DNA of 64,000 nucleotides from Bacteroidota bacterium (GCA_021824145.1 JAKALM010000015.1:1-64000), one strand, 5' to 3'. Positions 1-64,000 are shown, counted from the stretch's first letter. Made by a program: numbers and translations. Notes: generated by a model from the letters alone, not told the origin.

Positions 1-127
1 CAGAGATATTATGGCATGAGTAGTTGTTTAATTTTGAATATCAATTTATCAAAGAACTTTTTTTATAAAACTTTTTTGTCACGGGATAATATTATCCTCT
101 TGACTTTATACTTATTAAATAGGTTAT

Positions 128-1714
128 GTGAACAGCTTCTTTAAGGTAAACGGTACATTTGTTAACCCGGATCATCTTGCGGGTTACTTAGTATCTGTTA
201 TTTCTTTTGCTTTTGGTATCTATAAATTTATGCCGGGGAAAGAAGGTGCGGGAAAATTAATCAAGTATTTAGCATTAATAACATTCTTAGCCTGCATTTT
301 TATATTGCCTTCTTTGCGGATAAGGTCTTCCTGGATAGCAGTTTTACTTGGAATAGGCGTAATATATCTCTATCAAAAAGATGTTAGGGAAAACTTAAAT
401 AAATATTTTAACAGCCTTATAAAAAAGGGAGCGGCAATATTATTATTAGCTGTAATAACAGTTAGCACAATATTACTGTTATATAAAATAAAGCCGGCTT
501 CCGCTGACGGCAGATTATTTATTTGGAAGATAACAAGCCGTATGATTAAAGAAAATCCAATTTGGGGAATTGGGTTTGACAGGTATGGATCCGAATATGG
601 GAATTACCAGGCAGATTATTTTGATGATGAGGGCGGAAGCGATTATGAAAAATTTATTTCGGGAAATGTAAAACAAGCGCACAATGAATATATACAAATA
701 TGGGCTGAGCTTGGAACAATTGGATTATTGATTTGGTTAGGGATAATTGTATCAGCACTATGGGGGTATAAAAAGAACGACCTTCCTCCGCCAGGAATTT
801 TGATAAATTCAGAAAACGGGAGACAAGTAGGCAGTAAGCAGTATGGAGTAGTGAGTGCTTCCTCAAAGGTAAACAATTCAATAACAAATCTTCCTAAAAA
901 TTTTACTCAAGAATTTCTAAGTGACGGAATATTTTATGCGTTAAAAATTTCTGCCAAAGCTTCTTTAATTGCGCTTCTTGCCGTCGGTGTTTTTTCTTTC
1001 CCGTTACATATTCTACCTACATATATAAATTTTATTTTCTTTCTTTCAATTTTAAGCGCAACGGTAAAACCAAAAATAATTTTTGAGCGAAGTCTTCCTA
1101 ATTACACAAGCCTTGCAGCTACGCAGGCGAGCCGTGCGGCTACGCAGGTTAAAACAGCTTCTGCATTTATAGTGGTAATTATTGTTTCTTTTATCATTGT
1201 GGAAAAGTACAAATTATTTAATGCATACCAAGTATGGAAAGAAGGATATGAACTTGCTTCTTACGGACAATATAACTTATCGTTGAAAGAATTTGAGAAA
1301 GTATATCCAACTTTAAGAGATGATGGAGAATTTTTATTTAATTACGGCGGAGTACTGATGTTGAATAATGATTATAAAAATGCTGCCGTTTTACTTGAAG
1401 AGTCCAAGAAAAATTATTTAGACCCTAAACAGTATACAAACTTAGGAGCATGCTTTGAAAAAATGAATGAATATAAAAAAGCAGAACTAAATTATAAGTA
1501 TGCTGTAAACATGGAGCCGAATAAGATTTATACGAAATATTTATTGACAAAGCTTTATATGAAAGAGAAAAAATACTACGAGGCAAAGGAAGAGTGTAAA
1601 AGTATACTTAACACAAATGCAAAAGTTGAGACTACAGCGGCTCAGGAAATAAAAGATGAGATAAAAAATATTATTGCAGAACTAAACAATCCTGCATTAA
1701 GCGGGAATAATTAA
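128..1714 (+). CDS. O-antigen ligase (Wzy_C)-like membrane protein with C-terminal TPRs, N-terminally truncated
   Basis: This is the C-terminal two thirds of a Wzy_C/WaaL/PglL-type polytopic protein, a family that transfers undecaprenyl-linked glycan to lipid A or protein in the periplasm. The family signature HNEYIQIWAELG lies near residue 186 and is followed by membrane helices; TPR-like helices fill roughly residues 375-515. The protein opens directly at the mid-family motif NGTFVNPDHLAGYL, so the usual first four to five membrane helices are missing. GTG at 128 is the only available start, because stop codons precede it in frame. Frame 1 is open from base 1 to 141, so a frameshift near 120 joining it to an upstream part outside the window is possible. 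Two low-complexity, repeat-like stretches sit inside the frame (about 820-865 and 1105-1150). It may be a pseudogene. Its tail is duplicated at 3458-3490. Confidence 0.6.
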   Translation: MNSFFKVNGTFVNPDHLAGYLVSVISFAFGIYKFMPGKEGAGKLIKYLALITFLACIFILPSLRIRSSWIAVLLGIGVIYLYQKDVRENLNKYFNSLIKKGAAILLLAVITVSTILLLYKIKPASADGRLFIWKITSRMIKENPIWGIGFDRYGSEYGNYQADYFDDEGGSDYEKFISGNVKQAHNEYIQIWAELGTIGLLIWLGIIVSALWGYKKNDLPPPGILINSENGRQVGSKQYGVVSASSKVNNSITNLPKNFTQEFLSDGIFYALKISAKASLIALLAVGVFSFPLHILPTYINFIFFLSILSATVKPKIIFERSLPNYTSLAATQASRAATQVKTASAFIVVIIVSFIIVEKYKLFNAYQVWKEGYELASYGQYNLSLKEFEKVYPTLRDDGEFLFNYGGVLMLNNDYKNAAVLLEESKKNYLDPKQYTNLGACFEKMNEYKKAELNYKYAVNMEPNKIYTKYLLTKLYMKEKKYYEAKEECKSILNTNAKVETTAAQEIKDEIKNIIAELNNPALSGNN

Positions 1715-1899
1715 ATATAAATATAAGAGGTACAATTGTGAGTATCTTTATTAGAAAGCACCGGTCTAAAGCAGCCAAAATAATTGGCATAGCTTTCTTT
1801 GTACTGTTGATGTTTGTAAACATCCAGGTTAATACTAATCCAAGTAAGAGCGGAGACATTGATTTGTTTGGATTGAAAGTATCTTTGTTTACGCCTACA
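1685..1899 (+). repeat. Copy 1 of duplicated ligase-tail plus peptide-leader segment
   Basis: This segment covers the last codons of the ligase, the short spacer and the leader of the first small exported protein. It aligns without gaps to 3458-3672 at a constant offset of 1773 bases. Both copies share the tail ending SGNN-stop, the AAGAGGTACA ribosome-binding region and most of the leader, then diverge in the mature protein. Confidence 0.85.
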
Positions 1900-2079
1900 T
1901 TATATGCTAGTGGAGGAGGCGGGTGGAATCAATATGTGGCTTGCGGGGCAATCGATTGTAGTTATTTAGGAAACGAATTTTGTGGTTATGCAGACGTATG
2001 GAATAGTGACGGCACAGTTACAACATATTGGTGTATAATTTATGTTGTATATGGCGATCCAGGTGGACCTAGAACTTAA
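1738..2079 (+). CDS. Small exported cysteine-rich protein A (NVEALA-like leader, 4 mature cysteines)
   Basis: A 113-residue protein starting at GTG, with AAGAGG just upstream. It has a basic N-terminus (RKHRSKAAK), one hydrophobic segment and a conserved stretch NPSKSGDIDLFGLKVSLFTP before an A-S-G-G-G-G junction. The layout resembles the NVEALA/GG-leader small secreted proteins that Bacteroidota encode beside six-bladed propellers; that comparison is from memory of the family. The mature part, after about residue 58, has four cysteines and is rich in Trp, Tyr and Gly. The leader is nearly identical to that of 3511-3960 while the mature region is unrelated, as in precursor peptides whose leader is read by shared machinery. 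Function unknown. A propeller gene follows directly. Confidence 0.7.
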   Translation: MSIFIRKHRSKAAKIIGIAFFVLLMFVNIQVNTNPSKSGDIDLFGLKVSLFTPTLYASGGGGWNQYVACGAIDCSYLGNEFCGYADVWNSDGTVTTYWCIIYVVYGDPGGPRT

Positions 2080-2177
2080 GTGTAAATGATTTAAAAACTA
2101 TAACTGATTTAAATAAAAATAATTAATAACTTATGACAATTAAATATTTAAGTCAGTTCTATAAATTAGGACTCAAT

Positions 2178-3305
2178 ATGAGAAGGAAAAAAATTCTTAT
2201 AACAATTATTACAGTACTTATAATTACCAGTTTCGCAATTCTTTTTTCCGAAAAGTTTAAATCATCATATAATGATAAACCTTTTGTTACGTTAAAGCTA
2301 GAAAATAAAGAGTATAAAATTTATACAACTTATAGCCCATATTATCAGGGCAACCAAAGAAAACTAAAAACAATTATACCAAAGCTATTATTATCTTTTG
2401 GAACAGAAAAAAAAGATTCATTATTTTTCCCTATAAAAATCAAAATGGAAGCTAAGGGATATATTGCTATACTTGATCAGGGAGATAAATCAATCAAGTT
2501 TTTCAACTCTAACAAAAAGTTGGTAAAAAAAATTGGAGGATATGGGAAAGGACCCGGTGAGTTTATATTACCGATGAATTTTTATTTCGATAATTCTAAT
2601 AATTTATATGTAGTTGATATTAATCTAAGAAGGGTAACCATTTTTAAAATGAAAGATACTACTTCAATTACATTAAACAAAGATATTCCTATCGAAATAT
2701 GCCCCATTAACACGCAAGAAATTGCATTGTTGAAATCATCAATAAATAATGAAAACAAGCCCATAGAAATTCGTAATATCAAAGATAATATTATAAGAGG
2801 TTATGCACCTATTTTAAATATTGAAGATAATCTACCAGTTTTTTACGATATCTCAGCTATTACTGTTGGAAATATTTTATATAATAATAATTTAATTTAT
2901 ATACCTAATTATTTGAATCATATAATTTTCTTTAACCAGAACGGGGGAATTAAGAATTCTGTTTGTACCATTGATTTAAATAAATTTCCTATCATTAACA
3001 ATAGAGCTAAATATATAAATAATAATAGAATGATTATGGGTTCTTTTAATGAACTTAAAAAATACAAAACTAACTTAAATTCATACATAATTGATGGTGA
3101 CATATTTATTCTTAGTAAAGATGGTACAGAAAAATATAATGCAATTGTTTTTGATAGGTATGAAGGCAAAACAGGGGAATACATAGATTCGTGGGTAATA
3201 AAGGGTATTTCAAAATTTGCTGATATATGCTTAACTGAAAATAAATTATTGATAATTGATAATAAATTAGCAATAAAGGAATATACATATGTAAAACCAA
3301 TTTAA
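2178..3305 (+). CDS. Six-bladed beta-propeller protein with N-terminal membrane anchor
   Basis: An exported propeller of the Bacteroidota 6-bladed type (PF17170/DUF5128-like). The hallmark is a GYGKGPGEF loop near residue 125, followed by NNLYVVDINLRRVTIF, the repeated (N/D)-x-(I/L)-Y-(V/I)-x-D blade pattern. I chose ATG 2178 because it places RRKK directly before one hydrophobic helix and has AGGACT upstream; an ATG at 2133 would add 15 residues with no visible ribosome site. No lipobox cysteine is seen, so it is probably a signal anchor. It sits between two small cysteine-rich proteins that share a leader. Family members are common beside NVEALA-type peptides, but their ligands are not known to me. 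Confidence 0.75.
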   Translation: MRRKKILITIITVLIITSFAILFSEKFKSSYNDKPFVTLKLENKEYKIYTTYSPYYQGNQRKLKTIIPKLLLSFGTEKKDSLFFPIKIKMEAKGYIAILDQGDKSIKFFNSNKKLVKKIGGYGKGPGEFILPMNFYFDNSNNLYVVDINLRRVTIFKMKDTTSITLNKDIPIEICPINTQEIALLKSSINNENKPIEIRNIKDNIIRGYAPILNIEDNLPVFYDISAITVGNILYNNNLIYIPNYLNHIIFFNQNGGIKNSVCTIDLNKFPIINNRAKYINNNRMIMGSFNELKKYKTNLNSYIIDGDIFILSKDGTEKYNAIVFDRYEGKTGEYIDSWVIKGISKFADICLTENKLLIIDNKLAIKEYTYVKPI

Positions 3306-3457
3306 TTTTTCAGTGTGCAACTATCTCTTGCATAATTATTACAGCCCAGTAAATAGTTCAATTAATAATTAAAAACATACAAAAACATAAATCATTTAAT
3401 ATTTGTAAATATAATTAAAAAATCTTAGCTCAAAGTAATGATAAATTTATTAAAGAT

Positions 3458-3672
3458 AACAATCTCGCAATAAGCGGGAATAATTAACAGTAAAAATAAG
3501 AGGTACAGAAATGAGTATCTTTTTTAGAAAACACCGGTCTAAAGCAGCCAAAATAGCTGGCATTGCTTTTTTTGCACTGTTGATGTTTGTAAACATCCAG
3601 GTTACTACTAATCCAAGCAAGAGCGGGGATATTAACTTATTGGGCTTGAAATTTTCTTTAATTACCCCAAGT
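3458..3672 (+). repeat. Copy 2 of ligase-tail plus leader duplication, with a ligase gene relic
   Basis: The first 33 or so bases still read in frame as DNNLAISGNN-stop, matching the ligase C-terminus LNNPALSGNN-stop at 1714, although no ligase gene is present here. The relic shows that the duplication unit began inside the ligase gene. Copy 1 is at 1685-1899. Confidence 0.8.
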
Positions 3673-3960
3673 GCAAGTGCACTAGATTATGATAATCCCC
3701 CAACTGGCGGCGGCGGGACATTACATTCAATGGTTTCAATAAGAACAGATGTCTGGACATGTTATCACTTGGAATCTATTCAAATTTTAGGGAATACTAT
3801 ATTCTGCAATACTATTTACCAGGTTTCTGTAAATACCGAATCTTGTCAAGGTCCTTTACAAGAATGTACACCAGGTACCTGGAGATGGAACCCAAATCCA
3901 CCTTGCGGAGGAGATGCAACGAGTGATGGTGGGCATTTACGTTGTGATAACTGGATTTAA
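3511..3960 (+). CDS. Small exported cysteine-rich protein B (same leader as A, 6 mature cysteines)
   Basis: A 149-residue protein with ATG start and the AAGAGGTACA site 5 bases upstream. Residues 1-50 match protein A almost throughout: basic start, LLMFVNIQV hydrophobic core and NPSKSGDINLLGLKFSLITP. A probable signal-peptidase-like junction SASA precedes a PPTGGGG linker. The mature part has six cysteines, and the last third (QECTPGTWRWNPNPPCGG) is Pro/Trp/Gly-rich. An even cysteine number and thioredoxin-like neighbours suggest disulfides; that is inference. No homologue function is recognised. Confidence 0.7.
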   Translation: MSIFFRKHRSKAAKIAGIAFFALLMFVNIQVTTNPSKSGDINLLGLKFSLITPSASALDYDNPPTGGGGTLHSMVSIRTDVWTCYHLESIQILGNTIFCNTIYQVSVNTESCQGPLQECTPGTWRWNPNPPCGGDATSDGGHLRCDNWI

Positions 3961-4124
3961 TTATATTAAATGCTGGCAAAGAAATTGAGTTAAAAAAATA
4001 AATTTTTAGTTTATTCAAAATTAAAATAAGTCAAACAAATATTTTAATAAATTTTTGGAATAATGTTTAAAATAAAAATTAAAAACATAATTCCAACATT
4101 CAAAGTGGAATCATTTTTATTATA

Positions 4125-4245
4125 TGACTCCGCTCTAAAAAAGTCAATCACGTGAAAACGGGAATCTAAAAAACTTCATATATAGAATAGATCCTACTTC
4201 TCGAGAATGACAATTCAAGTATTTTAGCTTTTTAGAGCGGACTCA
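4125..4245. mobile_element. 121-bp MITE-like element with terminal inverted repeats and TTATA target duplication
   Basis: The left end TGACTCCGCTCTAAAAAAGT and the right end AGCTTTTTAGAGCGGACTCA are imperfect inverted repeats (17 of 20). The element is bordered on both sides by TTATA (4120-4124 and 4246-4250), a likely target-site duplication. It has no coding capacity. The interior carries a CGTGAAAACGGGAATC segment that resembles the repeat near 15.4 kb. It fills most of the 336-base gap between 3960 and 4297. Confidence 0.75.
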
Positions 4246-4296
4246 TTATATTAAATTATTTTTTTGCCAGAGTAAAATTTTATAAGGAATTTTCTT

Positions 4297-5379
4297 ATGT
4301 CATTAAAAAGCGCAATAAGAACTTTATTATTAATAACTTTAGTTCTTTTTCAAAGTTGTAAAAATACGAATAAAAATGATGCAAGCTTATTTAAAACTAA
4401 TAAATTCGAACTACCCATTGATAAAGTTTTTAGAACTCAAAAGATTAGTCTAGAATCAAATGTAAAAAGTATGATCTCATTTCCTTACGATCTTATAAGA
4501 TGTAATAATCGAATTATTATTTCGTCTAGAGCAACAGAAATAAAGGTGTTTGATATGAATGGAAGATACCTATATAAAATTGGTAGAATAGGCGAGGGTC
4601 CAGGAGAATATAAAAGTATAAATTGTTTATTTTCTATTACAGATAACAAAATAGGAATTTATGATCAGTCAAATTCAAGAATATCAATATTTGATATAAA
4701 TGGAAATTACTTAATGAGTAAAATTGTAAATATTGAAGATGTATATAGTTTAAGAAGAATAATTAATTATAGAAATAATTATTATATACATAAACCATAT
4801 ACAAAAAAATATCCATGTAATTTGATGATGCTGGACTCTAATTTTAAAATTATAAATAATTTATTAGAAGCTTCTGATAATTATGCTGGTTACCTATACC
4901 GTGGATTATTTAATGGAGGTATATTTTTAGATACAACAAGTAATTCATTATACGAAATAAATACCTATTCAGATAATATTGTAAGAAAGCTTGATTTGAA
5001 AACTGGACATGTTACAAATATAAATTTAGGTCAGCCCTACTTTTATAAAATAGTTCCACCATTAAAGAATTTACATGACGTATCTAATACAATGAAAAAT
5101 TATCATCTTGGGACAGATATTTTTAATATGTTTGTTCTAAAAAATAGGTATTTATTCATTCAATATTTAGATTTCGAAAATAACATATCAAAAGTAAAGA
5201 TGGTCTTATATGATTTAAATACATATAACTCCTATTTATTAAAGGGAATAATAGCGCCCACCTACTCTGACGGTAATTATTTATATGAATTAAGGTACTC
5301 TGAAAAAAATAATAATAAAGATAATCAAGTAAAAAATGCAATAATAATACTTTATAATTTTAATGAGGGAAATTTATGA
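4297..5379 (+). CDS. Six-bladed beta-propeller lipoprotein
   Basis: A 360-residue propeller with a signal peptide ending in a lipobox (VLFQSC, Cys near residue 22), so it is predicted to be a lipid-anchored outer- or inner-membrane protein. The family loop GRIGEGPGEY lies near residue 105, followed by blade repeats such as NKIGIYDQSNSRISIFDINGNYL. ATG 4297 has AAGGA upstream. Its stop codon overlaps the start of the thioredoxin-like gene (ATGA), so the two are translationally coupled, which ties the propeller to thiol chemistry in the locus. Ligand unknown. Confidence 0.75.
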   Translation: MSLKSAIRTLLLITLVLFQSCKNTNKNDASLFKTNKFELPIDKVFRTQKISLESNVKSMISFPYDLIRCNNRIIISSRATEIKVFDMNGRYLYKIGRIGEGPGEYKSINCLFSITDNKIGIYDQSNSRISIFDINGNYLMSKIVNIEDVYSLRRIINYRNNYYIHKPYTKKYPCNLMMLDSNFKIINNLLEASDNYAGYLYRGLFNGGIFLDTTSNSLYEINTYSDNIVRKLDLKTGHVTNINLGQPYFYKIVPPLKNLHDVSNTMKNYHLGTDIFNMFVLKNRYLFIQYLDFENNISKVKMVLYDLNTYNSYLLKGIIAPTYSDGNYLYELRYSEKNNNKDNQVKNAIIILYNFNEGNL

Positions 5380-5939
5380 TTAAATATGCCGCATTCATTG
5401 TCTTGATTATTTTGAATGTAGTATCTTTATATGAATTAGTAAGAGAAAGAGAAAATGAAAAAAACAAACAAGTCCTAAACAATGATTCCGCAAATAATGT
5501 AAATGTAGAAAAAGAGTTAATTTCAATTGATACAATATTAGCAAAAAGCTGGCAAAATAATAATGAGTTAGATAACCATAATAACCCAATAATTTTGTTT
5601 TTCTTCTCAAAGAAGAATTGCCAAACCTGCACTTCTACGATATTTGATAATTTGTCTAGAATTAATAAGAAGACTCTTGGTATATTCTATATATCCACCG
5701 ATATAAAAAATAAAAATGAACAAATTCCTTATTTAGCAAAATTTCAACACTTAGACCGCTTTTATTCTTTAGAGAAAATATCATTTTCTAAAGATTTAAG
5801 AAAATCACTGCCGTTATTATTATTTGTTGATAGAAATAAAAATATTTTATTTTCAAAAAGTATTATACCTATGGAAAATAAATTTGATGATAAATTATTT
5901 TGGGAAAGACTAAAGTTCATTGAAAATTCAATTGAGTAG
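5376..5939 (+). CDS. Membrane-anchored thioredoxin-like protein with CXXC
   Basis: A 187-residue protein with an N-terminal anchor helix (residues 3-20) and a thioredoxin-like domain. The core strand IILFFFSKK runs into a CQTC active site (Cys82, Cys85); a later LPLLLFVDRNKNIL segment matches the beta-strand/turn pattern typical of TlpA/ResA relatives. The active site faces the periplasm by topology. It overlaps the upstream propeller gene by 4 bases. A plausible job is reduction or isomerisation of disulfides in the small cysteine-rich proteins, but substrate and redox direction cannot be read from sequence. Confidence 0.7.
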   Translation: MIKYAAFIVLIILNVVSLYELVRERENEKNKQVLNNDSANNVNVEKELISIDTILAKSWQNNNELDNHNNPIILFFFSKKNCQTCTSTIFDNLSRINKKTLGIFYISTDIKNKNEQIPYLAKFQHLDRFYSLEKISFSKDLRKSLPLLLFVDRNKNILFSKSIIPMENKFDDKLFWERLKFIENSIE

Positions 5940-5988
5940 AGAATATATTAATCATTTATTTTAATATTTATTTAAGACTTTTTATAGC

Positions 5989-6525
5989 ATGCTTTTAAAA
6001 ATTATAAATATGGATATTTTATTTTTCTGTTTAGTACTTTTCAATCTAATTTTGATTTATGATTATAGTGAAGAAGAAAATAAAATTAGAATACTAACTT
6101 CGCTTTTGATTAAACATGAAAGGATAGAATCTAATAATGAAATTTATTTAAATAAGGGATTAAAATTTATTGGTTACCACGATAAGAATTATAAGATTAA
6201 ACTTATTTATGTAGTTACTACCTCCAGGTTTATTGATAAACAAGAGCAAGAATTTTTAAGCAACATTTTTAGAAAGTACCCAAAATTTATTGAAATATTT
6301 TCAAGCGAAAGAACCATCGCACTAAAAAATGCAACTTTCAATTACAAGTTGATTAAAGGTATAAATATTTTTAATAAAGAGATTAATTTTAAGGACTCAA
6401 CAGCATTTATAATCGACAAGAATGGCCGCGTGCATGCCGTTTATGTTATTGATTATAATAATAGGGATGAAGCTCGAAATATGATTGAACGAATAAACTC
6501 TCTGCTATATTCAATATATGGCTAA
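5989..6525 (+). CDS. Membrane-anchored thioredoxin-fold-like protein lacking active-site cysteines
   Basis: A 178-residue protein with an N-terminal hydrophobic anchor and a domain whose pattern (IKLIYVVTTSRF early, DSTAFIIDKNGRVHAVYVI late) resembles a TlpA-type thioredoxin fold. There is no CXXC; the expected position reads TTSR. It could be a binding or structural relative of the preceding CXXC protein. Its 3' end overlaps the M23 gene by 8 bases. The fold assignment is by pattern only. Confidence 0.5.
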   Translation: MLLKIINMDILFFCLVLFNLILIYDYSEEENKIRILTSLLIKHERIESNNEIYLNKGLKFIGYHDKNYKIKLIYVVTTSRFIDKQEQEFLSNIFRKYPKFIEIFSSERTIALKNATFNYKLIKGINIFNKEINFKDSTAFIIDKNGRVHAVYVIDYNNRDEARNMIERINSLLYSIYG

Positions 6526-7036
6526 GAAAATAATTATAATATTAGTTTTAGCATTTATTGTTTGTGCAGCTATTCCCGGGGAATGGATAACAATTTATAA
6601 GCATTATCATTTTAATGGGACAAAAGTTCCATTAAAAATTCCAGTTGAAGGTATTTCAAAATCTGAATTGGAAGATACATTTGGCGCTCCAAGAGGAGAT
6701 AATAGAAAACATTTGGGAATAGATATTCTTAGCTCAAGAGGAACTAAGGTGCTTAGTTCAACAGATGGCGTAATAATATATAAAGGGCGGGATATTTTAG
6801 GCGGCAACGTAGTTAAAATTTTAGGTGCGGATAATAAGCTATACTATTATGCGCATTTAGATTCATTTGAGAATTTAGAAGCTGAGCAACAAGTAAAGCG
6901 AGGTGAAATAATAGGCTATGTTGGAAATACTGGAGATGCAGTAAGCACACCACTGCATCTACATTTTGAAGTTATGAAAATTAAATGGCTATTTCCATTA
7001 ATAATGACTAATGAAAATTCATATTATTTATTGTAA
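6518..7036 (+). CDS. M23 (LytM-like) zinc endopeptidase
   Basis: A 172-residue exported peptidoglycan endopeptidase. After a signal/anchor helix (residues 3-18), the M23 domain shows all zinc and catalytic residues: HxxxD at His65/Asp69, YYAHL (His113) and HLHFE (His147/His149), plus the family glycines in KRGEIIGYVGNTG. It is short, with almost nothing but the catalytic domain. It ends the first half of the locus, as a lysozyme-like enzyme ends the second. Probable role: local opening of peptidoglycan. Active-site completeness argues against a regulatory, inactive LytM. Confidence 0.85.
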   Translation: MAKKIIIILVLAFIVCAAIPGEWITIYKHYHFNGTKVPLKIPVEGISKSELEDTFGAPRGDNRKHLGIDILSSRGTKVLSSTDGVIIYKGRDILGGNVVKILGADNKLYYYAHLDSFENLEAEQQVKRGEIIGYVGNTGDAVSTPLHLHFEVMKIKWLFPLIMTNENSYYLL

Positions 7037-7086
7037 TAGATAAGAATATTTTGTAACGATTATTACGGTTTACGTAAAAAACATTT

Positions 7087-7327
7087 TAAGAAAACGGGTT
7101 GGAGAGATAATTGCCGCTGCCATCAACATCAATAAAGCGCCCGGTTACGGTTACGATGTTCTACCTGGGTATTGCGTTAATAGGCATATATGCCTTTAGC
7201 AGAATAGGAGTAGATTTATTACCAAACGTAAATATTCCCCATTTGTTAGTTCAGACTTCATACCCGGATGCAACACCTGAAGAAGTAGAGAAGCTAATAA
7301 CAGAGCCGCTTGAATCTGCAGTTGGAA
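7087..7327 (+). repeat. Copy 1 of 241-bp direct repeat (RND 5' end)
   Basis: This matches 11728-11968 at a constant offset of 4641 bases, from the TTAAGAAAACGGG leader through codon 72 of the RND gene. By eye there are about 19 differences, nearly all synonymous and none in the last 85 or so bases. The two copies flank a 4.4-kb cassette. Confidence 0.9.
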
Positions 7328-7341
7328 TGACGCACTATTAA
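7111..7341 (+). pseudogene. Truncated RND efflux permease (first 72 codons)
   Basis: It reads MPLPSTSIKRPVTVTMFYLG and onwards, matching the start of the intact permease at 11752 with only two amino-acid differences before divergence at ESAVG. It then ends after MTHY at a stop. It keeps the TTG start and the GGAGAG ribosome site of the full gene, so a 76-residue single-helix stub could still be made. Only the first transmembrane helix and the beginning of the porter domain remain, so no transport function is expected. Confidence 0.9.
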
Positions 7342-7398
7342 GTTGTATTGAGGAATATATCTGCCCCAGTAATTTTATTTGCATGCGAAATAATAATC

Positions 7399-7441
7399 AA
7401 TGCAGTGAATCCCTGCAATAAAAATGCAGGGAATCCCTGCA
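7399..7441. repeat. Twin palindromic 19-mers
   Basis: AATGCAGTGAATCCCTGCA (7399-7417) and AATGCAGGGAATCCCTGCA (7423-7441) are direct repeats with one mismatch. Each is itself nearly palindromic around GGGAATCCC, so the pair can fold as one long or two short hairpins. They lie just past the RND stub and could act as a terminator, a protein-binding site or a REP-like repeat. Confidence 0.65.
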
Positions 7442-7517
7442 TTGACAAAAGAATTTTTACAGGTTAAGTTATTTCCAGAAAAAGTAAAAATTTAATTTTA
7501 TAAAAAAGGATTTATTA

Positions 7518-7709
7518 TTGTACTTAAAGGGTACAGATATTTCCGGAATCGCTGAAAAACAAAAGAGCTTCTTCTTATATGCAAATCAATTCATCACTAT
7601 CCTTTTGGCAGTATTATTATTTGTCGGAATAAATAAGGAAATTGATCCTTTTGCTTTAATAGGGAATTTAACTTTAATGTTTCATTATTCTCAATTTACC
7701 ATTTCATAA
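7518..7709 (+). CDS. Hypothetical short membrane protein or gene remnant
   Basis: A 63-residue reading frame with TTG start and AAAAAGGA upstream. It has one clear hydrophobic helix (FITILLAVLLFVGI) and a second weaker one. No family is recognised. It lies between the RND stub and the MauE-thioredoxin gene and may be the 5' remnant of a larger membrane protein cut during cassette insertion. Confidence 0.3.
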   Translation: MYLKGTDISGIAEKQKSFFLYANQFITILLAVLLFVGINKEIDPFALIGNLTLMFHYSQFTIS

Positions 7710-7744
7710 GGTTTTCAAAACGAATTAAAAATATTCAAACAATA

Positions 7745-8695
7745 ATGAAAAGTAATATTTACAGCCTTCTTAGACTTTTATATGGATCAATTTTTATTTT
7801 CTCTGGAGTCTCAAAATTATATTATCGGAGCGAATTTGTATCTGCATTGTATTCTTATAATATAATACCAACTGAAATAACTACTTATTTCGCAATTTTT
7901 ATAATTGTTGTGGAAATAATTATTGGCTTAGGAATTATTGTTAGATTATTAGATAAATTTTTTTTGGTTTTTTCAATTTTTCTGTTACTGTCATTCACAA
8001 TATTTGCCATTTATTCTGTAATTTTTGATAAAAATTGGGTGTGTTATTGTTTTGGCTCTTGGTTATTTCATAAATTAAACTTCATAACAATCATCAGGAA
8101 TTGTATAATTATTTTTTTAGGTTTGTATTTAATAACATTTAGAAAAATAACTATAGCAAAGAATCCAAAATTTATTTTTGGGAAATATTCCATTATTCTG
8201 CTTACGCCGTTATTACTAATCGGAACGATACATCTGATAAAGTCTCAAAAGAATATTAAACAAGTAGAACCAGGCGCATATATCCCTATAAGTGATTTTT
8301 TCCAAACCAACTATTATAAAATGTATGACAAGAAGTATAAATATGTTTTGCTAGTAGCTTTTGATTATAGCGATTGTTCAAGTTGTTTAATGGAAACATA
8401 TTTATGGAAAGAAATATATGAAAAATATAATAAGAATATATTGATATTGGGTATAGGTTCGGCACCGAATAAATTATTGCTTGATCAATTTATCAAGGAC
8501 AAACAATTAAATTTTACGATTTCTTATGACCAAGAGAAAATTTTTACTAAACGATATGGTATTATAACACCAGCAAGAATGGTTCTTGATAGAAATAACA
8601 AATTAATTAGCATAGAACGTTCTAGCGGATTTATTAAGAGACATAAACAGATTGTGAATTATTTTGACTCACTTTCAAACGATTATATTTTCTGA
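7745..8695 (+). CDS. MauE/DoxX-type membrane protein fused to a thioredoxin-like domain
   Basis: A 316-residue protein. The N-terminal half has four or five helices of the MauE/DoxX family, including the entry motif FIFSGVSKLYY and a C-x-C-F-G pair (Cys100, Cys102). After a further helix near 147-163, the C-terminal domain carries CSSC (Cys211, Cys214) and a cis-Pro-like ITPARMVLDRNNKL segment typical of thioredoxin folds. MauE relatives support disulfide formation in periplasmic proteins (known for methylamine dehydrogenase) and move electrons across the membrane. The fusion suggests electron transfer between the Cys100/102 pair and CSSC. It directly precedes an 8-cysteine exported peptide. 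Confidence 0.7.
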   Translation: MKSNIYSLLRLLYGSIFIFSGVSKLYYRSEFVSALYSYNIIPTEITTYFAIFIIVVEIIIGLGIIVRLLDKFFLVFSIFLLLSFTIFAIYSVIFDKNWVCYCFGSWLFHKLNFITIIRNCIIIFLGLYLITFRKITIAKNPKFIFGKYSIILLTPLLLIGTIHLIKSQKNIKQVEPGAYIPISDFFQTNYYKMYDKKYKYVLLVAFDYSDCSSCLMETYLWKEIYEKYNKNILILGIGSAPNKLLLDQFIKDKQLNFTISYDQEKIFTKRYGIITPARMVLDRNNKLISIERSSGFIKRHKQIVNYFDSLSNDYIF

Positions 8696-8741
8696 AACAA
8701 AATTAATTATAGTTGCTTCTTCATAAAAAAAAGGAGTTATT

Positions 8742-8975
8742 ATGAAAAGAATATTTTATAAGTTAGCATCAGTTGGAGCCATATTGACAGCTCTTATGGT
8801 TCTAACGTTTAATTCGAAGCCGACATATAGTTGTTGGAAGCCTTGTAATCAACCGAGAGACTGCTCCTGGGACTTACCTCCAGGTCAAATTTTATGTTGG
8901 AGTTGTCCAGATACTGATATTTGTGGACATGTATCTGGATTTGTTTGCTGTTATGACAGCGGTGATGAAGATTAA
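8742..8975 (+). CDS. Small exported cysteine-rich protein C (8 mature cysteines)
   Basis: A 77-residue protein with AAGGAG 7 bases before its ATG, a strong site for this region. A basic start and hydrophobic core (residues 11-25, GAILTALMVLTFN) end near SKPTYS. The remaining 43 or so residues hold eight cysteines, including CWKPC, CWSC and a final CC. The leader differs from proteins A and B but has the same length and position relative to a propeller. Dense, even-numbered cysteines suggest a knotted, disulfide-stabilised peptide; function is unknown. Its stop codon is 44 bases before the next start. Confidence 0.7.
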   Translation: MKRIFYKLASVGAILTALMVLTFNSKPTYSCWKPCNQPRDCSWDLPPGQILCWSCPDTDICGHVSGFVCCYDSGDED

Positions 8976-9018
8976 ATTTTATTTAATTATTGAAGCAACT
9001 ATAATCTTATTTAATGTT

Positions 9019-10035
9019 ATGAGAAATATCATCAAAAAATTGCTTTTTTGTTTTATATCTGGATTATTTTTGGTTTCATGTTCTAATGATACACTAAAAC
9101 CGGATATTTTTTTAATTAATAAAGAATTAACTATTGGAGATTCAAAGAAAAACATTATAGGTATAATAAGCGATTTTAAGATAGATCAAAAAGGAAATAT
9201 CTATATTTTAGATAGCGGATTTAAAAGGATTGATAAGTTTAACAAGGATGGAGTCTTGATAAAGGTTTTTGGATTTGGCGAAGGACGGGGACCCGGAGAA
9301 TTTATAGCACCACATGCTTTAGATATTGATAGACTTGGTAATATATATGTCGTAGATAAAATCCTGAGAAACATTACTGTCTTTGATTCATTGAACAATG
9401 TTATATATACTCAAAAATTGAAATTTATGCCTGCACAAATTTTAGTAAGCGCATCTAAAATTGTTTATTCTTCTGGATTTCTGCATTCATATGATGGAGA
9501 CATAATTTACAAATATAATTTTAATAATCCATCAAATTACTTTGTAAAAAGTTTTTGCAAACGTTTAACCAGTTCTAATAGTTTAACAATTGAAATGAGT
9601 GGTAATTCCGGAAGATTATTTAAAGACAATAATAATAATGTTTATTTTAGTTTCTCATATCCATATGAAATACGAAAATATAATCCTGATGGAGTCATAG
9701 TAAAAACATATAAAGAAAGTCCTTCATTTTTCAGTGACCCATATTTTGATAGTGAGAAAAAATATGTTGTGTCAAATTCAGGTTGCTATGAAACATTTTT
9801 TTTGAATGATAGTCTTTTATTTAATTTAATATATAGGAAGTCAGGTGAACAGATAGATTATTATTGGGACATTATAAATTTTGATAATTTAAAAAACATA
9901 GGCAGAATTAATATAAAAAAGGTCGGTCTTGACAGCGTAAGATTTATAAGAAGCGACCTCAACGGAAACATATACCTTGATCGTTTATCCCCATACCCAC
10001 ATATAGATAAATATTCGCTAAAAATTAAAAAGTAA
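9019..10035 (+). CDS. Six-bladed beta-propeller lipoprotein
   Basis: A 338-residue propeller with lipobox GLFLVSC. I use ATG 9019 rather than upstream in-frame starts because it gives a clean signal peptide (MRNIIKKLLFCFISG) and avoids overlap with the cysteine-rich gene. The family loop reads GFGEGRGPGEF, with blades such as GNIYVVDKILRNITVFD. It is the third of its kind in the locus. The surface-exposed position implied by the lipid anchor would suit binding of the adjacent peptide; this is inference. Confidence 0.75.
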   Translation: MRNIIKKLLFCFISGLFLVSCSNDTLKPDIFLINKELTIGDSKKNIIGIISDFKIDQKGNIYILDSGFKRIDKFNKDGVLIKVFGFGEGRGPGEFIAPHALDIDRLGNIYVVDKILRNITVFDSLNNVIYTQKLKFMPAQILVSASKIVYSSGFLHSYDGDIIYKYNFNNPSNYFVKSFCKRLTSSNSLTIEMSGNSGRLFKDNNNNVYFSFSYPYEIRKYNPDGVIVKTYKESPSFFSDPYFDSEKKYVVSNSGCYETFFLNDSLLFNLIYRKSGEQIDYYWDIINFDNLKNIGRINIKKVGLDSVRFIRSDLNGNIYLDRLSPYPHIDKYSLKIKK

Positions 10036-10040
10036 GTTCA

Positions 10041-11024
10041 GTGATAATAAAAAGAAATAGATCTTACCAGACATTGCTTTTCGTTTTTCTATTTGGTATT
10101 ACAAATTATACTTTGCCAAAAGAAGGCGTGAATTATTATAGAAAAATCAAGTTAAAGGATGATGTGAAATGGAAAAATATTGTTCTTTTGACTCAGGCAC
10201 CTTTGATTGGTGGGATAATGAAACATTCATTTATTCTTTACGATCCTAGAACTTTTGTAGAAAAATTGTCTTTACCCTACACGGCCAGTATTTCATCTAA
10301 TGAGGGGAAATTATTGTTGTTTAGTCGTCAAAACAAAAACAATTGCAATCTGATATTATGGAGTGATAAGTTTAAAAAATTAAATGCGAAAAAATTTGTT
10401 TCCAACAAGTTAATGATTGATACGAGATACTACAATAATTGTTTCTGGGAATTAGCCATTAATCTTGATGATTACGTTTTAGGTAAAACAAATAACTCAA
10501 TAAATGGTGAGATAAATAATCTTTCTGAAAATAAAAAAATCATGATCAGCCATATTCAAAAACCACCACCATTGAGGATTTCTCTACCAACTTTTGATAT
10601 TAATAAAAACATTTATGTAGCATTCGATGACACTTATAACATTGATGTTTATTCAGAATTAGGTAATAAATTATTTTCGTTTGGGATAAAAAATTTTCAA
10701 AATATCCCAATATCAAAGGAAGAATATAATTATCTATCTGATTTTGAAAAATCTGTTGCGATACCTGAGGTAACATTACCAAAACTACTAAAAAGAATAC
10801 AAGCATTTGCAAATATGATCTTAATTATACGAGAACCGAGACCAGGATCTAATTTAATTTTTATCGATTTTTTCGATAAAGGTGGGCAAAAATTAAAAAC
10901 CAATAAATACAGAATTGATGAAATGCAAAAGTTAGTAGATGTGTATATTTTAGGAAATAATCTTTATGCATTAACAAATGATGATAACAAAAACACTTAC
11001 TATTTGTACTATTTTAAACTTTAA
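10041..11024 (+). CDS. Exported propeller-like protein of unknown function
   Basis: A 327-residue protein starting at GTG, five bases after the preceding stop, so clearly co-transcribed. It has an N-terminal hydrophobic segment (LLFVFLFGITNYTL) and beta-rich sequence. One stretch (NIYVAFDDTYNIDVYSELGNKLFSFG, residues about 191-216) has the blade pattern seen in the neighbouring propellers, but the GPGE loop is absent. It may be a divergent propeller partner. No specific family is recognised. Confidence 0.55.
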   Translation: MIIKRNRSYQTLLFVFLFGITNYTLPKEGVNYYRKIKLKDDVKWKNIVLLTQAPLIGGIMKHSFILYDPRTFVEKLSLPYTASISSNEGKLLLFSRQNKNNCNLILWSDKFKKLNAKKFVSNKLMIDTRYYNNCFWELAINLDDYVLGKTNNSINGEINNLSENKKIMISHIQKPPPLRISLPTFDINKNIYVAFDDTYNIDVYSELGNKLFSFGIKNFQNIPISKEEYNYLSDFEKSVAIPEVTLPKLLKRIQAFANMILIIREPRPGSNLIFIDFFDKGGQKLKTNKYRIDEMQKLVDVYILGNNLYALTNDDNKNTYYLYYFKL

Positions 11025-11026
11025 TT

Positions 11027-11683
11027 ATGAAATTATTAAGGAAGAAAATAGCTATATATGAGTTTTTTGTAATAATGGTTATTGTGATTATTTTTTATCA
11101 ATTCTATCCTTACCCAAAACAGAACGGAAAAGGTATACTTCTTAATGAAATTACATCTTTTAATGGTGATATTTTAAAAACAATCGTTGTTAATGAAAAG
11201 TTTATAAAAAAATTAATTAATGAAATTGGAATTCAACATAGAATATTTATCAGTATTATTTATTCTGAACTTAAGTTAAATTATAATGACTTTGACAGAT
11301 TTGATGAAATAAGGGCAAGATGGGGATTCGATCCATCGGTTGGATTTGCTCAAATGAAAATATCTACCGCATATTGGATTGAAAATAATTATAATAATGG
11401 AAAACTAATTAGAAAAAGTAAAAGTCGTGAAGAATTAATAGATAAAATTATTAATGATTCAACAAATGTAATCTATTCTGGATTTTATATTAAACTTATT
11501 CAAGACAAGCTATTTTTTAAATTTCACGAAAAGCCAAGTATAAAATTAATTGCTTCATATTATGGAAGAGGAATAGATTATTACCGCGAAGATTATATTG
11601 ATAGCTCATATTATAATCAGATAGGGATAACCGCACAGGAGTTTTATGACTCAGATAAACTTTTAGATTCCTTTCCGAGATAA
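11027..11683 (+). CDS. Lysozyme-like/SLT-type transglycosylase-like protein
   Basis: A 218-residue protein, two bases after the previous stop. An N-terminal anchor helix (residues 11-27) is followed by a goose-lysozyme/SLT-like domain. The catalytic-type glutamate is in IIYSELKLNY (Glu81), then SVGFAQMKISTAYWI matches the (G)-(L/F)-x-Q-(I/M) motif, and SYYGRG near residue 185 matches the (A/S)-Y-N/Y-x-G element. Probable peptidoglycan-cleaving enzyme. It parallels the M23 gene that ends the first half of the locus. The intact RND gene begins 69 bases later. Confidence 0.6.
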   Translation: MKLLRKKIAIYEFFVIMVIVIIFYQFYPYPKQNGKGILLNEITSFNGDILKTIVVNEKFIKKLINEIGIQHRIFISIIYSELKLNYNDFDRFDEIRARWGFDPSVGFAQMKISTAYWIENNYNNGKLIRKSKSREELIDKIINDSTNVIYSGFYIKLIQDKLFFKFHEKPSIKLIASYYGRGIDYYREDYIDSSYYNQIGITAQEFYDSDKLLDSFPR

Positions 11684-11727
11684 ATTATATAAATTTATGT
11701 TAATTTTATTTGAGGAAAATAATCCTT

Positions 11728-11968
11728 TAAGAAAACGGGTTGGAGAGATAATTGCCGCTTCCATCAACATCGATAAAGCGTCCGGTAACAGTAACAATGT
11801 TCTACCTGGGCATTGCGTTAATAAGCATCTATGCCTTTAGTAGGATAGGGGTAGATTTATTACCTAATGTAAATGTTCCCCATTTATTAGTACAGACCTC
11901 ATACCCGGATGCAACACCTGAAGAAGTAGAGAAGCTAATAACAGAGCCGCTTGAATCTGCAGTTGGAA
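11728..11968 (+). repeat. Copy 2 of 241-bp direct repeat (inside the intact RND gene)
   Basis: Partner of 7087-7327; it includes the leader, the TTG start and the first 72 codons of the permease. Homologous recombination between the two copies would delete the intervening 4.6 kb and leave one complete RND gene. Confidence 0.9.
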
Positions 11969-14900
11969 CTGTTAATGGAGTAAAGAATATTTCGTCTGTA
12001 TCAAAGCAGGGCATATCGGTTATCTCCGTTGATTTTACATGGGGAACGAATATGGACTATACAATGCTCGCAATGCGGGAGAAACTTGATAACGTCCGTT
12101 TCATATTGCCAAGAGAAGCAGAACGGCCAACCATAATAAGGATAAATCCTTCATCAACGCCTATATTAAATTTGGTTTTAACATACAGGGGAACAAATCA
12201 AAACAAAATTAATTTTGTTAATTACACATCAAGTGAAAATGACATAAAAAAACTAATCGATCTAAAGGAAGCGGCAAGAGTTATTTTTAAGAGACGATTA
12301 GAACAAATAGAAGGAGTCGCGCAGGCAGCGCTTACCGGCGGGCTCGAAAGGGAGGTAGATGTTGAAATTGAGCCGGGAAAACTTACCGAGTATAATTTGA
12401 CTTACGCGGAGATAGCAAACGCACTTAAAACTTCTAATATTAACTTACCTGCCGGCTCAATATTAAACGGTCTGTTTAGATATTCGCTGCGTGCAACAGG
12501 TGAATTTAAAAATATAGATGATATAAAAAATACAATAATAAAGCGTAATGAAAACAGCGGAGTTATTTATTTAAAAGATATTGCAAACGTTAAAGAAAGC
12601 TTTAAGGACAGGGAAGGAATAACAAGATTTAACGGTAATGAAACCGTCGGTTTACTTATTTATAAAGAGCCAGAATCGAATACGGTGGATATATCGAATA
12701 GAATTAATAAAACCGTTTCGGAATTAAATAAAGAATATCCGGATTACCACTTAGCCGTAGTTTCGGATTACTCGCAGTTTATAGTAAACGCTATTCAAAA
12801 TGTTGAGCAGGAAATTATATACGGCGGCATACTTGCTTTCTTTGTGCTTTTCTTTTTCCTGAATAACTTAAGAAGCGTATTTATTATAGGGGCAACAATA
12901 CCGGCTTCATTAGCGCTTACTGTTTTAATGATGTATTTGTTTAACATCAATTTTAATATTGTATCTCTTGGGGGTATGGCATTGGGCGTAGGCATGCTTT
13001 TAGACAATGCAATAATAGTAATTGAAAATGTTATCCGGCTGAGGGAAGAAGGTTATTCATTGCGGGATGCGGCAATTAAAGGATCTGCCGAAGTAGAAAT
13101 GCCGGTTGTGGCAGCTACACTAACTACTATAGCGGTGTTTCTTCCGCTTGTTTTTATAAAAGGAATTGCCGGGGAATTATTTAAAGACCAGTCGTACGCT
13201 ATTGTATTTTCTCTCAGCGCTTCCATAGTTACCGCAATAACGTTAATACCGATGCTTGCATCGAGAGAGAAGTTTAAGTTTATAAATTCGGGAAAATATT
13301 TGAGGGATGATTACCTGGTTATAAAAAGTTCCAATTCAAATAATTTTTTTGGTAAGATAATATTTTGGCTTAAGCTTCCATTCCTATTTGCTGTAAAATC
13401 ATTCTTATACGCAAGTTCATATTTATTTGATAAAATTTCCAAATTGTTTAAGAGGTTCTTTGATAGATTTTTTGTAAGAGTAAATAAATTTTTAGATACA
13501 ACAATAATTTATTATGAGCGTTTATTGCAATGGGCATTAGACAACCGCGTAAAAGTTTTATTTATAACCTTGTTTCTCATTGCAATAACAATTATAGCCG
13601 CGGTAGATATGAAGAAGGAATTTATTCCGGAAGGAGCGGGGGACGAATTTATTGTGCAATTGGAATTTCCCAAAGGTACATCGCTTGAAGGCAATGCTGA
13701 AACAACTTCCAGGATAGAGAATGAGATATTGAAAATTAAAGGTGTACAAAGCGAGCTTGCAAATATCGGCCGCGTAAATGAGTTCGATTATTTGAATAGA
13801 GACCAAATATCTATTGACAAAACAAACATAACTGTTAAGCTTGTATCGAGCGATTATTATTATACCGTACAAAACGAACTTCGGAACATTCTTAGAGGTA
13901 TGAAGACTGCAAAGTTTTCATTCCAGAAAGTAAAGACAGCATACACACAAGTGTTAAACAGCGCGGACAATGATATAATAATAAAGGTTAAGAATAAAAA
14001 TATAGACGCTGCCGTAAGCAAAGCCGAATTGATTATCAAAAATATAAAAGCAAGCGGCCTTACTGATATTTCGGATTTGAGAATTGGGCTGGAATCCGGT
14101 GAGCCTGAATATCAAATTACAATTGACAGAGAAAAATGCCTTGCATACGGAATTAATATTAACGACGCTTCAAATCAATTAGTTAATATGGTAAAAGGGA
14201 TGAATGCAACCTATTTTACAGACTTTGATAAAAAGATAGCTGTTAATATTGTAAGTCCACCAGGTGATGTGAACGAATTGAAGGAGATTTTATCTTATGA
14301 GGTAATAAACGGGAATGAAAAAATCCCCTTGCAAAATTTGGTTAGTTATAAATTGACAAACAGTTATGGAGAAATATGGCGGGAGAATCAGGCAAGGACG
14401 GTATATATATATGCAAATTCAAATGAAGGCGTGGATAAGGCGGCAGCACAATTAAATGAAGTTATTAATAAGACTTCAAGAGATCCGGGTGAGATGATTG
14501 TGGTTGAGGGAACCAATAAAGAAATAAATGAATCTTTCAGTGAATTATATGCTGCATTAATTATATCGGTATTATTAATGTTTATTGTGCTCGCTTCTGA
14601 ATTTGAATCTTTGCTATTTCCATTCATAATAATTTTTTCCGTGCCTCTTGGTTTGATAGGAGGAATTTTGATATTGTATATTTTCGGTCAGAGTATAAAT
14701 ATAATTTCAATTATGGGCTTAATAATTTTAGTAGGAATTGCGGATAATGACGCAGTAGTTAAGGTGGAATATATAATAAGGAAACGCCAGGAAGGCCTGC
14801 CAATAAGAGAAGCAATAATAGAAGCCGGACAGCAAAGATTTCGTCCAATTGTTATGAACTCATTTACAGTTATATTCGGATTGATTCCAATGATGATAGG

Positions 14901-15048
14901 AATTGGTGCAGGTACACAATTGCGGGTATCGCTTTCATTGGCAATTGCAGGCGGGTTGGTATCATCGACATTTTTAACATTGATAATAATTCCGGTGCTG
15001 TATACTTACTTAGAAAAATATTCGAGGAAGAAATTTGAAACAAAATAA
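11752..15048 (+). CDS. RND (HAE1/AcrB-like) efflux permease 1
   Basis: A full-length 1098-residue inner-membrane RND transporter with TTG start and GGAGAG upstream. It shows two repeats of six helices and two large periplasmic loops. The helix-4 proton-relay region reads GMLLDNAIIVIENV (one Asp, then Asn) and the helix-10 counterpart GIADNDAVVKVEYI. The linker between helices 6 and 7 is long and Phe/Lys-rich (about residues 505-595). It works with a periplasmic adaptor (15545) and an outer-membrane channel not found here. Substrate is not predictable. Its first 72 codons also exist as a stub at 7111. Confidence 0.9.
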   Translation: MPLPSTSIKRPVTVTMFYLGIALISIYAFSRIGVDLLPNVNVPHLLVQTSYPDATPEEVEKLITEPLESAVGTVNGVKNISSVSKQGISVISVDFTWGTNMDYTMLAMREKLDNVRFILPREAERPTIIRINPSSTPILNLVLTYRGTNQNKINFVNYTSSENDIKKLIDLKEAARVIFKRRLEQIEGVAQAALTGGLEREVDVEIEPGKLTEYNLTYAEIANALKTSNINLPAGSILNGLFRYSLRATGEFKNIDDIKNTIIKRNENSGVIYLKDIANVKESFKDREGITRFNGNETVGLLIYKEPESNTVDISNRINKTVSELNKEYPDYHLAVVSDYSQFIVNAIQNVEQEIIYGGILAFFVLFFFLNNLRSVFIIGATIPASLALTVLMMYLFNINFNIVSLGGMALGVGMLLDNAIIVIENVIRLREEGYSLRDAAIKGSAEVEMPVVAATLTTIAVFLPLVFIKGIAGELFKDQSYAIVFSLSASIVTAITLIPMLASREKFKFINSGKYLRDDYLVIKSSNSNNFFGKIIFWLKLPFLFAVKSFLYASSYLFDKISKLFKRFFDRFFVRVNKFLDTTIIYYERLLQWALDNRVKVLFITLFLIAITIIAAVDMKKEFIPEGAGDEFIVQLEFPKGTSLEGNAETTSRIENEILKIKGVQSELANIGRVNEFDYLNRDQISIDKTNITVKLVSSDYYYTVQNELRNILRGMKTAKFSFQKVKTAYTQVLNSADNDIIIKVKNKNIDAAVSKAELIIKNIKASGLTDISDLRIGLESGEPEYQITIDREKCLAYGININDASNQLVNMVKGMNATYFTDFDKKIAVNIVSPPGDVNELKEILSYEVINGNEKIPLQNLVSYKLTNSYGEIWRENQARTVYIYANSNEGVDKAAAQLNEVINKTSRDPGEMIVVEGTNKEINESFSELYAALIISVLLMFIVLASEFESLLFPFIIIFSVPLGLIGGILILYIFGQSINIISIMGLIILVGIADNDAVVKVEYIIRKRQEGLPIREAIIEAGQQRFRPIVMNSFTVIFGLIPMMIGIGAGTQLRVSLSLAIAGGLVSSTFLTLIIIPVLYTYLEKYSRKKFETK

Positions 15049-15060
15049 ATATTTCGCAGA

Positions 15061-15509
15061 GGCTGTGCAAAAAGTACGGGATTTTGTCATTTCCGTGAAA
15101 ACATATAGACGTCAACTTAATTTTATATGACGTAACTGTAATTAATATTAATGTAATGAGTTGTCAGAATGATAATGTTAAAGTTATTTATGCTAATAAG
15201 CCCTTCTCTTTGCAAGAGAAGGGTGGAGATGAGTTCGTGGCTTTACTATAATCTTGAACTCTCTCCAACCTCTCCCTTGAGAAGGGAGAGGCTTATTATC
15301 AAACTTATCTTTGCATTTGTCATTTTATTATAACAATTATTTTCAGTCATTTTACATGTTTTTGTACATTATTTAAATTATGTACGATTTTTTATTCCAT
15401 TTTAGGTTGACGCTGATGCGTATAAACGGGAATCCAAGCCCTTAAATATTTTAGTAGATTTCCGCTTTCGCGGGAATGACATTCATTAAAAAATACTTTT
15501 TTAGACAGC
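15061..15509. repeat. MITE-like repeat region with imperfect terminal inverted repeats and internal hairpins
   Basis: The left end (GGCTGTGCAAAAAGTA, then TGTCATTTCCGTGAAAAC) and the reverse complement of the right end (GCTGTCTAAAAAAGTA, then TGTCATTCCCGCGAAAGC) share order and most bases. Inside are a CCCTTCTCTT/AAGAGAAGGG hairpin (15201-15223) and a CCTCTCCCTT/GAAGGGAGAGG hairpin (15269-15291). No gene is visible in the 496 bases between the permease and the adaptor. Confidence 0.5.
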
Positions 15510-15544
15510 GTATACCGTGATAATTAAAACAGAATGGTGTTATA

Positions 15545-16774
15545 ATGAAAATAAATAAAAAAGTTATTGTAATATTTTTTGCTGTTATGATCATTGCATT
15601 AGTAATAATTTCATTTATGCCCGGAAATAAGGCGGTTAACAAACCGGACAATGAAACAACCGCAGTAAATTATGAGAAATTGAATGATGTAATTTTTCCA
15701 GTGAAAGTATCAAAAGCTATTAGAGGAGATTTAGTAAAATATGTTACAGCAAATGGAACTATCAAGGCTTTCGATGAAGTAGATATTGTATCGAACATTT
15801 CGGGAACGGTAAATTACATTAACTTATATAACGGTAAATATGTAAGCAAGAATGATACTTTAATTCGTTTAGATGACCGCGAATACCAAATTGCGTTAGA
15901 CGAAGCAAAAAATAAAATAGTTGATGCGCAGATTAACTACGGCTTTTTGCAGAAAGAAGCACCAAATGAGGAGTTAAATAATAATGGGAATAAAAATGTA
16001 ATAGACTCTTTGAAAAAACTTATTGCACAGAATGAAAAGAGATTTCATGATAAAACAATAAAGGAAGAAGAATATATTAAACAACAAAATGACCTTGACC
16101 TAAAGCTTACATTTACAGGAGCCAAAAGAAATGAAGTAATACTTAATAAAAGCGGCTTGGCATCTGCAATCAATCAGTTAAATAGAGCGAAATTAAATTT
16201 GGAATACTCTGCTATAATTTCTCCTTTCAACGGAGCAATAGCAGATTTTAATTATTCAAAAGGGCAAAGGATTAACGCAGGCGAAAAACTCTTTAAGCTT
16301 CTGGATATTTCAAAATTCAAAGTAAATGTTGGGGTTTTGGAAAGTGAAATAATAAATTTGAGAACGGGTAACAGTGCGGAAGTAAATATTAATGCAATAC
16401 CTAATAGAATCTTTCCCGGTAAGATATTATTTATTAATCCTATAATTGACCCTTCAACGAAGACCTGCCAGGTAACGATTGAAATAATAAACAACGACAA
16501 CGAAATCAAGCCCGGCATGTTTGCAACAGTAAAGATTCAATCAAAAATTGAACATGGTAAGATATTAGTGCTTAAAGATGCTTTGCTTGTAAGAGACCAG
16601 CGGAATTTAGTCTTTATTGCAAAAGACAATTTAGCAAAATGGCATTATGTAGATATTGGCGAAAGTAATGATAAATACATAGTAATGAAAAGTGGTGTGC
16701 AGGCAGGAGATTCGGTAATTGTGCAGGGGAATTATAATCTTGCACATGATGCTAAAATAAATGTGATAGAATAA
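15545..16774 (+). CDS. RND periplasmic adaptor (membrane fusion protein)
   Basis: A 409-residue adaptor of the HlyD/AcrA family. An N-terminal membrane segment (residues 7-23) is followed by the biotinyl-lipoyl half motif (VDIVSNISGTVNYINLYNGKYV), a helical hairpin (about residues 115-215) and the second lipoyl half (SAIISPFNGAIADFNYSKGQ). A beta-barrel domain (FKVNVGVLESEI, EIKPGMFATVKI) and a membrane-proximal domain complete it. It links the two flanking RND permeases to an outer-membrane channel. No lipobox is evident. Confidence 0.9.
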   Translation: MKINKKVIVIFFAVMIIALVIISFMPGNKAVNKPDNETTAVNYEKLNDVIFPVKVSKAIRGDLVKYVTANGTIKAFDEVDIVSNISGTVNYINLYNGKYVSKNDTLIRLDDREYQIALDEAKNKIVDAQINYGFLQKEAPNEELNNNGNKNVIDSLKKLIAQNEKRFHDKTIKEEEYIKQQNDLDLKLTFTGAKRNEVILNKSGLASAINQLNRAKLNLEYSAIISPFNGAIADFNYSKGQRINAGEKLFKLLDISKFKVNVGVLESEIINLRTGNSAEVNINAIPNRIFPGKILFINPIIDPSTKTCQVTIEIINNDNEIKPGMFATVKIQSKIEHGKILVLKDALLVRDQRNLVFIAKDNLAKWHYVDIGESNDKYIVMKSGVQAGDSVIVQGNYNLAHDAKINVIE

Positions 16775-16828
16775 GTTCAAGAATAAGTTCAAGTTCAAGA
16801 ATAAGTTCAAGTGTAAGTTCAAATTCAA
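16775..16828 (+). repeat. Imperfect GTTCAAG/AATAA tandem simple repeat
   Basis: The gap between the adaptor stop and the second permease consists of repeated AAGTTCAAG and AATAAGTTCAAG units. Similar hexamer-based repeats follow the rhomboid gene. Unit number may vary between strains. Confidence 0.7.
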
Positions 16829-16849
16829 GGATGGAATTTATTAGATTTA

Positions 16850-19800
16850 GTGAAAAAGATTATATACATATTCTTAACACATCCTGTAACTACCGTAATG
16901 CTTTTCCTTGCAGTAATTATTTTGGGAACAACGGCGTTTTTGAAATTACCAGTTGAGCTTACGCCGGAGGTAGAATATCCTCGGCTAACAGTAACTGCAA
17001 CATGGCAGGGAGTTTCGCCTGAAGCAGTTGAAGCTTATTTAACCTCACCAATGGAATCCGTTTTATCAACGATACAGGGAATAAAAAAGATTATATCATC
17101 TTCATCGCAAGGCTCATGTTCAATTGATATAGAGCTTCAGCCGGATGTAAATATGGATTTTACAAAAGTTGAGATAAATGAAAAATTAAGCTCATTAAAA
17201 GAAGAACTTCCGGAAGGAGTATCACCGCCAAGAATATCGCCTTATATACCAAAGGACTTTAGAGAACTGCAGGGATTTTTAACTTACACATTATCTGCAA
17301 ATGTATCTTCAAACGAAATTAGAAAATATGCAAATGATTTTTTGAAGACGCCTCTACTGTCGGTTCCTGGTGTCTCAAACATAAATGTAAATGGCGGAAA
17401 TGAAAGAGAAATAATTGTGACCATAGATTATGATAAAGCAAAATATTTTGGTATAACAAACCAGGAAATTCTGCAAGCATTATCCAATTCTGAAATTTAT
17501 AAATCTGCCGGAGAAGTAAATAAGAACAAAGGCCGGATTGTTATTAGTATATCGAACAAAATAAATTATGCAACGGAGATATTGGATCAGCCTGTAAAAG
17601 TATTAACGGACGGCAAAATTATTCGTCTTGGAGAAATCGGTAATATATCCGATGCTTTTGCAGAGAATACAAACTATTACCGCATAAACGGAAAAGAAGC
17701 GGTTTTTATCCAGATAGATAAAGAAGCCGGCAGCAATATTGTTGAAACAGCAAATAGAGTTTATGAAAAGATTAAAGAAATAAGCCTTAATTTCCCCCCA
17801 GATTTTCAGATTAAAAAAGAGATAGATAAAACAGAATACATAAGAAAGGATATTAATAAACTATACACCAATGCGGCTTATTCGCTTGTGATTATAATTC
17901 TTATCTTAGTATTGATATTTAGAAGAGTTGATTACTCGTTAATAATTATAACTTCGATAATCTTCTCACTCTTAAGCTCGTTAATACTATTTTATATATT
18001 TAATGTACCATTAAATATTCTAACGATAGCCTCTATCACTTTAGGTTTTGGAATGATGGTAGATAACTCAATAGTTGTTGTTGATTATCTTGATAAACAT
18101 TATGACGGAGGCGGTTTAAAGCGCTTTTCAGTATGTGTTAAGAGTATTTTCTTCCCTGTATTTGCTTCTACGTTAACAACCATTGCAGTTTTTATTCCTT
18201 TACTTTTTCTTACCGGCGAACTAAAATTATATTTTATTGAATTTGCTTTAGCAATTGTTTTTTCATTAAGCTGTTCATTGATTGTTGCATTTACAATCAT
18301 ACCGCTGTTGTTCGTCAAATATTCTTCAAGAGTGAATAGGAATCATGAGGACAAAGTAAGTGTTTTTGATAAGATCTATATTTTTGCCGCAAAGAAGATA
18401 TTTAAATTCAAAAAATTAGGCTTTGTATTTTTATTATTGCTAATAGGCTTGCCCATCTGGCTATTGCCGGGTTCGATTGAAACGCCCGTAATTTCAACGC
18501 CGTATAATTTTGTAATCAGCTCGGATTTTTACCAGAGTATAAAGAAGTATGTTAACCTGTATTTAGGCGGAACGATTAATTTATTTTTTAACGAAGTGCA
18601 AAAAGGAGAGCCGTTAAATTTTGGCGAAGAAACATATTTAATTGTAAGCTTAAGGCTGCCTAATGGAAATAAGCTTGACAGAATAAATGAGCTAACTAAA
18701 AATTTTGAGGATCAAATACTGTTGTATAAAGAAAGGTTTAAGAATGTAACCGGCAATGTAATAAATTCGGAAGCAGCATATATTAAAGTAGACTTTACTA
18801 AAGTTCAAAGTGAAAGTGCATTTCCTTATGTATTGAAAAATTTTTTGACTGCTTATGCGGTAAAGCTTGGGGGATTGGATGTTTCAGTTTATGGATTCGG
18901 ACCGGGATTTTACAGCGGCGGCTATCCAATATCTTCATTCTCCGTTACGGCAAAAGGATTTAATTATATACAGGTGAAAAAAATTGCGGAGGAATTTAAG
19001 AAGAGGATTCTGGAAAATCCAAGGATTGATAATGTTGATATTGATAAATCATCACCCTATTCTGCAAACGATGATAGATATGAGATAATAGCAACTGTAA
19101 ATAAGTATAATATTATTAAGCATAAAATCAGTACCGAGGAAATTTTTGACGACATAGCAAAGAATACGGAAGGCAACCTTCAATATAACGTTCTTAAGGT
19201 AAATAACGAGGAGGTAAATTATTCTGTGAAATTTTCCAATTACCGTCAGCTACAATTAGACGAGCTGGAAGATCTAATTGTTAAAGACGGAAGCGGCGGC
19301 TATGCAAAAATTGGAGATGTTGTAAATTTTAAAAAGGAAAAAGTTCTTGCAAGAATATTAAGAGAAAATAGGCAATACATAAGGTATATAACCTTTGATT
19401 ACAAAGGCCCATTTCAATACGGAAAAGAATTTATTAATGCGACAATTGACAGAATGCCTGTACCTGCGGGGTACGTCTTATCAAAAAACGATATGATGTT
19501 CCGGTTTGGGGAAGAAGATGAACTCCAGATATGGAAAATTTTATTGATGGCGTTTGTACTTATAGTTATGATAACGGCAAGCCTATTTGAATCATACAGA
19601 AAGCCGATGTTAATTATACTTGCGATACCATTCTCTTTTATCGGAACAATTTTTACTTTTTACTTGTTTGATTTAAACCTTGATAGAGGCGCTTATGCGG
19701 GGATACTGCTGTTGGTGGGATTATCAGTTAATAACTCAATTATATTAGTGGACTATATATCAAAAAATATAAAAACTTTTTCACTAGATGAACTATTAAA

Positions 19801-20011
19801 ATTAAGTGCAAACAGATTAAGGCCAATATTTACGACATCGTTAACTACAGTCTGTGCCTTGATTCCGCTTATGCTATCCGAAGAAAGCAGTTTTTGGAAA
19901 AGCCTAAGCTACAGCATTGCAGGAGGAATAATGGTCTCCGCAATTTTGACAATGATATATATTCCTTTATTTTATTATTTGGTTAATAAGAAAAAATTTA
20001 AAACATTTTAA
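16850..20011 (+). CDS. RND (HAE1/AcrB-like) efflux permease 2
   Basis: A 1053-residue RND transporter starting at GTG. It has the usual entry (HPVTTVMLFLAVIILG), PELTPEVEYP-type porter start, helix-4 motif GFGMMVDNSIVVVDYL and helix-10 motif LLVGLSVNNSIILVDYI. It differs clearly from permease 1, so this is a two-pump system rather than a recent duplication; paired RND subunits that share one adaptor (MdtB/MdtC style) are known. The downstream slot where a TolC gene often sits holds only a short remnant (20025). Confidence 0.9.
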   Translation: MKKIIYIFLTHPVTTVMLFLAVIILGTTAFLKLPVELTPEVEYPRLTVTATWQGVSPEAVEAYLTSPMESVLSTIQGIKKIISSSSQGSCSIDIELQPDVNMDFTKVEINEKLSSLKEELPEGVSPPRISPYIPKDFRELQGFLTYTLSANVSSNEIRKYANDFLKTPLLSVPGVSNINVNGGNEREIIVTIDYDKAKYFGITNQEILQALSNSEIYKSAGEVNKNKGRIVISISNKINYATEILDQPVKVLTDGKIIRLGEIGNISDAFAENTNYYRINGKEAVFIQIDKEAGSNIVETANRVYEKIKEISLNFPPDFQIKKEIDKTEYIRKDINKLYTNAAYSLVIIILILVLIFRRVDYSLIIITSIIFSLLSSLILFYIFNVPLNILTIASITLGFGMMVDNSIVVVDYLDKHYDGGGLKRFSVCVKSIFFPVFASTLTTIAVFIPLLFLTGELKLYFIEFALAIVFSLSCSLIVAFTIIPLLFVKYSSRVNRNHEDKVSVFDKIYIFAAKKIFKFKKLGFVFLLLLIGLPIWLLPGSIETPVISTPYNFVISSDFYQSIKKYVNLYLGGTINLFFNEVQKGEPLNFGEETYLIVSLRLPNGNKLDRINELTKNFEDQILLYKERFKNVTGNVINSEAAYIKVDFTKVQSESAFPYVLKNFLTAYAVKLGGLDVSVYGFGPGFYSGGYPISSFSVTAKGFNYIQVKKIAEEFKKRILENPRIDNVDIDKSSPYSANDDRYEIIATVNKYNIIKHKISTEEIFDDIAKNTEGNLQYNVLKVNNEEVNYSVKFSNYRQLQLDELEDLIVKDGSGGYAKIGDVVNFKKEKVLARILRENRQYIRYITFDYKGPFQYGKEFINATIDRMPVPAGYVLSKNDMMFRFGEEDELQIWKILLMAFVLIVMITASLFESYRKPMLIILAIPFSFIGTIFTFYLFDLNLDRGAYAGILLLVGLSVNNSIILVDYISKNIKTFSLDELLKLSANRLRPIFTTSLTTVCALIPLMLSEESSFWKSLSYSIAGGIMVSAILTMIYIPLFYYLVNKKKFKTF

Positions 20012-20024
20012 AGTGGAAAAGCTT

Positions 20025-20126
20025 ATGAAACAAATTATTCTACTCCTAATCATATTTTCCTTTGGCGAATTAATACTACAGACGAATTGGAAAATTTTTT
20101 CAGTGTCAATAAACAATCGGCTATGA
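20025..20126 (+). pseudogene. Signal-peptide-like remnant after the RND operon
   Basis: A 33-codon frame begins 14 bases after the permease stop with GTGGAAAAG upstream. It reads MKQIILLLIIFSFGELILQT, a good signal-peptide start, then stops. It may be the 5' relic of a lost gene such as an outer-membrane channel. The rest of 20127-20282 shows no gene. Confidence 0.3.
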
Positions 20127-20282
20127 ACAATATTTTTCTGGCGTTTAGAATATTGACTTGAATGGAGGAATCTGTAGAAAAGATGTAGTAAAATGGGCTT
20201 TATGTTAAAGAAATTGAATAGCTGAAGAAACTTTATTCTAATTTTATTATTTTTTATCACTATAATAGTTGGGAGTTAGATC

Positions 20283-20831
20283 ATGCCACGTCATCAAGTA
20301 AAATATATAGTAATCAGCTTTATTTTTTTATTTATTTTTAATTCTTGCAAGGATAATTCCACAGAGCCGTTTTGGGGAACTGATCAATACAATTTATTGG
20401 AAGAAGTTTTGAGAGATCAATTTAATAATAATGGAATGATAAGAAATGAATGGGGAAAAATTGATACAACGATAAAAATATTTTATATCGGTTTTTATAC
20501 AGCAATAGATTCAAATTTAATTGGCCAAGGGCCGAAGGCAGACCCAACACAGGAATTTCTTAAAAGATTTGAAAATTATTCAAGACCAGTAAAGAAAATA
20601 TCTGATTGCAACACTCTTTATTTTCCGAGAGACGGAGTGCATGATAAAACGACAGGAGAACTTGGTATTATATTTTATACCGGGCCAATTAGGTGGTTGT
20701 CTCCGACCGCAGCAGAATTGGAAGCCGGCTGGGAATATGCACCTTCAGCGGCGGCATGTTATACATATAGAGTTTATAAATATGGTAACTACTGGCGAAT
20801 TTATTATAAAACTTTGCGCTGGGTTTCATGA
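20283..20831 (+). CDS. Hypothetical lipoprotein
   Basis: A 182-residue protein with a basic start, hydrophobic core and lipobox IFNSC (Cys near residue 22) followed by KDNSTEP, typical of Bacteroidota lipoproteins. The mature part is compact and aromatic-rich (WRIYYKTLRW at the end). No family is recognised. It lies downstream of the RND genes with its own upstream gap. Confidence 0.55.
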   Translation: MPRHQVKYIVISFIFLFIFNSCKDNSTEPFWGTDQYNLLEEVLRDQFNNNGMIRNEWGKIDTTIKIFYIGFYTAIDSNLIGQGPKADPTQEFLKRFENYSRPVKKISDCNTLYFPRDGVHDKTTGELGIIFYTGPIRWLSPTAAELEAGWEYAPSAAACYTYRVYKYGNYWRIYYKTLRWVS

Positions 20832-20886
20832 TAAATATGAAAAACTATTTTAGAGTTTTATCTAAACTTTAAATAGAGGCTATATC

Positions 20887-21306
20887 ATGAGAATTAAAAT
20901 TGGTGTATTTAGTTTCTTAGTTCTAATGAATTATTGTTATTCCTTTCCTACTCAAAAACATAATAAAGAAATAAATGCTTATCTAACTATAAACTTTCAA
21001 AATCCGGTATTGTTCAGGGAAATTTCCAGCCAGGATACACTCAAGCTTCGAATTGAAAAAATTTTTCTGAGTGAAGGAATTCGTATTATTCCCGAAGAAA
21101 AGATTGATGCTGTTGAAGAACACAAATTATACTTTAATATAATTATTAGCGACAGTTTAAAAATTTCTGCAAATGGTTCATATGTTGATTTAGCAGTTTC
21201 CGAGATGAAATATCCTGATAAAACTTATTCTTACAAAAATGAATATGATATATTAAAGAGTGTAAAAAAGTACATAAAAGATTTTCTGCATCACAAGCAT
21301 AAATAA
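20887..21306 (+). CDS. Hypothetical secreted protein
   Basis: A 139-residue protein with a signal-peptide-like start (IGVFSFLVLMNYCYSFP) and a mixed alpha/beta mature part ending in basic residues (KDFLHHKHK). No family is recognised. ATG follows AGAGGC. The 260 bases after it, before the gap gene, hold no gene; a TGGAAT-type degenerate palindrome lies near 21450-21500. Confidence 0.5.
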   Translation: MRIKIGVFSFLVLMNYCYSFPTQKHNKEINAYLTINFQNPVLFREISSQDTLKLRIEKIFLSEGIRIIPEEKIDAVEEHKLYFNIIISDSLKISANGSYVDLAVSEMKYPDKTYSYKNEYDILKSVKKYIKDFLHHKHK

Positions 21307-21518
21307 TTATTCAATTGTCCGTGTAAAAACCCACAAATAGAACATCCGAAATCATTCCTTTCGTTGAATTTAGAACGTCATTTGACTAATTTTGCATGGG
21401 TATATTTTATAAAGTAACCATGTTACGCGACTCTTGGAAATATGGAGTAATGGAATATTGTCAGCAAACAGCATTACAATTCCATTTTTACATAGGCTAA
21501 TGTTTGCGATAGTGGTAG

Positions 21519-22625
<1,107 letters not shown>

Positions 22626-22644
22626 AACAAATTGATAATTTAAT

Positions 22645-22675
22645 AAAGACGAAGCAAATGCTTCGTCTTTGTTTT
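22645..22675 (+). terminator. Rho-independent terminator after gap
   Basis: AAAGACGAAGCA (22645-22656) pairs with TGCTTCGTCTTT (22659-22670), followed by GTTTT. Confidence 0.85.
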
Positions 22676-22702
22676 AAATAGCAGTTTTAACCTCACCCCT
22701 AA

Positions 22703-22727
22703 CCCCTCTCCTTAGTAAGGAGAGGGG
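22703..22727. repeat. CCCCTCTCC palindrome
   Basis: CCCCTCTCCTTA and TAAGGAGAGGGG form a 12-bp inverted repeat within the commonly seen intergenic phrase CCTCACCCCTAACCCC. It lies just before the pgk start and resembles dispersed REP-like repeats rather than a gene-specific site. Confidence 0.6.
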
Positions 22728-22754
22728 AAATGGAATAGAAAAGGATGGAAGATT

Positions 22755-23951
22755 ATGAGTAAGCTTTCAATAGATAAATTAAATTTAAAAGATAAACGAG
22801 TTCTCGTCCGGGTTGATTTTAATGTACCGCTTGACGAGAATCTGAACATTACAGATGATATTAGAATTACTTCATCATTGCCGACAATAAAGAAAATTAT
22901 TTCCGACGGCGGCAAAGCAATATTGATGAGTCACCTCGGGAGGCCGAAAGGAAAAGTAAATCCTAAATACAGTTTGAAACCTGCTGCAAAGAGATTAGGA
23001 GAACTTTTAGGTAAAGAAGTTAAACTTGCGCCGGATTGTGTTGGTGATGATGTTAAAAAATTAGTTGATTCAATGAAAAGCGGCGATGTTGTTCTTCTTG
23101 AAAATTTAAGATTTCATGAAGAAGAGGAAAAGAACGATCCGGAATTTTCAAAGAAACTTGCCGAGCTTGGTGATATTTATGTGAACGATGCATTCGGAAG
23201 CGCACACCGCGCTCATGCTTCAACCGAAGGTGTTACAAAATATATTAAGCAATGTGCAGCGGGCTATTTGATGCAGAAAGAATTGGAATATTTAGGTAGC
23301 GCAATTACAAATCCAGCCAGACCTTACTGCGCGATTCTTGGCGGTGCTAAAATATCCGGTAAGATTGATGTGATAATGAATTTATTAGATAAAGTTGACA
23401 CAATGATAATCGGCGGCGGAATGGCTTATACATTTTACAAAGCCCAGGGAAAAGAAATCGGGAAATCTTTACTTGAAGAAGAAAAAATCGGATTGGCAAA
23501 AGAAGTTTTGGATAAAGTAAGCAAGTCTAAAGTTAAATTTGTAATGCCGGTTGATGTTGTTGTTGCAGATGAATTTAAAAATGATTCTCCTTCAAAAGTT
23601 GTCAGTGTAAATAATATTCCAGCTGATAAAATGGGACTAGACATCGGTCCCGAAACAATTAAATTGTTTTCCGATGAAATAGCAAAAGCCAAAACAATAG
23701 TTTGGAATGGGCCGATGGGAGTTTTTGAAATGGATAATTTTGCTAAAGGAACTAACGCGATTGCGAACAAACTTGTTGAAGTTACGTCAAAAGGAGCGAT
23801 AACTATAATCGGCGGTGGCGATTCAGCGGCAGCAATCAGCAAAGCAGGATTAGATGATAAAGTAAGTCATGTATCAACCGGCGGCGGTGCTTCGTTAGAA
23901 TTTTTAGAAGGAAAAATTCTACCTGGTGTTGCAGCATTAAGTGAAGCATAG
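22755..23951 (+). CDS. pgk: Phosphoglycerate kinase
   Basis: Cytosolic enzyme transferring phosphate from 1,3-bisphosphoglycerate to ADP. Its 398 residues are the usual length. Signature [13 protein letters not shown] is near residue 15, substrate loop SHLGRPKG near 58, the nucleotide-binding [10 protein letters not shown] near 197, and the C-terminal GGGDSAAAI and [13 protein letters not shown] motifs are all present. It follows gap but is separated by a terminator and a palindrome, so it probably has its own promoter. Confidence 0.97.
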
Positions 23952-24009
23952 CATATTTTTTCAGCGTATTATTAGTTAAGTTTTTAGAATAGAGAAAATA
24001 ATTAATAAA

Positions 24010-24297
24010 GAGGCTGTTAAAAGATACGATCTGTCATGCTGGATTATTCTTTCAACAATTGTTTTATAAAATAAACCGGTAGTGTGATAACTCCTTATAA
24101 ACCGTTGAAACGGTTAAAGAAATTTGGTTTTTATTACAAGCACCCACGAATGAATTCATGGGTTAATAAAATAGACAAGATATCATGAACATTTTAACGG
24201 TTTTCAATTTAATTCACACAACGGGTAAATTAAATTATATAGTGATTGTTAGTTAAAATGCAGATTACCAGGAATGACAATTATAGGACAGCTTCTT
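24010..24297. repeat. MITE-like repeat with AGGCTGT ends
   Basis: The left end GAGGCTGTTAAAAGATA, then TGTCATGCTGG, mirrors the right end (reverse complement AGAAGCTGTCCTATAA, then TGTCATTCCTGG). The interior contains AACCGTTGAAACGGTT and CACCCACGAATGAATTCATGGG, both palindromic. The ends resemble those of 15061-15509. No gene is visible in 23952-24329. Confidence 0.5.
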
Positions 24298-24329
24298 TAT
24301 ATTCGTACTTAAAAAAAAGGATTTAAATT

Positions 24330-25232
24330 GTGAGTGATTATTATCGACCTTCGGGATTTGGCGGCTTCAGCTACTTTCCACCGGTTATTAAAAATTTATT
24401 TATTATTAATGGGGTTGTTTTTGTATTCCAAATGATTGGACAACAAATTGGAATCGGTGATGGTATTACATTAAGTGATGTACTTACCAGGTATTTTGCA
24501 CTTATTCCAATCGGCTACGGATTTTATCCATGGCAACTAATTACTTACCAGTTTATGCACGGCGGTTTTATGCACATTGCATTGAACATGTTTGCGCTCT
24601 GGATGTTTGGGATGGAAATTGAAAATATTTGGGGTTCTAAAAAATTCTTAATATTTTATTTGACGTGCGGAGTTGCAGCCGGAATAGCTCAGCTTATATT
24701 TCCGCCATTATTGAATGAAGCATTAGCACCAACCATAGGCGCTTCCGGCGCTATAATGGGTGTGCTTATAGCATTTGGAATGTTATTCCCGAACAGATAT
24801 ATATTCCTGTACTTCTTTATTCCGCTTAAAGCAAAATATTTTGTAGCAATTTATATTCTGATAGAATTCTTTTCAATACCAAGCGGCGGAGATGTTGCTC
24901 ATCTGGCTCATTTAGGCGGCGCACTTGCAGGATTTATTTATATCTTGTATGATAAAAAACGCGGAACAATGTATGGAAACTATTTCCAGGGATCAACGAC
25001 AAAGAAATCAAATATTTTTGATTCGCTAAAAAATGCCTCGAACTTTATAAGAAACAGAAAATATGATGCTGAAGATGCTAATTATTATGAAATAAATGGT
25101 GATAAAAAAGAAGAAGAAGTTAGCCAGGCAGATATAGATAAAATTTTAGATAAGATTAGTCAATCCGGTTATCAGAATCTTACAGACAGAGAGAAAAAAA
25201 TTTTATTTGAAGCCAGCAAGAAGATGAAGTAA
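24330..25232 (+). CDS. Rhomboid-family intramembrane serine protease
   Basis: A 300-residue membrane protein starting at GTG with AAAGGA upstream. The rhomboid core has six helices: the HGGFMHIALNMFALWMFG segment supplies the oxyanion-side His/Asn, GASGAIMGV holds the catalytic Ser, and HLAHLGGALAGF holds the catalytic His. A soluble C-terminal tail of about 85 residues follows, rich in Lys and Glu. Rhomboids cleave transmembrane substrates within the bilayer; the substrate here is unknown. It is likely monocistronic or expressed with the lipoprotein downstream. Confidence 0.93.
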   Translation: MSDYYRPSGFGGFSYFPPVIKNLFIINGVVFVFQMIGQQIGIGDGITLSDVLTRYFALIPIGYGFYPWQLITYQFMHGGFMHIALNMFALWMFGMEIENIWGSKKFLIFYLTCGVAAGIAQLIFPPLLNEALAPTIGASGAIMGVLIAFGMLFPNRYIFLYFFIPLKAKYFVAIYILIEFFSIPSGGDVAHLAHLGGALAGFIYILYDKKRGTMYGNYFQGSTTKKSNIFDSLKNASNFIRNRKYDAEDANYYEINGDKKEEEVSQADIDKILDKISQSGYQNLTDREKKILFEASKKMK

Positions 25233-25239
25233 AGAAGTT

Positions 25240-25352
25240 TAAGTTCAAGATTAAGATCAAAGTCTAGATTAAGATTAGGATTAGGATTAAGATTAAGAAT
25301 TAGGGCAAGATTAAGATTAAGAATTAAGGCAAGATTAAGATTAAGAATTTAA
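25240..25352 (+). repeat. GATTAA hexamer-type simple repeat
   Basis: Mostly AAGATTAAGATTAAGAATTA-type units, with an AGGATT variant, between the rhomboid and lipoprotein genes. A similar GTTCAAG repeat lies at 16775. Likely slippage-prone. Confidence 0.7.
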
Positions 25353-25380
25353 TTGGAAATTTTTTAGTTATCAAAACTTA

Positions 25381-25740
25381 TTGAAGATACAAAGCAAAAT
25401 ATTAAAACCCATTTTTATTATTCAACTTTTCGTTATTACATTCCTCTCAGGGTGCTCAAAAAATAATATAGACGAAGGCAAATTCATAAAAATTTATACA
25501 GACATTGTTGTTGCTCAAGATACAATAAAAGCTCCGTCATATAATTTTGACTCATTAAAAACAGTTGTCTTTAACCGATATGGAATAACAAGCAAAGATT
25601 ATAATTCAACAATCGACTTTTATAACAAAGATCCCCAGCGATGGGAAAAGTTTTTTGACAAAGTTACGGCATATGTTGAAAAACTGCGGAGCCAAAGCTC
25701 TTCAATTAAAAAGGGAAGTGAGCTTAAAAAAAATAATTAA
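25381..25740 (+). CDS. DUF4296-type lipoprotein
   Basis: A 119-residue lipoprotein starting at TTG, with lipobox FLSGC (Cys near residue 25). The mature helical domain (EGKFIKIYTDIVVAQD, then VFNRYGITSKDYNSTIDFYNKDPQRWEKFFDKV) matches the DUF4296 pattern found across Bacteroidota. Function is unknown. It ends 15 bases from the convergent recQ gene. Confidence 0.75.
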   Translation: MKIQSKILKPIFIIQLFVITFLSGCSKNNIDEGKFIKIYTDIVVAQDTIKAPSYNFDSLKTVVFNRYGITSKDYNSTIDFYNKDPQRWEKFFDKVTAYVEKLRSQSSSIKKGSELKKNN

Positions 25741-25754
25741 AAATATTATTGTTT

Positions 25755-28358
25755 TTATTTGAGTGCATTAAATTTTGCGACAGCAATTCTAATTAGCGGA
25801 TAAGCAACCTCATCAGGCAATCGAGACTTTAAATCTTTCAAATCTTTATAACCAGCTTTAATTTCTTTCGTTATCAGATTAAATAATTCCGGGTCAAATA
25901 AATGATTTATATTTACGGTTGGCTCGAAATCCAGAATAGTTTCAATCTGCATAGATATTACAGCCTCAGAAAGCTGGCGAAGAGAAGAAATATCTTTTAA
26001 AGAATATTTTTTTAAAAGAAGATTTAACGTCTCTCTAATATTTTGAGGTATGGTTTTTCCGGCAATTTTTTCTTTAGGCTTATTATTTTTTCCCTTTAAA
26101 AATTCTTGAATAATTTCAAGAAAATCGTCTCCTATTTTATTGAACATTCTATGATTGAAGCCATTTATAGAAAAAAAATCATTTTTCATTTGCGGTTTCT
26201 TTTCAGCAATTTGGCGGAGAATTTCATCCGGACAAATAAGATAACTTGTTTGCATAAATTTTTGGGCGGCTTTTGTTCGAGCTTCTTTTAAAAGGTTGAA
26301 TAATTCCAAATTATCTTCATAGCTGATTGGTTCAGTTTTTTTTTCAATTATTAATCCGTTTTGGTGCAAATATTCAATGCCCGAATCAGTTAGATATAAA
26401 GTTTTATTATCATTTCTTCCCACAAGTCCGTTTAGCAAAATATCATGAAGTGAAGATTTAATAATTTCTTTTTCATAATTGACACAGCACCCATAAGTTT
26501 CGAATGATTTATATTTTTCAGTTTTGCTTGAACCGCGAATCACTGTTATTAAAGAATTTTCGGTAAGAAGAAATTTATTTTCGTTAAGAGTACGAAGAAT
26601 AATTTCTTTTATATAGTCATTAGTTGCTTCGGGAAGATTCTCTTCAATTTTACATCGGTCGCATTTGCCGCAAGAATAATTTTCGACATCTTCTCCAAAA
26701 TATTTTAGAATGAACTTGAATCTGCATTCATTTGAATAAACATAATCTTCCATAATTTCTATTTTTTTTCTTAGCCGCAGATAATTTTCATTTATTCTTT
26801 TATAATCGAGATTCAATCTATTGGAATTGATACGAGGGGAAGTTAAAACAATACTGTCTTTAGATCGCGGTTTAACATATTTAATAATACCAAGGTTATC
26901 CAGGGCAGACAAAGTCTCATCGATATCCGTTTCAGTAAAGCCAGTCAATTCGGAAATTTGTTTTGAAGATACATTTACATGGTCAATAAAAATTTTGCTT
27001 CCGTATTCACGCAGCAAATGCAAAACAATTTCTTTAATAAGGTTGTTAGAATTCTTTTTAATAAAATTCTTCAGCTTGGTTTTTTCAAAAAGAATTTGAA
27101 TTGAAGCCTTGTTCTCAAATTCAGAAGTTTGCTTTAAATAACCGCCATGTTCAAGAATTTTTAAAGCAGAGAAAATAAGTCCTTTGCTGATTTCTTTTTT
27201 TGCATAAGCAGAAATGAAGCTAAGATTAAGAGGAATTTCTTTATCAGAAATATTTCCTTCCGCAATTTTTCCGTAATCGCAAATCGCATCATATACTTTT
27301 TGAATTAATTCCTTATCAGGATGCGAATTAGACAAAAAGAAATTTTGAATGTTAATATCATATTCATCATGAAGAAGGTAAATAAAAGAATCTTTTCCGT
27401 CTCTGCCGGCTCTTCCGATTTCTTGATAATAATTTTCAATAGAACCGGGAGTGTTATAATGAATAACTAATCTTATATCTTTTTTGTCGATTCCCATTCC
27501 GAAGGCATTTGTAGCCGCTATAATTGGGATGTTTCCCGAAATAAAATCATCTTGAATCTTTTTTCTTTCTTCGGCTGCAAGTCCGGCGTGGTAGTAAGCG
27601 CAGTTTAATCTGTGAAGATTTAAAAACTCAGAAATTTCCTCTGCGCGTTTTCTTGAAGCCGTATAAATTATAGCAGGAGTTTTATGTCTGGATATAAGCT
27701 CTAGGCATTTTTCATTTTTACGTTTAGTAACAACTACATTGAGCTCTAAATTTTCTCTTTCAAAACCTCTGACAAAAACATTAGGATTTTTAAAACCAAG
27801 CTGTTCTACAATATCGACAACCACTTCGGGAGTGGCTGTAGCAGTAAATCCGGAAACTTTTTTTATTGAAACATAATCAATAAACTCTTTAATCTTTCTA
27901 TAGCTTGGACGAAAACTATGGCCCCATTCACTTATACAATGAGCTTCATCTACGAATAAATAATGAGGATTTAAATTTTTAATTTTATCTGCGAAGAGAA
28001 TGTTATCTAATCTTTCCGGCGCAACAAAAAGTAATTTAATTTCTCCAAAAGAAATTCTCTGTAAGACTTCCTCAGCTTCATAAAACTTCATCTGGCTGTT
28101 AATGAAAGCTGCAACAGTACCATTTTTGTTTAACGAATCCACTTGATCTTTCATTAAAGCAATTAAAGGCGAGACTACAATAGAAAAATTATTTGCAATA
28201 AGCGCAGGAACTTGATAACAAATAGATTTGCCCGCACCAGTCGGCAATACAGCCAGGACATTATCACCGCTGATAATTGCTTCAATTATTTCCAACTGGT
28301 TTTGTCTAAATGAATCGTATCCGAAATATTTTTTTAGTGCTTCTTTTGGAGTTAGCAA
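25755..28358 (-). CDS. recQ: ATP-dependent DNA helicase RecQ
   Basis: An 867-residue superfamily 2 helicase acting on recombination and repair intermediates. Walker A LPTGAGKS is at residues 38-45, the DEAH box in FVDEAHCISEWGHSFRPSY, and helicase motif VI as QEIGRAGRDG. The RecQ-C-terminal zinc site is seen as C-R-F and then CGKCDRCK near residue 560. A winged-helix region, an HRDC-like stretch (near 690-760) and an extra helical C-terminus follow, making it longer than E. coli RecQ (about 610). Start is TTG. It converges on the DUF4296 gene. Confidence 0.95.
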   Translation of the reverse strand: MLTPKEALKKYFGYDSFRQNQLEIIEAIISGDNVLAVLPTGAGKSICYQVPALIANNFSIVVSPLIALMKDQVDSLNKNGTVAAFINSQMKFYEAEEVLQRISFGEIKLLFVAPERLDNILFADKIKNLNPHYLFVDEAHCISEWGHSFRPSYRKIKEFIDYVSIKKVSGFTATATPEVVVDIVEQLGFKNPNVFVRGFERENLELNVVVTKRKNEKCLELISRHKTPAIIYTASRKRAEEISEFLNLHRLNCAYYHAGLAAEERKKIQDDFISGNIPIIAATNAFGMGIDKKDIRLVIHYNTPGSIENYYQEIGRAGRDGKDSFIYLLHDEYDINIQNFFLSNSHPDKELIQKVYDAICDYGKIAEGNISDKEIPLNLSFISAYAKKEISKGLIFSALKILEHGGYLKQTSEFENKASIQILFEKTKLKNFIKKNSNNLIKEIVLHLLREYGSKIFIDHVNVSSKQISELTGFTETDIDETLSALDNLGIIKYVKPRSKDSIVLTSPRINSNRLNLDYKRINENYLRLRKKIEIMEDYVYSNECRFKFILKYFGEDVENYSCGKCDRCKIEENLPEATNDYIKEIILRTLNENKFLLTENSLITVIRGSSKTEKYKSFETYGCCVNYEKEIIKSSLHDILLNGLVGRNDNKTLYLTDSGIEYLHQNGLIIEKKTEPISYEDNLELFNLLKEARTKAAQKFMQTSYLICPDEILRQIAEKKPQMKNDFFSINGFNHRMFNKIGDDFLEIIQEFLKGKNNKPKEKIAGKTIPQNIRETLNLLLKKYSLKDISSLRQLSEAVISMQIETILDFEPTVNINHLFDPELFNLITKEIKAGYKDLKDLKSRLPDEVAYPLIRIAVAKFNALK

Positions 28359-28665
28359 TTCTAAATTCAGAAAATATGAGTTGAAAATTTTTAATTAGCT
28401 TTTTAAAGATAATAAAAATAGAGATTAACTTATTTTAGTTAATAATGGTAAAAATAGCAGATATGTTATTACGGAACCATTTCAGATTTCCTAATGTTCG
28501 TTGTAATTTACAGTGCAAAAGGGGATAGCTCAAATCTTCAGATGATGAAATATTTAGCCGGGCAGCGATAAACTAGAAAACACTGATTAGCAATGAGATT
28601 GTGGAGCCGTAGTTGCCGATAGTATCTGATAGGTAGAGTTTGAGGAAGTGGAGGGTTCTAGGAAT

Positions 28666-28686
28666 GCACAGATTACTAATCTGTGC
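28666..28686. repeat. Palindrome GCACAGATTACTAATCTGTGC
   Basis: A perfect 21-base palindrome around a central C. It looks like a dispersed intergenic repeat; no poly-T follows. Confidence 0.75.
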
Positions 28687-28790
28687 TACGGGGATTAAAA
28701 TATTGTTTAATGTTTGCATGATGTTTTTATTGTAAAAGTGGATTAAGGAATTAGAGAAGCACTGGAGAAGAGAGGAAGGTATGTTTCACT

Positions 28791-28832
28791 GTACTTTTAC
28801 CTTGAAGCAAAAGTACCAAAAAATCAAGACTG
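28791..28832. repeat. Hairpin repeat family, copy 1
   Basis: GTACTTTT pairs with AAAAGTAC around a CTTGAAG loop and is followed by CAAAAAATCAAGACTG. The same phrase recurs at 29163. Confidence 0.8.
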
Positions 28833-28846
28833 CAATGTGAATTACT

Positions 28847-28875
28847 ATTTCTTTTCTTGGCACAAGAAAAGAAAT
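28847..28875. repeat. 13-bp perfect hairpin
   Basis: ATTTCTTTTCTTG and CAAGAAAAGAAAT pair perfectly around a 3-base loop. It lies 15 bases after copy 1 and has the same purine/pyrimidine character. Confidence 0.8.
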
Positions 28876-29162
28876 CCCGCATAGATTGCGAGACAGGCGC
28901 CAGAATATGCACTAAAAAAGAAATTCTGAAAATATACTTTGTATTTGAAGTTCTATCTTTTCATATAAAGAAAAATAACTCGTCTGGATGAACCAGACTC
29001 AGACAGATTTTTCTTTTTGTGTTAATAATAAATATAAAGTAATGTCTTGCAGTATAATTTCTAAACGAATTTCTTTTTATGTGCGAAGATAGTAAGGCCA
29101 AGAGAGGAGTTACTTTTTAACTTTTGAGATTTCGGATTCGATTTTTTTGTTGAATTATTATT

Positions 29163-29205
29163 GTTCTTTTGTCTTGAAACAAAAGAACCAAAAATTCAAG
29201 ACTGA
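29163..29205. repeat. Hairpin repeat family, copy 2
   Basis: GTTCTTTTGT pairs with ACAAAAGAAC around CTTGAA, followed by CAAAAATTCAAGACTG. The stem base changes in copy 1 (A) and copy 2 (T) are compensated on both arms, so the pairing is conserved. Confidence 0.8.
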
Positions 29206-29868
29206 AAATAATTAGCTAAGAATTCATTCACTTCACTAAAACAAATTAACTCGCTTTGCTCAAACAGAATTTGTTTTTTAACGTTTCGTTCATGAATTCT
29301 TTTTACGCTAATTATTTTAGGTCATTTGGATTCGGAAAAGTTCTGAACTGCTTTTAAGCCGAAGGCGGAGGTTAGGAGCGTGGAATGGTCATTAGTCATT
29401 TGTTGTCATTGGTTGAGGAAGAAGAATTTTCGGGGAATTATTGGATTTCCTTTAATCCGAAAACAGATGTTAAGAGTGTGAGTTTTTCCCAGGTTAAGGT
29501 GTAGATACCTTTAAGCCGGAGGCTGACAAGTGGAGTGGAATTCCATTAGCCAGTCGGCAATGAATCAGAGCACGATGATTATAATCGAAATACGGGTAGA
29601 GCTTAAATTCCCTTTGCTGTCCGAGACAGCCGTTTGAATAAGTACAATATCTTAAGCAGAGTTTTCATAATGATATTTTTGATAGTAAATAAACGGGAAT
29701 GGAGAAGGAAAAGAACTGTAAATTTTGAAACCGTCTAGGATTGACGAATGACGATTGACGACCTCTTTCTCCAGGGCTGCAGAGGTTAAAATTGGCGATT
29801 GACCAATCAACTGGGCTATTGAAATACACCTCTCTCCCAGCTTAATCCCCTTTATACACAAACTGCGT

Positions 29869-30708
29869 TTATGAATGAACCGCCTCAATTTTTACTGACG
29901 TCATACTAAGCGACCCGCCGACTGCCATATCATTAAACAAACTTACCACATCCTTTTCATCCTTCAATGCCACTGCATAAAGCAGCGGCAGATAATGCTC
30001 GGGAGTCGGGACCGCTAGCTCGAATTCTCTTCCCTGGGATTGATAATTAATTAACTGCTTGTAATCGCCCGACAAAATAAACCTTTTCATCTTTTCGCTT
30101 GCTTCCTTTGCCCAATCATAACCGTAATCAACTTCATCTAATCTTCGCCAGTCGACCATTCTTAAATTGTGAACCATATTTCCGCTGCCGATAATCAGCA
30201 CGCCTTTATTGCGTAGAAAGCTCAGCTCCTTAGCAAGTTCAAAATGATATTGAGGAGACTGCCTATAATCAAGGCTCATCTGAACTACCGGAACCTCTGC
30301 ATCCGGATAGAGATGTTTAATTACCGACCATGCGCCATGGTCGAGTCCCCAATTAACATCAAGACCCACTTCAGTATTTTTAACTTCGTCTTTAATCTCT
30401 TTCGCAAGCTCCGGATTTCCGGGTGCGGGATATTGAACTTCGTACAATTCTTTCGGGAACCCGCTAAAGTCGTGGATAGTTCTTGGCTTTTCCATTGCAG
30501 TTACAAAAGTACCGTTTGCTTCCCAGTGGGCTGATATGCACAGTATAGCCGCCGGCATAGGAATTTCTTTTCCTATTTGCCTGAAACCCTGCACAAAAAC
30601 ATTCTCTTCAATAGCGTTCATGGGGCTGCCGTGTCCCAGGAACAGTGCGGGCATTTTATCCGTCTTATCAAACTTTTCAGTTAAATTATTTAATTCATTC
30701 AATTTCAT
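29869..30708 (-). CDS. ygiD: 4,5-DOPA-type extradiol dioxygenase
   Basis: A 279-residue protein of the LigB-like YgiD/DODA family, which opens catechol-type rings using a metal bound by histidines. Motifs: FLGHGSPMNA near residue 23 (metal His), CISAHWE near 57, LDHGAWSVIKHL near 125, GSGNMVHNL near 177 and PTPEHYLPLLY near 236. ATG follows AAGGTGAT. It stands alone between gene-poor stretches. The natural substrate in bacteria is uncertain. Confidence 0.92.
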   Translation of the reverse strand: MKLNELNNLTEKFDKTDKMPALFLGHGSPMNAIEENVFVQGFRQIGKEIPMPAAILCISAHWEANGTFVTAMEKPRTIHDFSGFPKELYEVQYPAPGNPELAKEIKDEVKNTEVGLDVNWGLDHGAWSVIKHLYPDAEVPVVQMSLDYRQSPQYHFELAKELSFLRNKGVLIIGSGNMVHNLRMVDWRRLDEVDYGYDWAKEASEKMKRFILSGDYKQLINYQSQGREFELAVPTPEHYLPLLYAVALKDEKDVVSLFNDMAVGGSLSMTSVKIEAVHS

Positions 30709-30830
30709 ATAATCACCTTGGTTTCAAGTTAAGTTTCAATCCCTTATCATATACATTATCAAGCACAATATAACAATACCGGAGACACTTATAAAGCCCT
30801 ATGTGGCGAAATAAATCATAATCTGATTTA

Positions 30831-31207
30831 TTATTTATATAATAAGCTTTTAATTCTTTGTTTAGCTTTGTTTGTATTGCCGCCTTGGTAACAGATTTCT
30901 ATAAATTCAATTTTATCTTCTGCCTGGAAATAAGAACAAATAACCCTAATGCCGGATTGAACCCCCTTGCCTTTAAGTGCCTTACATGCAAATTTTTTTA
31001 CTTTATAAATTTTAGGCGTGGTAATACCTAAGTCGCTTATATGTTCAACGGCATTATTATCTATTCTGAGTTTTTTGAATAGTTTTAGCTGAACATCAAT
31101 GAAGGTTTGTATATCATCATCTAGAGTGCAAAAGCGCTTTGACAGTTTTTTCTTTTCCCCCTATGAAATTCAGGAAGATAATTGATTTCTTTGAAGATTT
31201 GGTGCAT
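30831..31207 (-). pseudogene. RelE/ParE-like toxin gene with a frameshift
   Basis: From ATG (31207) the frame reads MHQIFKEINYLPEFHRG and then leaves the family pattern at a run of five C (31157-31161 on the plus strand). One extra base there would continue into KKLSKRFCTLDDDIQTFID and on to SGIRVICSYFQAEDKIEF and KQRIKSLLYK-stop, a complete RelE-superfamily-like toxin of about 125 residues. The frameshift is either real inactivation or a homopolymer sequencing error. No antitoxin gene is seen beside it; a shortened DUF1670 gene lies 88 bases upstream. Confidence 0.6.
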
Positions 31208-31294
31208 TATTTTTTATTCCTGCTGTTCAGAGTAATTCCTCACAGAATATACAGAATGAAAAGTGTTCCTTGAAATATCAGAATACTCCTTGCT

Positions 31295-31843
31295 TTAAAG
31301 CCACTGTTTAACGATTATAGAGCGATGAGAAATAGCTCGTCCCATATCCTTGGTTGTTGAACGAAGAGAGACAATGATATGCTTTTTTCTCATCTCTTGA
31401 AGATTGCGGCAGATGGTTCTTTCACCGCAGTTTAATAATCTGTTAGCTAAATCCTCCACTGTAAGAAGATCGCCTTGCTGGTAAGCTTCCGTGCAGACTC
31501 TTTGTATTCTGAATTGACGAAGTCCAATGACTCCGGATTTTTCTCTTACCGGAAGATCTTCAGTTGAATAGTCTAAAGTAAGTGTAACTGAAATTTGCTT
31601 ACACTTGGATAAAGGAACTGATGGAGAGTTATCAATATCTACAACTTGAAAGAATATTTGCCCGGGCTTAAGAGAGCCGTTAGACTGAAAATATGAAGCA
31701 TAGATTTTATGAACTGTATCCAGTAAAGCACTAGCTTCGAATGGAGAACATTGAAGTCCGGAGATGACTTCATTAACAAACTGAGTGTCGAGTTGTTTCT
31801 CGGACAAGCGACTAAACTTTTTTAAGGAAGAATTATTTACCAT
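31295..31843 (-). CDS. DUF1670-family protein, probably C-terminally shortened
   Basis: A 182-residue protein matching the DUF1670 pattern: FVNEVISGLQCSPFEASALLDTVHKIY, then SLKPGQIFFQVVDI, SVTLTLDYSTEDL and LLTVEDLANRLLNCGERTICRNL, the last with a winged-helix look. I start at ATG 31843 (MVNNSSLKK), since residues upstream in the open frame do not match. Relatives as I recall them continue well beyond IIVKQWL with a second helix-turn-helix-like part, so the 3' end may be lost. Probable DNA-binding protein of unknown role. Confidence 0.6.
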   Translation of the reverse strand: MVNNSSLKKFSRLSEKQLDTQFVNEVISGLQCSPFEASALLDTVHKIYASYFQSNGSLKPGQIFFQVVDIDNSPSVPLSKCKQISVTLTLDYSTEDLPVREKSGVIGLRQFRIQRVCTEAYQQGDLLTVEDLANRLLNCGERTICRNLQEMRKKHIIVSLRSTTKDMGRAISHRSIIVKQWL

Positions 31844-32958
31844 AATGCACCATAGGAAATTTAATGAAGTAAGTTTGTTGAACCTCAGTCGGGCTACGCA
31901 CTCCTTCGGTTCAACAAATAATTTACTTGAAGTATTAGTCATGATAAATAACATAATCATTAAATTGCCAAATGGCACAAATATAGGCTTACAGGTAATG
32001 TTTCATTACGTAAAATTTTTTAACCCGTCTTCGCTGATTAGGAACTTCAGCTTCGGCGGGCAGGCGTTTCTTTACGCATAATTTCTTTACAGAAATTATT
32101 TAAGGTCAGTTAAACAAAGAAAGAAAGCCGTGGGCATTTGGCTAGATGAAAATTTTCGGGCACAATTCTTTTTGATGCGCAAAGTTAGGACTTGGATTAG
32201 TAGGGTTGAGTTATTGAATGCAGAAATGGTTGTTTTAAGACCATAGATGCAAATGAAAACTCAGCTATGAGGATTTTTCGAGTTCAGTAAAAACAGATGG
32301 AAGATCTTCAGGAGTGGTACGACCAAATTTACCGTTTAAAAATAAAAATAGAATTATGGCTTTTGCAGTCAGCAAATAACGCGGATCGTTTTAAAATTGC
32401 TGCGAACTTTTTCTATTATGGTATTTATCTGCTGTTCATAAGTCTTGAAATGTTTTCTAATGAAAAAATCAACGCAGAGTATATTAAACCAATTTAAATG
32501 TAAAATGTATTTCACTTCATCGTATTTGCTTTTAATGAAGTTTGCTTTGATATTATTACTGAATGTTCGAAATTTCTTTTCGAAGGGAGCCACCGCTACA
32601 ATATTTTTTGCACCGGAGTTTAGGAAGTGAAAGATTGCATTGATTGCCGGATAATATCTGCGCTTAACTCAATAGGTAGCAGCAAAAAATAATTATTAAA
32701 TTAATTTCATGAGCAGACTAATAAGAGAAAATCACTTATAAAGAGACTTTTAATAGTCGGATAAAGAATATATACGGAACGGAAAAATTGGACGCTCTGA
32801 ATTGAAAAAACTGGCTAAAACCTACCCTATTTTGTAAGTAAAGCATAGACTTCAATTAAAAATAATTAAAACATTTTTTATTAAATAGAAATTTCTACGT
32901 CCATTCAGCATTTTAGTTATATTTGTAATATTAAAACCAATTACTATGGCAAAAAATA
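31844..32958. other. 1.1-kb gene-free region with inverted repeats
   Basis: An 11-bp perfect inverted repeat (TTTGTTGAACC 31874-31884, GGTTCAACAAA 31908-31918) encloses GTCGGGCTACGCACTCCTTC. Further on, CCCGTCTTCGCTGA and TCAGCTTCGGCGGG (about 32020-32060) form a weaker one. A 66-codon frame at 32297 has no support. Nothing else is identified before the ABC transporter. Confidence 0.6.
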
Positions 32959-33906
32959 ATGAATTCATTAGCAATTGAAACTTTGGGGTTAACTAAAGTT
33001 TATACATCGTCATTCAAAAAACAGAAGGTTGAAGCATTAACAGATTTGAATCTTCAAATTTCAAAAGGGATGATTTTCGGGCTTTTAGGTCCAAACGGAG
33101 CTGGCAAAACTACATTGATTAAATTATTACTCGGAATAACTTTTCCAACCGCCGGCAGCGCTACAATTTTGGGGGAAAATATTTCCGGTTACAAAATGAA
33201 ATATAAAATAGGCTACTTGCCTGAAAATCATAAATATCCGGCATACCTAAGCGGCGGAGAAGTTTTACAATTCTACGGAAAGCTTAGCGGCATGGAATCT
33301 AATGAACTTAATAAAAAGATTGACGAGCTTTTAGAACTTGTTCAATTAATGAAATGGAAAAAGACAAAAATCAAGAATTACTCAAAAGGAATGATGCAAA
33401 GATTAGGGCTTGCTCAAGCCTTGGTTAATAATCCAGAATTAATTTTTTTGGACGAACCAACAGATGGAGTTGATCCAATTGGAAGAAAAGAAATAAGAGA
33501 TATTTTAATTGAACTTAAAAATAATGGGAAAACAATTTTTCTAAATAGTCATTTGTTATCTGAAGTTGAATTGATAACTGATAGAGTTGGAATATTGAAT
33601 AAAGGTAAACTCTTACGTGAAGGCGACGTAAAAGAGATGACGCAAAATAAAGAAGAATATAAAATCAGTATTGAAGGCGATTCAATTGAAAAACTTGATG
33701 ATGAAATTTTAAGAAAAGCGGGCTTTGCAAAAATGAATCAAGATTATTATTCTTTCAAAGTGGAGAACACGAATGAGCTAAATAAAATTCTTGACATTTT
33801 ACGAAATAATGGAATAGTGATTAAAGAAATGCTTCAGCAAAAAAGTTCTCTTGAAGAAATTTTCATTTCATTAATTAAAGAGTCTGATAAGGAGAAAGTT
33901 CAATGA
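32959..33906 (+). CDS. ABC transporter ATP-binding protein
   Basis: A 315-residue ATPase of an ABC-2 type exporter. Walker A GPNGAGKTT near residue 46, Q-loop-like YLPENHKYP, signature YSKGMMQRLGLAQAL near 141 (SKGM instead of the usual SGGQ, common in this subfamily) and Walker B LIFLDEPTDGVDP are seen. A C-terminal domain of about 85 residues follows. It overlaps the permease start by 4 bases (ATGA), so the two form a unit. Substrate unknown. Confidence 0.93.
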   Translation: MNSLAIETLGLTKVYTSSFKKQKVEALTDLNLQISKGMIFGLLGPNGAGKTTLIKLLLGITFPTAGSATILGENISGYKMKYKIGYLPENHKYPAYLSGGEVLQFYGKLSGMESNELNKKIDELLELVQLMKWKKTKIKNYSKGMMQRLGLAQALVNNPELIFLDEPTDGVDPIGRKEIRDILIELKNNGKTIFLNSHLLSEVELITDRVGILNKGKLLREGDVKEMTQNKEEYKISIEGDSIEKLDDEILRKAGFAKMNQDYYSFKVENTNELNKILDILRNNGIVIKEMLQQKSSLEEIFISLIKESDKEKVQ

Positions 33907-34721
33907 AAAATATTTGGATAATGACCTGGTTTACTTTGAGAGAAGCTATGGCAAGAAAAGTTTTTTTATTCTTCGCTTCAATTTCTGCAGTCATATTAAT
34001 TATTATGGCTTTCGTATTTGGTTTAATGGATAAAGCATCATTTTCTTTTAATGTTAGCGGAGGCGCTCATCTGCCGTATAATAATCCGATCACGATGATT
34101 GAAATGATGATAGTTTCTCCGCTTTCAAGTCTTTGTCTTCTGCTGGCAATTTTTGCAAGTGCGAGTTTTGTTCCTATAATGCTTGAAAAAGGAAACATCG
34201 ATCTTCTATTATCAAAGCCGGTATCCCGTGATCAACTATTATGGGGAAAATACTTCGGAGGAATTTTAGTAGTACTTTTAAATATTGCATTTATGGTAAC
34301 CGGCGTTTGGCTGATAATCTCGCTAAAATTTTCTTCATGGGATTTTTCTTTTCTTTCAATAATACTTGCAATAACTTTTACCTTTGCGGTGTTGTATTCG
34401 CTGATAGTCTTACTTGGAGTATTAACGAAAGGTTCAACATTGGGGATGATGGTTGCCTATTTGATTTTTTTACTACTGAGTCCGGTACTTTTTTTAGCTA
34501 AAGATAAAGTTGCTGATTTTATTCAAAATAAATTTTTAAAGTCTCTTATATTGGGAACTTATTATTTAGTTCCAAAAACTTCCGAACTGATGGGAAAGAT
34601 AATGTCAAGTTTAGCTTCAGGAAATGGAATTGAAGATTATCAACCTATATTAACATCGTTAGCTTTTCTTATTTTAACTATGGGAATAACTATCTCAATA
34701 TTTAGAAAAAAAGATTTTTGA
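33903..34721 (+). CDS. ABC-2 type transporter permease
   Basis: A 272-residue membrane protein with about six helices, beginning with a cytoplasmic segment (WFTLREAMARKVFLFF) typical of ABC-2 permeases. The long extracytoplasmic loop after helix 1 and the paired helices at 82-105 and 145-180 fit the family. It partners the ATPase encoded just upstream, with overlapping stop/start. After it, 34722-34960 has no gene. Confidence 0.88.
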   Translation: MKNIWIMTWFTLREAMARKVFLFFASISAVILIIMAFVFGLMDKASFSFNVSGGAHLPYNNPITMIEMMIVSPLSSLCLLLAIFASASFVPIMLEKGNIDLLLSKPVSRDQLLWGKYFGGILVVLLNIAFMVTGVWLIISLKFSSWDFSFLSIILAITFTFAVLYSLIVLLGVLTKGSTLGMMVAYLIFLLLSPVLFLAKDKVADFIQNKFLKSLILGTYYLVPKTSELMGKIMSSLASGNGIEDYQPILTSLAFLILTMGITISIFRKKDF

Positions 34722-34960
34722 CTTTAAATGGATTTGAAAAGAAAATTAACAAAGATGTAATTAGAAAATAAAATTTCAATATTGAGTGATATATAATTCA
34801 ACGATTGCTATGAGTTTTTTAAAAAATTTCTCTTAATCAAGGATTCTAAAATCTTTTCAACGTTGTTCGGCAGGGAAATAATATGTTGTAATTTAGCAGT
34901 TAATTGGCATAATATTTGGCAAAATTAAGTCAGATCAATATGAAAATATAGGAAACAATA

Positions 34961-35899
34961 ATGCAAGAACAGAATTTAAGATTAGAAGATTTACTAGGAA
35001 AGACGAAATTATCGGATGATAATAAAGGCGTAATAAACAATGTTGCGATTATTGGCGCAGGAATTATGGGACAAGGAATTGCACACACAATTGCTGCCGC
35101 CGGAATAGATGTTTTGGTTATAGAAAAAGATGCTGAACATCTTGAAAAAGCAAAACAAGATCTTTCAGAAACAATTGATAGAGAAATTAAACGGTGGGCG
35201 CTAACAAGGTCAGAAAAAAAATCTATTTTCAGCAGAATAAAATGGGAAATATCACTAACTAAAGTAGCTGAATATGATTTGATAATCGAAGCTGTTGATG
35301 AAGACTTTAATCTAAAACAATTAATTTTCTCTGAGTTGGATTCACTGGCAAAAAAAGAAACAATATTTGTGTCAAATACCTCTACGCTAAGTTTAACTAA
35401 ATTAGCCGAGACAACCAGCAGGCCAGATAAAATAATTGGAATGCATTTTCTTCATCCAGTACCTAAAGTTCCACTTGTAGAACTTGTTAAATGCCTTCAT
35501 ACTTCAAACGAAACAGTTGAACAGGTAAAAAGTTTTGCTGCTAAAATAGGCAAAACACCTGTAGAAGTTTATGAATATCCTGGTTTTGTAACAACGAGAG
35601 CCATTGTTCCATTATTAAATGAAGCGATGTATATACTGCTTGAAGGAGTTGCAACTGCAAATGATATTGATACTGCAATGAAACTCGGTTATAATTTCCA
35701 ATATGGCCCTCTAGAGATGGCAGATATGATGGGGCTTGATGAGGTTTTAGCATGGATGGAAACGCTTTGGAAAACGCTTGGAGAGCCGCGATACCGTGCA
35801 TGCCCAATTTTACGTAAACTTGTTCGTGAAAGAAAACTAGGAAAGAAAACAGGCGAAGGTTTTTATAAATACGATGAAAACGGACAAATAATTAATTAA
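34961..35899 (+). CDS. 3-hydroxyacyl-CoA (3-hydroxybutyryl-CoA) dehydrogenase
   Basis: A 312-residue NAD-dependent enzyme oxidising 3-hydroxyacyl-CoA in fatty-acid or butyrate-type pathways. After a 25-residue extension, the Rossmann motif VAIIGAGIMGQGIAH appears, then NTSTLSLTKLA (Ser) and the catalytic histidine in GMHFLHPVPKVPLVE; the C-terminal dimerisation domain has GYNFQYGPLEMADMMGLD. It lies 26 bases before ackA, suggesting co-expression of CoA-ester and acetate metabolism. Confidence 0.93.
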   Translation: MQEQNLRLEDLLGKTKLSDDNKGVINNVAIIGAGIMGQGIAHTIAAAGIDVLVIEKDAEHLEKAKQDLSETIDREIKRWALTRSEKKSIFSRIKWEISLTKVAEYDLIIEAVDEDFNLKQLIFSELDSLAKKETIFVSNTSTLSLTKLAETTSRPDKIIGMHFLHPVPKVPLVELVKCLHTSNETVEQVKSFAAKIGKTPVEVYEYPGFVTTRAIVPLLNEAMYILLEGVATANDIDTAMKLGYNFQYGPLEMADMMGLDEVLAWMETLWKTLGEPRYRACPILRKLVRERKLGKKTGEGFYKYDENGQIIN

Positions 35900-35924
35900 G
35901 GCTTGAAAAAAGAAAGAAATTTTT

Positions 35925-37133
35925 ATGAAGGTATTAGTTTTAAATTGTGGAAGTTCTTCAATAAAATATCAATTTATAGACACAGTTGAAAAAACAGCCC
36001 TTGCCAAAGGCCTAGTTGAAAGAATCGGAATGAGCAGTGCGGTTCTATCTCATTCTCGTTATGATGGTGATACAATTAAAATTGTTGGTGAAATATTAGA
36101 TCATCAAATAGCAGTTGAATATGTACTTGGAGTTATGCTTAGCAAAAATCATGGAGTAATTGATAATAAAAATGATATTGAAGCAGTTGGACACAGAGTT
36201 GTTCACGGAGGCGAAACATTTACTGGTTCAGTATTAATAACAGATGAAGTAATTCAAGTTTTACAAGACAACATTGAATTAGCTCCACTTCATAATCCGC
36301 CAAACTTAAAAGGTATTCAAGCTGTAAAAAGAATTTTACCAGACACACCACAAGTTGGAGTTTTTGATACGGCATTCCATACAAAAATGCCACCCAAAGC
36401 TTTTCTTTATGGAATACCATATGAGCTTTACAAAAAATATAAAATAAGAAAATATGGATTTCACGGGACGTCTCATTTATATGTTTCTAATAAAGCTGCT
36501 GAAATGTTAGGGAAGAAAATTGAAGATTTAAAAATTGTAACTGCTCATCTTGGCAATGGCTGCAGTATGGCGGCAATAGATAAGGGAATCTCTGTTGATA
36601 CAACAATGGGCTTTACTCCGCTTGAAGGTTTGCTAATGGGTACACGAAGCGGAGATTTGGATCCGTCTTTAATCCTTTATATTATGGGGAAAGAAGGATT
36701 ATCACTCAATGAAGCAGGAACACTCTTAAACAAACACAGCGGACTGATTGGCATCAGCGGTGAAAGCAGTGATATGCGTGAAATACAAAAAGCAATGTCT
36801 GAAGGACACAAGCGCTCAACCTATGCATTTGATATTTTCAGCTATCGAATTAAAAAGTATCTTGGCGCGTATGCAGCAGCAATGGGGGGTTTAGACACAT
36901 TTATTTTTACAGGTGGAATTGGAGAAAATTCTGCCGAAGTTAGGGAAGAAGTTTGTAAGAATCTTGAATTCCTTGGAATTGAACTTGATTTAGAAAAAAA
37001 TAGAAATAAAGATTTGATTATTTCTACAGATAATTCGAAAGTTAAAGTCCTGCGCATACCAACAAACGAAGAACTCGTAATTGCTATGGATACAAGTCAT
37101 ATTGTAGAAGAGATTCAAGTAAAGGCAAATTGA
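35925..37133 (+). CDS. ackA: Acetate kinase
   Basis: A 402-residue enzyme interconverting acetate and ATP with acetyl phosphate and ADP. N-terminal VLNCGSSSIKYQF, the GHRVVHGG motif near residue 90, the FDTAFH segment (catalytic Asp) and HLGNGCSMAAI are all present, as is the late FTGGIGENSAEVREEV. No phosphotransacetylase gene is next to it here. It directly follows the hydroxyacyl-CoA dehydrogenase gene. Confidence 0.97.
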   Translation: MKVLVLNCGSSSIKYQFIDTVEKTALAKGLVERIGMSSAVLSHSRYDGDTIKIVGEILDHQIAVEYVLGVMLSKNHGVIDNKNDIEAVGHRVVHGGETFTGSVLITDEVIQVLQDNIELAPLHNPPNLKGIQAVKRILPDTPQVGVFDTAFHTKMPPKAFLYGIPYELYKKYKIRKYGFHGTSHLYVSNKAAEMLGKKIEDLKIVTAHLGNGCSMAAIDKGISVDTTMGFTPLEGLLMGTRSGDLDPSLILYIMGKEGLSLNEAGTLLNKHSGLIGISGESSDMREIQKAMSEGHKRSTYAFDIFSYRIKKYLGAYAAAMGGLDTFIFTGGIGENSAEVREEVCKNLEFLGIELDLEKNRNKDLIISTDNSKVKVLRIPTNEELVIAMDTSHIVEEIQVKAN

Positions 37134-37289
37134 TATTTCCTAAAGTTAAATGTAAAATTATATATTCATTTAACTTCATTATTTTACTTCCAAAGTTTTA
37201 ATAATTGAATTTATTCCAAAAATTTTATACTCTTAATTAAGATATTTCATGTTTATATTAAATAGTATAAAATTTTTTTGAGGAAATAG

Positions 37290-38081
37290 ATGGATTTCGG
37301 CATTAAAGGAAAGGTAGCTTTAATAACTGCATCCAGTAAAGGTATTGGCCGTGCAGTTGCAGAATCATTTGCTGAAGAAGGCTGCAGCATTGCAATTTGT
37401 GCAAGAAATAAAGATGAATTAATTAAGACAGCGGCTGAAATTAAAAAGAAATTTGGAACTGAACCTGTATGGTGCGTCTGCGATCTTAATCAAGCAAAAG
37501 ATATCGAAACTACTGTTGAATCGGTAAGGAAAAATTTCGGTAAAATAGATATCCTTGTTAACAACTGCGGTGGTCCAGATCCCGGATATTTTCAGCAACT
37601 TGGCGACAAAAACTGGCAATCTGCCTTTGAACAAGTTTTATTGAGCGTTGTTAGATTTTGTAATTTAACAGTGCCGGATATGATTTTAAGAGAGTGGGGA
37701 AGAATAATTAATATAACTTCAATAACTGTTAAACAGCCATTAGATAATTTGATGCTTTCAAATTCTTTAAGAAGCGGTGTGGTTGGGTTTGCAAAAACTT
37801 TGAGCAATGAAGTTGCGAAGTATAATATTACTGTTAATAATGTAGCACCAGGTTATACACTTACAAACCGCATATACGACCTAGCTGTAAATAAAGGCAA
37901 GCTTGTGGGGAAATCTCACGAGGAAGTTTTGACAGAAATGGCAAAAGAAATTCCAATGAACAGATTAGCTGGACCAGAGGAAATTGCATCTGCAATTGTA
38001 TTCCTTGCTTCTAAGCAAGCAGGGTATATTACAGGCAATACAATTCAAGTAGATGGCGGTTTAATTAAAGGATTATACTAG
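37290..38081 (+). CDS. SDR-family oxidoreductase lacking a canonical YxxxK motif
   Basis: A 263-residue short-chain dehydrogenase/reductase-like protein. It has the cofactor motif TASSKGIGRAV near residue 14, NNCGG near 90 and the C-terminal VDGGLIKG. The catalytic Ser can be placed in INITSI, but the expected Y-x-x-x-K is replaced by LMLSNSLRSG. This fits the BKR-like SDR subgroup (cd05344 type), described as not matching the standard tetrad. Substrate unknown. RBS GAGGAA precedes ATG. Confidence 0.85.
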   Translation: MDFGIKGKVALITASSKGIGRAVAESFAEEGCSIAICARNKDELIKTAAEIKKKFGTEPVWCVCDLNQAKDIETTVESVRKNFGKIDILVNNCGGPDPGYFQQLGDKNWQSAFEQVLLSVVRFCNLTVPDMILREWGRIINITSITVKQPLDNLMLSNSLRSGVVGFAKTLSNEVAKYNITVNNVAPGYTLTNRIYDLAVNKGKLVGKSHEEVLTEMAKEIPMNRLAGPEEIASAIVFLASKQAGYITGNTIQVDGGLIKGLY

Positions 38082-38114
38082 TTTAAATTATTTCCTCACG
38101 ACAGAGGACAAAAA

Positions 38115-39683
38115 ATGAAAAGACAACTCGAAATAATTTTATCTCCAGAAAAGATAAATGACAAATCAGAATTAATTAATACTGCGTCTAAAATTTTAAA
38201 GAAATCCACCGACGAAATTAAATCGGTTATTGTAAAGAAAAGGTCATTAGATGCCAGAAAATCTCCAGTTTATAGAATATTATGCGACGTTTATGTAAAT
38301 GAAAATCCTTCAGCAGAGAATAAAATAATCAGCTATATTCCAGTAAAAAGTAAGAAGAAAGTTATAATTGTTGGTTTTGGCCCCGGAGGAATGTTTGCGG
38401 CACTTAGATTAATAGAGCTTGGAATTAGGCCAATTGTTTTTGAAAGGGGAAAAGATGTTCAGGCAAGAAGAAAGGATTTAAGAGCAATCCAACAATTCCA
38501 TAAAGTAAATCCCAATTCAAATTATTGTTTTGGCGAAGGAGGTGCTGGAACATATAGTGATGGGAAGCTTTACACACGATCTACTAAACGTGGCGATGTA
38601 AATAAAATTTTAGATATTTTTGTACAGCATGGCGCTAACCCAGAAATTACAATTGACGCACATCCGCATATCGGTTCAAATAAACTTCCTAAAATTGTAA
38701 AAGCAATAAGAGAAACAATTATCAACTGCGGCGGTGAAATTCATTTCGATTCATGTATAACTGACTTTAAATTTAAGAATGGAAAAGCCGAAGGAGTAGT
38801 TGTTAATGATACTGAAGAATTTGAAGGCGATTCAATTATAATTTCAACCGGCCACTCTGCAAGAGATATTATTTTCCTACTTCATAAAAAAAACATTCAA
38901 CTTGAACAGAAACCATTTGCAATGGGTGTAAGAATTGAGCATCCGCAAGCTTTAATAAATGAAATTCAATATCACACAAAAGGAAACACTGAAAGCTTGC
39001 CAGCCGCAAGCTATAATATTTCTTGCAATATTGATAACAGAGGAGTTTATTCTTTCTGCATGTGTCCTGGGGGAATAATAGTTCCAGCGGCAACTTCACC
39101 AGGTGAAGTTGTAGTAAATGGAATGTCTCTTTCAAGAAGAGATTCGCCTTTTGCTAATTCAGGCTTTGTTGTTACTGTAAGTGAAAGTGATACCAAAAAA
39201 TTTGAACAGCATAATCCATTCAGCGGTGTAATGCTTCAGCAGGAATTGGAAAAATTATCTTTTGAACTCGCCAATAATTCAACTGAAGACGGACAGAAAG
39301 CTCCGGCTCAGCGTGCAACTGATTTTGTAAAAGGCAAATTATCTGCAACACTTCCCAAAAGTTCATATATTCCAGGGCTTACATCTGTGCCATTACATGA
39401 AGTTTTGCCAAATTTTATTTCAAGCGGAATTAAACAAGCGCTTTTGTATTTTGGCAAAAGGATGAAAGGATATTTATCAGATGAAGCTGTTTTAGTTGGC
39501 GTTGAAAGCAGGACTAGCTCGCCGATTAGAGTTACAAGAGACAAAGAATCTTTAATGAGTCCACAAATTGAAGGATTGTTTCCATGCGGTGAAGGCGGCG
39601 GTTATGCAGGCGGTATAGTTTCGGCAGCAATTGATGGAGAGAATTGTGCGAATGCTGCTGCGAAATATATCTCGGCTAAATAG
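38115..39683 (+). CDS. COG2509-type FAD-dependent dehydrogenase
   Basis: A 522-residue flavoprotein of the uncharacterised FAD-dependent dehydrogenase family. An N-terminal domain of about 75 residues precedes the dinucleotide-binding motif VIIVGFGPGGMFAALRLIELG, then FGEGGAGTYSDGKLYTR, STGHSARDI and the C-terminal LFPCGEGGGYAGGIVSAAIDG, all typical. The reaction is unknown. It lies 34 bases after the SDR gene with AGAGGACA upstream, so co-transcription is likely. Confidence 0.88.
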   Translation: MKRQLEIILSPEKINDKSELINTASKILKKSTDEIKSVIVKKRSLDARKSPVYRILCDVYVNENPSAENKIISYIPVKSKKKVIIVGFGPGGMFAALRLIELGIRPIVFERGKDVQARRKDLRAIQQFHKVNPNSNYCFGEGGAGTYSDGKLYTRSTKRGDVNKILDIFVQHGANPEITIDAHPHIGSNKLPKIVKAIRETIINCGGEIHFDSCITDFKFKNGKAEGVVVNDTEEFEGDSIIISTGHSARDIIFLLHKKNIQLEQKPFAMGVRIEHPQALINEIQYHTKGNTESLPAASYNISCNIDNRGVYSFCMCPGGIIVPAATSPGEVVVNGMSLSRRDSPFANSGFVVTVSESDTKKFEQHNPFSGVMLQQELEKLSFELANNSTEDGQKAPAQRATDFVKGKLSATLPKSSYIPGLTSVPLHEVLPNFISSGIKQALLYFGKRMKGYLSDEAVLVGVESRTSSPIRVTRDKESLMSPQIEGLFPCGEGGGYAGGIVSAAIDGENCANAAAKYISAK

Positions 39684-39894
39684 CTGTGAGTAAATAGAAG
39701 TAAACTTTTTCATAAACTATAACAAAGAGATAGTTAAATATTAAGTTTAAGTTTAAGTTCATGAAAGTTTATTCAAGAGATCCGCTGTGAGAAAAATCAT
39801 TTAAGAAAATAAAGTATTCCTTTACGTTTAAAAAGAATAAATCGTAAAATCTTTAAATAAAATTTAGCAACGTTAAAATCTTAGGAGAAGAAAA

Positions 39895-40122
39895 TTGTCG
39901 TCAATAGAAGAAGAAAAAAATAATCCACCGTTGTGGTTTATAATTGTTGGAATAATTGTTATAAGTATTGTTGCAATATTTGTAATGCTTGCACCAACTA
40001 AGAAGTACACACAAGAAAATCAGTTCTATCTTAATGAAGCTCAAAGCAGTGTGTTCTTCAAAACTGACAAGGTATTAAATAGTTATAATGAAAAATCTTA
40101 TGATGAAGTTATAATCGGATAG
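39895..40122 (+). CDS. Small single-helix membrane protein
   Basis: A 75-residue protein with TTG start and AGGAGAAG upstream. It has an acidic N-terminus, one helix (LWFIIVGIIVISIVAIFVML, residues 13-32) and a polar tail. No family recognised; a good ribosome site and isolated position support expression. Confidence 0.5.
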   Translation: MSSIEEEKNNPPLWFIIVGIIVISIVAIFVMLAPTKKYTQENQFYLNEAQSSVFFKTDKVLNSYNEKSYDEVIIG

Positions 40123-40173
40123 CTGAATAATTGATAATAAAATATTTGCTTCCGATTGGATTGATATAACTTA

Positions 40174-43100
40174 TCACCTTTTCTTTTTTATTGTCGGTTT
40201 TTTCTTTGCTGCTTTTTTCACTTTGGATTCTGAAACTGATTTTTTCTTTTTCGATTTTTCTGCTAATAATGATTTTAACTTGGCAAGTTTATAGTCTGCA
40301 TTTTCGGAAGTTGCTTTAAGCTTTTCAAAGAAAGAAACTGATCTCGATAAATTAGTAAGATTTAAGTCTTCTCTAGATATACTTAAAATAAAAAATAGCC
40401 ATTCTAATAAGGTTTCGAATCTTTCTTTATTAAAATAAATAACGCTTTCAAACTCGTTTAGTAAAATAAACTCACATACTTCTTTGCCGCTTACCAAATC
40501 TTCGATGAATTTTGAAGAATCAAATCTTTTCTTTGAAAGTTCTTTTGTTATAAATTCATTTTTAGAAATTAAAGCCTTAATCAAATAGATGTGCTGATAT
40601 ATCTTATCAATATTTTGATTTGAAGATTTTAAAACCTCTAGCAAAGGCTTTGTTAATAATAGTTTGTCAAAAAGTTCAATTTGATTTTTGTTCCAGCTGA
40701 AAATTTCCGTTATTGAAAAGTACATGTATAAAATTTTAGAATCTAAATCTTTCCCATTATTAAGTATTGAAATCAATCTTTGAAAATAATTTGAATTGTT
40801 GAGATTGGATTTTTGGTAATTTTTTAGATTTAATGAAAATGATTTTAGTTTGTGAATACTATTTTCGAAACTATTTATAATCTCAGAGCTATCAATTAAA
40901 ACTTTTGCAGCTTTAGAAAATTCATTTAGGAATATTTTATATTTTTCTTTTGATAAATGTGAGAGTAAAAATTGTTTTGGTTTAATTCCTTCTGAAGAAA
41001 AATACTTTTGCAACTCATCAAAGAATTCATAATTGAATAAATTTAATAAACTCTCATGCAAAGGAGACAAACGCAATTCTTCCAACGCAAATTGAATTGA
41101 AGGAACGCCATCGCCTTTAAATATATTGTATAGCTTTTCGTAATCGCCGGATTCATCATAGATTTCTTTAAAATCGAGGAGAACTCTGTATTCGTAACCG
41201 TTTAAACTAAACTGAAGTCCATTCTCAAATGCTTCTGTGCTTGAAACCAAATATTCAAGTTTAGTACGGTGATCTTTAAAGGTATAATAATATTTGTAAT
41301 GATAATTAAAGTCTAATGCCTCAGCCAGTTTTTTAACCTTATGATTTTGAGCACCTTCTTTATCAACTTTACTTGCAGAATAATTTATTTTACCCGAACA
41401 TCTTTCGTAGGCATTATTATAAAGTACAAAAACCTTTTCATCTCCGGATTTATTTGAGAAAGCAAAAACATTTTCGTTTATATTTCCAAACTCATCAATA
41501 AAATCATACAACTGAAAATTTTCAACCTGACTGAATAAATTTCTTTTTTGGATCAACGGGAAAATTTCTGCTTCATGCCGACGAATAAGATATTCATCCG
41601 GAAATTCGTTGTAGTAAGATCGCTTATATTCCATTCCGTATTTTTCAGATAAACCTTCAATTTGTCCATGAGCGAACATTGGAAGTCCCGGCAAAGTAAC
41701 CATCATAACAGCAACACCGAAATATTTATCGCCTTTGCCAAATTGATTTACCGCGGTTTCTTCATCTGGGTTGCTCATAAAATTTACATACCGCTTAAGT
41801 ATTTCGGGATTGAACTCAAGAGTATTTTTAATCAGCTCGCGGTATTTAGAATTTTCTTCCTTCATAAACATGTGCATGAAAGCGCTGTTATAAACGCGGT
41901 GCATACCCAGAGTTCTAACAAAATATCCTTCCATCAGCCAGAATGCTTCGGCAAGAAGAAGGGTGTTCGGCATTTCCGAATTTATTCTATCAACAACTTC
42001 ACGCCAAAATTCATTCGGCATTGCAGCGTCAAAAGCTTCGCGAGTCATAGAATAATCTGAGCGGGATGGAATTGCCCCGCCAGTTCCAGGCTGCGGAAAC
42101 CATAAACGCTGATAATGCTTTTTTGCAAGAGTCATTGCTGCGTCAAAACGAATGATCGGAAATTTTTGTGCAACATGCATAATGGTTTGAATTAAAGATT
42201 CCCGAGTTTCCGGATCCAATAAATTTAATTGCGCAGTATCATTCCACGGCATGTGTGTTCCGTCGTTGCCGTGATAAATATATTTTACATCTCCGGTATA
42301 TGAATCTCTTCTTTGAAAAACAACCGCAGCATCTTCCCTTGAATAATATTTGTCTTCAATTCTAACTTCAACACGAGGATCATCGGAAAGATTTGGCCCA
42401 TTAAAAGTATATCCGGGATAAGGCGCGAAATCCGACTGCAAAAAATAATTTGGTTTTTCAACAATCCATTTTGAAAATATGCCGGTGTGGTTTGGAACCA
42501 TATCGCTTGCTAGTCTAATGCCTCTTTGCCCGGCACGTCTTTTTAAATTCTGAAATGCATCCTCGCCGCCAAGTTCATTTGCAATTACATAATCGAAAAG
42601 AGAGTAAGCAGATGGTGCAGCTTCTGCATTGCCTGTAAGCTGTTTTATTTTTCTTGAGGCGCTGCTGCGTTCCCAAATTCCGATTAGCCAAAGCGCTGTA
42701 AAATTCCATCTTGCAAGCTGGTCTAATTCCTCATCTGGAATTTGATTAAGAGTTGTAATTGCTCTGCCGTATTTTTTTGAAAGCTGATCGAGCCAAACAA
42801 AAGTATTTTTTACAATCATTACAACTTTCGGCATCCATTCTATGTCGGCAGTAAACTTTTCATACTCAGAATAATAGAAACGCTTTTCATCATCGGTTAA
42901 TGCTTCGCCGCGTGCAAGCTTTGCTCTAAGCATTCGCAAATATTCGTCATCATAAATAGGAACAGGCGGTGTAAGCTTTGGGCCAAACTGAAGAAACAAT
43001 TTGAGCTCTTCAAGTATCAAATCTTTACTGCGTAAAATTCTGTCACCGAATTTATCAAAGATATAAATTCTCCATTTTCTTAGAATATAATCGAGTTGCT

Positions 43101-43758
43101 CGTCAAGACTGTGAGGATTGCTGTGAATTGGTTTCTTCAAAAAAGAAATCAATGGTAAATTTTCCGAGCCGAAAAGTTTTTCATTTTGAAAGAAATTTCC
43201 CGATTCATTCAGCAGCGATTGATACTTAGTTCTTTCAAATATTAATTTATCTGAATAAAGTTCATCAAGATGTTTAACAGCCGGATTAATATTGGTAAGG
43301 TGAAGAAGCAGAAGCTCTTCAATAATTATTTCAAGGTTTGATTTATTATCTGTAAGTCCTTCTAAATATTCTTCGGGTTTAATTATACCTTTGTAAACAT
43401 TTAGCGGAGGAAATTCTTTAATAAATTCCAAACAAACTTCTTTTAGATTGTTTTCACCTATCTGGGATTTTAAATGCTCAATTGCGCGTGTAAATACTCC
43501 GGGATTTTCTTTCTCTTCATAAATTCTAATAATGTAATGAAAAATTTCGTGAATTAATCCTAAAGCATTTAATTGTCCTGCTGAAGTCAACTGATCAAGT
43601 TTCTTTTCAGATTTTCTTTTCGAGTTAATTTTTTCAGCTAAAATTCTTGCTTGACGGAAATTAACAATAACCAATGAGCCGGTAATCCTAAAAAGATTTT
43701 CATCAATCTGATATTTATCTCTTGCGTTTTTTCTAACGTGAAATTCAAAAGTGATCAT
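40174..43758 (-). CDS. Large GH13 (alpha-amylase family) protein with extra N- and C-terminal domains
   Basis: A 1194-residue protein, about twice a normal amylase. The GH13 core spans roughly residues 325-800: region I DMVPNH (Asp419/His424), region II IIRFDAAM (nucleophile Asp539), region III LLLAEAFW (acid/base Glu604) and region IV SNPDEE (Asp665, with Pro where His is usual). No signal peptide is seen, so it is likely cytoplasmic and acts on storage glucan. The first 320 or so residues are a separate helical domain containing HEIFH (70-74). The last 300 or so are helical and end in a Lys-rich tail. It stands alone and converges on the gene upstream at 39895. Confidence 0.88.
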   Translation of the reverse strand: MITFEFHVRKNARDKYQIDENLFRITGSLVIVNFRQARILAEKINSKRKSEKKLDQLTSAGQLNALGLIHEIFHYIIRIYEEKENPGVFTRAIEHLKSQIGENNLKEVCLEFIKEFPPLNVYKGIIKPEEYLEGLTDNKSNLEIIIEELLLLHLTNINPAVKHLDELYSDKLIFERTKYQSLLNESGNFFQNEKLFGSENLPLISFLKKPIHSNPHSLDEQLDYILRKWRIYIFDKFGDRILRSKDLILEELKLFLQFGPKLTPPVPIYDDEYLRMLRAKLARGEALTDDEKRFYYSEYEKFTADIEWMPKVVMIVKNTFVWLDQLSKKYGRAITTLNQIPDEELDQLARWNFTALWLIGIWERSSASRKIKQLTGNAEAAPSAYSLFDYVIANELGGEDAFQNLKRRAGQRGIRLASDMVPNHTGIFSKWIVEKPNYFLQSDFAPYPGYTFNGPNLSDDPRVEVRIEDKYYSREDAAVVFQRRDSYTGDVKYIYHGNDGTHMPWNDTAQLNLLDPETRESLIQTIMHVAQKFPIIRFDAAMTLAKKHYQRLWFPQPGTGGAIPSRSDYSMTREAFDAAMPNEFWREVVDRINSEMPNTLLLAEAFWLMEGYFVRTLGMHRVYNSAFMHMFMKEENSKYRELIKNTLEFNPEILKRYVNFMSNPDEETAVNQFGKGDKYFGVAVMMVTLPGLPMFAHGQIEGLSEKYGMEYKRSYYNEFPDEYLIRRHEAEIFPLIQKRNLFSQVENFQLYDFIDEFGNINENVFAFSNKSGDEKVFVLYNNAYERCSGKINYSASKVDKEGAQNHKVKKLAEALDFNYHYKYYYTFKDHRTKLEYLVSSTEAFENGLQFSLNGYEYRVLLDFKEIYDESGDYEKLYNIFKGDGVPSIQFALEELRLSPLHESLLNLFNYEFFDELQKYFSSEGIKPKQFLLSHLSKEKYKIFLNEFSKAAKVLIDSSEIINSFENSIHKLKSFSLNLKNYQKSNLNNSNYFQRLISILNNGKDLDSKILYMYFSITEIFSWNKNQIELFDKLLLTKPLLEVLKSSNQNIDKIYQHIYLIKALISKNEFITKELSKKRFDSSKFIEDLVSGKEVCEFILLNEFESVIYFNKERFETLLEWLFFILSISREDLNLTNLSRSVSFFEKLKATSENADYKLAKLKSLLAEKSKKKKSVSESKVKKAAKKKPTIKKKR

Positions 43759-43844
43759 AGTTTTTCCGGAAGATGGAATAATTAATAGTGCAATTTTATT
43801 GAATTAATATAATAAATCTTAATAGAAAATGATTGCACAGCTTA

Positions 43845-44609
43845 TTAGCTGCCAAAAAACTGATTTAAATATTTCGAAAAATATTGTTTACAAACTTTCA
43901 AATTACTGCCGTATTCAGAATAAATTTCAAACAAGTGATTTACATTTTTTGAATTCAGCAACTTGGAAATTCTTTTGCCTTGTTCAATGTTTTCGTTCGT
44001 TTCTGCGGAAGCAAAAACAATTTTCATATTCCTAATATGATCGAGATACCAAACATCATTTAAGCCAGGCAAATAATCCGGCGGATTGTTGAAATAACAA
44101 TTATCGTCATAATAATTATTAATAAACTTTTTAATATCAAATAAACCATCTATGCAAATTAGATGATCAACTTTATCCGGATGTTTAAGCGAAATATTTA
44201 ATGCGTGGTAAGCGCCAAAATCAAAACCAGCCAATGCTACTTTTTCCATGCTGGTTTCATGTACTGCAAAATTAATAATATCAAATAGAGCAACGTTCTC
44301 ATAGCCAGTGTAAGATTTTGCACGATCTACCGGTGCGATTGAAAAATTATTCCACGTTAAATAATCAATGCTTTGCGGGCAGTAAATTTTTATTTTGCCG
44401 GCATCCAAAAGGTTTGAAACACTTTCAACTATACCATTATCTTTCAACTCAAAGAAAGTTCCGTTTAGAGTTGGAAAAACAATTACTGGAAATCCATCGT
44501 GCCCAAATACAAGCATTTCAAATTCATGCTCAAAATACTGCGAATGCCATTTATGATATTCTTCTTTCAAGTTTCCGCCGGTAAGTTGGTGAAAAATATA
44601 TCGAAACAA
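43845..44609 (-). CDS. Esterase-like alpha/beta-hydrolase with a replaced nucleophile
   Basis: A 254-residue protein resembling the COG4947 esterase family: YHKWHSQYFEHEFEMLVFGHDGFPVIVFPTLNG near the start, and NISLKHPDKVDHLICIDGLFDIKKF and the YYDDNCYFNNPPDYLPGLND segment later. The nucleophile elbow reads GFDFGAYH, with Asp where the family has Ser (usually GCSFGxYH), and the C-terminal region lacks the expected His (YSEYGSNLKVCKQYF). It is either a binding pseudoenzyme or an Asp-nucleophile hydrolase without a visible His. The start may be a few codons downstream. It is divergent from mutS. Confidence 0.75.
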   Translation of the reverse strand: MFRYIFHQLTGGNLKEEYHKWHSQYFEHEFEMLVFGHDGFPVIVFPTLNGTFFELKDNGIVESVSNLLDAGKIKIYCPQSIDYLTWNNFSIAPVDRAKSYTGYENVALFDIINFAVHETSMEKVALAGFDFGAYHALNISLKHPDKVDHLICIDGLFDIKKFINNYYDDNCYFNNPPDYLPGLNDVWYLDHIRNMKIVFASAETNENIEQGKRISKLLNSKNVNHLFEIYSEYGSNLKVCKQYFSKYLNQFFGS

Positions 44610-44766
44610 ATATATTGAAAATTTAAATCAACTGAATTTAAAAAGAATTGCTGTTTATGTGACTGTTTTGAGATTAAACCGATTTATCAATTAAACATTT
44701 TATCATCAGTTGTTAATTCAAATTGAAATTCTTTTCATATTAGAGTATTTTTAGCATCCTATAAAT

Positions 44767-47385
44767 GTGATTGATATGCAAACTCCCTTGATGACGCAAT
44801 ACAATAAGATCAAAGCATCTTATCCAGATACAATTCTTTTGTTTAGGATGGGTGACTTTTTTGAAACTTTTGAAGAAGATGCCAAAATTGCTGCAAAAGT
44901 TTTGGGAATTACTTTAACCAAACGTGCAAACGGCGCTGCCGAAGATGTGCCACTTGCGGGATTTCCGCATCATGCAATAGATACTTATTTGCCAAAGCTT
45001 GTTAGAGCCGGATACCGTGTTGCAGTTTGTGAGCAGGTTGAAAATCCAAAGTTTGCAAAAGGAATTGTAAAGAGAGAAGTTATTGAAGTTGTAACTCCAG
45101 GCGTTGCATTTTCAGAGAAGCTGCTCGATCATAAAAAAAATAATTACTTGATGGCAATATGCATTAAGGAAGAATTTGCCGGGATTTCTTTTTGCGATAT
45201 TTCAACCGGAGAATTTTTTACTTACGAAGTCTCATCAAATTTAATTCAGCAGCAGATAGAAGCAATCTCACCATCCGAAGTTCTTGTTCAAAAAAAAGAT
45301 AAAGATGAATTAACTTCGATGGTTCATAAGATAAATCAGTCGATAAGAGTTTCAAAAATTGATGATTGGATTTTTAATTATGAATACGCAAAAGAGCTGC
45401 TTGTAATGCAGTTCAAGACTGTCAATCTAAAAGGATTTGGAATTGAAAATTTTCAAGCTGGAATAATTGCGGCTGGTGCTATTTTAAACTATTTACAGGA
45501 AACTCAAAAAGAAAATATTTCACATTTGAATAAGATCTCCGCGTATAATCCTTCAGAGTACATGGCATTGGATTATTCGACGAAGCGAAATTTAGAAATT
45601 ACATTTTCGATGCATGATGGCGGAAGAGAAGGATCGCTTATTTCAATTTTGGATAAAACCGAAACTGCGATGGGCGGAAGGTTATTGAAGAAATGGATTT
45701 CTGCTCCTCTGCGCAAACTTGATACGATTTTAAAAAGACAGGAAAGTGTTGAAGAACTTTTAGCGAATAAGTCGGTTAGAAAAAAAATAATTGAAGAATT
45801 AAAAGAGATTGGCGACCTTGAAAGATTGATTTCTAAAGTTTGCACCGGACGCGCAAATCCGAGAGAAATAATTGCAGTAAAAACTTCGCTTCAAAAAATT
45901 CCATTAATAAAAGAGCACTTAAATTCTGCTAAAGTAAAAACACTTTCACAAATTTCAGATGGATTAAAACCGCTTGAAAGATTAGTAGAAAAAATTCAAA
46001 CAGCTATTATTGATTCACCGCCATTAAATTTAGCTGACGGCGGTGTTATTAAAAGCGGCTTTAGTCCCGAGCTTGATGAGCTGAGAGAAATTTCACTTCA
46101 CGGAAAAGATTGGATTGCAAATCTTCAGCGGTCTGAAAGAGAACGGACAGGAATTCCATCATTAAAAGTAAACTTCAATAAAGTATTTGGTTATTATATT
46201 GAAATAAGCCATGCACACAAAGAAAAAGTTCCGGCAGATTATATACGCAAACAAACCTTGGTTAATGCTGAAAGGTTTTTAACTCCAGAATTAAAATCTT
46301 ACGAAGAAAAGATATTGAATGCTGAAGAAAAAATTTATGAGCTGGAATCTCAGCTATTCAATGAAATAAGATTAACAGTCGCTTCCGAAGCTGAAGACAT
46401 TCAGCAGAATGCCCGGCTGATTGCTATGCTTGACTGCTTAATTTCATTTGCAGAATCTGCCGAGCAATATAATTATGTTAAGCCGGAGTTAAGTGAAAAT
46501 TCTAAAATTGAAATTAAAGACGGCAGGCATCCGGTTGTTGAAAGAATTCTTCCGCCGGGAGAAAAATTTATTTCAAACAGTTGTTTGCTTGAAAATGAAA
46601 GCGATCAAATTATAATTCTAACCGGGCCGAACATGGCGGGAAAATCCGTTTACTTACGGCAAATCGGATTGATTGTTTTACTAGCTCAGATTGGTTCATT
46701 TGTGCCTGCAAAAGAAGCGAATATTGGAATTGTTGATAGAATTTTTACTCGTGTTGGTGCGAGCGATAATATTGCTGCTGGCGAAAGTACATTTTTAGTT
46801 GAAATGCAGGAAGCAGCAAACATATTGAATAATGCGAGTCCAAAAAGCTTAATTCTTCTTGATGAAATTGGAAGAGGAACCAGCACGTTTGATGGAATTT
46901 CAATCGCATGGGCATTGACGGAATATCTGCATGAAAATCCTGATGTTGCTGCGAAAACACTTTTTGCAACTCACTACCATGAACTAAATGAAATGGCAGA
47001 AATATTTCCGCGAATTAAAAATTATAAAGTTGAAGTTCGAGAACATGATGACAAAGTTTTCTTTCTTCACAAAGTAAGTTCAGGAAGAGCCGACCACAGT
47101 TACGGAATTCAAGTTGCGCAGATGGCTGGTCTGCCGATGTTTGTAACTAAAAGGGCAAAAGAAATTCTTGCAAATTTGGAGAGCAAAGAACTTACACCGT
47201 ATGAAGAGAAAAAAGAAAAATTGAAAAAAATGAAACAAGAAAATGATAATCAAATAAGTTTATTTGAAGTCCGAGACGATAAAATCCGAACAGAAATTGA
47301 TGATATTGAAATAAATAATCTAACTCCGCTTGAAGCTTTGAACAAGCTGCATGAATTGAAAAAGAAAGTGAAAGATAATGCTTAA
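44767..47385 (+). CDS. mutS: DNA mismatch repair protein MutS
   Basis: An 872-residue mismatch-recognition ATPase. The mismatch-binding motif FRMGDFFETF (Phe-x-Glu) is near residue 30; Walker A GPNMAGKS near 622, Walker B ILLDEIGRGTSTFDG and the ATHYHEL switch follow. Length fits MutS1. GTG at 44767 or ATG at 44776 could be the start. The 3' end overlaps the DUF1684 lipoprotein gene by 8 bases. No mutL is nearby. Confidence 0.97.
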   Translation: MIDMQTPLMTQYNKIKASYPDTILLFRMGDFFETFEEDAKIAAKVLGITLTKRANGAAEDVPLAGFPHHAIDTYLPKLVRAGYRVAVCEQVENPKFAKGIVKREVIEVVTPGVAFSEKLLDHKKNNYLMAICIKEEFAGISFCDISTGEFFTYEVSSNLIQQQIEAISPSEVLVQKKDKDELTSMVHKINQSIRVSKIDDWIFNYEYAKELLVMQFKTVNLKGFGIENFQAGIIAAGAILNYLQETQKENISHLNKISAYNPSEYMALDYSTKRNLEITFSMHDGGREGSLISILDKTETAMGGRLLKKWISAPLRKLDTILKRQESVEELLANKSVRKKIIEELKEIGDLERLISKVCTGRANPREIIAVKTSLQKIPLIKEHLNSAKVKTLSQISDGLKPLERLVEKIQTAIIDSPPLNLADGGVIKSGFSPELDELREISLHGKDWIANLQRSERERTGIPSLKVNFNKVFGYYIEISHAHKEKVPADYIRKQTLVNAERFLTPELKSYEEKILNAEEKIYELESQLFNEIRLTVASEAEDIQQNARLIAMLDCLISFAESAEQYNYVKPELSENSKIEIKDGRHPVVERILPPGEKFISNSCLLENESDQIIILTGPNMAGKSVYLRQIGLIVLLAQIGSFVPAKEANIGIVDRIFTRVGASDNIAAGESTFLVEMQEAANILNNASPKSLILLDEIGRGTSTFDGISIAWALTEYLHENPDVAAKTLFATHYHELNEMAEIFPRIKNYKVEVREHDDKVFFLHKVSSGRADHSYGIQVAQMAGLPMFVTKRAKEILANLESKELTPYEEKKEKLKKMKQENDNQISLFEVRDDKIRTEIDDIEINNLTPLEALNKLHELKKKVKDNA

Positions 47386-48013
47386 GATGGTTAAGAATCA
47401 GATCAAAATATTTGTCATCATTTTAATACCATTTATTTTTCTGCTTGAATCTTGCGGAAGAAATTACACACCTGAACAAAAAAAATATATTGGCGAAATT
47501 GAAAAGTTCAGAAAAGAAAAAGACGATTACATGAAGAACAATCCGGATTCTCCATTTAATCAAGATAAGAGCGCAGTTTTTCATCCATTAAAATATTATG
47601 ATGTAAATCCTGAATTAGTTTTTAAGAGTAAGCTATATAGAAATACAGTTCCAGACACAATAACAATTTTCGGAACGAAAGGCGAAGCAAGAAAAGCAAT
47701 CCGCTTTGGCTTTGTTCAATTCAAATATAAAAATAAAAATTATAAATTGAACGTGTACAAAGGAACAACAAAAGACGGAACAGATTATTATACAATTTGG
47801 TTTACCGACAAAACTACCGGCGAAGAAACGTACGGTGTTGGACGGTATTTGGATTTTGATTTAAATCCAGATACGAATTATGTTTACACCGTCGATTTTA
47901 ATTTAGCTTACAATCCTTATTGCTCTTATAGTGCTAAATATTCATGTGCAATACCTTCAAAGGAAGATCATCTTGATATTGCAATAGAAGCCGGCGAAAA
48001 GAATTTTCATTAA
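47378..48013 (+). CDS. DUF1684-family lipoprotein
   Basis: A 211-residue lipoprotein with lipobox FLLESC (Cys near residue 26). The mature part matches DUF1684: FRKEKDDYMKNNPDSPF, FHPLKYYDVNPEL, and the later DKTTGEETYGVGRYLD and NLAYNPYCSYSAKYSCAIPSKED-type ending (here with the same order). Function is unknown. It overlaps mutS and is followed 17 bases later by the DAHP synthase gene. Confidence 0.85.
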   Translation: MLKMVKNQIKIFVIILIPFIFLLESCGRNYTPEQKKYIGEIEKFRKEKDDYMKNNPDSPFNQDKSAVFHPLKYYDVNPELVFKSKLYRNTVPDTITIFGTKGEARKAIRFGFVQFKYKNKNYKLNVYKGTTKDGTDYYTIWFTDKTTGEETYGVGRYLDFDLNPDTNYVYTVDFNLAYNPYCSYSAKYSCAIPSKEDHLDIAIEAGEKNFH

Positions 48014-48030
48014 AATTTTAGGAGACAGTT

Positions 48031-49044
48031 GTGGTAGTTGTTTTAGAAAAAAATATAAATGATAAACAAATTGAAAATATAATTAAGCATTTGGAAGATT
48101 TTGGTTTTGCTGTTCATAAATCTACAGGAGTTGAACAAATCGTACTTGGAGCTATCGGAGTAAAACCGGATTTCGATATTCGAAATGTAAAAGTTCTTGA
48201 CGGCGTTGCAGAAGTTTACCGGATTACAGAGCCATTTAAACTTGCTAGCAGAAGTTTCCAAAAAGATGATACGGTAATAAAAATTAAGAATGTTTCAATC
48301 GGCGGAAACGAAGTTGTAATGATGGCTGGTCCGTGCTCGGTTGAAAGTGAAGATCAAATTTTTACAGTTGCTGAAATAGTTGCTAAATCCGGTGCAAAGA
48401 TTTTACGAGGCGGCGCATTTAAGCCGCGAACTTCACCATATGCTTTTCAAGGACTTGGTGAACAAGGATTAAAGCTTTTAAGAAAAGCAGCAGATAAATT
48501 TAATTTGCTTGTAATTACGGAAGTGATGGAATCGAGTCAGATAAGATTAATTGAAGAATATACTGATATTTTTCAAGTCGGCGCGCGCAACATGCAGAAT
48601 TTTTCTTTGCTGAGGGATTTAGGAAAAGCATCAAAACCAATTATGCTGAAACGCGGTTTATCTGCAACTGTTGAAGATTGGCTAATGTCTGCCGAGTATA
48701 TTTTATCAAACGGAAATAGAGAAGTGATGCTTTGTGAAAGAGGAATTAGAACTTTTGAAACTTACACAAGAAATACTTTTGATCTTTCCGCAATTCCGGT
48801 TGTTCACAAACGAAGCCATTTGCCGGTAATTGCCGATCCTTCACACGCAACCGGCTTGCGCGACAAAGTTTTGCCAATGGCGCGCGCAGCTGTTGCCGCT
48901 GGCGCAGATGGTTTGATGGTTGAAGTTCATAACAATCCTGAAAAAGCTTTATCTGATGGTCCGCAAGCTTTGCTGCCGGATCAATTTGCAGAGCTTATGC
49001 AGCAAGTAAAATTAATTGCTGAAGTTATCGGCAGAAAAATGTAA
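48031..49044 (+). CDS. aroF: 3-deoxy-7-phosphoheptulonate (DAHP) synthase, type I-beta with N-terminal regulatory domain
   Basis: A 337-residue cytosolic enzyme condensing phosphoenolpyruvate and erythrose-4-phosphate, first step of the shikimate pathway. Residues 1-70 form the ferredoxin-like regulatory domain found in Thermotoga-type enzymes. The core shows MMAGPCSVESEDQI, LRGGAFKPRTSPYAFQG, GARNMQNFSLL, LKRGLSATVEDWL and PVIADPSHATG. GTG start with AGGAGA upstream. It precedes tyrA, giving an aromatic amino-acid unit. Feedback inhibition by an aromatic amino acid is expected from the domain. Confidence 0.95.
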   Translation: MVVVLEKNINDKQIENIIKHLEDFGFAVHKSTGVEQIVLGAIGVKPDFDIRNVKVLDGVAEVYRITEPFKLASRSFQKDDTVIKIKNVSIGGNEVVMMAGPCSVESEDQIFTVAEIVAKSGAKILRGGAFKPRTSPYAFQGLGEQGLKLLRKAADKFNLLVITEVMESSQIRLIEEYTDIFQVGARNMQNFSLLRDLGKASKPIMLKRGLSATVEDWLMSAEYILSNGNREVMLCERGIRTFETYTRNTFDLSAIPVVHKRSHLPVIADPSHATGLRDKVLPMARAAVAAGADGLMVEVHNNPEKALSDGPQALLPDQFAELMQQVKLIAEVIGRKM

Positions 49045-49081
49045 TTGTACTTTTAGTTGTGAATAGAAAATAAATTTTAGA

Positions 49082-50158
49082 TTGAATTTGAAAAATATTT
49101 CTATAATTGGCCTCGGTTTAATTGGGGGATCAATTGCAAAAGCTTTAAAAAATAATTCGAATCAAATCGTAATAAAAGGATTTGATAAAAAAGAAATTCT
49201 TAAAGAAGCATTAAAAGATAAATCAATTGATTTTCCCCTTGGTAAAATAGAAGAAGCAAAAGATTCTGATATAATTTTTCTTTGTCTGCCTACCGAATTA
49301 TCTCTTCAATATTTTAAAATATTAGCTCCAGTAATTAATGACGAAACGATTTTGACTGATGTTTGCGGAGTTAAAGGTGCATTTGAAGATGAATGGAAAA
49401 AAATAAACAGCAAAGGAAGCTATATCGGCGGGCATCCAATGACCGGCAAAGAGACAAGCGGCTACAACAGCTCCGATCCGCTGCTTTTTGAAAATTCGGT
49501 TTATATAATTTCTGAATCAGCTAAATCGGATAATAAGCTGAATGAATTTCTTGAAGTAATAAATTTGTTGGGTGCAAGAATTAGATTTTTAGATCCTTAT
49601 CTTCATGATAAAGTAATTTCCCGCGTGAGCCATCTTCCGCAATTGCTGTCGGTTGCTCTTGTAAATTCTGTTAGCGAAAACGGAAATATCAATTATCTTG
49701 ATTTTGCAGCCGGCGGATTCCGAGACATGACGAGAATAGCTTCCAGCAGCTTTGATATTTGGGAATCGGTTTTAAAATTAAATAACAAAGCCATTGTTGA
49801 TTCAATTGAATTGTTGATTAAAAATCTAAATCAAATTGAAGATCAATTAAAAACTGGAGACCTAAAATCTTTGGAAGCTTCATTTCAAAAGGCGCGGACG
49901 CGAAGAGATGAAATTCCAAAAAACACTAAGGGCTTTATCAATCCGCTTGTTGATGTTTTTATTTATGTGAAAGATGAACCAGGTGTTTTGAGTAAACTAA
50001 CTACGCTCTTATTCAACAACAACATCAACATAAAAGATCTTGAGCTGCTAAAAATCCGCGAGGGCACAGGAGGAACTTTCCGAGTTTCATTTGAAAGTGA
50101 AGAGATTGCTTTTAAAGCGAAAGAAATAATGGAGAAGTCCGGCTTCGCAACAAAGTAA
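49082..50158 (+). CDS. tyrA: Prephenate dehydrogenase with C-terminal ACT domain
   Basis: A 358-residue NAD(P)-dependent enzyme for tyrosine synthesis. Rossmann motif ISIIGLGLIGGSIAKAL begins at residue 5; the catalytic His lies in GGHPMTGKE; SRVSHLPQLLSVAL and AAGGFRDMTRIASSSFDIW follow. Residues about 285-358 form an ACT domain (VFIYVKDEPGVLSKLTTLL), a likely tyrosine-sensing module. Start is TTG. It lies 37 bases after aroF and converges on the CDF gene. Confidence 0.95.
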   Translation: MNLKNISIIGLGLIGGSIAKALKNNSNQIVIKGFDKKEILKEALKDKSIDFPLGKIEEAKDSDIIFLCLPTELSLQYFKILAPVINDETILTDVCGVKGAFEDEWKKINSKGSYIGGHPMTGKETSGYNSSDPLLFENSVYIISESAKSDNKLNEFLEVINLLGARIRFLDPYLHDKVISRVSHLPQLLSVALVNSVSENGNINYLDFAAGGFRDMTRIASSSFDIWESVLKLNNKAIVDSIELLIKNLNQIEDQLKTGDLKSLEASFQKARTRRDEIPKNTKGFINPLVDVFIYVKDEPGVLSKLTTLLFNNNINIKDLELLKIREGTGGTFRVSFESEEIAFKAKEIMEKSGFATK

Positions 50159-50179
50159 AATTGAATTAAAACTGATCGA

Positions 50180-51100
50180 TTACTTAACACTGTTAATATC
50201 GCTATTTATTTTTATCACATCATTTTGCTCATGGCTTAAGTCTGCTTCCAACTGAATTGTGGGATGGTCAATATTAAATTTGTCCTTAAGCGCTTTTTCC
50301 AGCTGATCAATTATCAAATAACCTTTGCTGATTAACTGATCATCAACCACAACATGAACCGAAAGCGCGTACATCTTAGACGAAAGCGACCAGATGTGCA
50401 AATGATGAATTTCTTTTACTTCGGGAAATGATGAAATAAAAGAAGTGACTTCATTCGAATCAATTTCTTTCGGAGTTCCTTCGCTTAAAATATTTACTGT
50501 TTCTAGGACAACATCCCAGCCGCTTTTAATAATGAACAATCCGATTGATATTGAAAACAGTGGATCGAGAATTACCCAATTGTAAAGGTAAATAAATATT
50601 CCGGCGATAATAACTAAAAACGAATTTATTGAATCATAAAACAAATGAAGATAAGCTGATTTTGTATTAAGGTCTTCCTTGGAATTTTTATGCAGCAGAA
50701 TTGTTGATATTGTATTTCCAACGAACGCGAGCGCGGCGGTAATTATTATCCATTTCCCGGTTACACTTCCCGGATTAATTATTCTTTCCACACCTTCATA
50801 AATTAAATAAATTCCGATGACAACAAGCGCAGAAGAATTTATAAACGCCACAATAATTTCTGCGCGAATGTAGCCGTACGATTTGTTGGGCGTGGCTTTC
50901 CAATTGGACATTCTAACGGCTGCCAAACTTAAAACAAGAGAAAGTAAATCTCCGAAATTGTGAAGTGCGTCAGAAATTAATGCTAAGCTGTTACTGAAAA
51001 TTCCGGCAATTAGCTCACCTATTACGATTAATGAATTAAGCAGAATTGAAACAAATAAATTTCTTTGTGTTGTCGATTTGCTATGTTGATGATGATGCAT
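50180..51100 (-). CDS. Cation diffusion facilitator (CzcD-like) metal exporter
   Basis: A 306-residue inner-membrane Zn2+/Co2+/Cd2+-proton antiporter. A His-rich start (MHHHQHSK) precedes helix 1. Helix-2 metal site SDALHNFGDLLSL (His/Asp) and helix-5 site YLHLFYDSINSFL (His...Asp, H-x3-D) are present, then a cytoplasmic domain with EIHHLHIWSLSSKMYALSVHVVVDD. Length is typical. No metal-responsive regulator is adjacent. Confidence 0.93.
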   Translation of the reverse strand: MHHHQHSKSTTQRNLFVSILLNSLIVIGELIAGIFSNSLALISDALHNFGDLLSLVLSLAAVRMSNWKATPNKSYGYIRAEIIVAFINSSALVVIGIYLIYEGVERIINPGSVTGKWIIITAALAFVGNTISTILLHKNSKEDLNTKSAYLHLFYDSINSFLVIIAGIFIYLYNWVILDPLFSISIGLFIIKSGWDVVLETVNILSEGTPKEIDSNEVTSFISSFPEVKEIHHLHIWSLSSKMYALSVHVVVDDQLISKGYLIIDQLEKALKDKFNIDHPTIQLEADLSHEQNDVIKINSDINSVK

Positions 51101-51260
51101 GCTATTTTTATAAAATGATATTTGCGATTATTGAGTTAATATGATTTATATCTTAATCTAATCTAATAAATTTTTCTTCTGCTGAAATAATTTTAATTTT
51201 GAAAATCAAATTCAATAAAAGTTTCTAAAATAAAGTTAAGATTTATTTGTCAAAAAAGTG

Positions 51261-52601
51261 ATGTTAAATATTAAAATAGTTGTTCTTTCAGTTTCGGTTT
51301 TATTTTTAATGATAAGCGCAGCTTGTTTTTCTCAAAACAGCGGCAATGTGGAAGTTAAAAAAACTTTTTATCCCAACGGCGTTTTAAAAACTCAAGGCGA
51401 TTATATTAACGGCAAGTTGAACGGGCAGTATTTGGAATATTATCCAGACGGGAAATTATGGAAAGTTTGGAACTTTGTTAACGGAAGAGAAAATGGAAAA
51501 TCAGATTGGTATTTTGAAAACGGATTGCTGAGCATCGAGTGGAATTACAGAAACGGTATGAAAGAAGATACTTCCAAATGGTACTATGAAACCGGGGAGC
51601 TTTGGTCGGTGCAAAATTATTATCACGGAAAGTTAGAAGGTTTAACGCACACATATTATAAAACAGGCGAGCTTCAAGGTGATTGGTATTATGTGAATGG
51701 CGAATTGAACGGAACTTGCAAAACTTTCTTTAAGTCCGGAAAAACTGAAGTGATGACAACTTACAAAAACGGTTTGAGAGACGGCCCGACAAAAGTGTAT
51801 AATGATAACGGAACAACTGCGCTTGAAGGTAATTTTAAAAATGATAAGCTTGACGGTGAAGTAAAAATATTTGATCTTGCCGGAGACTTGCGTGTTAAAG
51901 ATACTTACGTTAACGGCGAATTGAAAAACAGAATCAAATATACGTTGATGGGAAAATTTGAATCCGAGGAAAAGACTGACAGAAAATATTATCCATCGGG
52001 TACTTTAAAAGAAGAAATTCCATACAAAGACGGAAAGAAAAACGGTACAGCAAGATTTTATTATGAAGATGGATTTCTAAAAAGCGAATGGAATTATACA
52101 AACGATACTTTGGACGGACGAGCATTTGTTTACTATGAAAACGGAATAATTGATTCATCGATTGATTTTATAAAAGGGATTCAAAAAGGAATTACTAGAA
52201 CTTATTACGATGACGGCACAATTGAATCAGAAACTAATTATGAAAATAACAGAAAAGATGGGATTGAACTCGTCTATTACAAAAACGGGAAATTGAAAGA
52301 ATATTTTTATAATAAAAACAATATTCCGAACGGCGATTATAAAACTTTTTACGATGACGGTCTTTTGGAATCAGAAGCAAATTATGTTGATGGAAAAGTA
52401 AGAGGAACAAAAAAATATTATTACAAGTACGGCGCACTCATGAAAGTTGAAGGTTACTGGGATGGAAAGATTGACGGATTTGCAAGAACATATTTTGAAA
52501 ACGGTAAATTAAAAAAAGAAGAATATTATGTTAATGGAAAATTAATCTCCAGCAAAGAGTATGATCAGAAGGGCGATATTATTTCTTCAAAAGGATATTA
52601 G
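51261..52601 (+). CDS. Exported MORN-variant (YwqK-like) repeat protein
   Basis: A 446-residue protein with a signal peptide (VVLSVSVLFLMISAACFSQ) and about eighteen YY-x-(N/D)-G-x-L-(K/W) repeats such as YPNGVLKTQGDYINGKLNG. These are MORN_2-type beta-hairpin repeats, as in the family often labelled YwqK antitoxin-like. Here the protein is exported and long, so a surface or periplasmic binding role is likelier than an antitoxin role. I use ATG 51261; GTG 51258 would add one Met. No partner toxin gene is seen. Confidence 0.8.
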   Translation: MLNIKIVVLSVSVLFLMISAACFSQNSGNVEVKKTFYPNGVLKTQGDYINGKLNGQYLEYYPDGKLWKVWNFVNGRENGKSDWYFENGLLSIEWNYRNGMKEDTSKWYYETGELWSVQNYYHGKLEGLTHTYYKTGELQGDWYYVNGELNGTCKTFFKSGKTEVMTTYKNGLRDGPTKVYNDNGTTALEGNFKNDKLDGEVKIFDLAGDLRVKDTYVNGELKNRIKYTLMGKFESEEKTDRKYYPSGTLKEEIPYKDGKKNGTARFYYEDGFLKSEWNYTNDTLDGRAFVYYENGIIDSSIDFIKGIQKGITRTYYDDGTIESETNYENNRKDGIELVYYKNGKLKEYFYNKNNIPNGDYKTFYDDGLLESEANYVDGKVRGTKKYYYKYGALMKVEGYWDGKIDGFARTYFENGKLKKEEYYVNGKLISSKEYDQKGDIISSKGY

Positions 52602-52785
52602 ATTTTTTGACAATATTTAGATACAATAACACCTAAAGCAAAATGCCGTCTTTGGAGCAGTGGAAAAATGGAATGTTGTATGCAAGTATTATTATATTAT
52701 CCCATTTTTCAAATAGTTGCCAATGATAGGTTATGAATTTAGATTTGAAAATAGATTATCACTCAAATAAAAATGAAAGCATAAA

Positions 52786-53691
52786 ATGAGCTCAAAGGGA
52801 AAGAAGATTAACCAAAAATTTACTGCTGCGCTGCTTCAAATGTCTTTGGAAAATGATCCAAATAAAAATTTGAAGAAAGCAGTTAGTTGGATTGACAAAG
52901 CATCAAAAAAAGGAGCGCAGGTTATTTGTCTGCCTGAACTTTTTCGATCAAAATATTTTTGCCAAACAGAAGATATAAGAAACTTTGAGCTTGCCGAAAC
53001 AATTCCGGGGCCATCAACAGAAGAGCTAAGCAAAGCCGCAAAAAAGAATCAAGTTGTTATAATTGTTCCTCTCTTCGAAAAAAGAGCAAAAGGAGTTTAT
53101 CATAACAGCGCGGTAATTATTGATGCGAACGGAAAAGTTGCCGGTCATTACCGCAAAATGCACATTCCCGATGATCCGGCGTATTATGAAAAATTTTATT
53201 TCACTCCCGGCGATCTTGGTTTTAAATCTTTCAAAACTAAATACGGAAATATCGGAACTCTGATTTGCTGGGATCAATGGTATCCCGAAGGAGCGAGATT
53301 GACTGCGCTTAAAGGTGCCGACATTTTATTTTATCCGACTGCAATCGGCTGGCACCCGAATGAAAAGAAAGAACACGGGCAAGCGCAGTTTGATTCATGG
53401 ATGACAATTCAAAGAGGACACGCGATAGCAAACGGAGTTTATGTTGCCGCGGTAAATAGAGTCGGATTAGAAAAAGATTCCGACGATTCTGCCGGAATTG
53501 AATTTTGGGGATCTTCGTTTGTTGCAGATCCTCAAGGAGTTATTATTGCTCAAGGATCAAAAGATAAAGAAGAAATAATTTATGCGGAGATTAATCTGAG
53601 CAGAATTGAATACATACGCCGCAATTGGCCTTTCCTGCGTGATAGAAGAATCGACGCTTATTCCGGGATTGAAAAAAGATTTTTGGATTAA
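52786..53691 (+). CDS. aguB: N-carbamoylputrescine amidase
   Basis: A 301-residue nitrilase-superfamily amidase releasing putrescine from N-carbamoylputrescine. The catalytic Glu is in ICLPELFRSKYF, Lys in YRKMHIPDDPAYYEKFYFTPGD and Cys in GTLICWDQWYPEGARL, the last two matching AguB closely. It is three bases from aguA, the preceding step, so the pair converts agmatine to putrescine in the cytosol. A gene for making agmatine is not in the window. Confidence 0.95.
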   Translation: MSSKGKKINQKFTAALLQMSLENDPNKNLKKAVSWIDKASKKGAQVICLPELFRSKYFCQTEDIRNFELAETIPGPSTEELSKAAKKNQVVIIVPLFEKRAKGVYHNSAVIIDANGKVAGHYRKMHIPDDPAYYEKFYFTPGDLGFKSFKTKYGNIGTLICWDQWYPEGARLTALKGADILFYPTAIGWHPNEKKEHGQAQFDSWMTIQRGHAIANGVYVAAVNRVGLEKDSDDSAGIEFWGSSFVADPQGVIIAQGSKDKEEIIYAEINLSRIEYIRRNWPFLRDRRIDAYSGIEKRFLD

Positions 53692-53694
53692 ATT

Positions 53695-54726
53695 ATGAAT
53701 TACAGAATTCCAGCCGAATGGGAACCTCATCAAGCGACTTGGCTTGGATGGCCGCACAACAAAGAAGACTGGCCGGGAAAGTTCACACCGATTCAATGGG
53801 TTTATGCGGAGATTGTAAAAAAAATTTCCCGCGGAGAAATTGTTAGGATTGTTGTTGAATCAAAAGAACATGAACGGAAAGCAAAATCTGTTTTAATCTC
53901 ATCTGAAGTTGATTTAAGCAAGGTTGAATTTTATCATTTGAAAACCGATAGAGGTTGGATGCGCGATTCGGGTCCGGCGTTTGTTAAAAGCAACGGTAAA
54001 GTTGAGTTAGTGAATTTTAAATTTAACGGATGGGCAAAATATTCCAACTGCAAAAAAGATGAAAAGCTGCCGAAGTTCATTTCAGAAAAACTTGGAATAA
54101 AAAGAATCACCGCAGAACATAAAGGAAATCAAGTTGTTCTTGAAGGCGGTTCAATTGATACAAATGGAAACGGAACGCTGATTACAACTGAAGAATGTTT
54201 AATGGATGATAAAGTTCAGGTAAGGAATCCCGGCTTTACGAAAAAAGATTACGAAGAAATTTTTAAGAAATTTCTTGGGATTAAAAACGTTCTTTGGCTT
54301 GGAAAAGGAATTGCAGGCGATGATACTCACGGACACGTTGATGACCTTTGCAGATTTGTAAATAAGAAAACAGTCGTGCTTGTTCAAGAAAAAAATTCTA
54401 AAGATGAAAATTATAAATTGCTTCAAGAGAATAAAGAGCGGCTTCAAAGCATGAAGCTTGAAGATGGTTCTAAAGTTGAAGCGATTGAACTTCCGATGCC
54501 AGAGCCGGTAATATTTAAAGGACAAAGACTGCCGGCAAGCTATGCGAATTTTTATTTTTCAAACGCTGCTGTTATTGTTCCTACTTTTAATGATCCAAAT
54601 GATAAAACAGCGTTAGGAATTCTTTCGGAATTAATAAAAGATCGGCCAGTCATCGGTATTCACGCAGTTGATTTAGTTTGGGGATTAGGAACACTTCACT
54701 GCTTAACTCACGAACAGCCGGTGTAA
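53695..54726 (+). CDS. aguA: Agmatine deiminase
   Basis: A 343-residue enzyme hydrolysing agmatine to N-carbamoylputrescine and ammonia. Motifs: PAEWEPHQATWLGWPHN near the start, TDRGWMRDSGPAF (substrate Asp), VLEGGSIDTNGNGTL, GDDTHGHVDDLCRF (catalytic His) and the C-terminal GLGTLHCLTHEQP with nucleophile Cys. Length is slightly shorter than usual (about 360-370). It forms a tight unit with aguB. Confidence 0.95.
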   Translation: MNYRIPAEWEPHQATWLGWPHNKEDWPGKFTPIQWVYAEIVKKISRGEIVRIVVESKEHERKAKSVLISSEVDLSKVEFYHLKTDRGWMRDSGPAFVKSNGKVELVNFKFNGWAKYSNCKKDEKLPKFISEKLGIKRITAEHKGNQVVLEGGSIDTNGNGTLITTEECLMDDKVQVRNPGFTKKDYEEIFKKFLGIKNVLWLGKGIAGDDTHGHVDDLCRFVNKKTVVLVQEKNSKDENYKLLQENKERLQSMKLEDGSKVEAIELPMPEPVIFKGQRLPASYANFYFSNAAVIVPTFNDPNDKTALGILSELIKDRPVIGIHAVDLVWGLGTLHCLTHEQPV

Positions 54727-54756
54727 TTTCAGTTATTAATGTAAATATATTTATCG

Positions 54757-54785
54757 TTAACACCGGACTTGAAGTCCGGTGTTAA
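54757..54785. repeat. 13-bp perfect hairpin after aguA
   Basis: TTAACACCGGACT and AGTCCGGTGTTAA pair around a TGA loop. It may terminate aguBA transcription, but no T-run follows, so a dispersed repeat is equally likely. Confidence 0.7.
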
Positions 54786-55232
54786 TGGTATTCCACTTAA
54801 AAGAAATTTCTTCTTGTAATTAATTTTCAATTTGGTTAGTTTGATTTAGAGTTTTTGTTTTACAATTATTGTTTAAACGAACTATTGACAAAGGGTACTT
54901 AATAGTGGTCCAATTCAAAATTCTCTTAACGGAGATTTCCAATTCTTTCAAAGCAATAAATAGAATATCGAAAATGTTTTTGTTTCCTTACTGATAATCA
55001 TAAAGAAACAGATGCATGTACTTTTTCATGCGCTCTTTTTTATCAGGTTCTTTTAAATACTGACTTCTTTAGTAAAATAATTTCTTAGCTAAGTAAAACA
55101 GATGATTAGCATGATGTAAGTACTCATATCTCTGTAGTTTTTTTCAGTGGATTTGGAGATTAGAGTTGTATGTTCTTTTAGTCTAAACGAAGGAGTTGAG
55201 AAATGATTCTAACATACAGATAGTTTCTCCAA

Positions 55233-55421
55233 AGGTATTGAGGAACAGATCAAAGGTTCGGAGTAATCAATCTAACGTTGCGAATAATATACTGTAGCTA
55301 CTGAACAATCAACCGGAGGTATGGAGAGACTAACCGAAGGTACGAATGGATGATTTGTAGGTATAGAGAAACGTTCCGTAGGTACGGAACAAAGAAACAA
55401 AGGTACGGAAACATCAAAAAT
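55233..55421 (+). repeat. Nine-unit 21-bp degenerate tandem array
   Basis: Units start exactly every 21 bases at 55233, 55254, 55275, 55296, 55317, 55338, 55359, 55380 and 55401. Consensus start is GGTAYGGAR, and most units end in a purine-rich CCGAA/CGTA-like tail. The period is seven codons and late units read GTEQRNK or GMERLTE, but stop codons interrupt every frame across the array. Confidence 0.8.
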
Positions 55422-55581
55422 GACCTAAAAACAAAGAAAATTTTCTAATATAGTTCTTTATTAGTATTTATCAGTTTTAAGAAACTTCCGCATAGAAGCT
55501 ATTATAACAGAGTAAAATTACCGATACTAATAAAGGATATTTATCAACCCTAATAAACATGCAGAAAGGAGGAAAAGAAAA

Positions 55582-55962
55582 ATGGCATTTCCCGAACGAA
55601 AAGCTTCCAAATCATTGGCGAGGGCTAAGGATAAGCTTACTGCAATGACTGAAATAGATAGGACGAGAGAGAAGACTGTTAATTACGGTGGAGACGGTTC
55701 TATTTTTACAGCAGTAGAAATGAAAGCTCAAATTGATCTATGTGATTCCCTGCTGACTGAATACAATCAACTGCTTAAGCAGGCGGATGCATTAGGTAAC
55801 CGCATAACTGATGAGGAAGCAAAGCTAAACGAATACAGCAGCAAAGTACTTTTGGGAGCTAAAGCCGCATTTGGCGAAGACGCAAACGAAATAGAACAGC
55901 TTGGCGGCACTCGTAAATCCGAGAGGAAAAAACCTGTTAGAAAACAACAGGCGGCTAAGTAA
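55582..55962 (+). CDS. Small basic protein with GGTRKSERK motif
   Basis: A 126-residue soluble protein with a near-perfect AAGGAGG site 10 bases before ATG. It is helical, with a possible coiled coil (residues 46-85), and ends in LGGTRKSERKKPVRKQQAAK. The GGTRxSERK motif recurs in small uncharacterised bacterial proteins as I recall; function is unknown. A terminator follows. The strong ribosome site suggests high expression. Confidence 0.65.
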   Translation: MAFPERKASKSLARAKDKLTAMTEIDRTREKTVNYGGDGSIFTAVEMKAQIDLCDSLLTEYNQLLKQADALGNRITDEEAKLNEYSSKVLLGAKAAFGEDANEIEQLGGTRKSERKKPVRKQQAAK

Positions 55963-56064
55963 ATGCTGTTGTTGCTGAATAATTCGCCGAACGTTATGCT
56001 GTTATAACACAATACAGAATAATGAAGCGGCTGTTAAATGCTCTTTCAGCGGGCATTAATCTGT

Positions 56065-56109
56065 GAAACGGCTGTATATTTTTTACAGCCGCTTCCACTT
56101 ATTTTTTTT
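56065..56109 (+). terminator. Rho-independent terminator
   Basis: GAAACGGCTGTA and TACAGCCGCTTC pair around an A/T loop and are followed by CACTTATTTTTTTTA. A second GAAGCGGCTGTT at 56024 could pair with the same right arm as an alternative. Confidence 0.75.
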
Positions 56110-56157
56110 ATGGATCGAGTGTTTAATATTTATTAAAAATTAAGAAAGGGAAAAGTA

Positions 56158-57903
56158 ATGAAAAAGTTTTTGTCGTTATTATTTATTATATTGTTTATTG
56201 CGGGTCAAAGCCTTGCACAAAATTGCTGGCCTGGCAGTTGGAACAAAAACCTAACCGCTAGACCTTATATATATAAAATAGTATGGCCTACTGGTGGATG
56301 GGGATCTATGTTTTATGGTTTAACTTATACTGAAGACCAGAAAAAATCATATATAAGTACTGCTGTTCAGACAGCTTTCACTGACTGGGGTATCGCTGCG
56401 CATATTTCAGTAAGTCGCAATGATGAAAGTGCTAATCCTGATTTTACCGTAAATTTTGATAATATTGGTAATGGTGGTAGATATCTTAATCAATATATTA
56501 CTTTTGATTTAGGTACAGTATTTTCTTTTGAAGCTCCGTGCGGAACATATCGCTATTGGTTTTTAACAATGGCATTACACGAAATAGGCAATATTTTTAC
56601 TGGGACAGATGTACATAATGATTCGGATGATTTAAGTGCTATGCATACCGTTACTCCTAACAGAGTGTTATCCGGTATTAGCGACTGTGATAACCAAGCG
56701 ATGACCGCACTTTATAACACATATCATTCAGTTACAGTTAATGCAAACTTTGAGGGGGATAGTATTTCTGTAGATGGCAGAATGTATAAGAATGTACCAC
56801 TATCAGGAATTTCTCCATTTTCCTGGAGAGAATGGTCATTCCCTCATACTCTTCAAGCTTTTGAAATGTATGTTTGGGATGAAGCAAAACAAAATAATTA
56901 TTGGATGAGGTTTTATAATTGGCATGCCCCTTCAAGCGGTAACAATTATATTAATCCATTTGATATTCATACAAGTGATGGCGATGGAACATATACAGCA
57001 ATTTTTCTACATGAATGTAATATTATTTTTCAAAATCATTTTACTGATGCAGGCAACGGCGGAGTTATAAAAGTAAACGGCACTCAGTATAATTCACCAA
57101 CTCCTAGTTTTCCAGTTAAAGAAATTTATTTTAATATAACAGGAGGTGCAGTTGATCAGACTATAAACGGAATATACTACGATTTTGATCATTGGAGCGA
57201 TAACGGTGGAACTAATCCTGTTCATGATTTCTTTCCTACAAACCATCATACTTATACTGCATATTTTAAAGGAACTCCCGTAAATTATGGTAAAAATTTA
57301 CATAACGATATTAATTATGGACAACCGATTACATTACGCTGGACAGATAACCCTAACACAAACGTGACTAAATACCAAATATGGAGAAATGTTAAAGGAG
57401 GGTCAGGCCCTGTTTTATTGACAACGGTTGGACGGAACATTCAAACATATGTAGATTATGATTATCTTTTAGATGCAAGCTATACACATGATCTTCTTTG
57501 GTATGATGTTAGAGAGTTTTATTCTATTGACAGCACTTATTCAACTCCTGATTGGCTTGCTATTTACGGTGAGATAGCACCTAAAGTTGCTTTAACACTT
57601 AATAATAATATTAACAGCTCGGAGATTAAGGACTATTCGTTAACTTGTTTTCCTAATCCATTTAATCCATCAACAAAGATAAATTTTACAATACCAGAAG
57701 ATCAACCCTTACATTTGATTGTGTATGATGTTCTTGGAAGAGTAGTTAAAGAACTTTTAAACAATTATGTTCCAAAAGGTAGTTACATCATAATATGGGA
57801 TGGAACAAACAATGCCGGCGCAAAGGTAAACTCCGGCATTTATTTTTATTCGCTTCAAACGCCGGACAAAAAAATTATTGAAAAAATGATCCTAACAAAA
57901 TAG
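56158..57903 (+). CDS. T9SS-exported protein with degenerate matrixin-like protease domain
   Basis: A 581-residue secreted protein. Signal peptide residues 1-20 (ends SLAQ). Residues 25-185 resemble a matrixin-like fold, with the zinc region LHEIGNIFTGTDVHNDSDDLSAMH: the usual HExxHxxGxxH has Asn for the second His and a two-residue shift before the last His. A repeat-rich beta region (VTVNANFEGDSISVDG and similar) and a fibronectin-like part follow. The last 85 or so residues are a type IX sorting domain (FPNPFNPSTKINFTIPE to KMILTK). It is likely surface-bound or released; proteolytic activity is doubtful. Confidence 0.8.
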   Translation: MKKFLSLLFIILFIAGQSLAQNCWPGSWNKNLTARPYIYKIVWPTGGWGSMFYGLTYTEDQKKSYISTAVQTAFTDWGIAAHISVSRNDESANPDFTVNFDNIGNGGRYLNQYITFDLGTVFSFEAPCGTYRYWFLTMALHEIGNIFTGTDVHNDSDDLSAMHTVTPNRVLSGISDCDNQAMTALYNTYHSVTVNANFEGDSISVDGRMYKNVPLSGISPFSWREWSFPHTLQAFEMYVWDEAKQNNYWMRFYNWHAPSSGNNYINPFDIHTSDGDGTYTAIFLHECNIIFQNHFTDAGNGGVIKVNGTQYNSPTPSFPVKEIYFNITGGAVDQTINGIYYDFDHWSDNGGTNPVHDFFPTNHHTYTAYFKGTPVNYGKNLHNDINYGQPITLRWTDNPNTNVTKYQIWRNVKGGSGPVLLTTVGRNIQTYVDYDYLLDASYTHDLLWYDVREFYSIDSTYSTPDWLAIYGEIAPKVALTLNNNINSSEIKDYSLTCFPNPFNPSTKINFTIPEDQPLHLIVYDVLGRVVKELLNNYVPKGSYIIIWDGTNNAGAKVNSGIYFYSLQTPDKKIIEKMILTK

Positions 57904-57913
57904 AGATTAAATA

Positions 57914-57950
57914 TAAAGCAGCTTAAGTTAATTCTTGAGCTGCTTTATAA
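57914..57950 (+). terminator. Rho-independent terminator
   Basis: TAAAGCAGCTTAAG pairs with CTTGAGCTGCTTTA (57934-57947) around six bases, at the end of the T9SS-exported gene. Confidence 0.75.
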
Positions 57951-57982
57951 TAAATATTATAAAAAATTAAATTAGGTTAAAT

Positions 57983-59041
57983 ATGAAATTAGAAAATATT
58001 CTTTTATTATCGTTAATAGCAGTGCTACCTATAATTAGTGCATGCCATGAAAAAGGAACAGAACCACAACCCAATAAGAACCCAAGAGAATATACTTGGA
58101 TAGCAGACACAATTTATTATCCGGGAAGTTATAATCAAACGGAGATGCTCACAATATGGGGCAGTTCTCCAAATGATGTGTATGGCGTCGGATTTAATAA
58201 TGCTTCTGCAGTTACTATATGGCATTATGATGGGAATAGCTGGACTGATGTCAAGTTAGATGTCTTTGGAATTAATCCAATAGTACTATCTTGTATTTAT
58301 GGTTTTTCATCTAATGATATATGGGCTGTGGGCTGGCGGGGTGATCTTGGTTCTCCAAACTCTGGGGCTATTATACATTACGATGGATCAAAATGGAGTG
58401 AAGCGAATATAATTAAAGGCGGTGCTCTGAATGATATTTGTGGTAGCTCGCCAAATGATATTTGGGCTTGCGGCTTTTGGGGAATTGTTTATCATTATGA
58501 CGGTACAAAATGGGATAAAGATTCTCTCTCTGTTTATATGCCTCAAGGCGCAGAGTTTCAACTCTTAAATATAAGAGAATCAAAAAACATTGCTTATGCA
58601 ACAGGTGTAAAATATGAAAATTCAATCGGGTTTACCTATTATTTTTTTAAGCAAGTAAACAAATCCTGGCAGATAATAGACAGTCTTGTAAGTGGCTCAG
58701 GCACATTTGCGTGGGGAACAAAATTATGGGAAAGTCCAGAAGGAAATCTTTTTTCTTTTCGGGACGGTGTATTCAAATGGAATGGAAATAGCTGGGATGA
58801 TGTTTTCTTAGAACCTTATGCACTTGAAAGTTTAGATGGAACAAGTGAGCAAAATGTTTTTGCTGTTGGGAATTATGGAATAGCATATCACTATAACGGT
58901 AGCGATTGGTACCAGTTTCAACAATTAAAAAATGAAAATATTGTTTATACAGGCGTATGGACAGACGGCAACGAGGCGTTTATATGCGGCTTTACAACAA
59001 ATGGCTACCCGCAAAAGACAATTGTTTGGCATGGGAAGTAG
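57983..59041 (+). CDS. Beta-propeller lipoprotein with IWGSSPNDV-type repeats
   Basis: A 352-residue lipoprotein with lipobox IISAC (Cys near 21). It holds repeats of the form (I/W)GSSPNDVYGVG ... IWHYDGNSW, at least five, each about 45-60 residues: NDVYGVG, NDIWAVG, NDIWACG, QNVFAVG. These are typical of outer-surface propellers in Ignavibacteria and myxobacteria. The family differs from the GPGE propellers of region 1. Function unknown. It is bounded by terminators on both sides. Confidence 0.75.
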   Translation: MKLENILLLSLIAVLPIISACHEKGTEPQPNKNPREYTWIADTIYYPGSYNQTEMLTIWGSSPNDVYGVGFNNASAVTIWHYDGNSWTDVKLDVFGINPIVLSCIYGFSSNDIWAVGWRGDLGSPNSGAIIHYDGSKWSEANIIKGGALNDICGSSPNDIWACGFWGIVYHYDGTKWDKDSLSVYMPQGAEFQLLNIRESKNIAYATGVKYENSIGFTYYFFKQVNKSWQIIDSLVSGSGTFAWGTKLWESPEGNLFSFRDGVFKWNGNSWDDVFLEPYALESLDGTSEQNVFAVGNYGIAYHYNGSDWYQFQQLKNENIVYTGVWTDGNEAFICGFTTNGYPQKTIVWHGK

Positions 59042-59080
59042 AGAAGGTAATCTAAAAATATTTCTGGATTTGCTAAGAAT

Positions 59081-59112
59081 AAAGCCGGTTAAAAAATTAG
59101 ACCGGCTTTTAA
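59081..59112. terminator. Terminator between convergent genes
   Basis: AAAGCCGGT pairs with ACCGGCTTT (59101-59109) around eleven bases. T-runs on both strands suggest it serves both convergent genes. Confidence 0.8.
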
Positions 59113-59128
59113 TTTTGTGATTAAGAAT

Positions 59129-59974
59129 TTAATCGCTGACTAATGTTTGAGTTGATTTTGTTGATTGAGTCATTGGTATAACCATGCTTTGCTCGCCTGA
59201 AGTTGACATTGTCATGTTGCTATCCATATTTGTTTCGCTGTAGACAATCAAACCTGAATTCACATCAAAATAAACTGTGCCGGTTGCTTTTCCGGTGCCG
59301 TCAATATACAAGTCCATACCCTGCATATTACCGCTTCCGTGCATTGTTAAATTTGTAGTAAAAGGAATTTTAAAACATTCATGTCCAAGTTTTGTTTCTT
59401 TACCGGCAAGAGTATAAACAAAATTCATAGTATCTGTTATTGTGCTTCCCATTGATTTGACCGTATCGATGCGGTTGTTATTCCAAGTTTCGCCTTCTTT
59501 AATTTTATTTCCGGCAAGTTGAGCAAAGAATTGACTGATCTGATGAGAGATAGACATCATTTGAAATTTTTCATCTATCGGATCAATCATTTCATAATTT
59601 TTAACTTCACCTAAAGGGGTAACAGTTGCCTTAGCTCTTTTTCCGATTAAACTTGAAAGATCCAAAGTAGTATCCCTTCCCATCATATAAGTTCTTACAG
59701 TTAAAGAATCGAATGAAACAGTCATATCCGCATCGCCGTTTTCAGCAACGTTATTTACTTGAAATCTTAAAACACTTTGCGAATTTGTATTGAACTTCAT
59801 TTTTTGTCCCATTACTTCTTGGGTGGAGCTTACATCGGTATAATTTTTATATAAATAATTTTTTCCTTTGGAAAATTTATATTGAAGATTATAAGCTTCC
59901 TGAGAAAAAGCATTTGAGGCAATAAGTATTGTTATTCCAACAATAAAAATAATTTTTAGTGATATAGTTTTCAT
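59129..59974 (-). CDS. Exported DUF6263-like protein
   Basis: A 281-residue protein with signal peptide ending SNAFSQ. The mature part is beta-rich and resembles the DUF6263 family: YKFSKGKNYLYKN, a conserved GEVKNYEMIDP segment and KIKEGETWNNNRIDTV, then GTGKATGTVYFDVNSGLIVYSE. Met- and Thr-rich patches occur near the end. Function is unknown; periplasmic or secreted location is expected. Confidence 0.7.
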   Translation of the reverse strand: MKTISLKIIFIVGITILIASNAFSQEAYNLQYKFSKGKNYLYKNYTDVSSTQEVMGQKMKFNTNSQSVLRFQVNNVAENGDADMTVSFDSLTVRTYMMGRDTTLDLSSLIGKRAKATVTPLGEVKNYEMIDPIDEKFQMMSISHQISQFFAQLAGNKIKEGETWNNNRIDTVKSMGSTITDTMNFVYTLAGKETKLGHECFKIPFTTNLTMHGSGNMQGMDLYIDGTGKATGTVYFDVNSGLIVYSETNMDSNMTMSTSGEQSMVIPMTQSTKSTQTLVSD

Positions 59975-60197
59975 AGAAATCCCTTAAAGTTTATTAAGAT
60001 TAGAAGAAGAAATGAATTCAAATTTTATAAGTGCGCCTATTATTTAAAATTTTGTATGAACAAATTAGAGAGAATTAAGATTATTTACCAGAAGTTTTTA
60101 TGAACATGAATAAATTTAACCTTTCAGGAAATATTAGAGTGCTATATTGTTTGGAATAAATTATATTTCAAACGTTTATTACCAATTATTTTATTTG

Positions 60198-60908
60198 ATG
60201 AAAATACTCATATCCCTTTTAATCTTTTTAACACTTGGATTTAATAGTTACAGCCAAACAAGAAATTTTAGTTTTAATAAATACAACGTAAAGATTGAAA
60301 ATTCGAAACTTGATGCGGCTGATAAATCGGGGAAAATATTTCTTGAAATGAATTTTAATAATCCGCGTTTTCTAACTTCCGATTTTGATGCCGATGGAAA
60401 TAAAGAACTTTTGGTAATTGATGAAAGCAAAGACAGCGCCAGAAGTTTATTCACGCTTTATATTTTTAATACTGCGGATTCTTTCTATGTTGCCGATTCA
60501 ATTTCTTCCGGTTACTTTGAGCCTAGTATTTATTTTTCCAGAGAAGCAAATAAAAATATAATTGTTACAGGAAATGCTAAGTTTGATACCCTAAATAAAA
60601 ACATCGAAGATACTTTTGTACCGATAAACTGCTGGATATACGAAAAAGGAGAAGTATTTTCTGTTAACGATGAAGTATATAATATCTTCATATCTGAAAA
60701 TGAAAAGTTAATCGATGTAATTGATGATTATTTTAGTTCGAATTCCGAAGATTGCAATACTACCGAATCAATAAAGGCAGCAATTGCAGCCGTGTATGCG
60801 AATTATATGTCTGCTGGCGATAAAATTCTTGCGGCTCAGTTTCTAAAAAAATATTATCATTGTAAAGACTTGGAAAAATTCAAGCAAGCAATAAACGATT
60901 TATTATAA
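60198..60908 (+). CDS. Hypothetical exported protein
   Basis: A 236-residue protein with signal peptide MKILISLLIFLTLGFNSYSQ. I use ATG 60198 since upstream in-frame codons do not look like a leader. A segment FDADGNKELLVIDESKD resembles the D-x-D-G-D/N calcium-type loop of VCBS/FG-GAP repeats. The C-terminal third is helical. No family assigned. It is the first gene of a tight run to 63397. Confidence 0.55.
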   Translation: MKILISLLIFLTLGFNSYSQTRNFSFNKYNVKIENSKLDAADKSGKIFLEMNFNNPRFLTSDFDADGNKELLVIDESKDSARSLFTLYIFNTADSFYVADSISSGYFEPSIYFSREANKNIIVTGNAKFDTLNKNIEDTFVPINCWIYEKGEVFSVNDEVYNIFISENEKLIDVIDDYFSSNSEDCNTTESIKAAIAAVYANYMSAGDKILAAQFLKKYYHCKDLEKFKQAINDLL

Positions 60909-60918
60909 GGCAATAAAT

Positions 60919-61158
60919 ATGAAACTTGAATGGAAACAGTTTGTGGGGCAAACTTTAAATGTTACCATGAATGAAAATTATGGGCTGACAATGGATACTA
61001 AATCTAACACTCCCATTTATGAAATTGTTTTTAAGAGCGGCAGGCTTTCAGGCGTTTTTGACGAAGGAATAATGCTTGAAGCTGAAAGAGAAAAAGAGCT
61101 TGTAAAAATTTTTATCCCGTACAATTCAATAAAGTGCGTTGAGATTTTTAACTTCTGA
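60919..61158 (+). CDS. Conserved-looking small cytosolic protein
   Basis: A 79-residue soluble protein, 10 bases after the previous stop with AAGGCA upstream. The end, KIFIPYNSIKCVEIFNF, and the beta pattern suggest a small barrel (Sm/SH3-like). No signal peptide or specific family. Its location in the run leading to the T9SS plug protein suggests co-expression. Confidence 0.5.
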   Translation: MKLEWKQFVGQTLNVTMNENYGLTMDTKSNTPIYEIVFKSGRLSGVFDEGIMLEAEREKELVKIFIPYNSIKCVEIFNF

Positions 61159-61170
61159 CAAGGAGAAATT

Positions 61171-62400
61171 TTGAAATATAAAGTTTTCTTGTTTTTAGTC
61201 CTTTTTGTTTTTCAGGCGTTTCCTCAATCATTAGTAATAAAAAGTTTAAAATCATACGGCGATAATGACGAAACTTCCTTACCGATTATTACACCGGGAA
61301 ACGGCGGCGCACAGCATTTAACAATTGAGTTTGATGTTCAATCAGAATTTTTGCCGAACCTTGATATCGTCTTTAGATTTTGCGATAGAAACTGGAATCC
61401 TTATAACAACATCTTTCTTTTCAACCAAGGAAAAAATATCGGTTACAGATTGGATTTTGCAAAACTTCCTACAACTGTGAAAGAAGCAAAATATCATTAC
61501 GTCGGAAGTTTTCCGGACTCAAGAGGCTATGTTGATTTTCCATTTTCCGGCAAGTGGCGATTTTATGTAACCGATTCTCAAGATACTTCAGTTGTTTATG
61601 CAACCGGAAAATTTTATGTGGTTTATCCGGCTGTTGCTATTCAAGATACTTTGAAGAAAGAGCAGCTAGAAGATAAAATTTATTTTCCCTCAGACCTTTC
61701 AAAGGTTTTTAATATTACTACAAACTTTAATTTGCCAAATGACCTTTATCCTGGCAACGTTAATGAAGTTGAAATAATTGATAATCATAAAATTGATTAT
61801 CCGATTATTGTTGACCGCAGCGGTAATACAAATGTTAGGCAATTTTATTGGGACGGTAATAGAAAATTTTCGTTTATTGCCAGAGATATTTTGCCCGGCA
61901 ATGAATACCGTCAAGTAGATTTAAGAAATACAAATATTTTTCAGAGCAAGGATGTAAATGCTCACTTAGATGAAGTTGACTATTCTAGATTTTTTACTTT
62001 GGGCAAACCAGATCTTAATGGCGGATCAATCCTTACAAATTTTAGTGATGATTATGCAACTTATTTAAATGTCACATTTACAATTCGTCCGCCAAGTGAA
62101 GTGCCTGGCGGAATTTATTTAGTCGGTGCATTTAATAATTGGAAGATTTCTTCCGATTATCAGTTAACTAATAATTACGGCTTATATTCAATTACAATTC
62201 CTCTTAAACGCGGGATCTATGATTATCAATATGTTATTGCAAATTTGGACAACGGTAATTTATTGAGTGCTGATTGGGTTACACTTGAAGGAAATAATTG
62301 GGACACAAAAAATATTTATAGTGTTTTTCTTTATTATAACGATCCGAATTACGGAGGTTATGATAGAATAATTGGTTATCAACAAATAAGAAGTGAATAA
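61171..62400 (+). CDS. Type IX secretion plug protein-like (DUF5103) protein
   Basis: A 409-residue exported protein (signal peptide VFLFLVLFVFQAFPQ). The pattern GNGGAQHLTIEFDVQSEF, FRFCDRNWNPYNN and RGYVDFPFSGKWRFYVTD matches the DUF5103 family, known as the plug of the type IX secretion translocon SprA. Residues about 305-365 contain an AMPK-type beta domain (IYLVGAFNNWKISSDYQLTN). TTG start with AAGGAG upstream. It fits the sorting-domain protein at 56158. Confidence 0.8.
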   Translation: MKYKVFLFLVLFVFQAFPQSLVIKSLKSYGDNDETSLPIITPGNGGAQHLTIEFDVQSEFLPNLDIVFRFCDRNWNPYNNIFLFNQGKNIGYRLDFAKLPTTVKEAKYHYVGSFPDSRGYVDFPFSGKWRFYVTDSQDTSVVYATGKFYVVYPAVAIQDTLKKEQLEDKIYFPSDLSKVFNITTNFNLPNDLYPGNVNEVEIIDNHKIDYPIIVDRSGNTNVRQFYWDGNRKFSFIARDILPGNEYRQVDLRNTNIFQSKDVNAHLDEVDYSRFFTLGKPDLNGGSILTNFSDDYATYLNVTFTIRPPSEVPGGIYLVGAFNNWKISSDYQLTNNYGLYSITIPLKRGIYDYQYVIANLDNGNLLSADWVTLEGNNWDTKNIYSVFLYYNDPNYGGYDRIIGYQQIRSE

Positions 62401-62401
62401 A

Positions 62402-63400
62402 ATGGAAAAATTAAAAATTGGAGTTATAGGAACTGGACATCTCGGAAAATTTCACATCAAATTATACAAGCAGTTAGAAAACTGCGAGTTAGTAGGAATT
62501 TTCGATATTAACAAAACTGCTTCGCAAAATGCAGGTAATGAATTTGGAGTTAAAGTATTCGATGAGGTTGATAATTTATTAAATGAAGTAAATGCGGTAT
62601 CAATTGCCGCTCCAACAAGCGCACATTATGAAGTTGCAAAAAGATGTTTAGAAAAAAATATTCATGTCTTTGTTGAAAAGCCGATTACTGTTTCAATTCA
62701 AGAAGCTGAAGAACTTGTTAAAATGACTGAAGAAAAAAAACTTATAATGCAAGTTGGACATGTTGAGCGATTTAATCCGGCACTCATATCGCTGGAAAAA
62801 TATATTATAGAACCGATGTTTATTCAGACAGATAGATTAGCACAGTTTAATCCCCGCGGAACAGATGTAGCAGTAGTTCTAGATTTAATGATTCATGATA
62901 TCGATATAATTTTAAGTCTTGTAAAAAGCGAAGTTAAAGATATTGCAGCCAGCGGTGTAGCTGTGGTTTCAAATAATATTGATATTGCAAACGCACGAAT
63001 TCAATTTGAGAATGGCGCAGTTGCAAACGTAACTGCCAGCCGCATTTCTCAAAAGAGAATGAGGAAGATGAGAATTTTCCAGCGCGATAATTATATTGCC
63101 TTAGACTTTATTACCGGCGTTTCGGAAGTGTACAGACTTATTCCTTTGGAAGAAAAAGTTAGCAGCGGATTAATTTCTTTTGGCGAAATTGGAATTGGCG
63201 AAAAAAAGAAACGTGTTATTTATGAACAGCCGGAGATAAAAGAAATTAACGCTTTAAAATATGAGCTGGAACTTTTTGTAAATTCTGTAATAAAAAAAGA
63301 GCGTCCGGTGGTTTCCGGGGAAGATGGATTGCGCGCATTAAAAGTTGCACAATTAATTCTTAAGGAGATTGAAGAATCGCAAAAACTTATTAAGCAATGA
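62402..63400 (+). CDS. Gfo/Idh/MocA-family NAD(P)-dependent oxidoreductase
   Basis: A 332-residue sugar-type dehydrogenase. N-terminal Rossmann motif IGVIGTGHLGKFH, then VFVEKPITVSIQEAEEL (the EKP catalytic motif) and HDIDIILSLV; C-terminal substrate domain. Relatives in this phylum act on UDP-N-acetylhexosamine-type sugars in envelope synthesis, but specificity cannot be read here. I use ATG 62402; GTG 62393 would overlap the preceding gene. Its stop overlaps the next start (ATGA). Confidence 0.9.
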   Translation: MEKLKIGVIGTGHLGKFHIKLYKQLENCELVGIFDINKTASQNAGNEFGVKVFDEVDNLLNEVNAVSIAAPTSAHYEVAKRCLEKNIHVFVEKPITVSIQEAEELVKMTEEKKLIMQVGHVERFNPALISLEKYIIEPMFIQTDRLAQFNPRGTDVAVVLDLMIHDIDIILSLVKSEVKDIAASGVAVVSNNIDIANARIQFENGAVANVTASRISQKRMRKMRIFQRDNYIALDFITGVSEVYRLIPLEEKVSSGLISFGEIGIGEKKKRVIYEQPEIKEINALKYELELFVNSVIKKERPVVSGEDGLRALKVAQLILKEIEESQKLIKQ

Positions 63401-64000
63401 AAAAAATAATTTTTTTATTATCGGCAATAATTATTTTCACTGATTTAAATTGCAGTATTTATAAGTCAATTGTAAATGTATCTAGATTAAAATTTAAAAT
63501 TGGGATAGTTGATAATTTTTCCTTAAACGGAGTTTCATTAGAAGGGAAAACAAGCGTAAAAGATTTTAGTCCATTTGAGGTTTTAAAACTTACTTCTGCA
63601 TTTGCAAATAGATCTTTTCCAGTTTCATTCTTGATTAATGTTGAAGCTAAAAATCCTAACGATGGAACGGGAGGTTATCCAAAGCAGGACATTGCACTGC
63701 AATCATTACCATGGAGTTTATATATTGATAATAAGGAAACAATTAGCGGGAATATTAATAATCCGGTTTCAATTCCCGGAACAGGCGAAATTACAAATAT
63801 TCCAATCAGAGTTGATATTGATTTGATGAAATTTTTTAAAGATAAAGATTATGATCAACTGTTAAATCTTGTGCTTGCACTTTCTGGCGAAAAAAATCAT
63901 TCATCAAAAATAATTCTTTATGCGCAGCCATCTGTTTCGACATCTATTGGTGAAATTACTTATCCGGGAAAATTAAAAATTATAAGTAAAGAATTTACTA
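63397..64000 (+). CDS. LEA14-like (LEA type 2) lipoprotein, runs off the window
   Basis: Starts with a 4-base overlap with the oxidoreductase stop. It has a signal peptide with a lipobox-like IFTDLNC (Cys19). The mature beta-rich sequence (FKIGIVDNFSLNGVSLEGK, VSFLINVEAKNPND, IPIRVDIDLMKFF) has the pattern of the LEA type 2 (water-stress) fold. About 200 residues are visible; the 3' end lies beyond the window. Confidence 0.6.
   Translation, partial: MKKIIFLLSAIIIFTDLNCSIYKSIVNVSRLKFKIGIVDNFSLNGVSLEGKTSVKDFSPFEVLKLTSAFANRSFPVSFLINVEAKNPNDGTGGYPKQDIALQSLPWSLYIDNKETISGNINNPVSIPGTGEITNIPIRVDIDLMKFFKDKDYDQLLNLVLALSGEKNHSSKIILYAQPSVSTSIGEITYPGKLKIISKEFT

What the first reader, a model, noticed from the sequence alone, without database searches (positions are those of the whole stretch)
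1738..11683. Modular locus of cysteine-rich exported peptides, beta-propellers, thiol-redox proteins and cell-wall hydrolases
Seen: three small exported Cys-rich proteins, three GPGE-type six-bladed propellers plus one propeller-like protein, three thioredoxin-fold proteins (two with CXXC) and two peptidoglycan-cleaving enzymes, tightly packed on one strand. Known: propellers of this type and NVEALA-like small proteins co-occur in Bacteroidota, and MauE-type proteins assist disulfide formation. Inference: this may be a secretion/maturation system in which redox proteins fold the peptides, hydrolases open the wall and lipid-anchored propellers bind, guard or receive them. It could be a contact-dependent, antimicrobial or signalling system.
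Basis: partly seen in the sequence, partly recalled or inferred. Interest (0 to 1): 0.88.

Follow-up and report, generated by a model that had tools for sequence, protein, structure and literature searches.

The report
Peptide–propeller cassettes tied to transport pumps
The window holds cassettes that pair a small cysteine-rich exported peptide with its own propeller-shaped protein, together with thiol-redox genes, next to a dedicated pair of membrane pumps; relatives in two other bacterial groups carry the same set, which suggests an undescribed way of making and releasing disulfide-bonded peptides.

Summary
The genes are real. The conserved unit is wider than 1738-11683: it starts at the Wzy-type ligase (128-1714) and runs through a two-RND pump operon (11752-20011). 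The genome is an Ignavibacteriales relative.

Shown: 26 leader peptides were found; 25 are followed at once by a propeller gene. Cores have 11.5% Cys, with even Cys counts in 40/43 peptides. Leaders are homogenised within a genome, while similar cores carry similar propellers (p=5e-5). All 12 genomes with a strong leader hit carry the orthologous pump gene (p=5e-12). Bacteroidales NVEALA arrays show the same architecture with unrelated leaders. Module-linked RND1 proteins from Ignavibacteria, Bacteroidales and an Aminicenantes form one clade (SH-aLRT 98-99). RND1-only searches recovered propellers in 17/30 Bacteroidales loci and 2/2 further Ignavibacteria; non-clade RND loci gave 0/65 and 0/13.

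Inferred: Sec export, disulfide formation by MauE/Trx, then release through the RND pair, with the propeller as the peptide's cognate partner. Competition is the likeliest role, signalling next.

Not supported: a third thioredoxin, the propeller-like 10041 protein and the lytic enzyme at 11027. Function is untested; no paper on NVEALA turned up in the open-access library.

The parts
128..1714 (+). Wzy_C (O-antigen-ligase-like) membrane protein with C-terminal TPRs; start uncertain, contig begins at position 1
   Evidence: Pfam PF04932 E=1e-21; the ligase directly precedes 11 of 26 leader peptides in relatives
1685..1895 (+). repeat copy 1: ligase 3' end plus leader coding part, ends where the core begins
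   Evidence: 85% identical to 3458-3668
1738..2079 (+). leader peptide 1, variable core with 4 Cys
2133..3305 (+). propeller 1 (likely start 2178), N-terminal membrane anchor
   Evidence: PF17170 DUF5128 E=7e-7, above cut-off
3458..3668 (+). repeat copy 2: ligase 3' remnant plus leader
3511..3960 (+). leader peptide 2, variable core with 6 Cys
4297..5379 (+). propeller 2, lipobox (LFQSC)
   Evidence: PF17170 E=4e-14; model pTM 0.64, best PDB match 4raa BF0058 E=9e-13
5376..5939 (+). membrane-anchored thioredoxin-like protein, CQTC
   Evidence: family alignment with invariant CXXC; weak match to a thiol-disulfide oxidoreductase 2lja
5989..6525 (+). unassigned exported protein
   Evidence: no significant family hit
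6518..7036 (+). M23 metallopeptidase, zinc motifs present
   Evidence: PF01551 E=4e-23
7069..7341 (+). truncated acrB (RND1) 5' end, recombination scar
   Evidence: 92% to own acrB, 90% to the acrB of relative L074
7745..8695 (+). MauE-thioredoxin fusion, CSSC
   Evidence: PF07291 E=1e-21, PF00578 E=5e-7
8742..8975 (+). Cys-rich exported peptide 3, different signal, 8 Cys
9019..10035 (+). propeller 3, lipobox (LVSC); ORF opens at 8923
   Evidence: GPGE motif; custom propeller profile; weak Pfam only
10041..11024 (+). unassigned exported protein
   Evidence: no profile hit
11027..11683 (+). unassigned membrane-anchored helical protein; orthologue precedes acrB in the nearest relative
   Evidence: 52-60% identity to L028 and L074 copies; enzyme role not supported
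11752..15048 (+). RND1 pump with TM10 signature NDAVVK
   Evidence: PF00873; clade; signature
15545..16774 (+). periplasmic adaptor (membrane fusion protein)
   Evidence: syntenic with RND1 and RND2 in relatives
16850..20011 (+). RND2 pump
   Evidence: RND2 clade holds Ignavibacteria, Bacteroidales and Aminicenantes copies

Best explanation
A modular two-step secretion system for disulfide-rich peptides. Each peptide precursor carries a constant, genome-specific N-terminal leader that sends it through Sec; the leader is removed (a LepB-type signal peptidase is encoded in several loci); MauE and the anchored CXXC proteins form its disulfides; the Wzy-type ligase may add a glycan. The mature peptide is then taken from the periplasm by a dedicated RND pump pair with its adaptor and released. 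Each peptide has a cognate propeller lipoprotein that binds it, most simply as a holdase or self-protection protein. New core-propeller cassettes enter by recombination at the constant leader and pump ends. The most likely use is competition between close relatives. Shown: gene composition, pairing, Cys parity, leader homogenisation, core-propeller linkage, RND clade. Inferred: every biochemical step, RND export and the biological role.
For: 25/26 leader peptides are followed by a propeller. Even Cys in 23/26 leader cores and 17/17 other peptides. Leaders track genome (0.57 vs 0.35 similarity, p=0.0005), cores and propellers do not; pairs with similar cores have similar propellers, p=5e-5 (only 5 pairs). 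All 12 strong-leader genomes carry RND1, 24/164 overall, p=5e-12. Modules sit inside the RND operon: between MFP and RND2 (L084, L116), MFP and RND1 (L205), RND1 and RND2 (L251). Bacteroidales NVEALA arrays show Wzy-MFP-RND1-RND2. RND1 clade support 98-99 under a mixture model. RND1-only search: 17/30 Bacteroidales loci with propellers; 2/2 further Ignavibacteria versus 0/13 sister RND loci. Precedent: MacB-family pumps export Sec-dependent peptides (PMC8277102).
Against: No transport or activity data. Nearest relative L074 keeps the pump without any peptide, and 13/30 Bacteroidales RND1 loci show no propeller, so the pump may have another substrate. No dedicated outer-membrane channel in the window cluster. 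No RND pump known to me is a dedicated exporter of ribosomal peptides. Propellers (about 370 aa) are large for immunity proteins. The global core-propeller Mantel test is not significant (p=0.06-0.12).
Confidence: 0.48

Rival explanations
1. Bacteriocin-type peptides leave by another route; the RND pair is self-protection that expels re-entering peptide, and propellers are immunity proteins.
For: Cassette-like core-propeller linkage and homogenised leaders look like toxin-immunity loci; RND pumps are efflux machines.
Against: The same pump clade is kept with entirely different cores and non-homologous leaders, which fits a general exporter better than specific resistance.
Confidence: 0.17
2. 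Peptide signalling: exported disulfide peptides are sensed by propellers or by neighbouring two-component regulators.
For: LuxR/NarL-type regulators or a kinase-regulator pair lie beside arrays in L009, L030 and L068.
Against: Cores are too variable within one genome (similarity 0.06) for one signalling dialect; many loci lack an adjacent regulator; the window start is cut by the contig end.
Confidence: 0.15
3. Cell-surface glycopeptides: the Wzy-type ligase attaches a glycan and peptides serve as surface or matrix components.
For: The ligase directly precedes 11/26 leader peptides and lies in many NVEALA arrays; weak match to PEP-CTERM O-glycosylation ligase TIGR03097.
Against: Many modules lack the ligase; does not explain the pump clade or the cognate pairing.
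Confidence: 0.1
4. Metal or redox handling: Cys-rich peptides chelate metal and the RND pair exports metal or metallopeptide.
For: Very high Cys content (11.5%); some RND pumps export metals (established knowledge).
Against: Even Cys parity and conserved oxidoreductases point to disulfides; no conserved metal motif noted; cores diverge too fast.
Confidence: 0.05
5. Hot-spot artefact: modules gather beside the RND operon only because it is an integration site.
For: Scars of acrB and ligase ends in the window show repeated recombination there.
Against: Association recurs at different operon positions, in three phyla, and follows the RND clade rather than the phylum (0/13 in sister RND loci of the same phylum); both loci of this genome sit by clade RNDs.
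Confidence: 0.05

Closest known systems
NVEALA peptide family (Pfam PF14055) with DUF4934/DUF5128 propellers, Bacteroidales
   Same: leader + Cys-containing core peptide, propeller next door, LepB, Wzy_C ligase, Trx/MauE and RND pair of the same clade
   Different: leaders not homologous by profile comparison; NVEALA model does not hit this genome; no described function found
MacAB-TolC export of E. coli heat-stable enterotoxin II and dispersin (PMC8277102)
   Same: two-step: Sec to periplasm, then a tripartite pump; small peptide or protein cargo
   Different: ABC-type MacB pump instead of an RND pair; no propeller partner, no cassette array
Aat system for CexE (PMC7943197)
   Same: dedicated tripartite-like secretion of a Sec-exported small protein with a modifying enzyme in the cluster
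   Different: ABC/Lol-like parts and glycine acylation by AatD; none of these genes identified here
MdtBC-type heteromeric RND pumps
   Same: two RND genes with one adaptor
   Different: module-linked RND1 copies (except the L009/L251/L252 subgroup) carry ND[AS]xxK in TM10, absent from 70 control RNDs; heteromer formation untested
Class II microcins/bacteriocins with C39 peptidase-ABC exporters
   Same: constant leader, variable core, paired second gene, dedicated exporter (from knowledge of the family)
   Different: membrane-spanning leader rather than a soluble double-glycine leader; no C39-ABC exporter identified in the annotated cluster

Membership tests
NVEALA (PF14055) | match to the curated profile | tested here: not met
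   no hit in own genome; no Pfam hit for window peptides; hhalign probability 5%
NVEALA-type array (architecture) | leader-Cys peptide followed by propeller, with Wzy_C, LepB or Trx nearby | tested here: met
   LepB only in some Ignavibacteria loci (L077), not in the window
DUF5128 6-bladed propeller (PF17170) | score above curated cut-off | tested here: met
   two of three window propellers; 17/19 family members match at E<=0.01
HAE-type RND pump operon | ACR_tran domain, adaptor gene and second RND in one operon | tested here: met
HAE-type RND pump operon | canonical AcrB proton relay D407/D408/K940 | tested here: not met
   D407 kept, D408 is N or S, K940 position is N with a new K five residues on; N at 940 also common in controls
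MacAB/STII-type two-step peptide secretion | MacB ABC transporter | tested here: not met
   pump is RND
MacAB/STII-type two-step peptide secretion | cargo exported by Sec then pump | not testable with these tools
   needs secretion assay
Known anti-phage defence system | match to PADLOC models | tested here: not met
   10 window proteins
Bacteriocin locus | peptide kills relatives, partner gene protects | not testable with these tools
   needs activity assay

The most novel reading that the evidence does not exclude
A previously undescribed secretion pathway: a distinct RND clade, mostly marked by ND[AS]xxK in TM10, acts as a dedicated exporter of Sec-delivered, disulfide-bonded, propeller-partnered peptides across Bacteroidota/Ignavibacteriota and at least one Aminicenantes, with interchangeable core-propeller cassettes used in competition.
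Probability: 0.38. Interest if true: 0.92.

Novelty: categorically new. Interest (0 to 1): 0.8.

Why it matters
It would give a function to catalogued but unexplained families (NVEALA, DUF5128, DUF4934) in gut Bacteroidales and in Ignavibacteria, add ribosomal peptides to the cargo of RND pumps, and open a large set of natural disulfide peptides with a built-in binding partner. The prediction is directly testable by deleting one pump gene and reading the secretome. The label 'categorically new' rests on gene composition and RND clade, which are shown; the mechanism is inferred.

Tried and rejected
NVEALA membership by sequence: rejected. Structure of 11027: pLDDT 46, no conclusion. PDB sequence search for 11027: none. 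Global Mantel correlation of core and propeller similarity: not significant; the thresholded test was significant but rests on five pairs. First Cys-parity count gave 25/26 with a fixed offset; recounting all Cys after the leader motif gives 23/26, which is used. I first computed the Bacteroidales propeller test with 18/30; the listed loci give 17/30. Literature: no hits for NVEALA; nothing bearing on DUF4934/DUF5128/BF3164 among the listed papers. L195 carries an RND outside the clade near an NVEALA array and was not counted as support. One control RND locus of 66 had propellers (L094); it lies inside the clade, so controls outside the clade are 0/65.

Full report
What is in the window. The stretch 1738-11683 is a run of same-strand genes. 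Profile searches support three Cys-rich exported peptides, three GPGE propellers, a membrane-anchored CXXC protein, a MauE-thioredoxin fusion and an M23 peptidase. They do not support the third thioredoxin (5989), the fourth propeller-like protein (10041), or a peptidoglycan enzyme at 11027. GAPDH and phosphoglycerate kinase lie beyond.

The locus is a mosaic. The ligase 3' end plus the leader is duplicated (1685-1895 and 3458-3668, 85% identical), and the match stops where the peptide core begins. The acrB 5' end is duplicated (7069-7327 and 11710-11968), the short copy being about equally distant from the own acrB (92%) and from that of the nearest relative (90%). The nearest relative (L074, acrB 90%) has the 11027-type gene and the pump but no modules. 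I read this as successive cassette insertions between ligase and pump; that is inference.

Related loci. In the order (Ignavibacteriales by named acrB orthologues) the leader profile hits 17/164 genomes, 12 of them strongly. All 12 carry the orthologous RND1, present in 24/164; hypergeometric p=5e-12. The recurrent order is MauE, Wzy ligase, (leader peptide, propeller, CXXC protein) repeated, then RND1, adaptor, RND2. Of 26 distinct leader peptides, 25 are followed directly by a propeller and 11 preceded directly by the ligase. The window genome has a second locus of the same kind on contig C27, again beside an RND pair.

Peptide features. Cores hold 11.5% Cys against 0.8% in other window proteins. 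Counting Cys after the leader motif, 23/26 leader cores are even; 17/17 leaderless neighbours are even; together 40/43, p=1.5e-9 for independent coin flips, although homologous frameworks make these not fully independent. Leader similarity is higher within than between genomes (0.57 vs 0.35, p=0.0005); cores and propellers show no such effect. The five pairs of modules with similar cores, all in different genomes, have propellers about four times more alike than the rest (0.35 vs 0.09; permutation p=5e-5). So core and propeller move as a unit, while the leader is a shared tag.

A second class and a third phylum. Bacteroidales NVEALA peptides (PF14055) have leaders unrelated by profile comparison, yet their arrays show the same neighbours: propellers, Trx, MauE, LepB, Wzy_C ligase, then adaptor, RND1 and RND2. 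NVEALA genes even lie between adaptor and RND1 in L205. The RND1 proteins of both groups, of the second window-genome locus and of an Aminicenantes form one clade, in FastTree and under LG+C20 (98-99). The Aminicenantes locus was the only one of 66 control RND loci with propellers; upstream it has further propellers, a Trx and small exported Cys peptides.

Tests free of peptide information. Searching 247 Bacteroidales-order genomes with RND1 alone gave 32 places; of the 30 not used to build the query, 17 have a propeller within about 20 kb, against 0/65 RND loci outside the clade. A phylum-wide search then gave two further Ignavibacteria that fall in the clade; both have modules (L251, L252), one with peptide and propeller between RND1 and RND2, while 13 RND loci from other Bacteroidota that fall outside it where placed (five in the tree) have none. 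A TM10 motif, ND[AS][ILV][ILVM]K, is in 17/17 Ignavibacteriales, 30/30 Bacteroidales and the Aminicenantes RND1, and 0/70 controls; the L009/L251/L252 subgroup lacks it.

Mechanism. The anatomy fits a two-step route: Sec export, leader removal, disulfide formation, optional glycosylation, pickup by the RND pair. MacB-family pumps provide a precedent for Sec-dependent first steps with peptide cargo (PMC8277102), and Aat for a composite system (PMC7943197). What differs is an RND pair, a cognate propeller per peptide and cassette arrays. The propeller fold prediction is moderate (pTM 0.64); its best PDB match is BF0058 of B. fragilis (4raa), which gives no function. Competition is favoured by core-propeller linkage and core diversity; signalling remains open, as regulators neighbour some arrays.

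Limits. All biochemical steps are inferred. Annotation of loci used profiles built here, with 20-kb stretches and many draft contigs. The 66 control RND loci come mostly from other phyla and have 10-kb flanks; the sister-clade control (0/13) is the fairest. The literature library holds open-access papers only, so a description elsewhere cannot be excluded.

Noticed in passing
window 7518-7709: Short ORF resembling the N-terminal half of MauE between the acrB fragment and the intact MauE-Trx gene; probably a MauE remnant.
   Followed up: no
L009 7027-12369 (own genome contig C27): Second peptide/propeller/MauE/Trx locus upstream of a different RND pair, which still falls in the same RND clade but lacks the TM10 motif.
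   Followed up: partly
L028 3762, 17657; L029 4868: MauE genes in G051 with an identical start in three places, diverging at the 3' end, as if homogenised like the leaders.
   Followed up: no
L030 5224-7045, L068 12960-13631, L009 5377-6807: LuxR/NarL-type regulators or a kinase-regulator pair directly upstream of arrays; possible induction control.
   Followed up: no
L066 12494, L032 9540, L070 7473, L069 9606, L071 2800, L031 7370: Several cores share a C-x(3-5)-C...C...C pattern with aromatic residues round the last Cys, and have similar propellers; mostly the module nearest RND1, possibly ancestral.
   Followed up: partly
L080 7418-7855; L068 2182-2580, L166 1354-1752, L168 2435-2833: A REP-type transposase-like gene (L080) or a GxxExxY-like gene (L068, L166, L168) inserted between RND1 and the adaptor.
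   Followed up: no
L077 1537-2220: Signal peptidase I (Peptidase_S26) gene directly upstream of RND1 in an Ignavibacteria locus, as in NVEALA arrays.
   Followed up: partly
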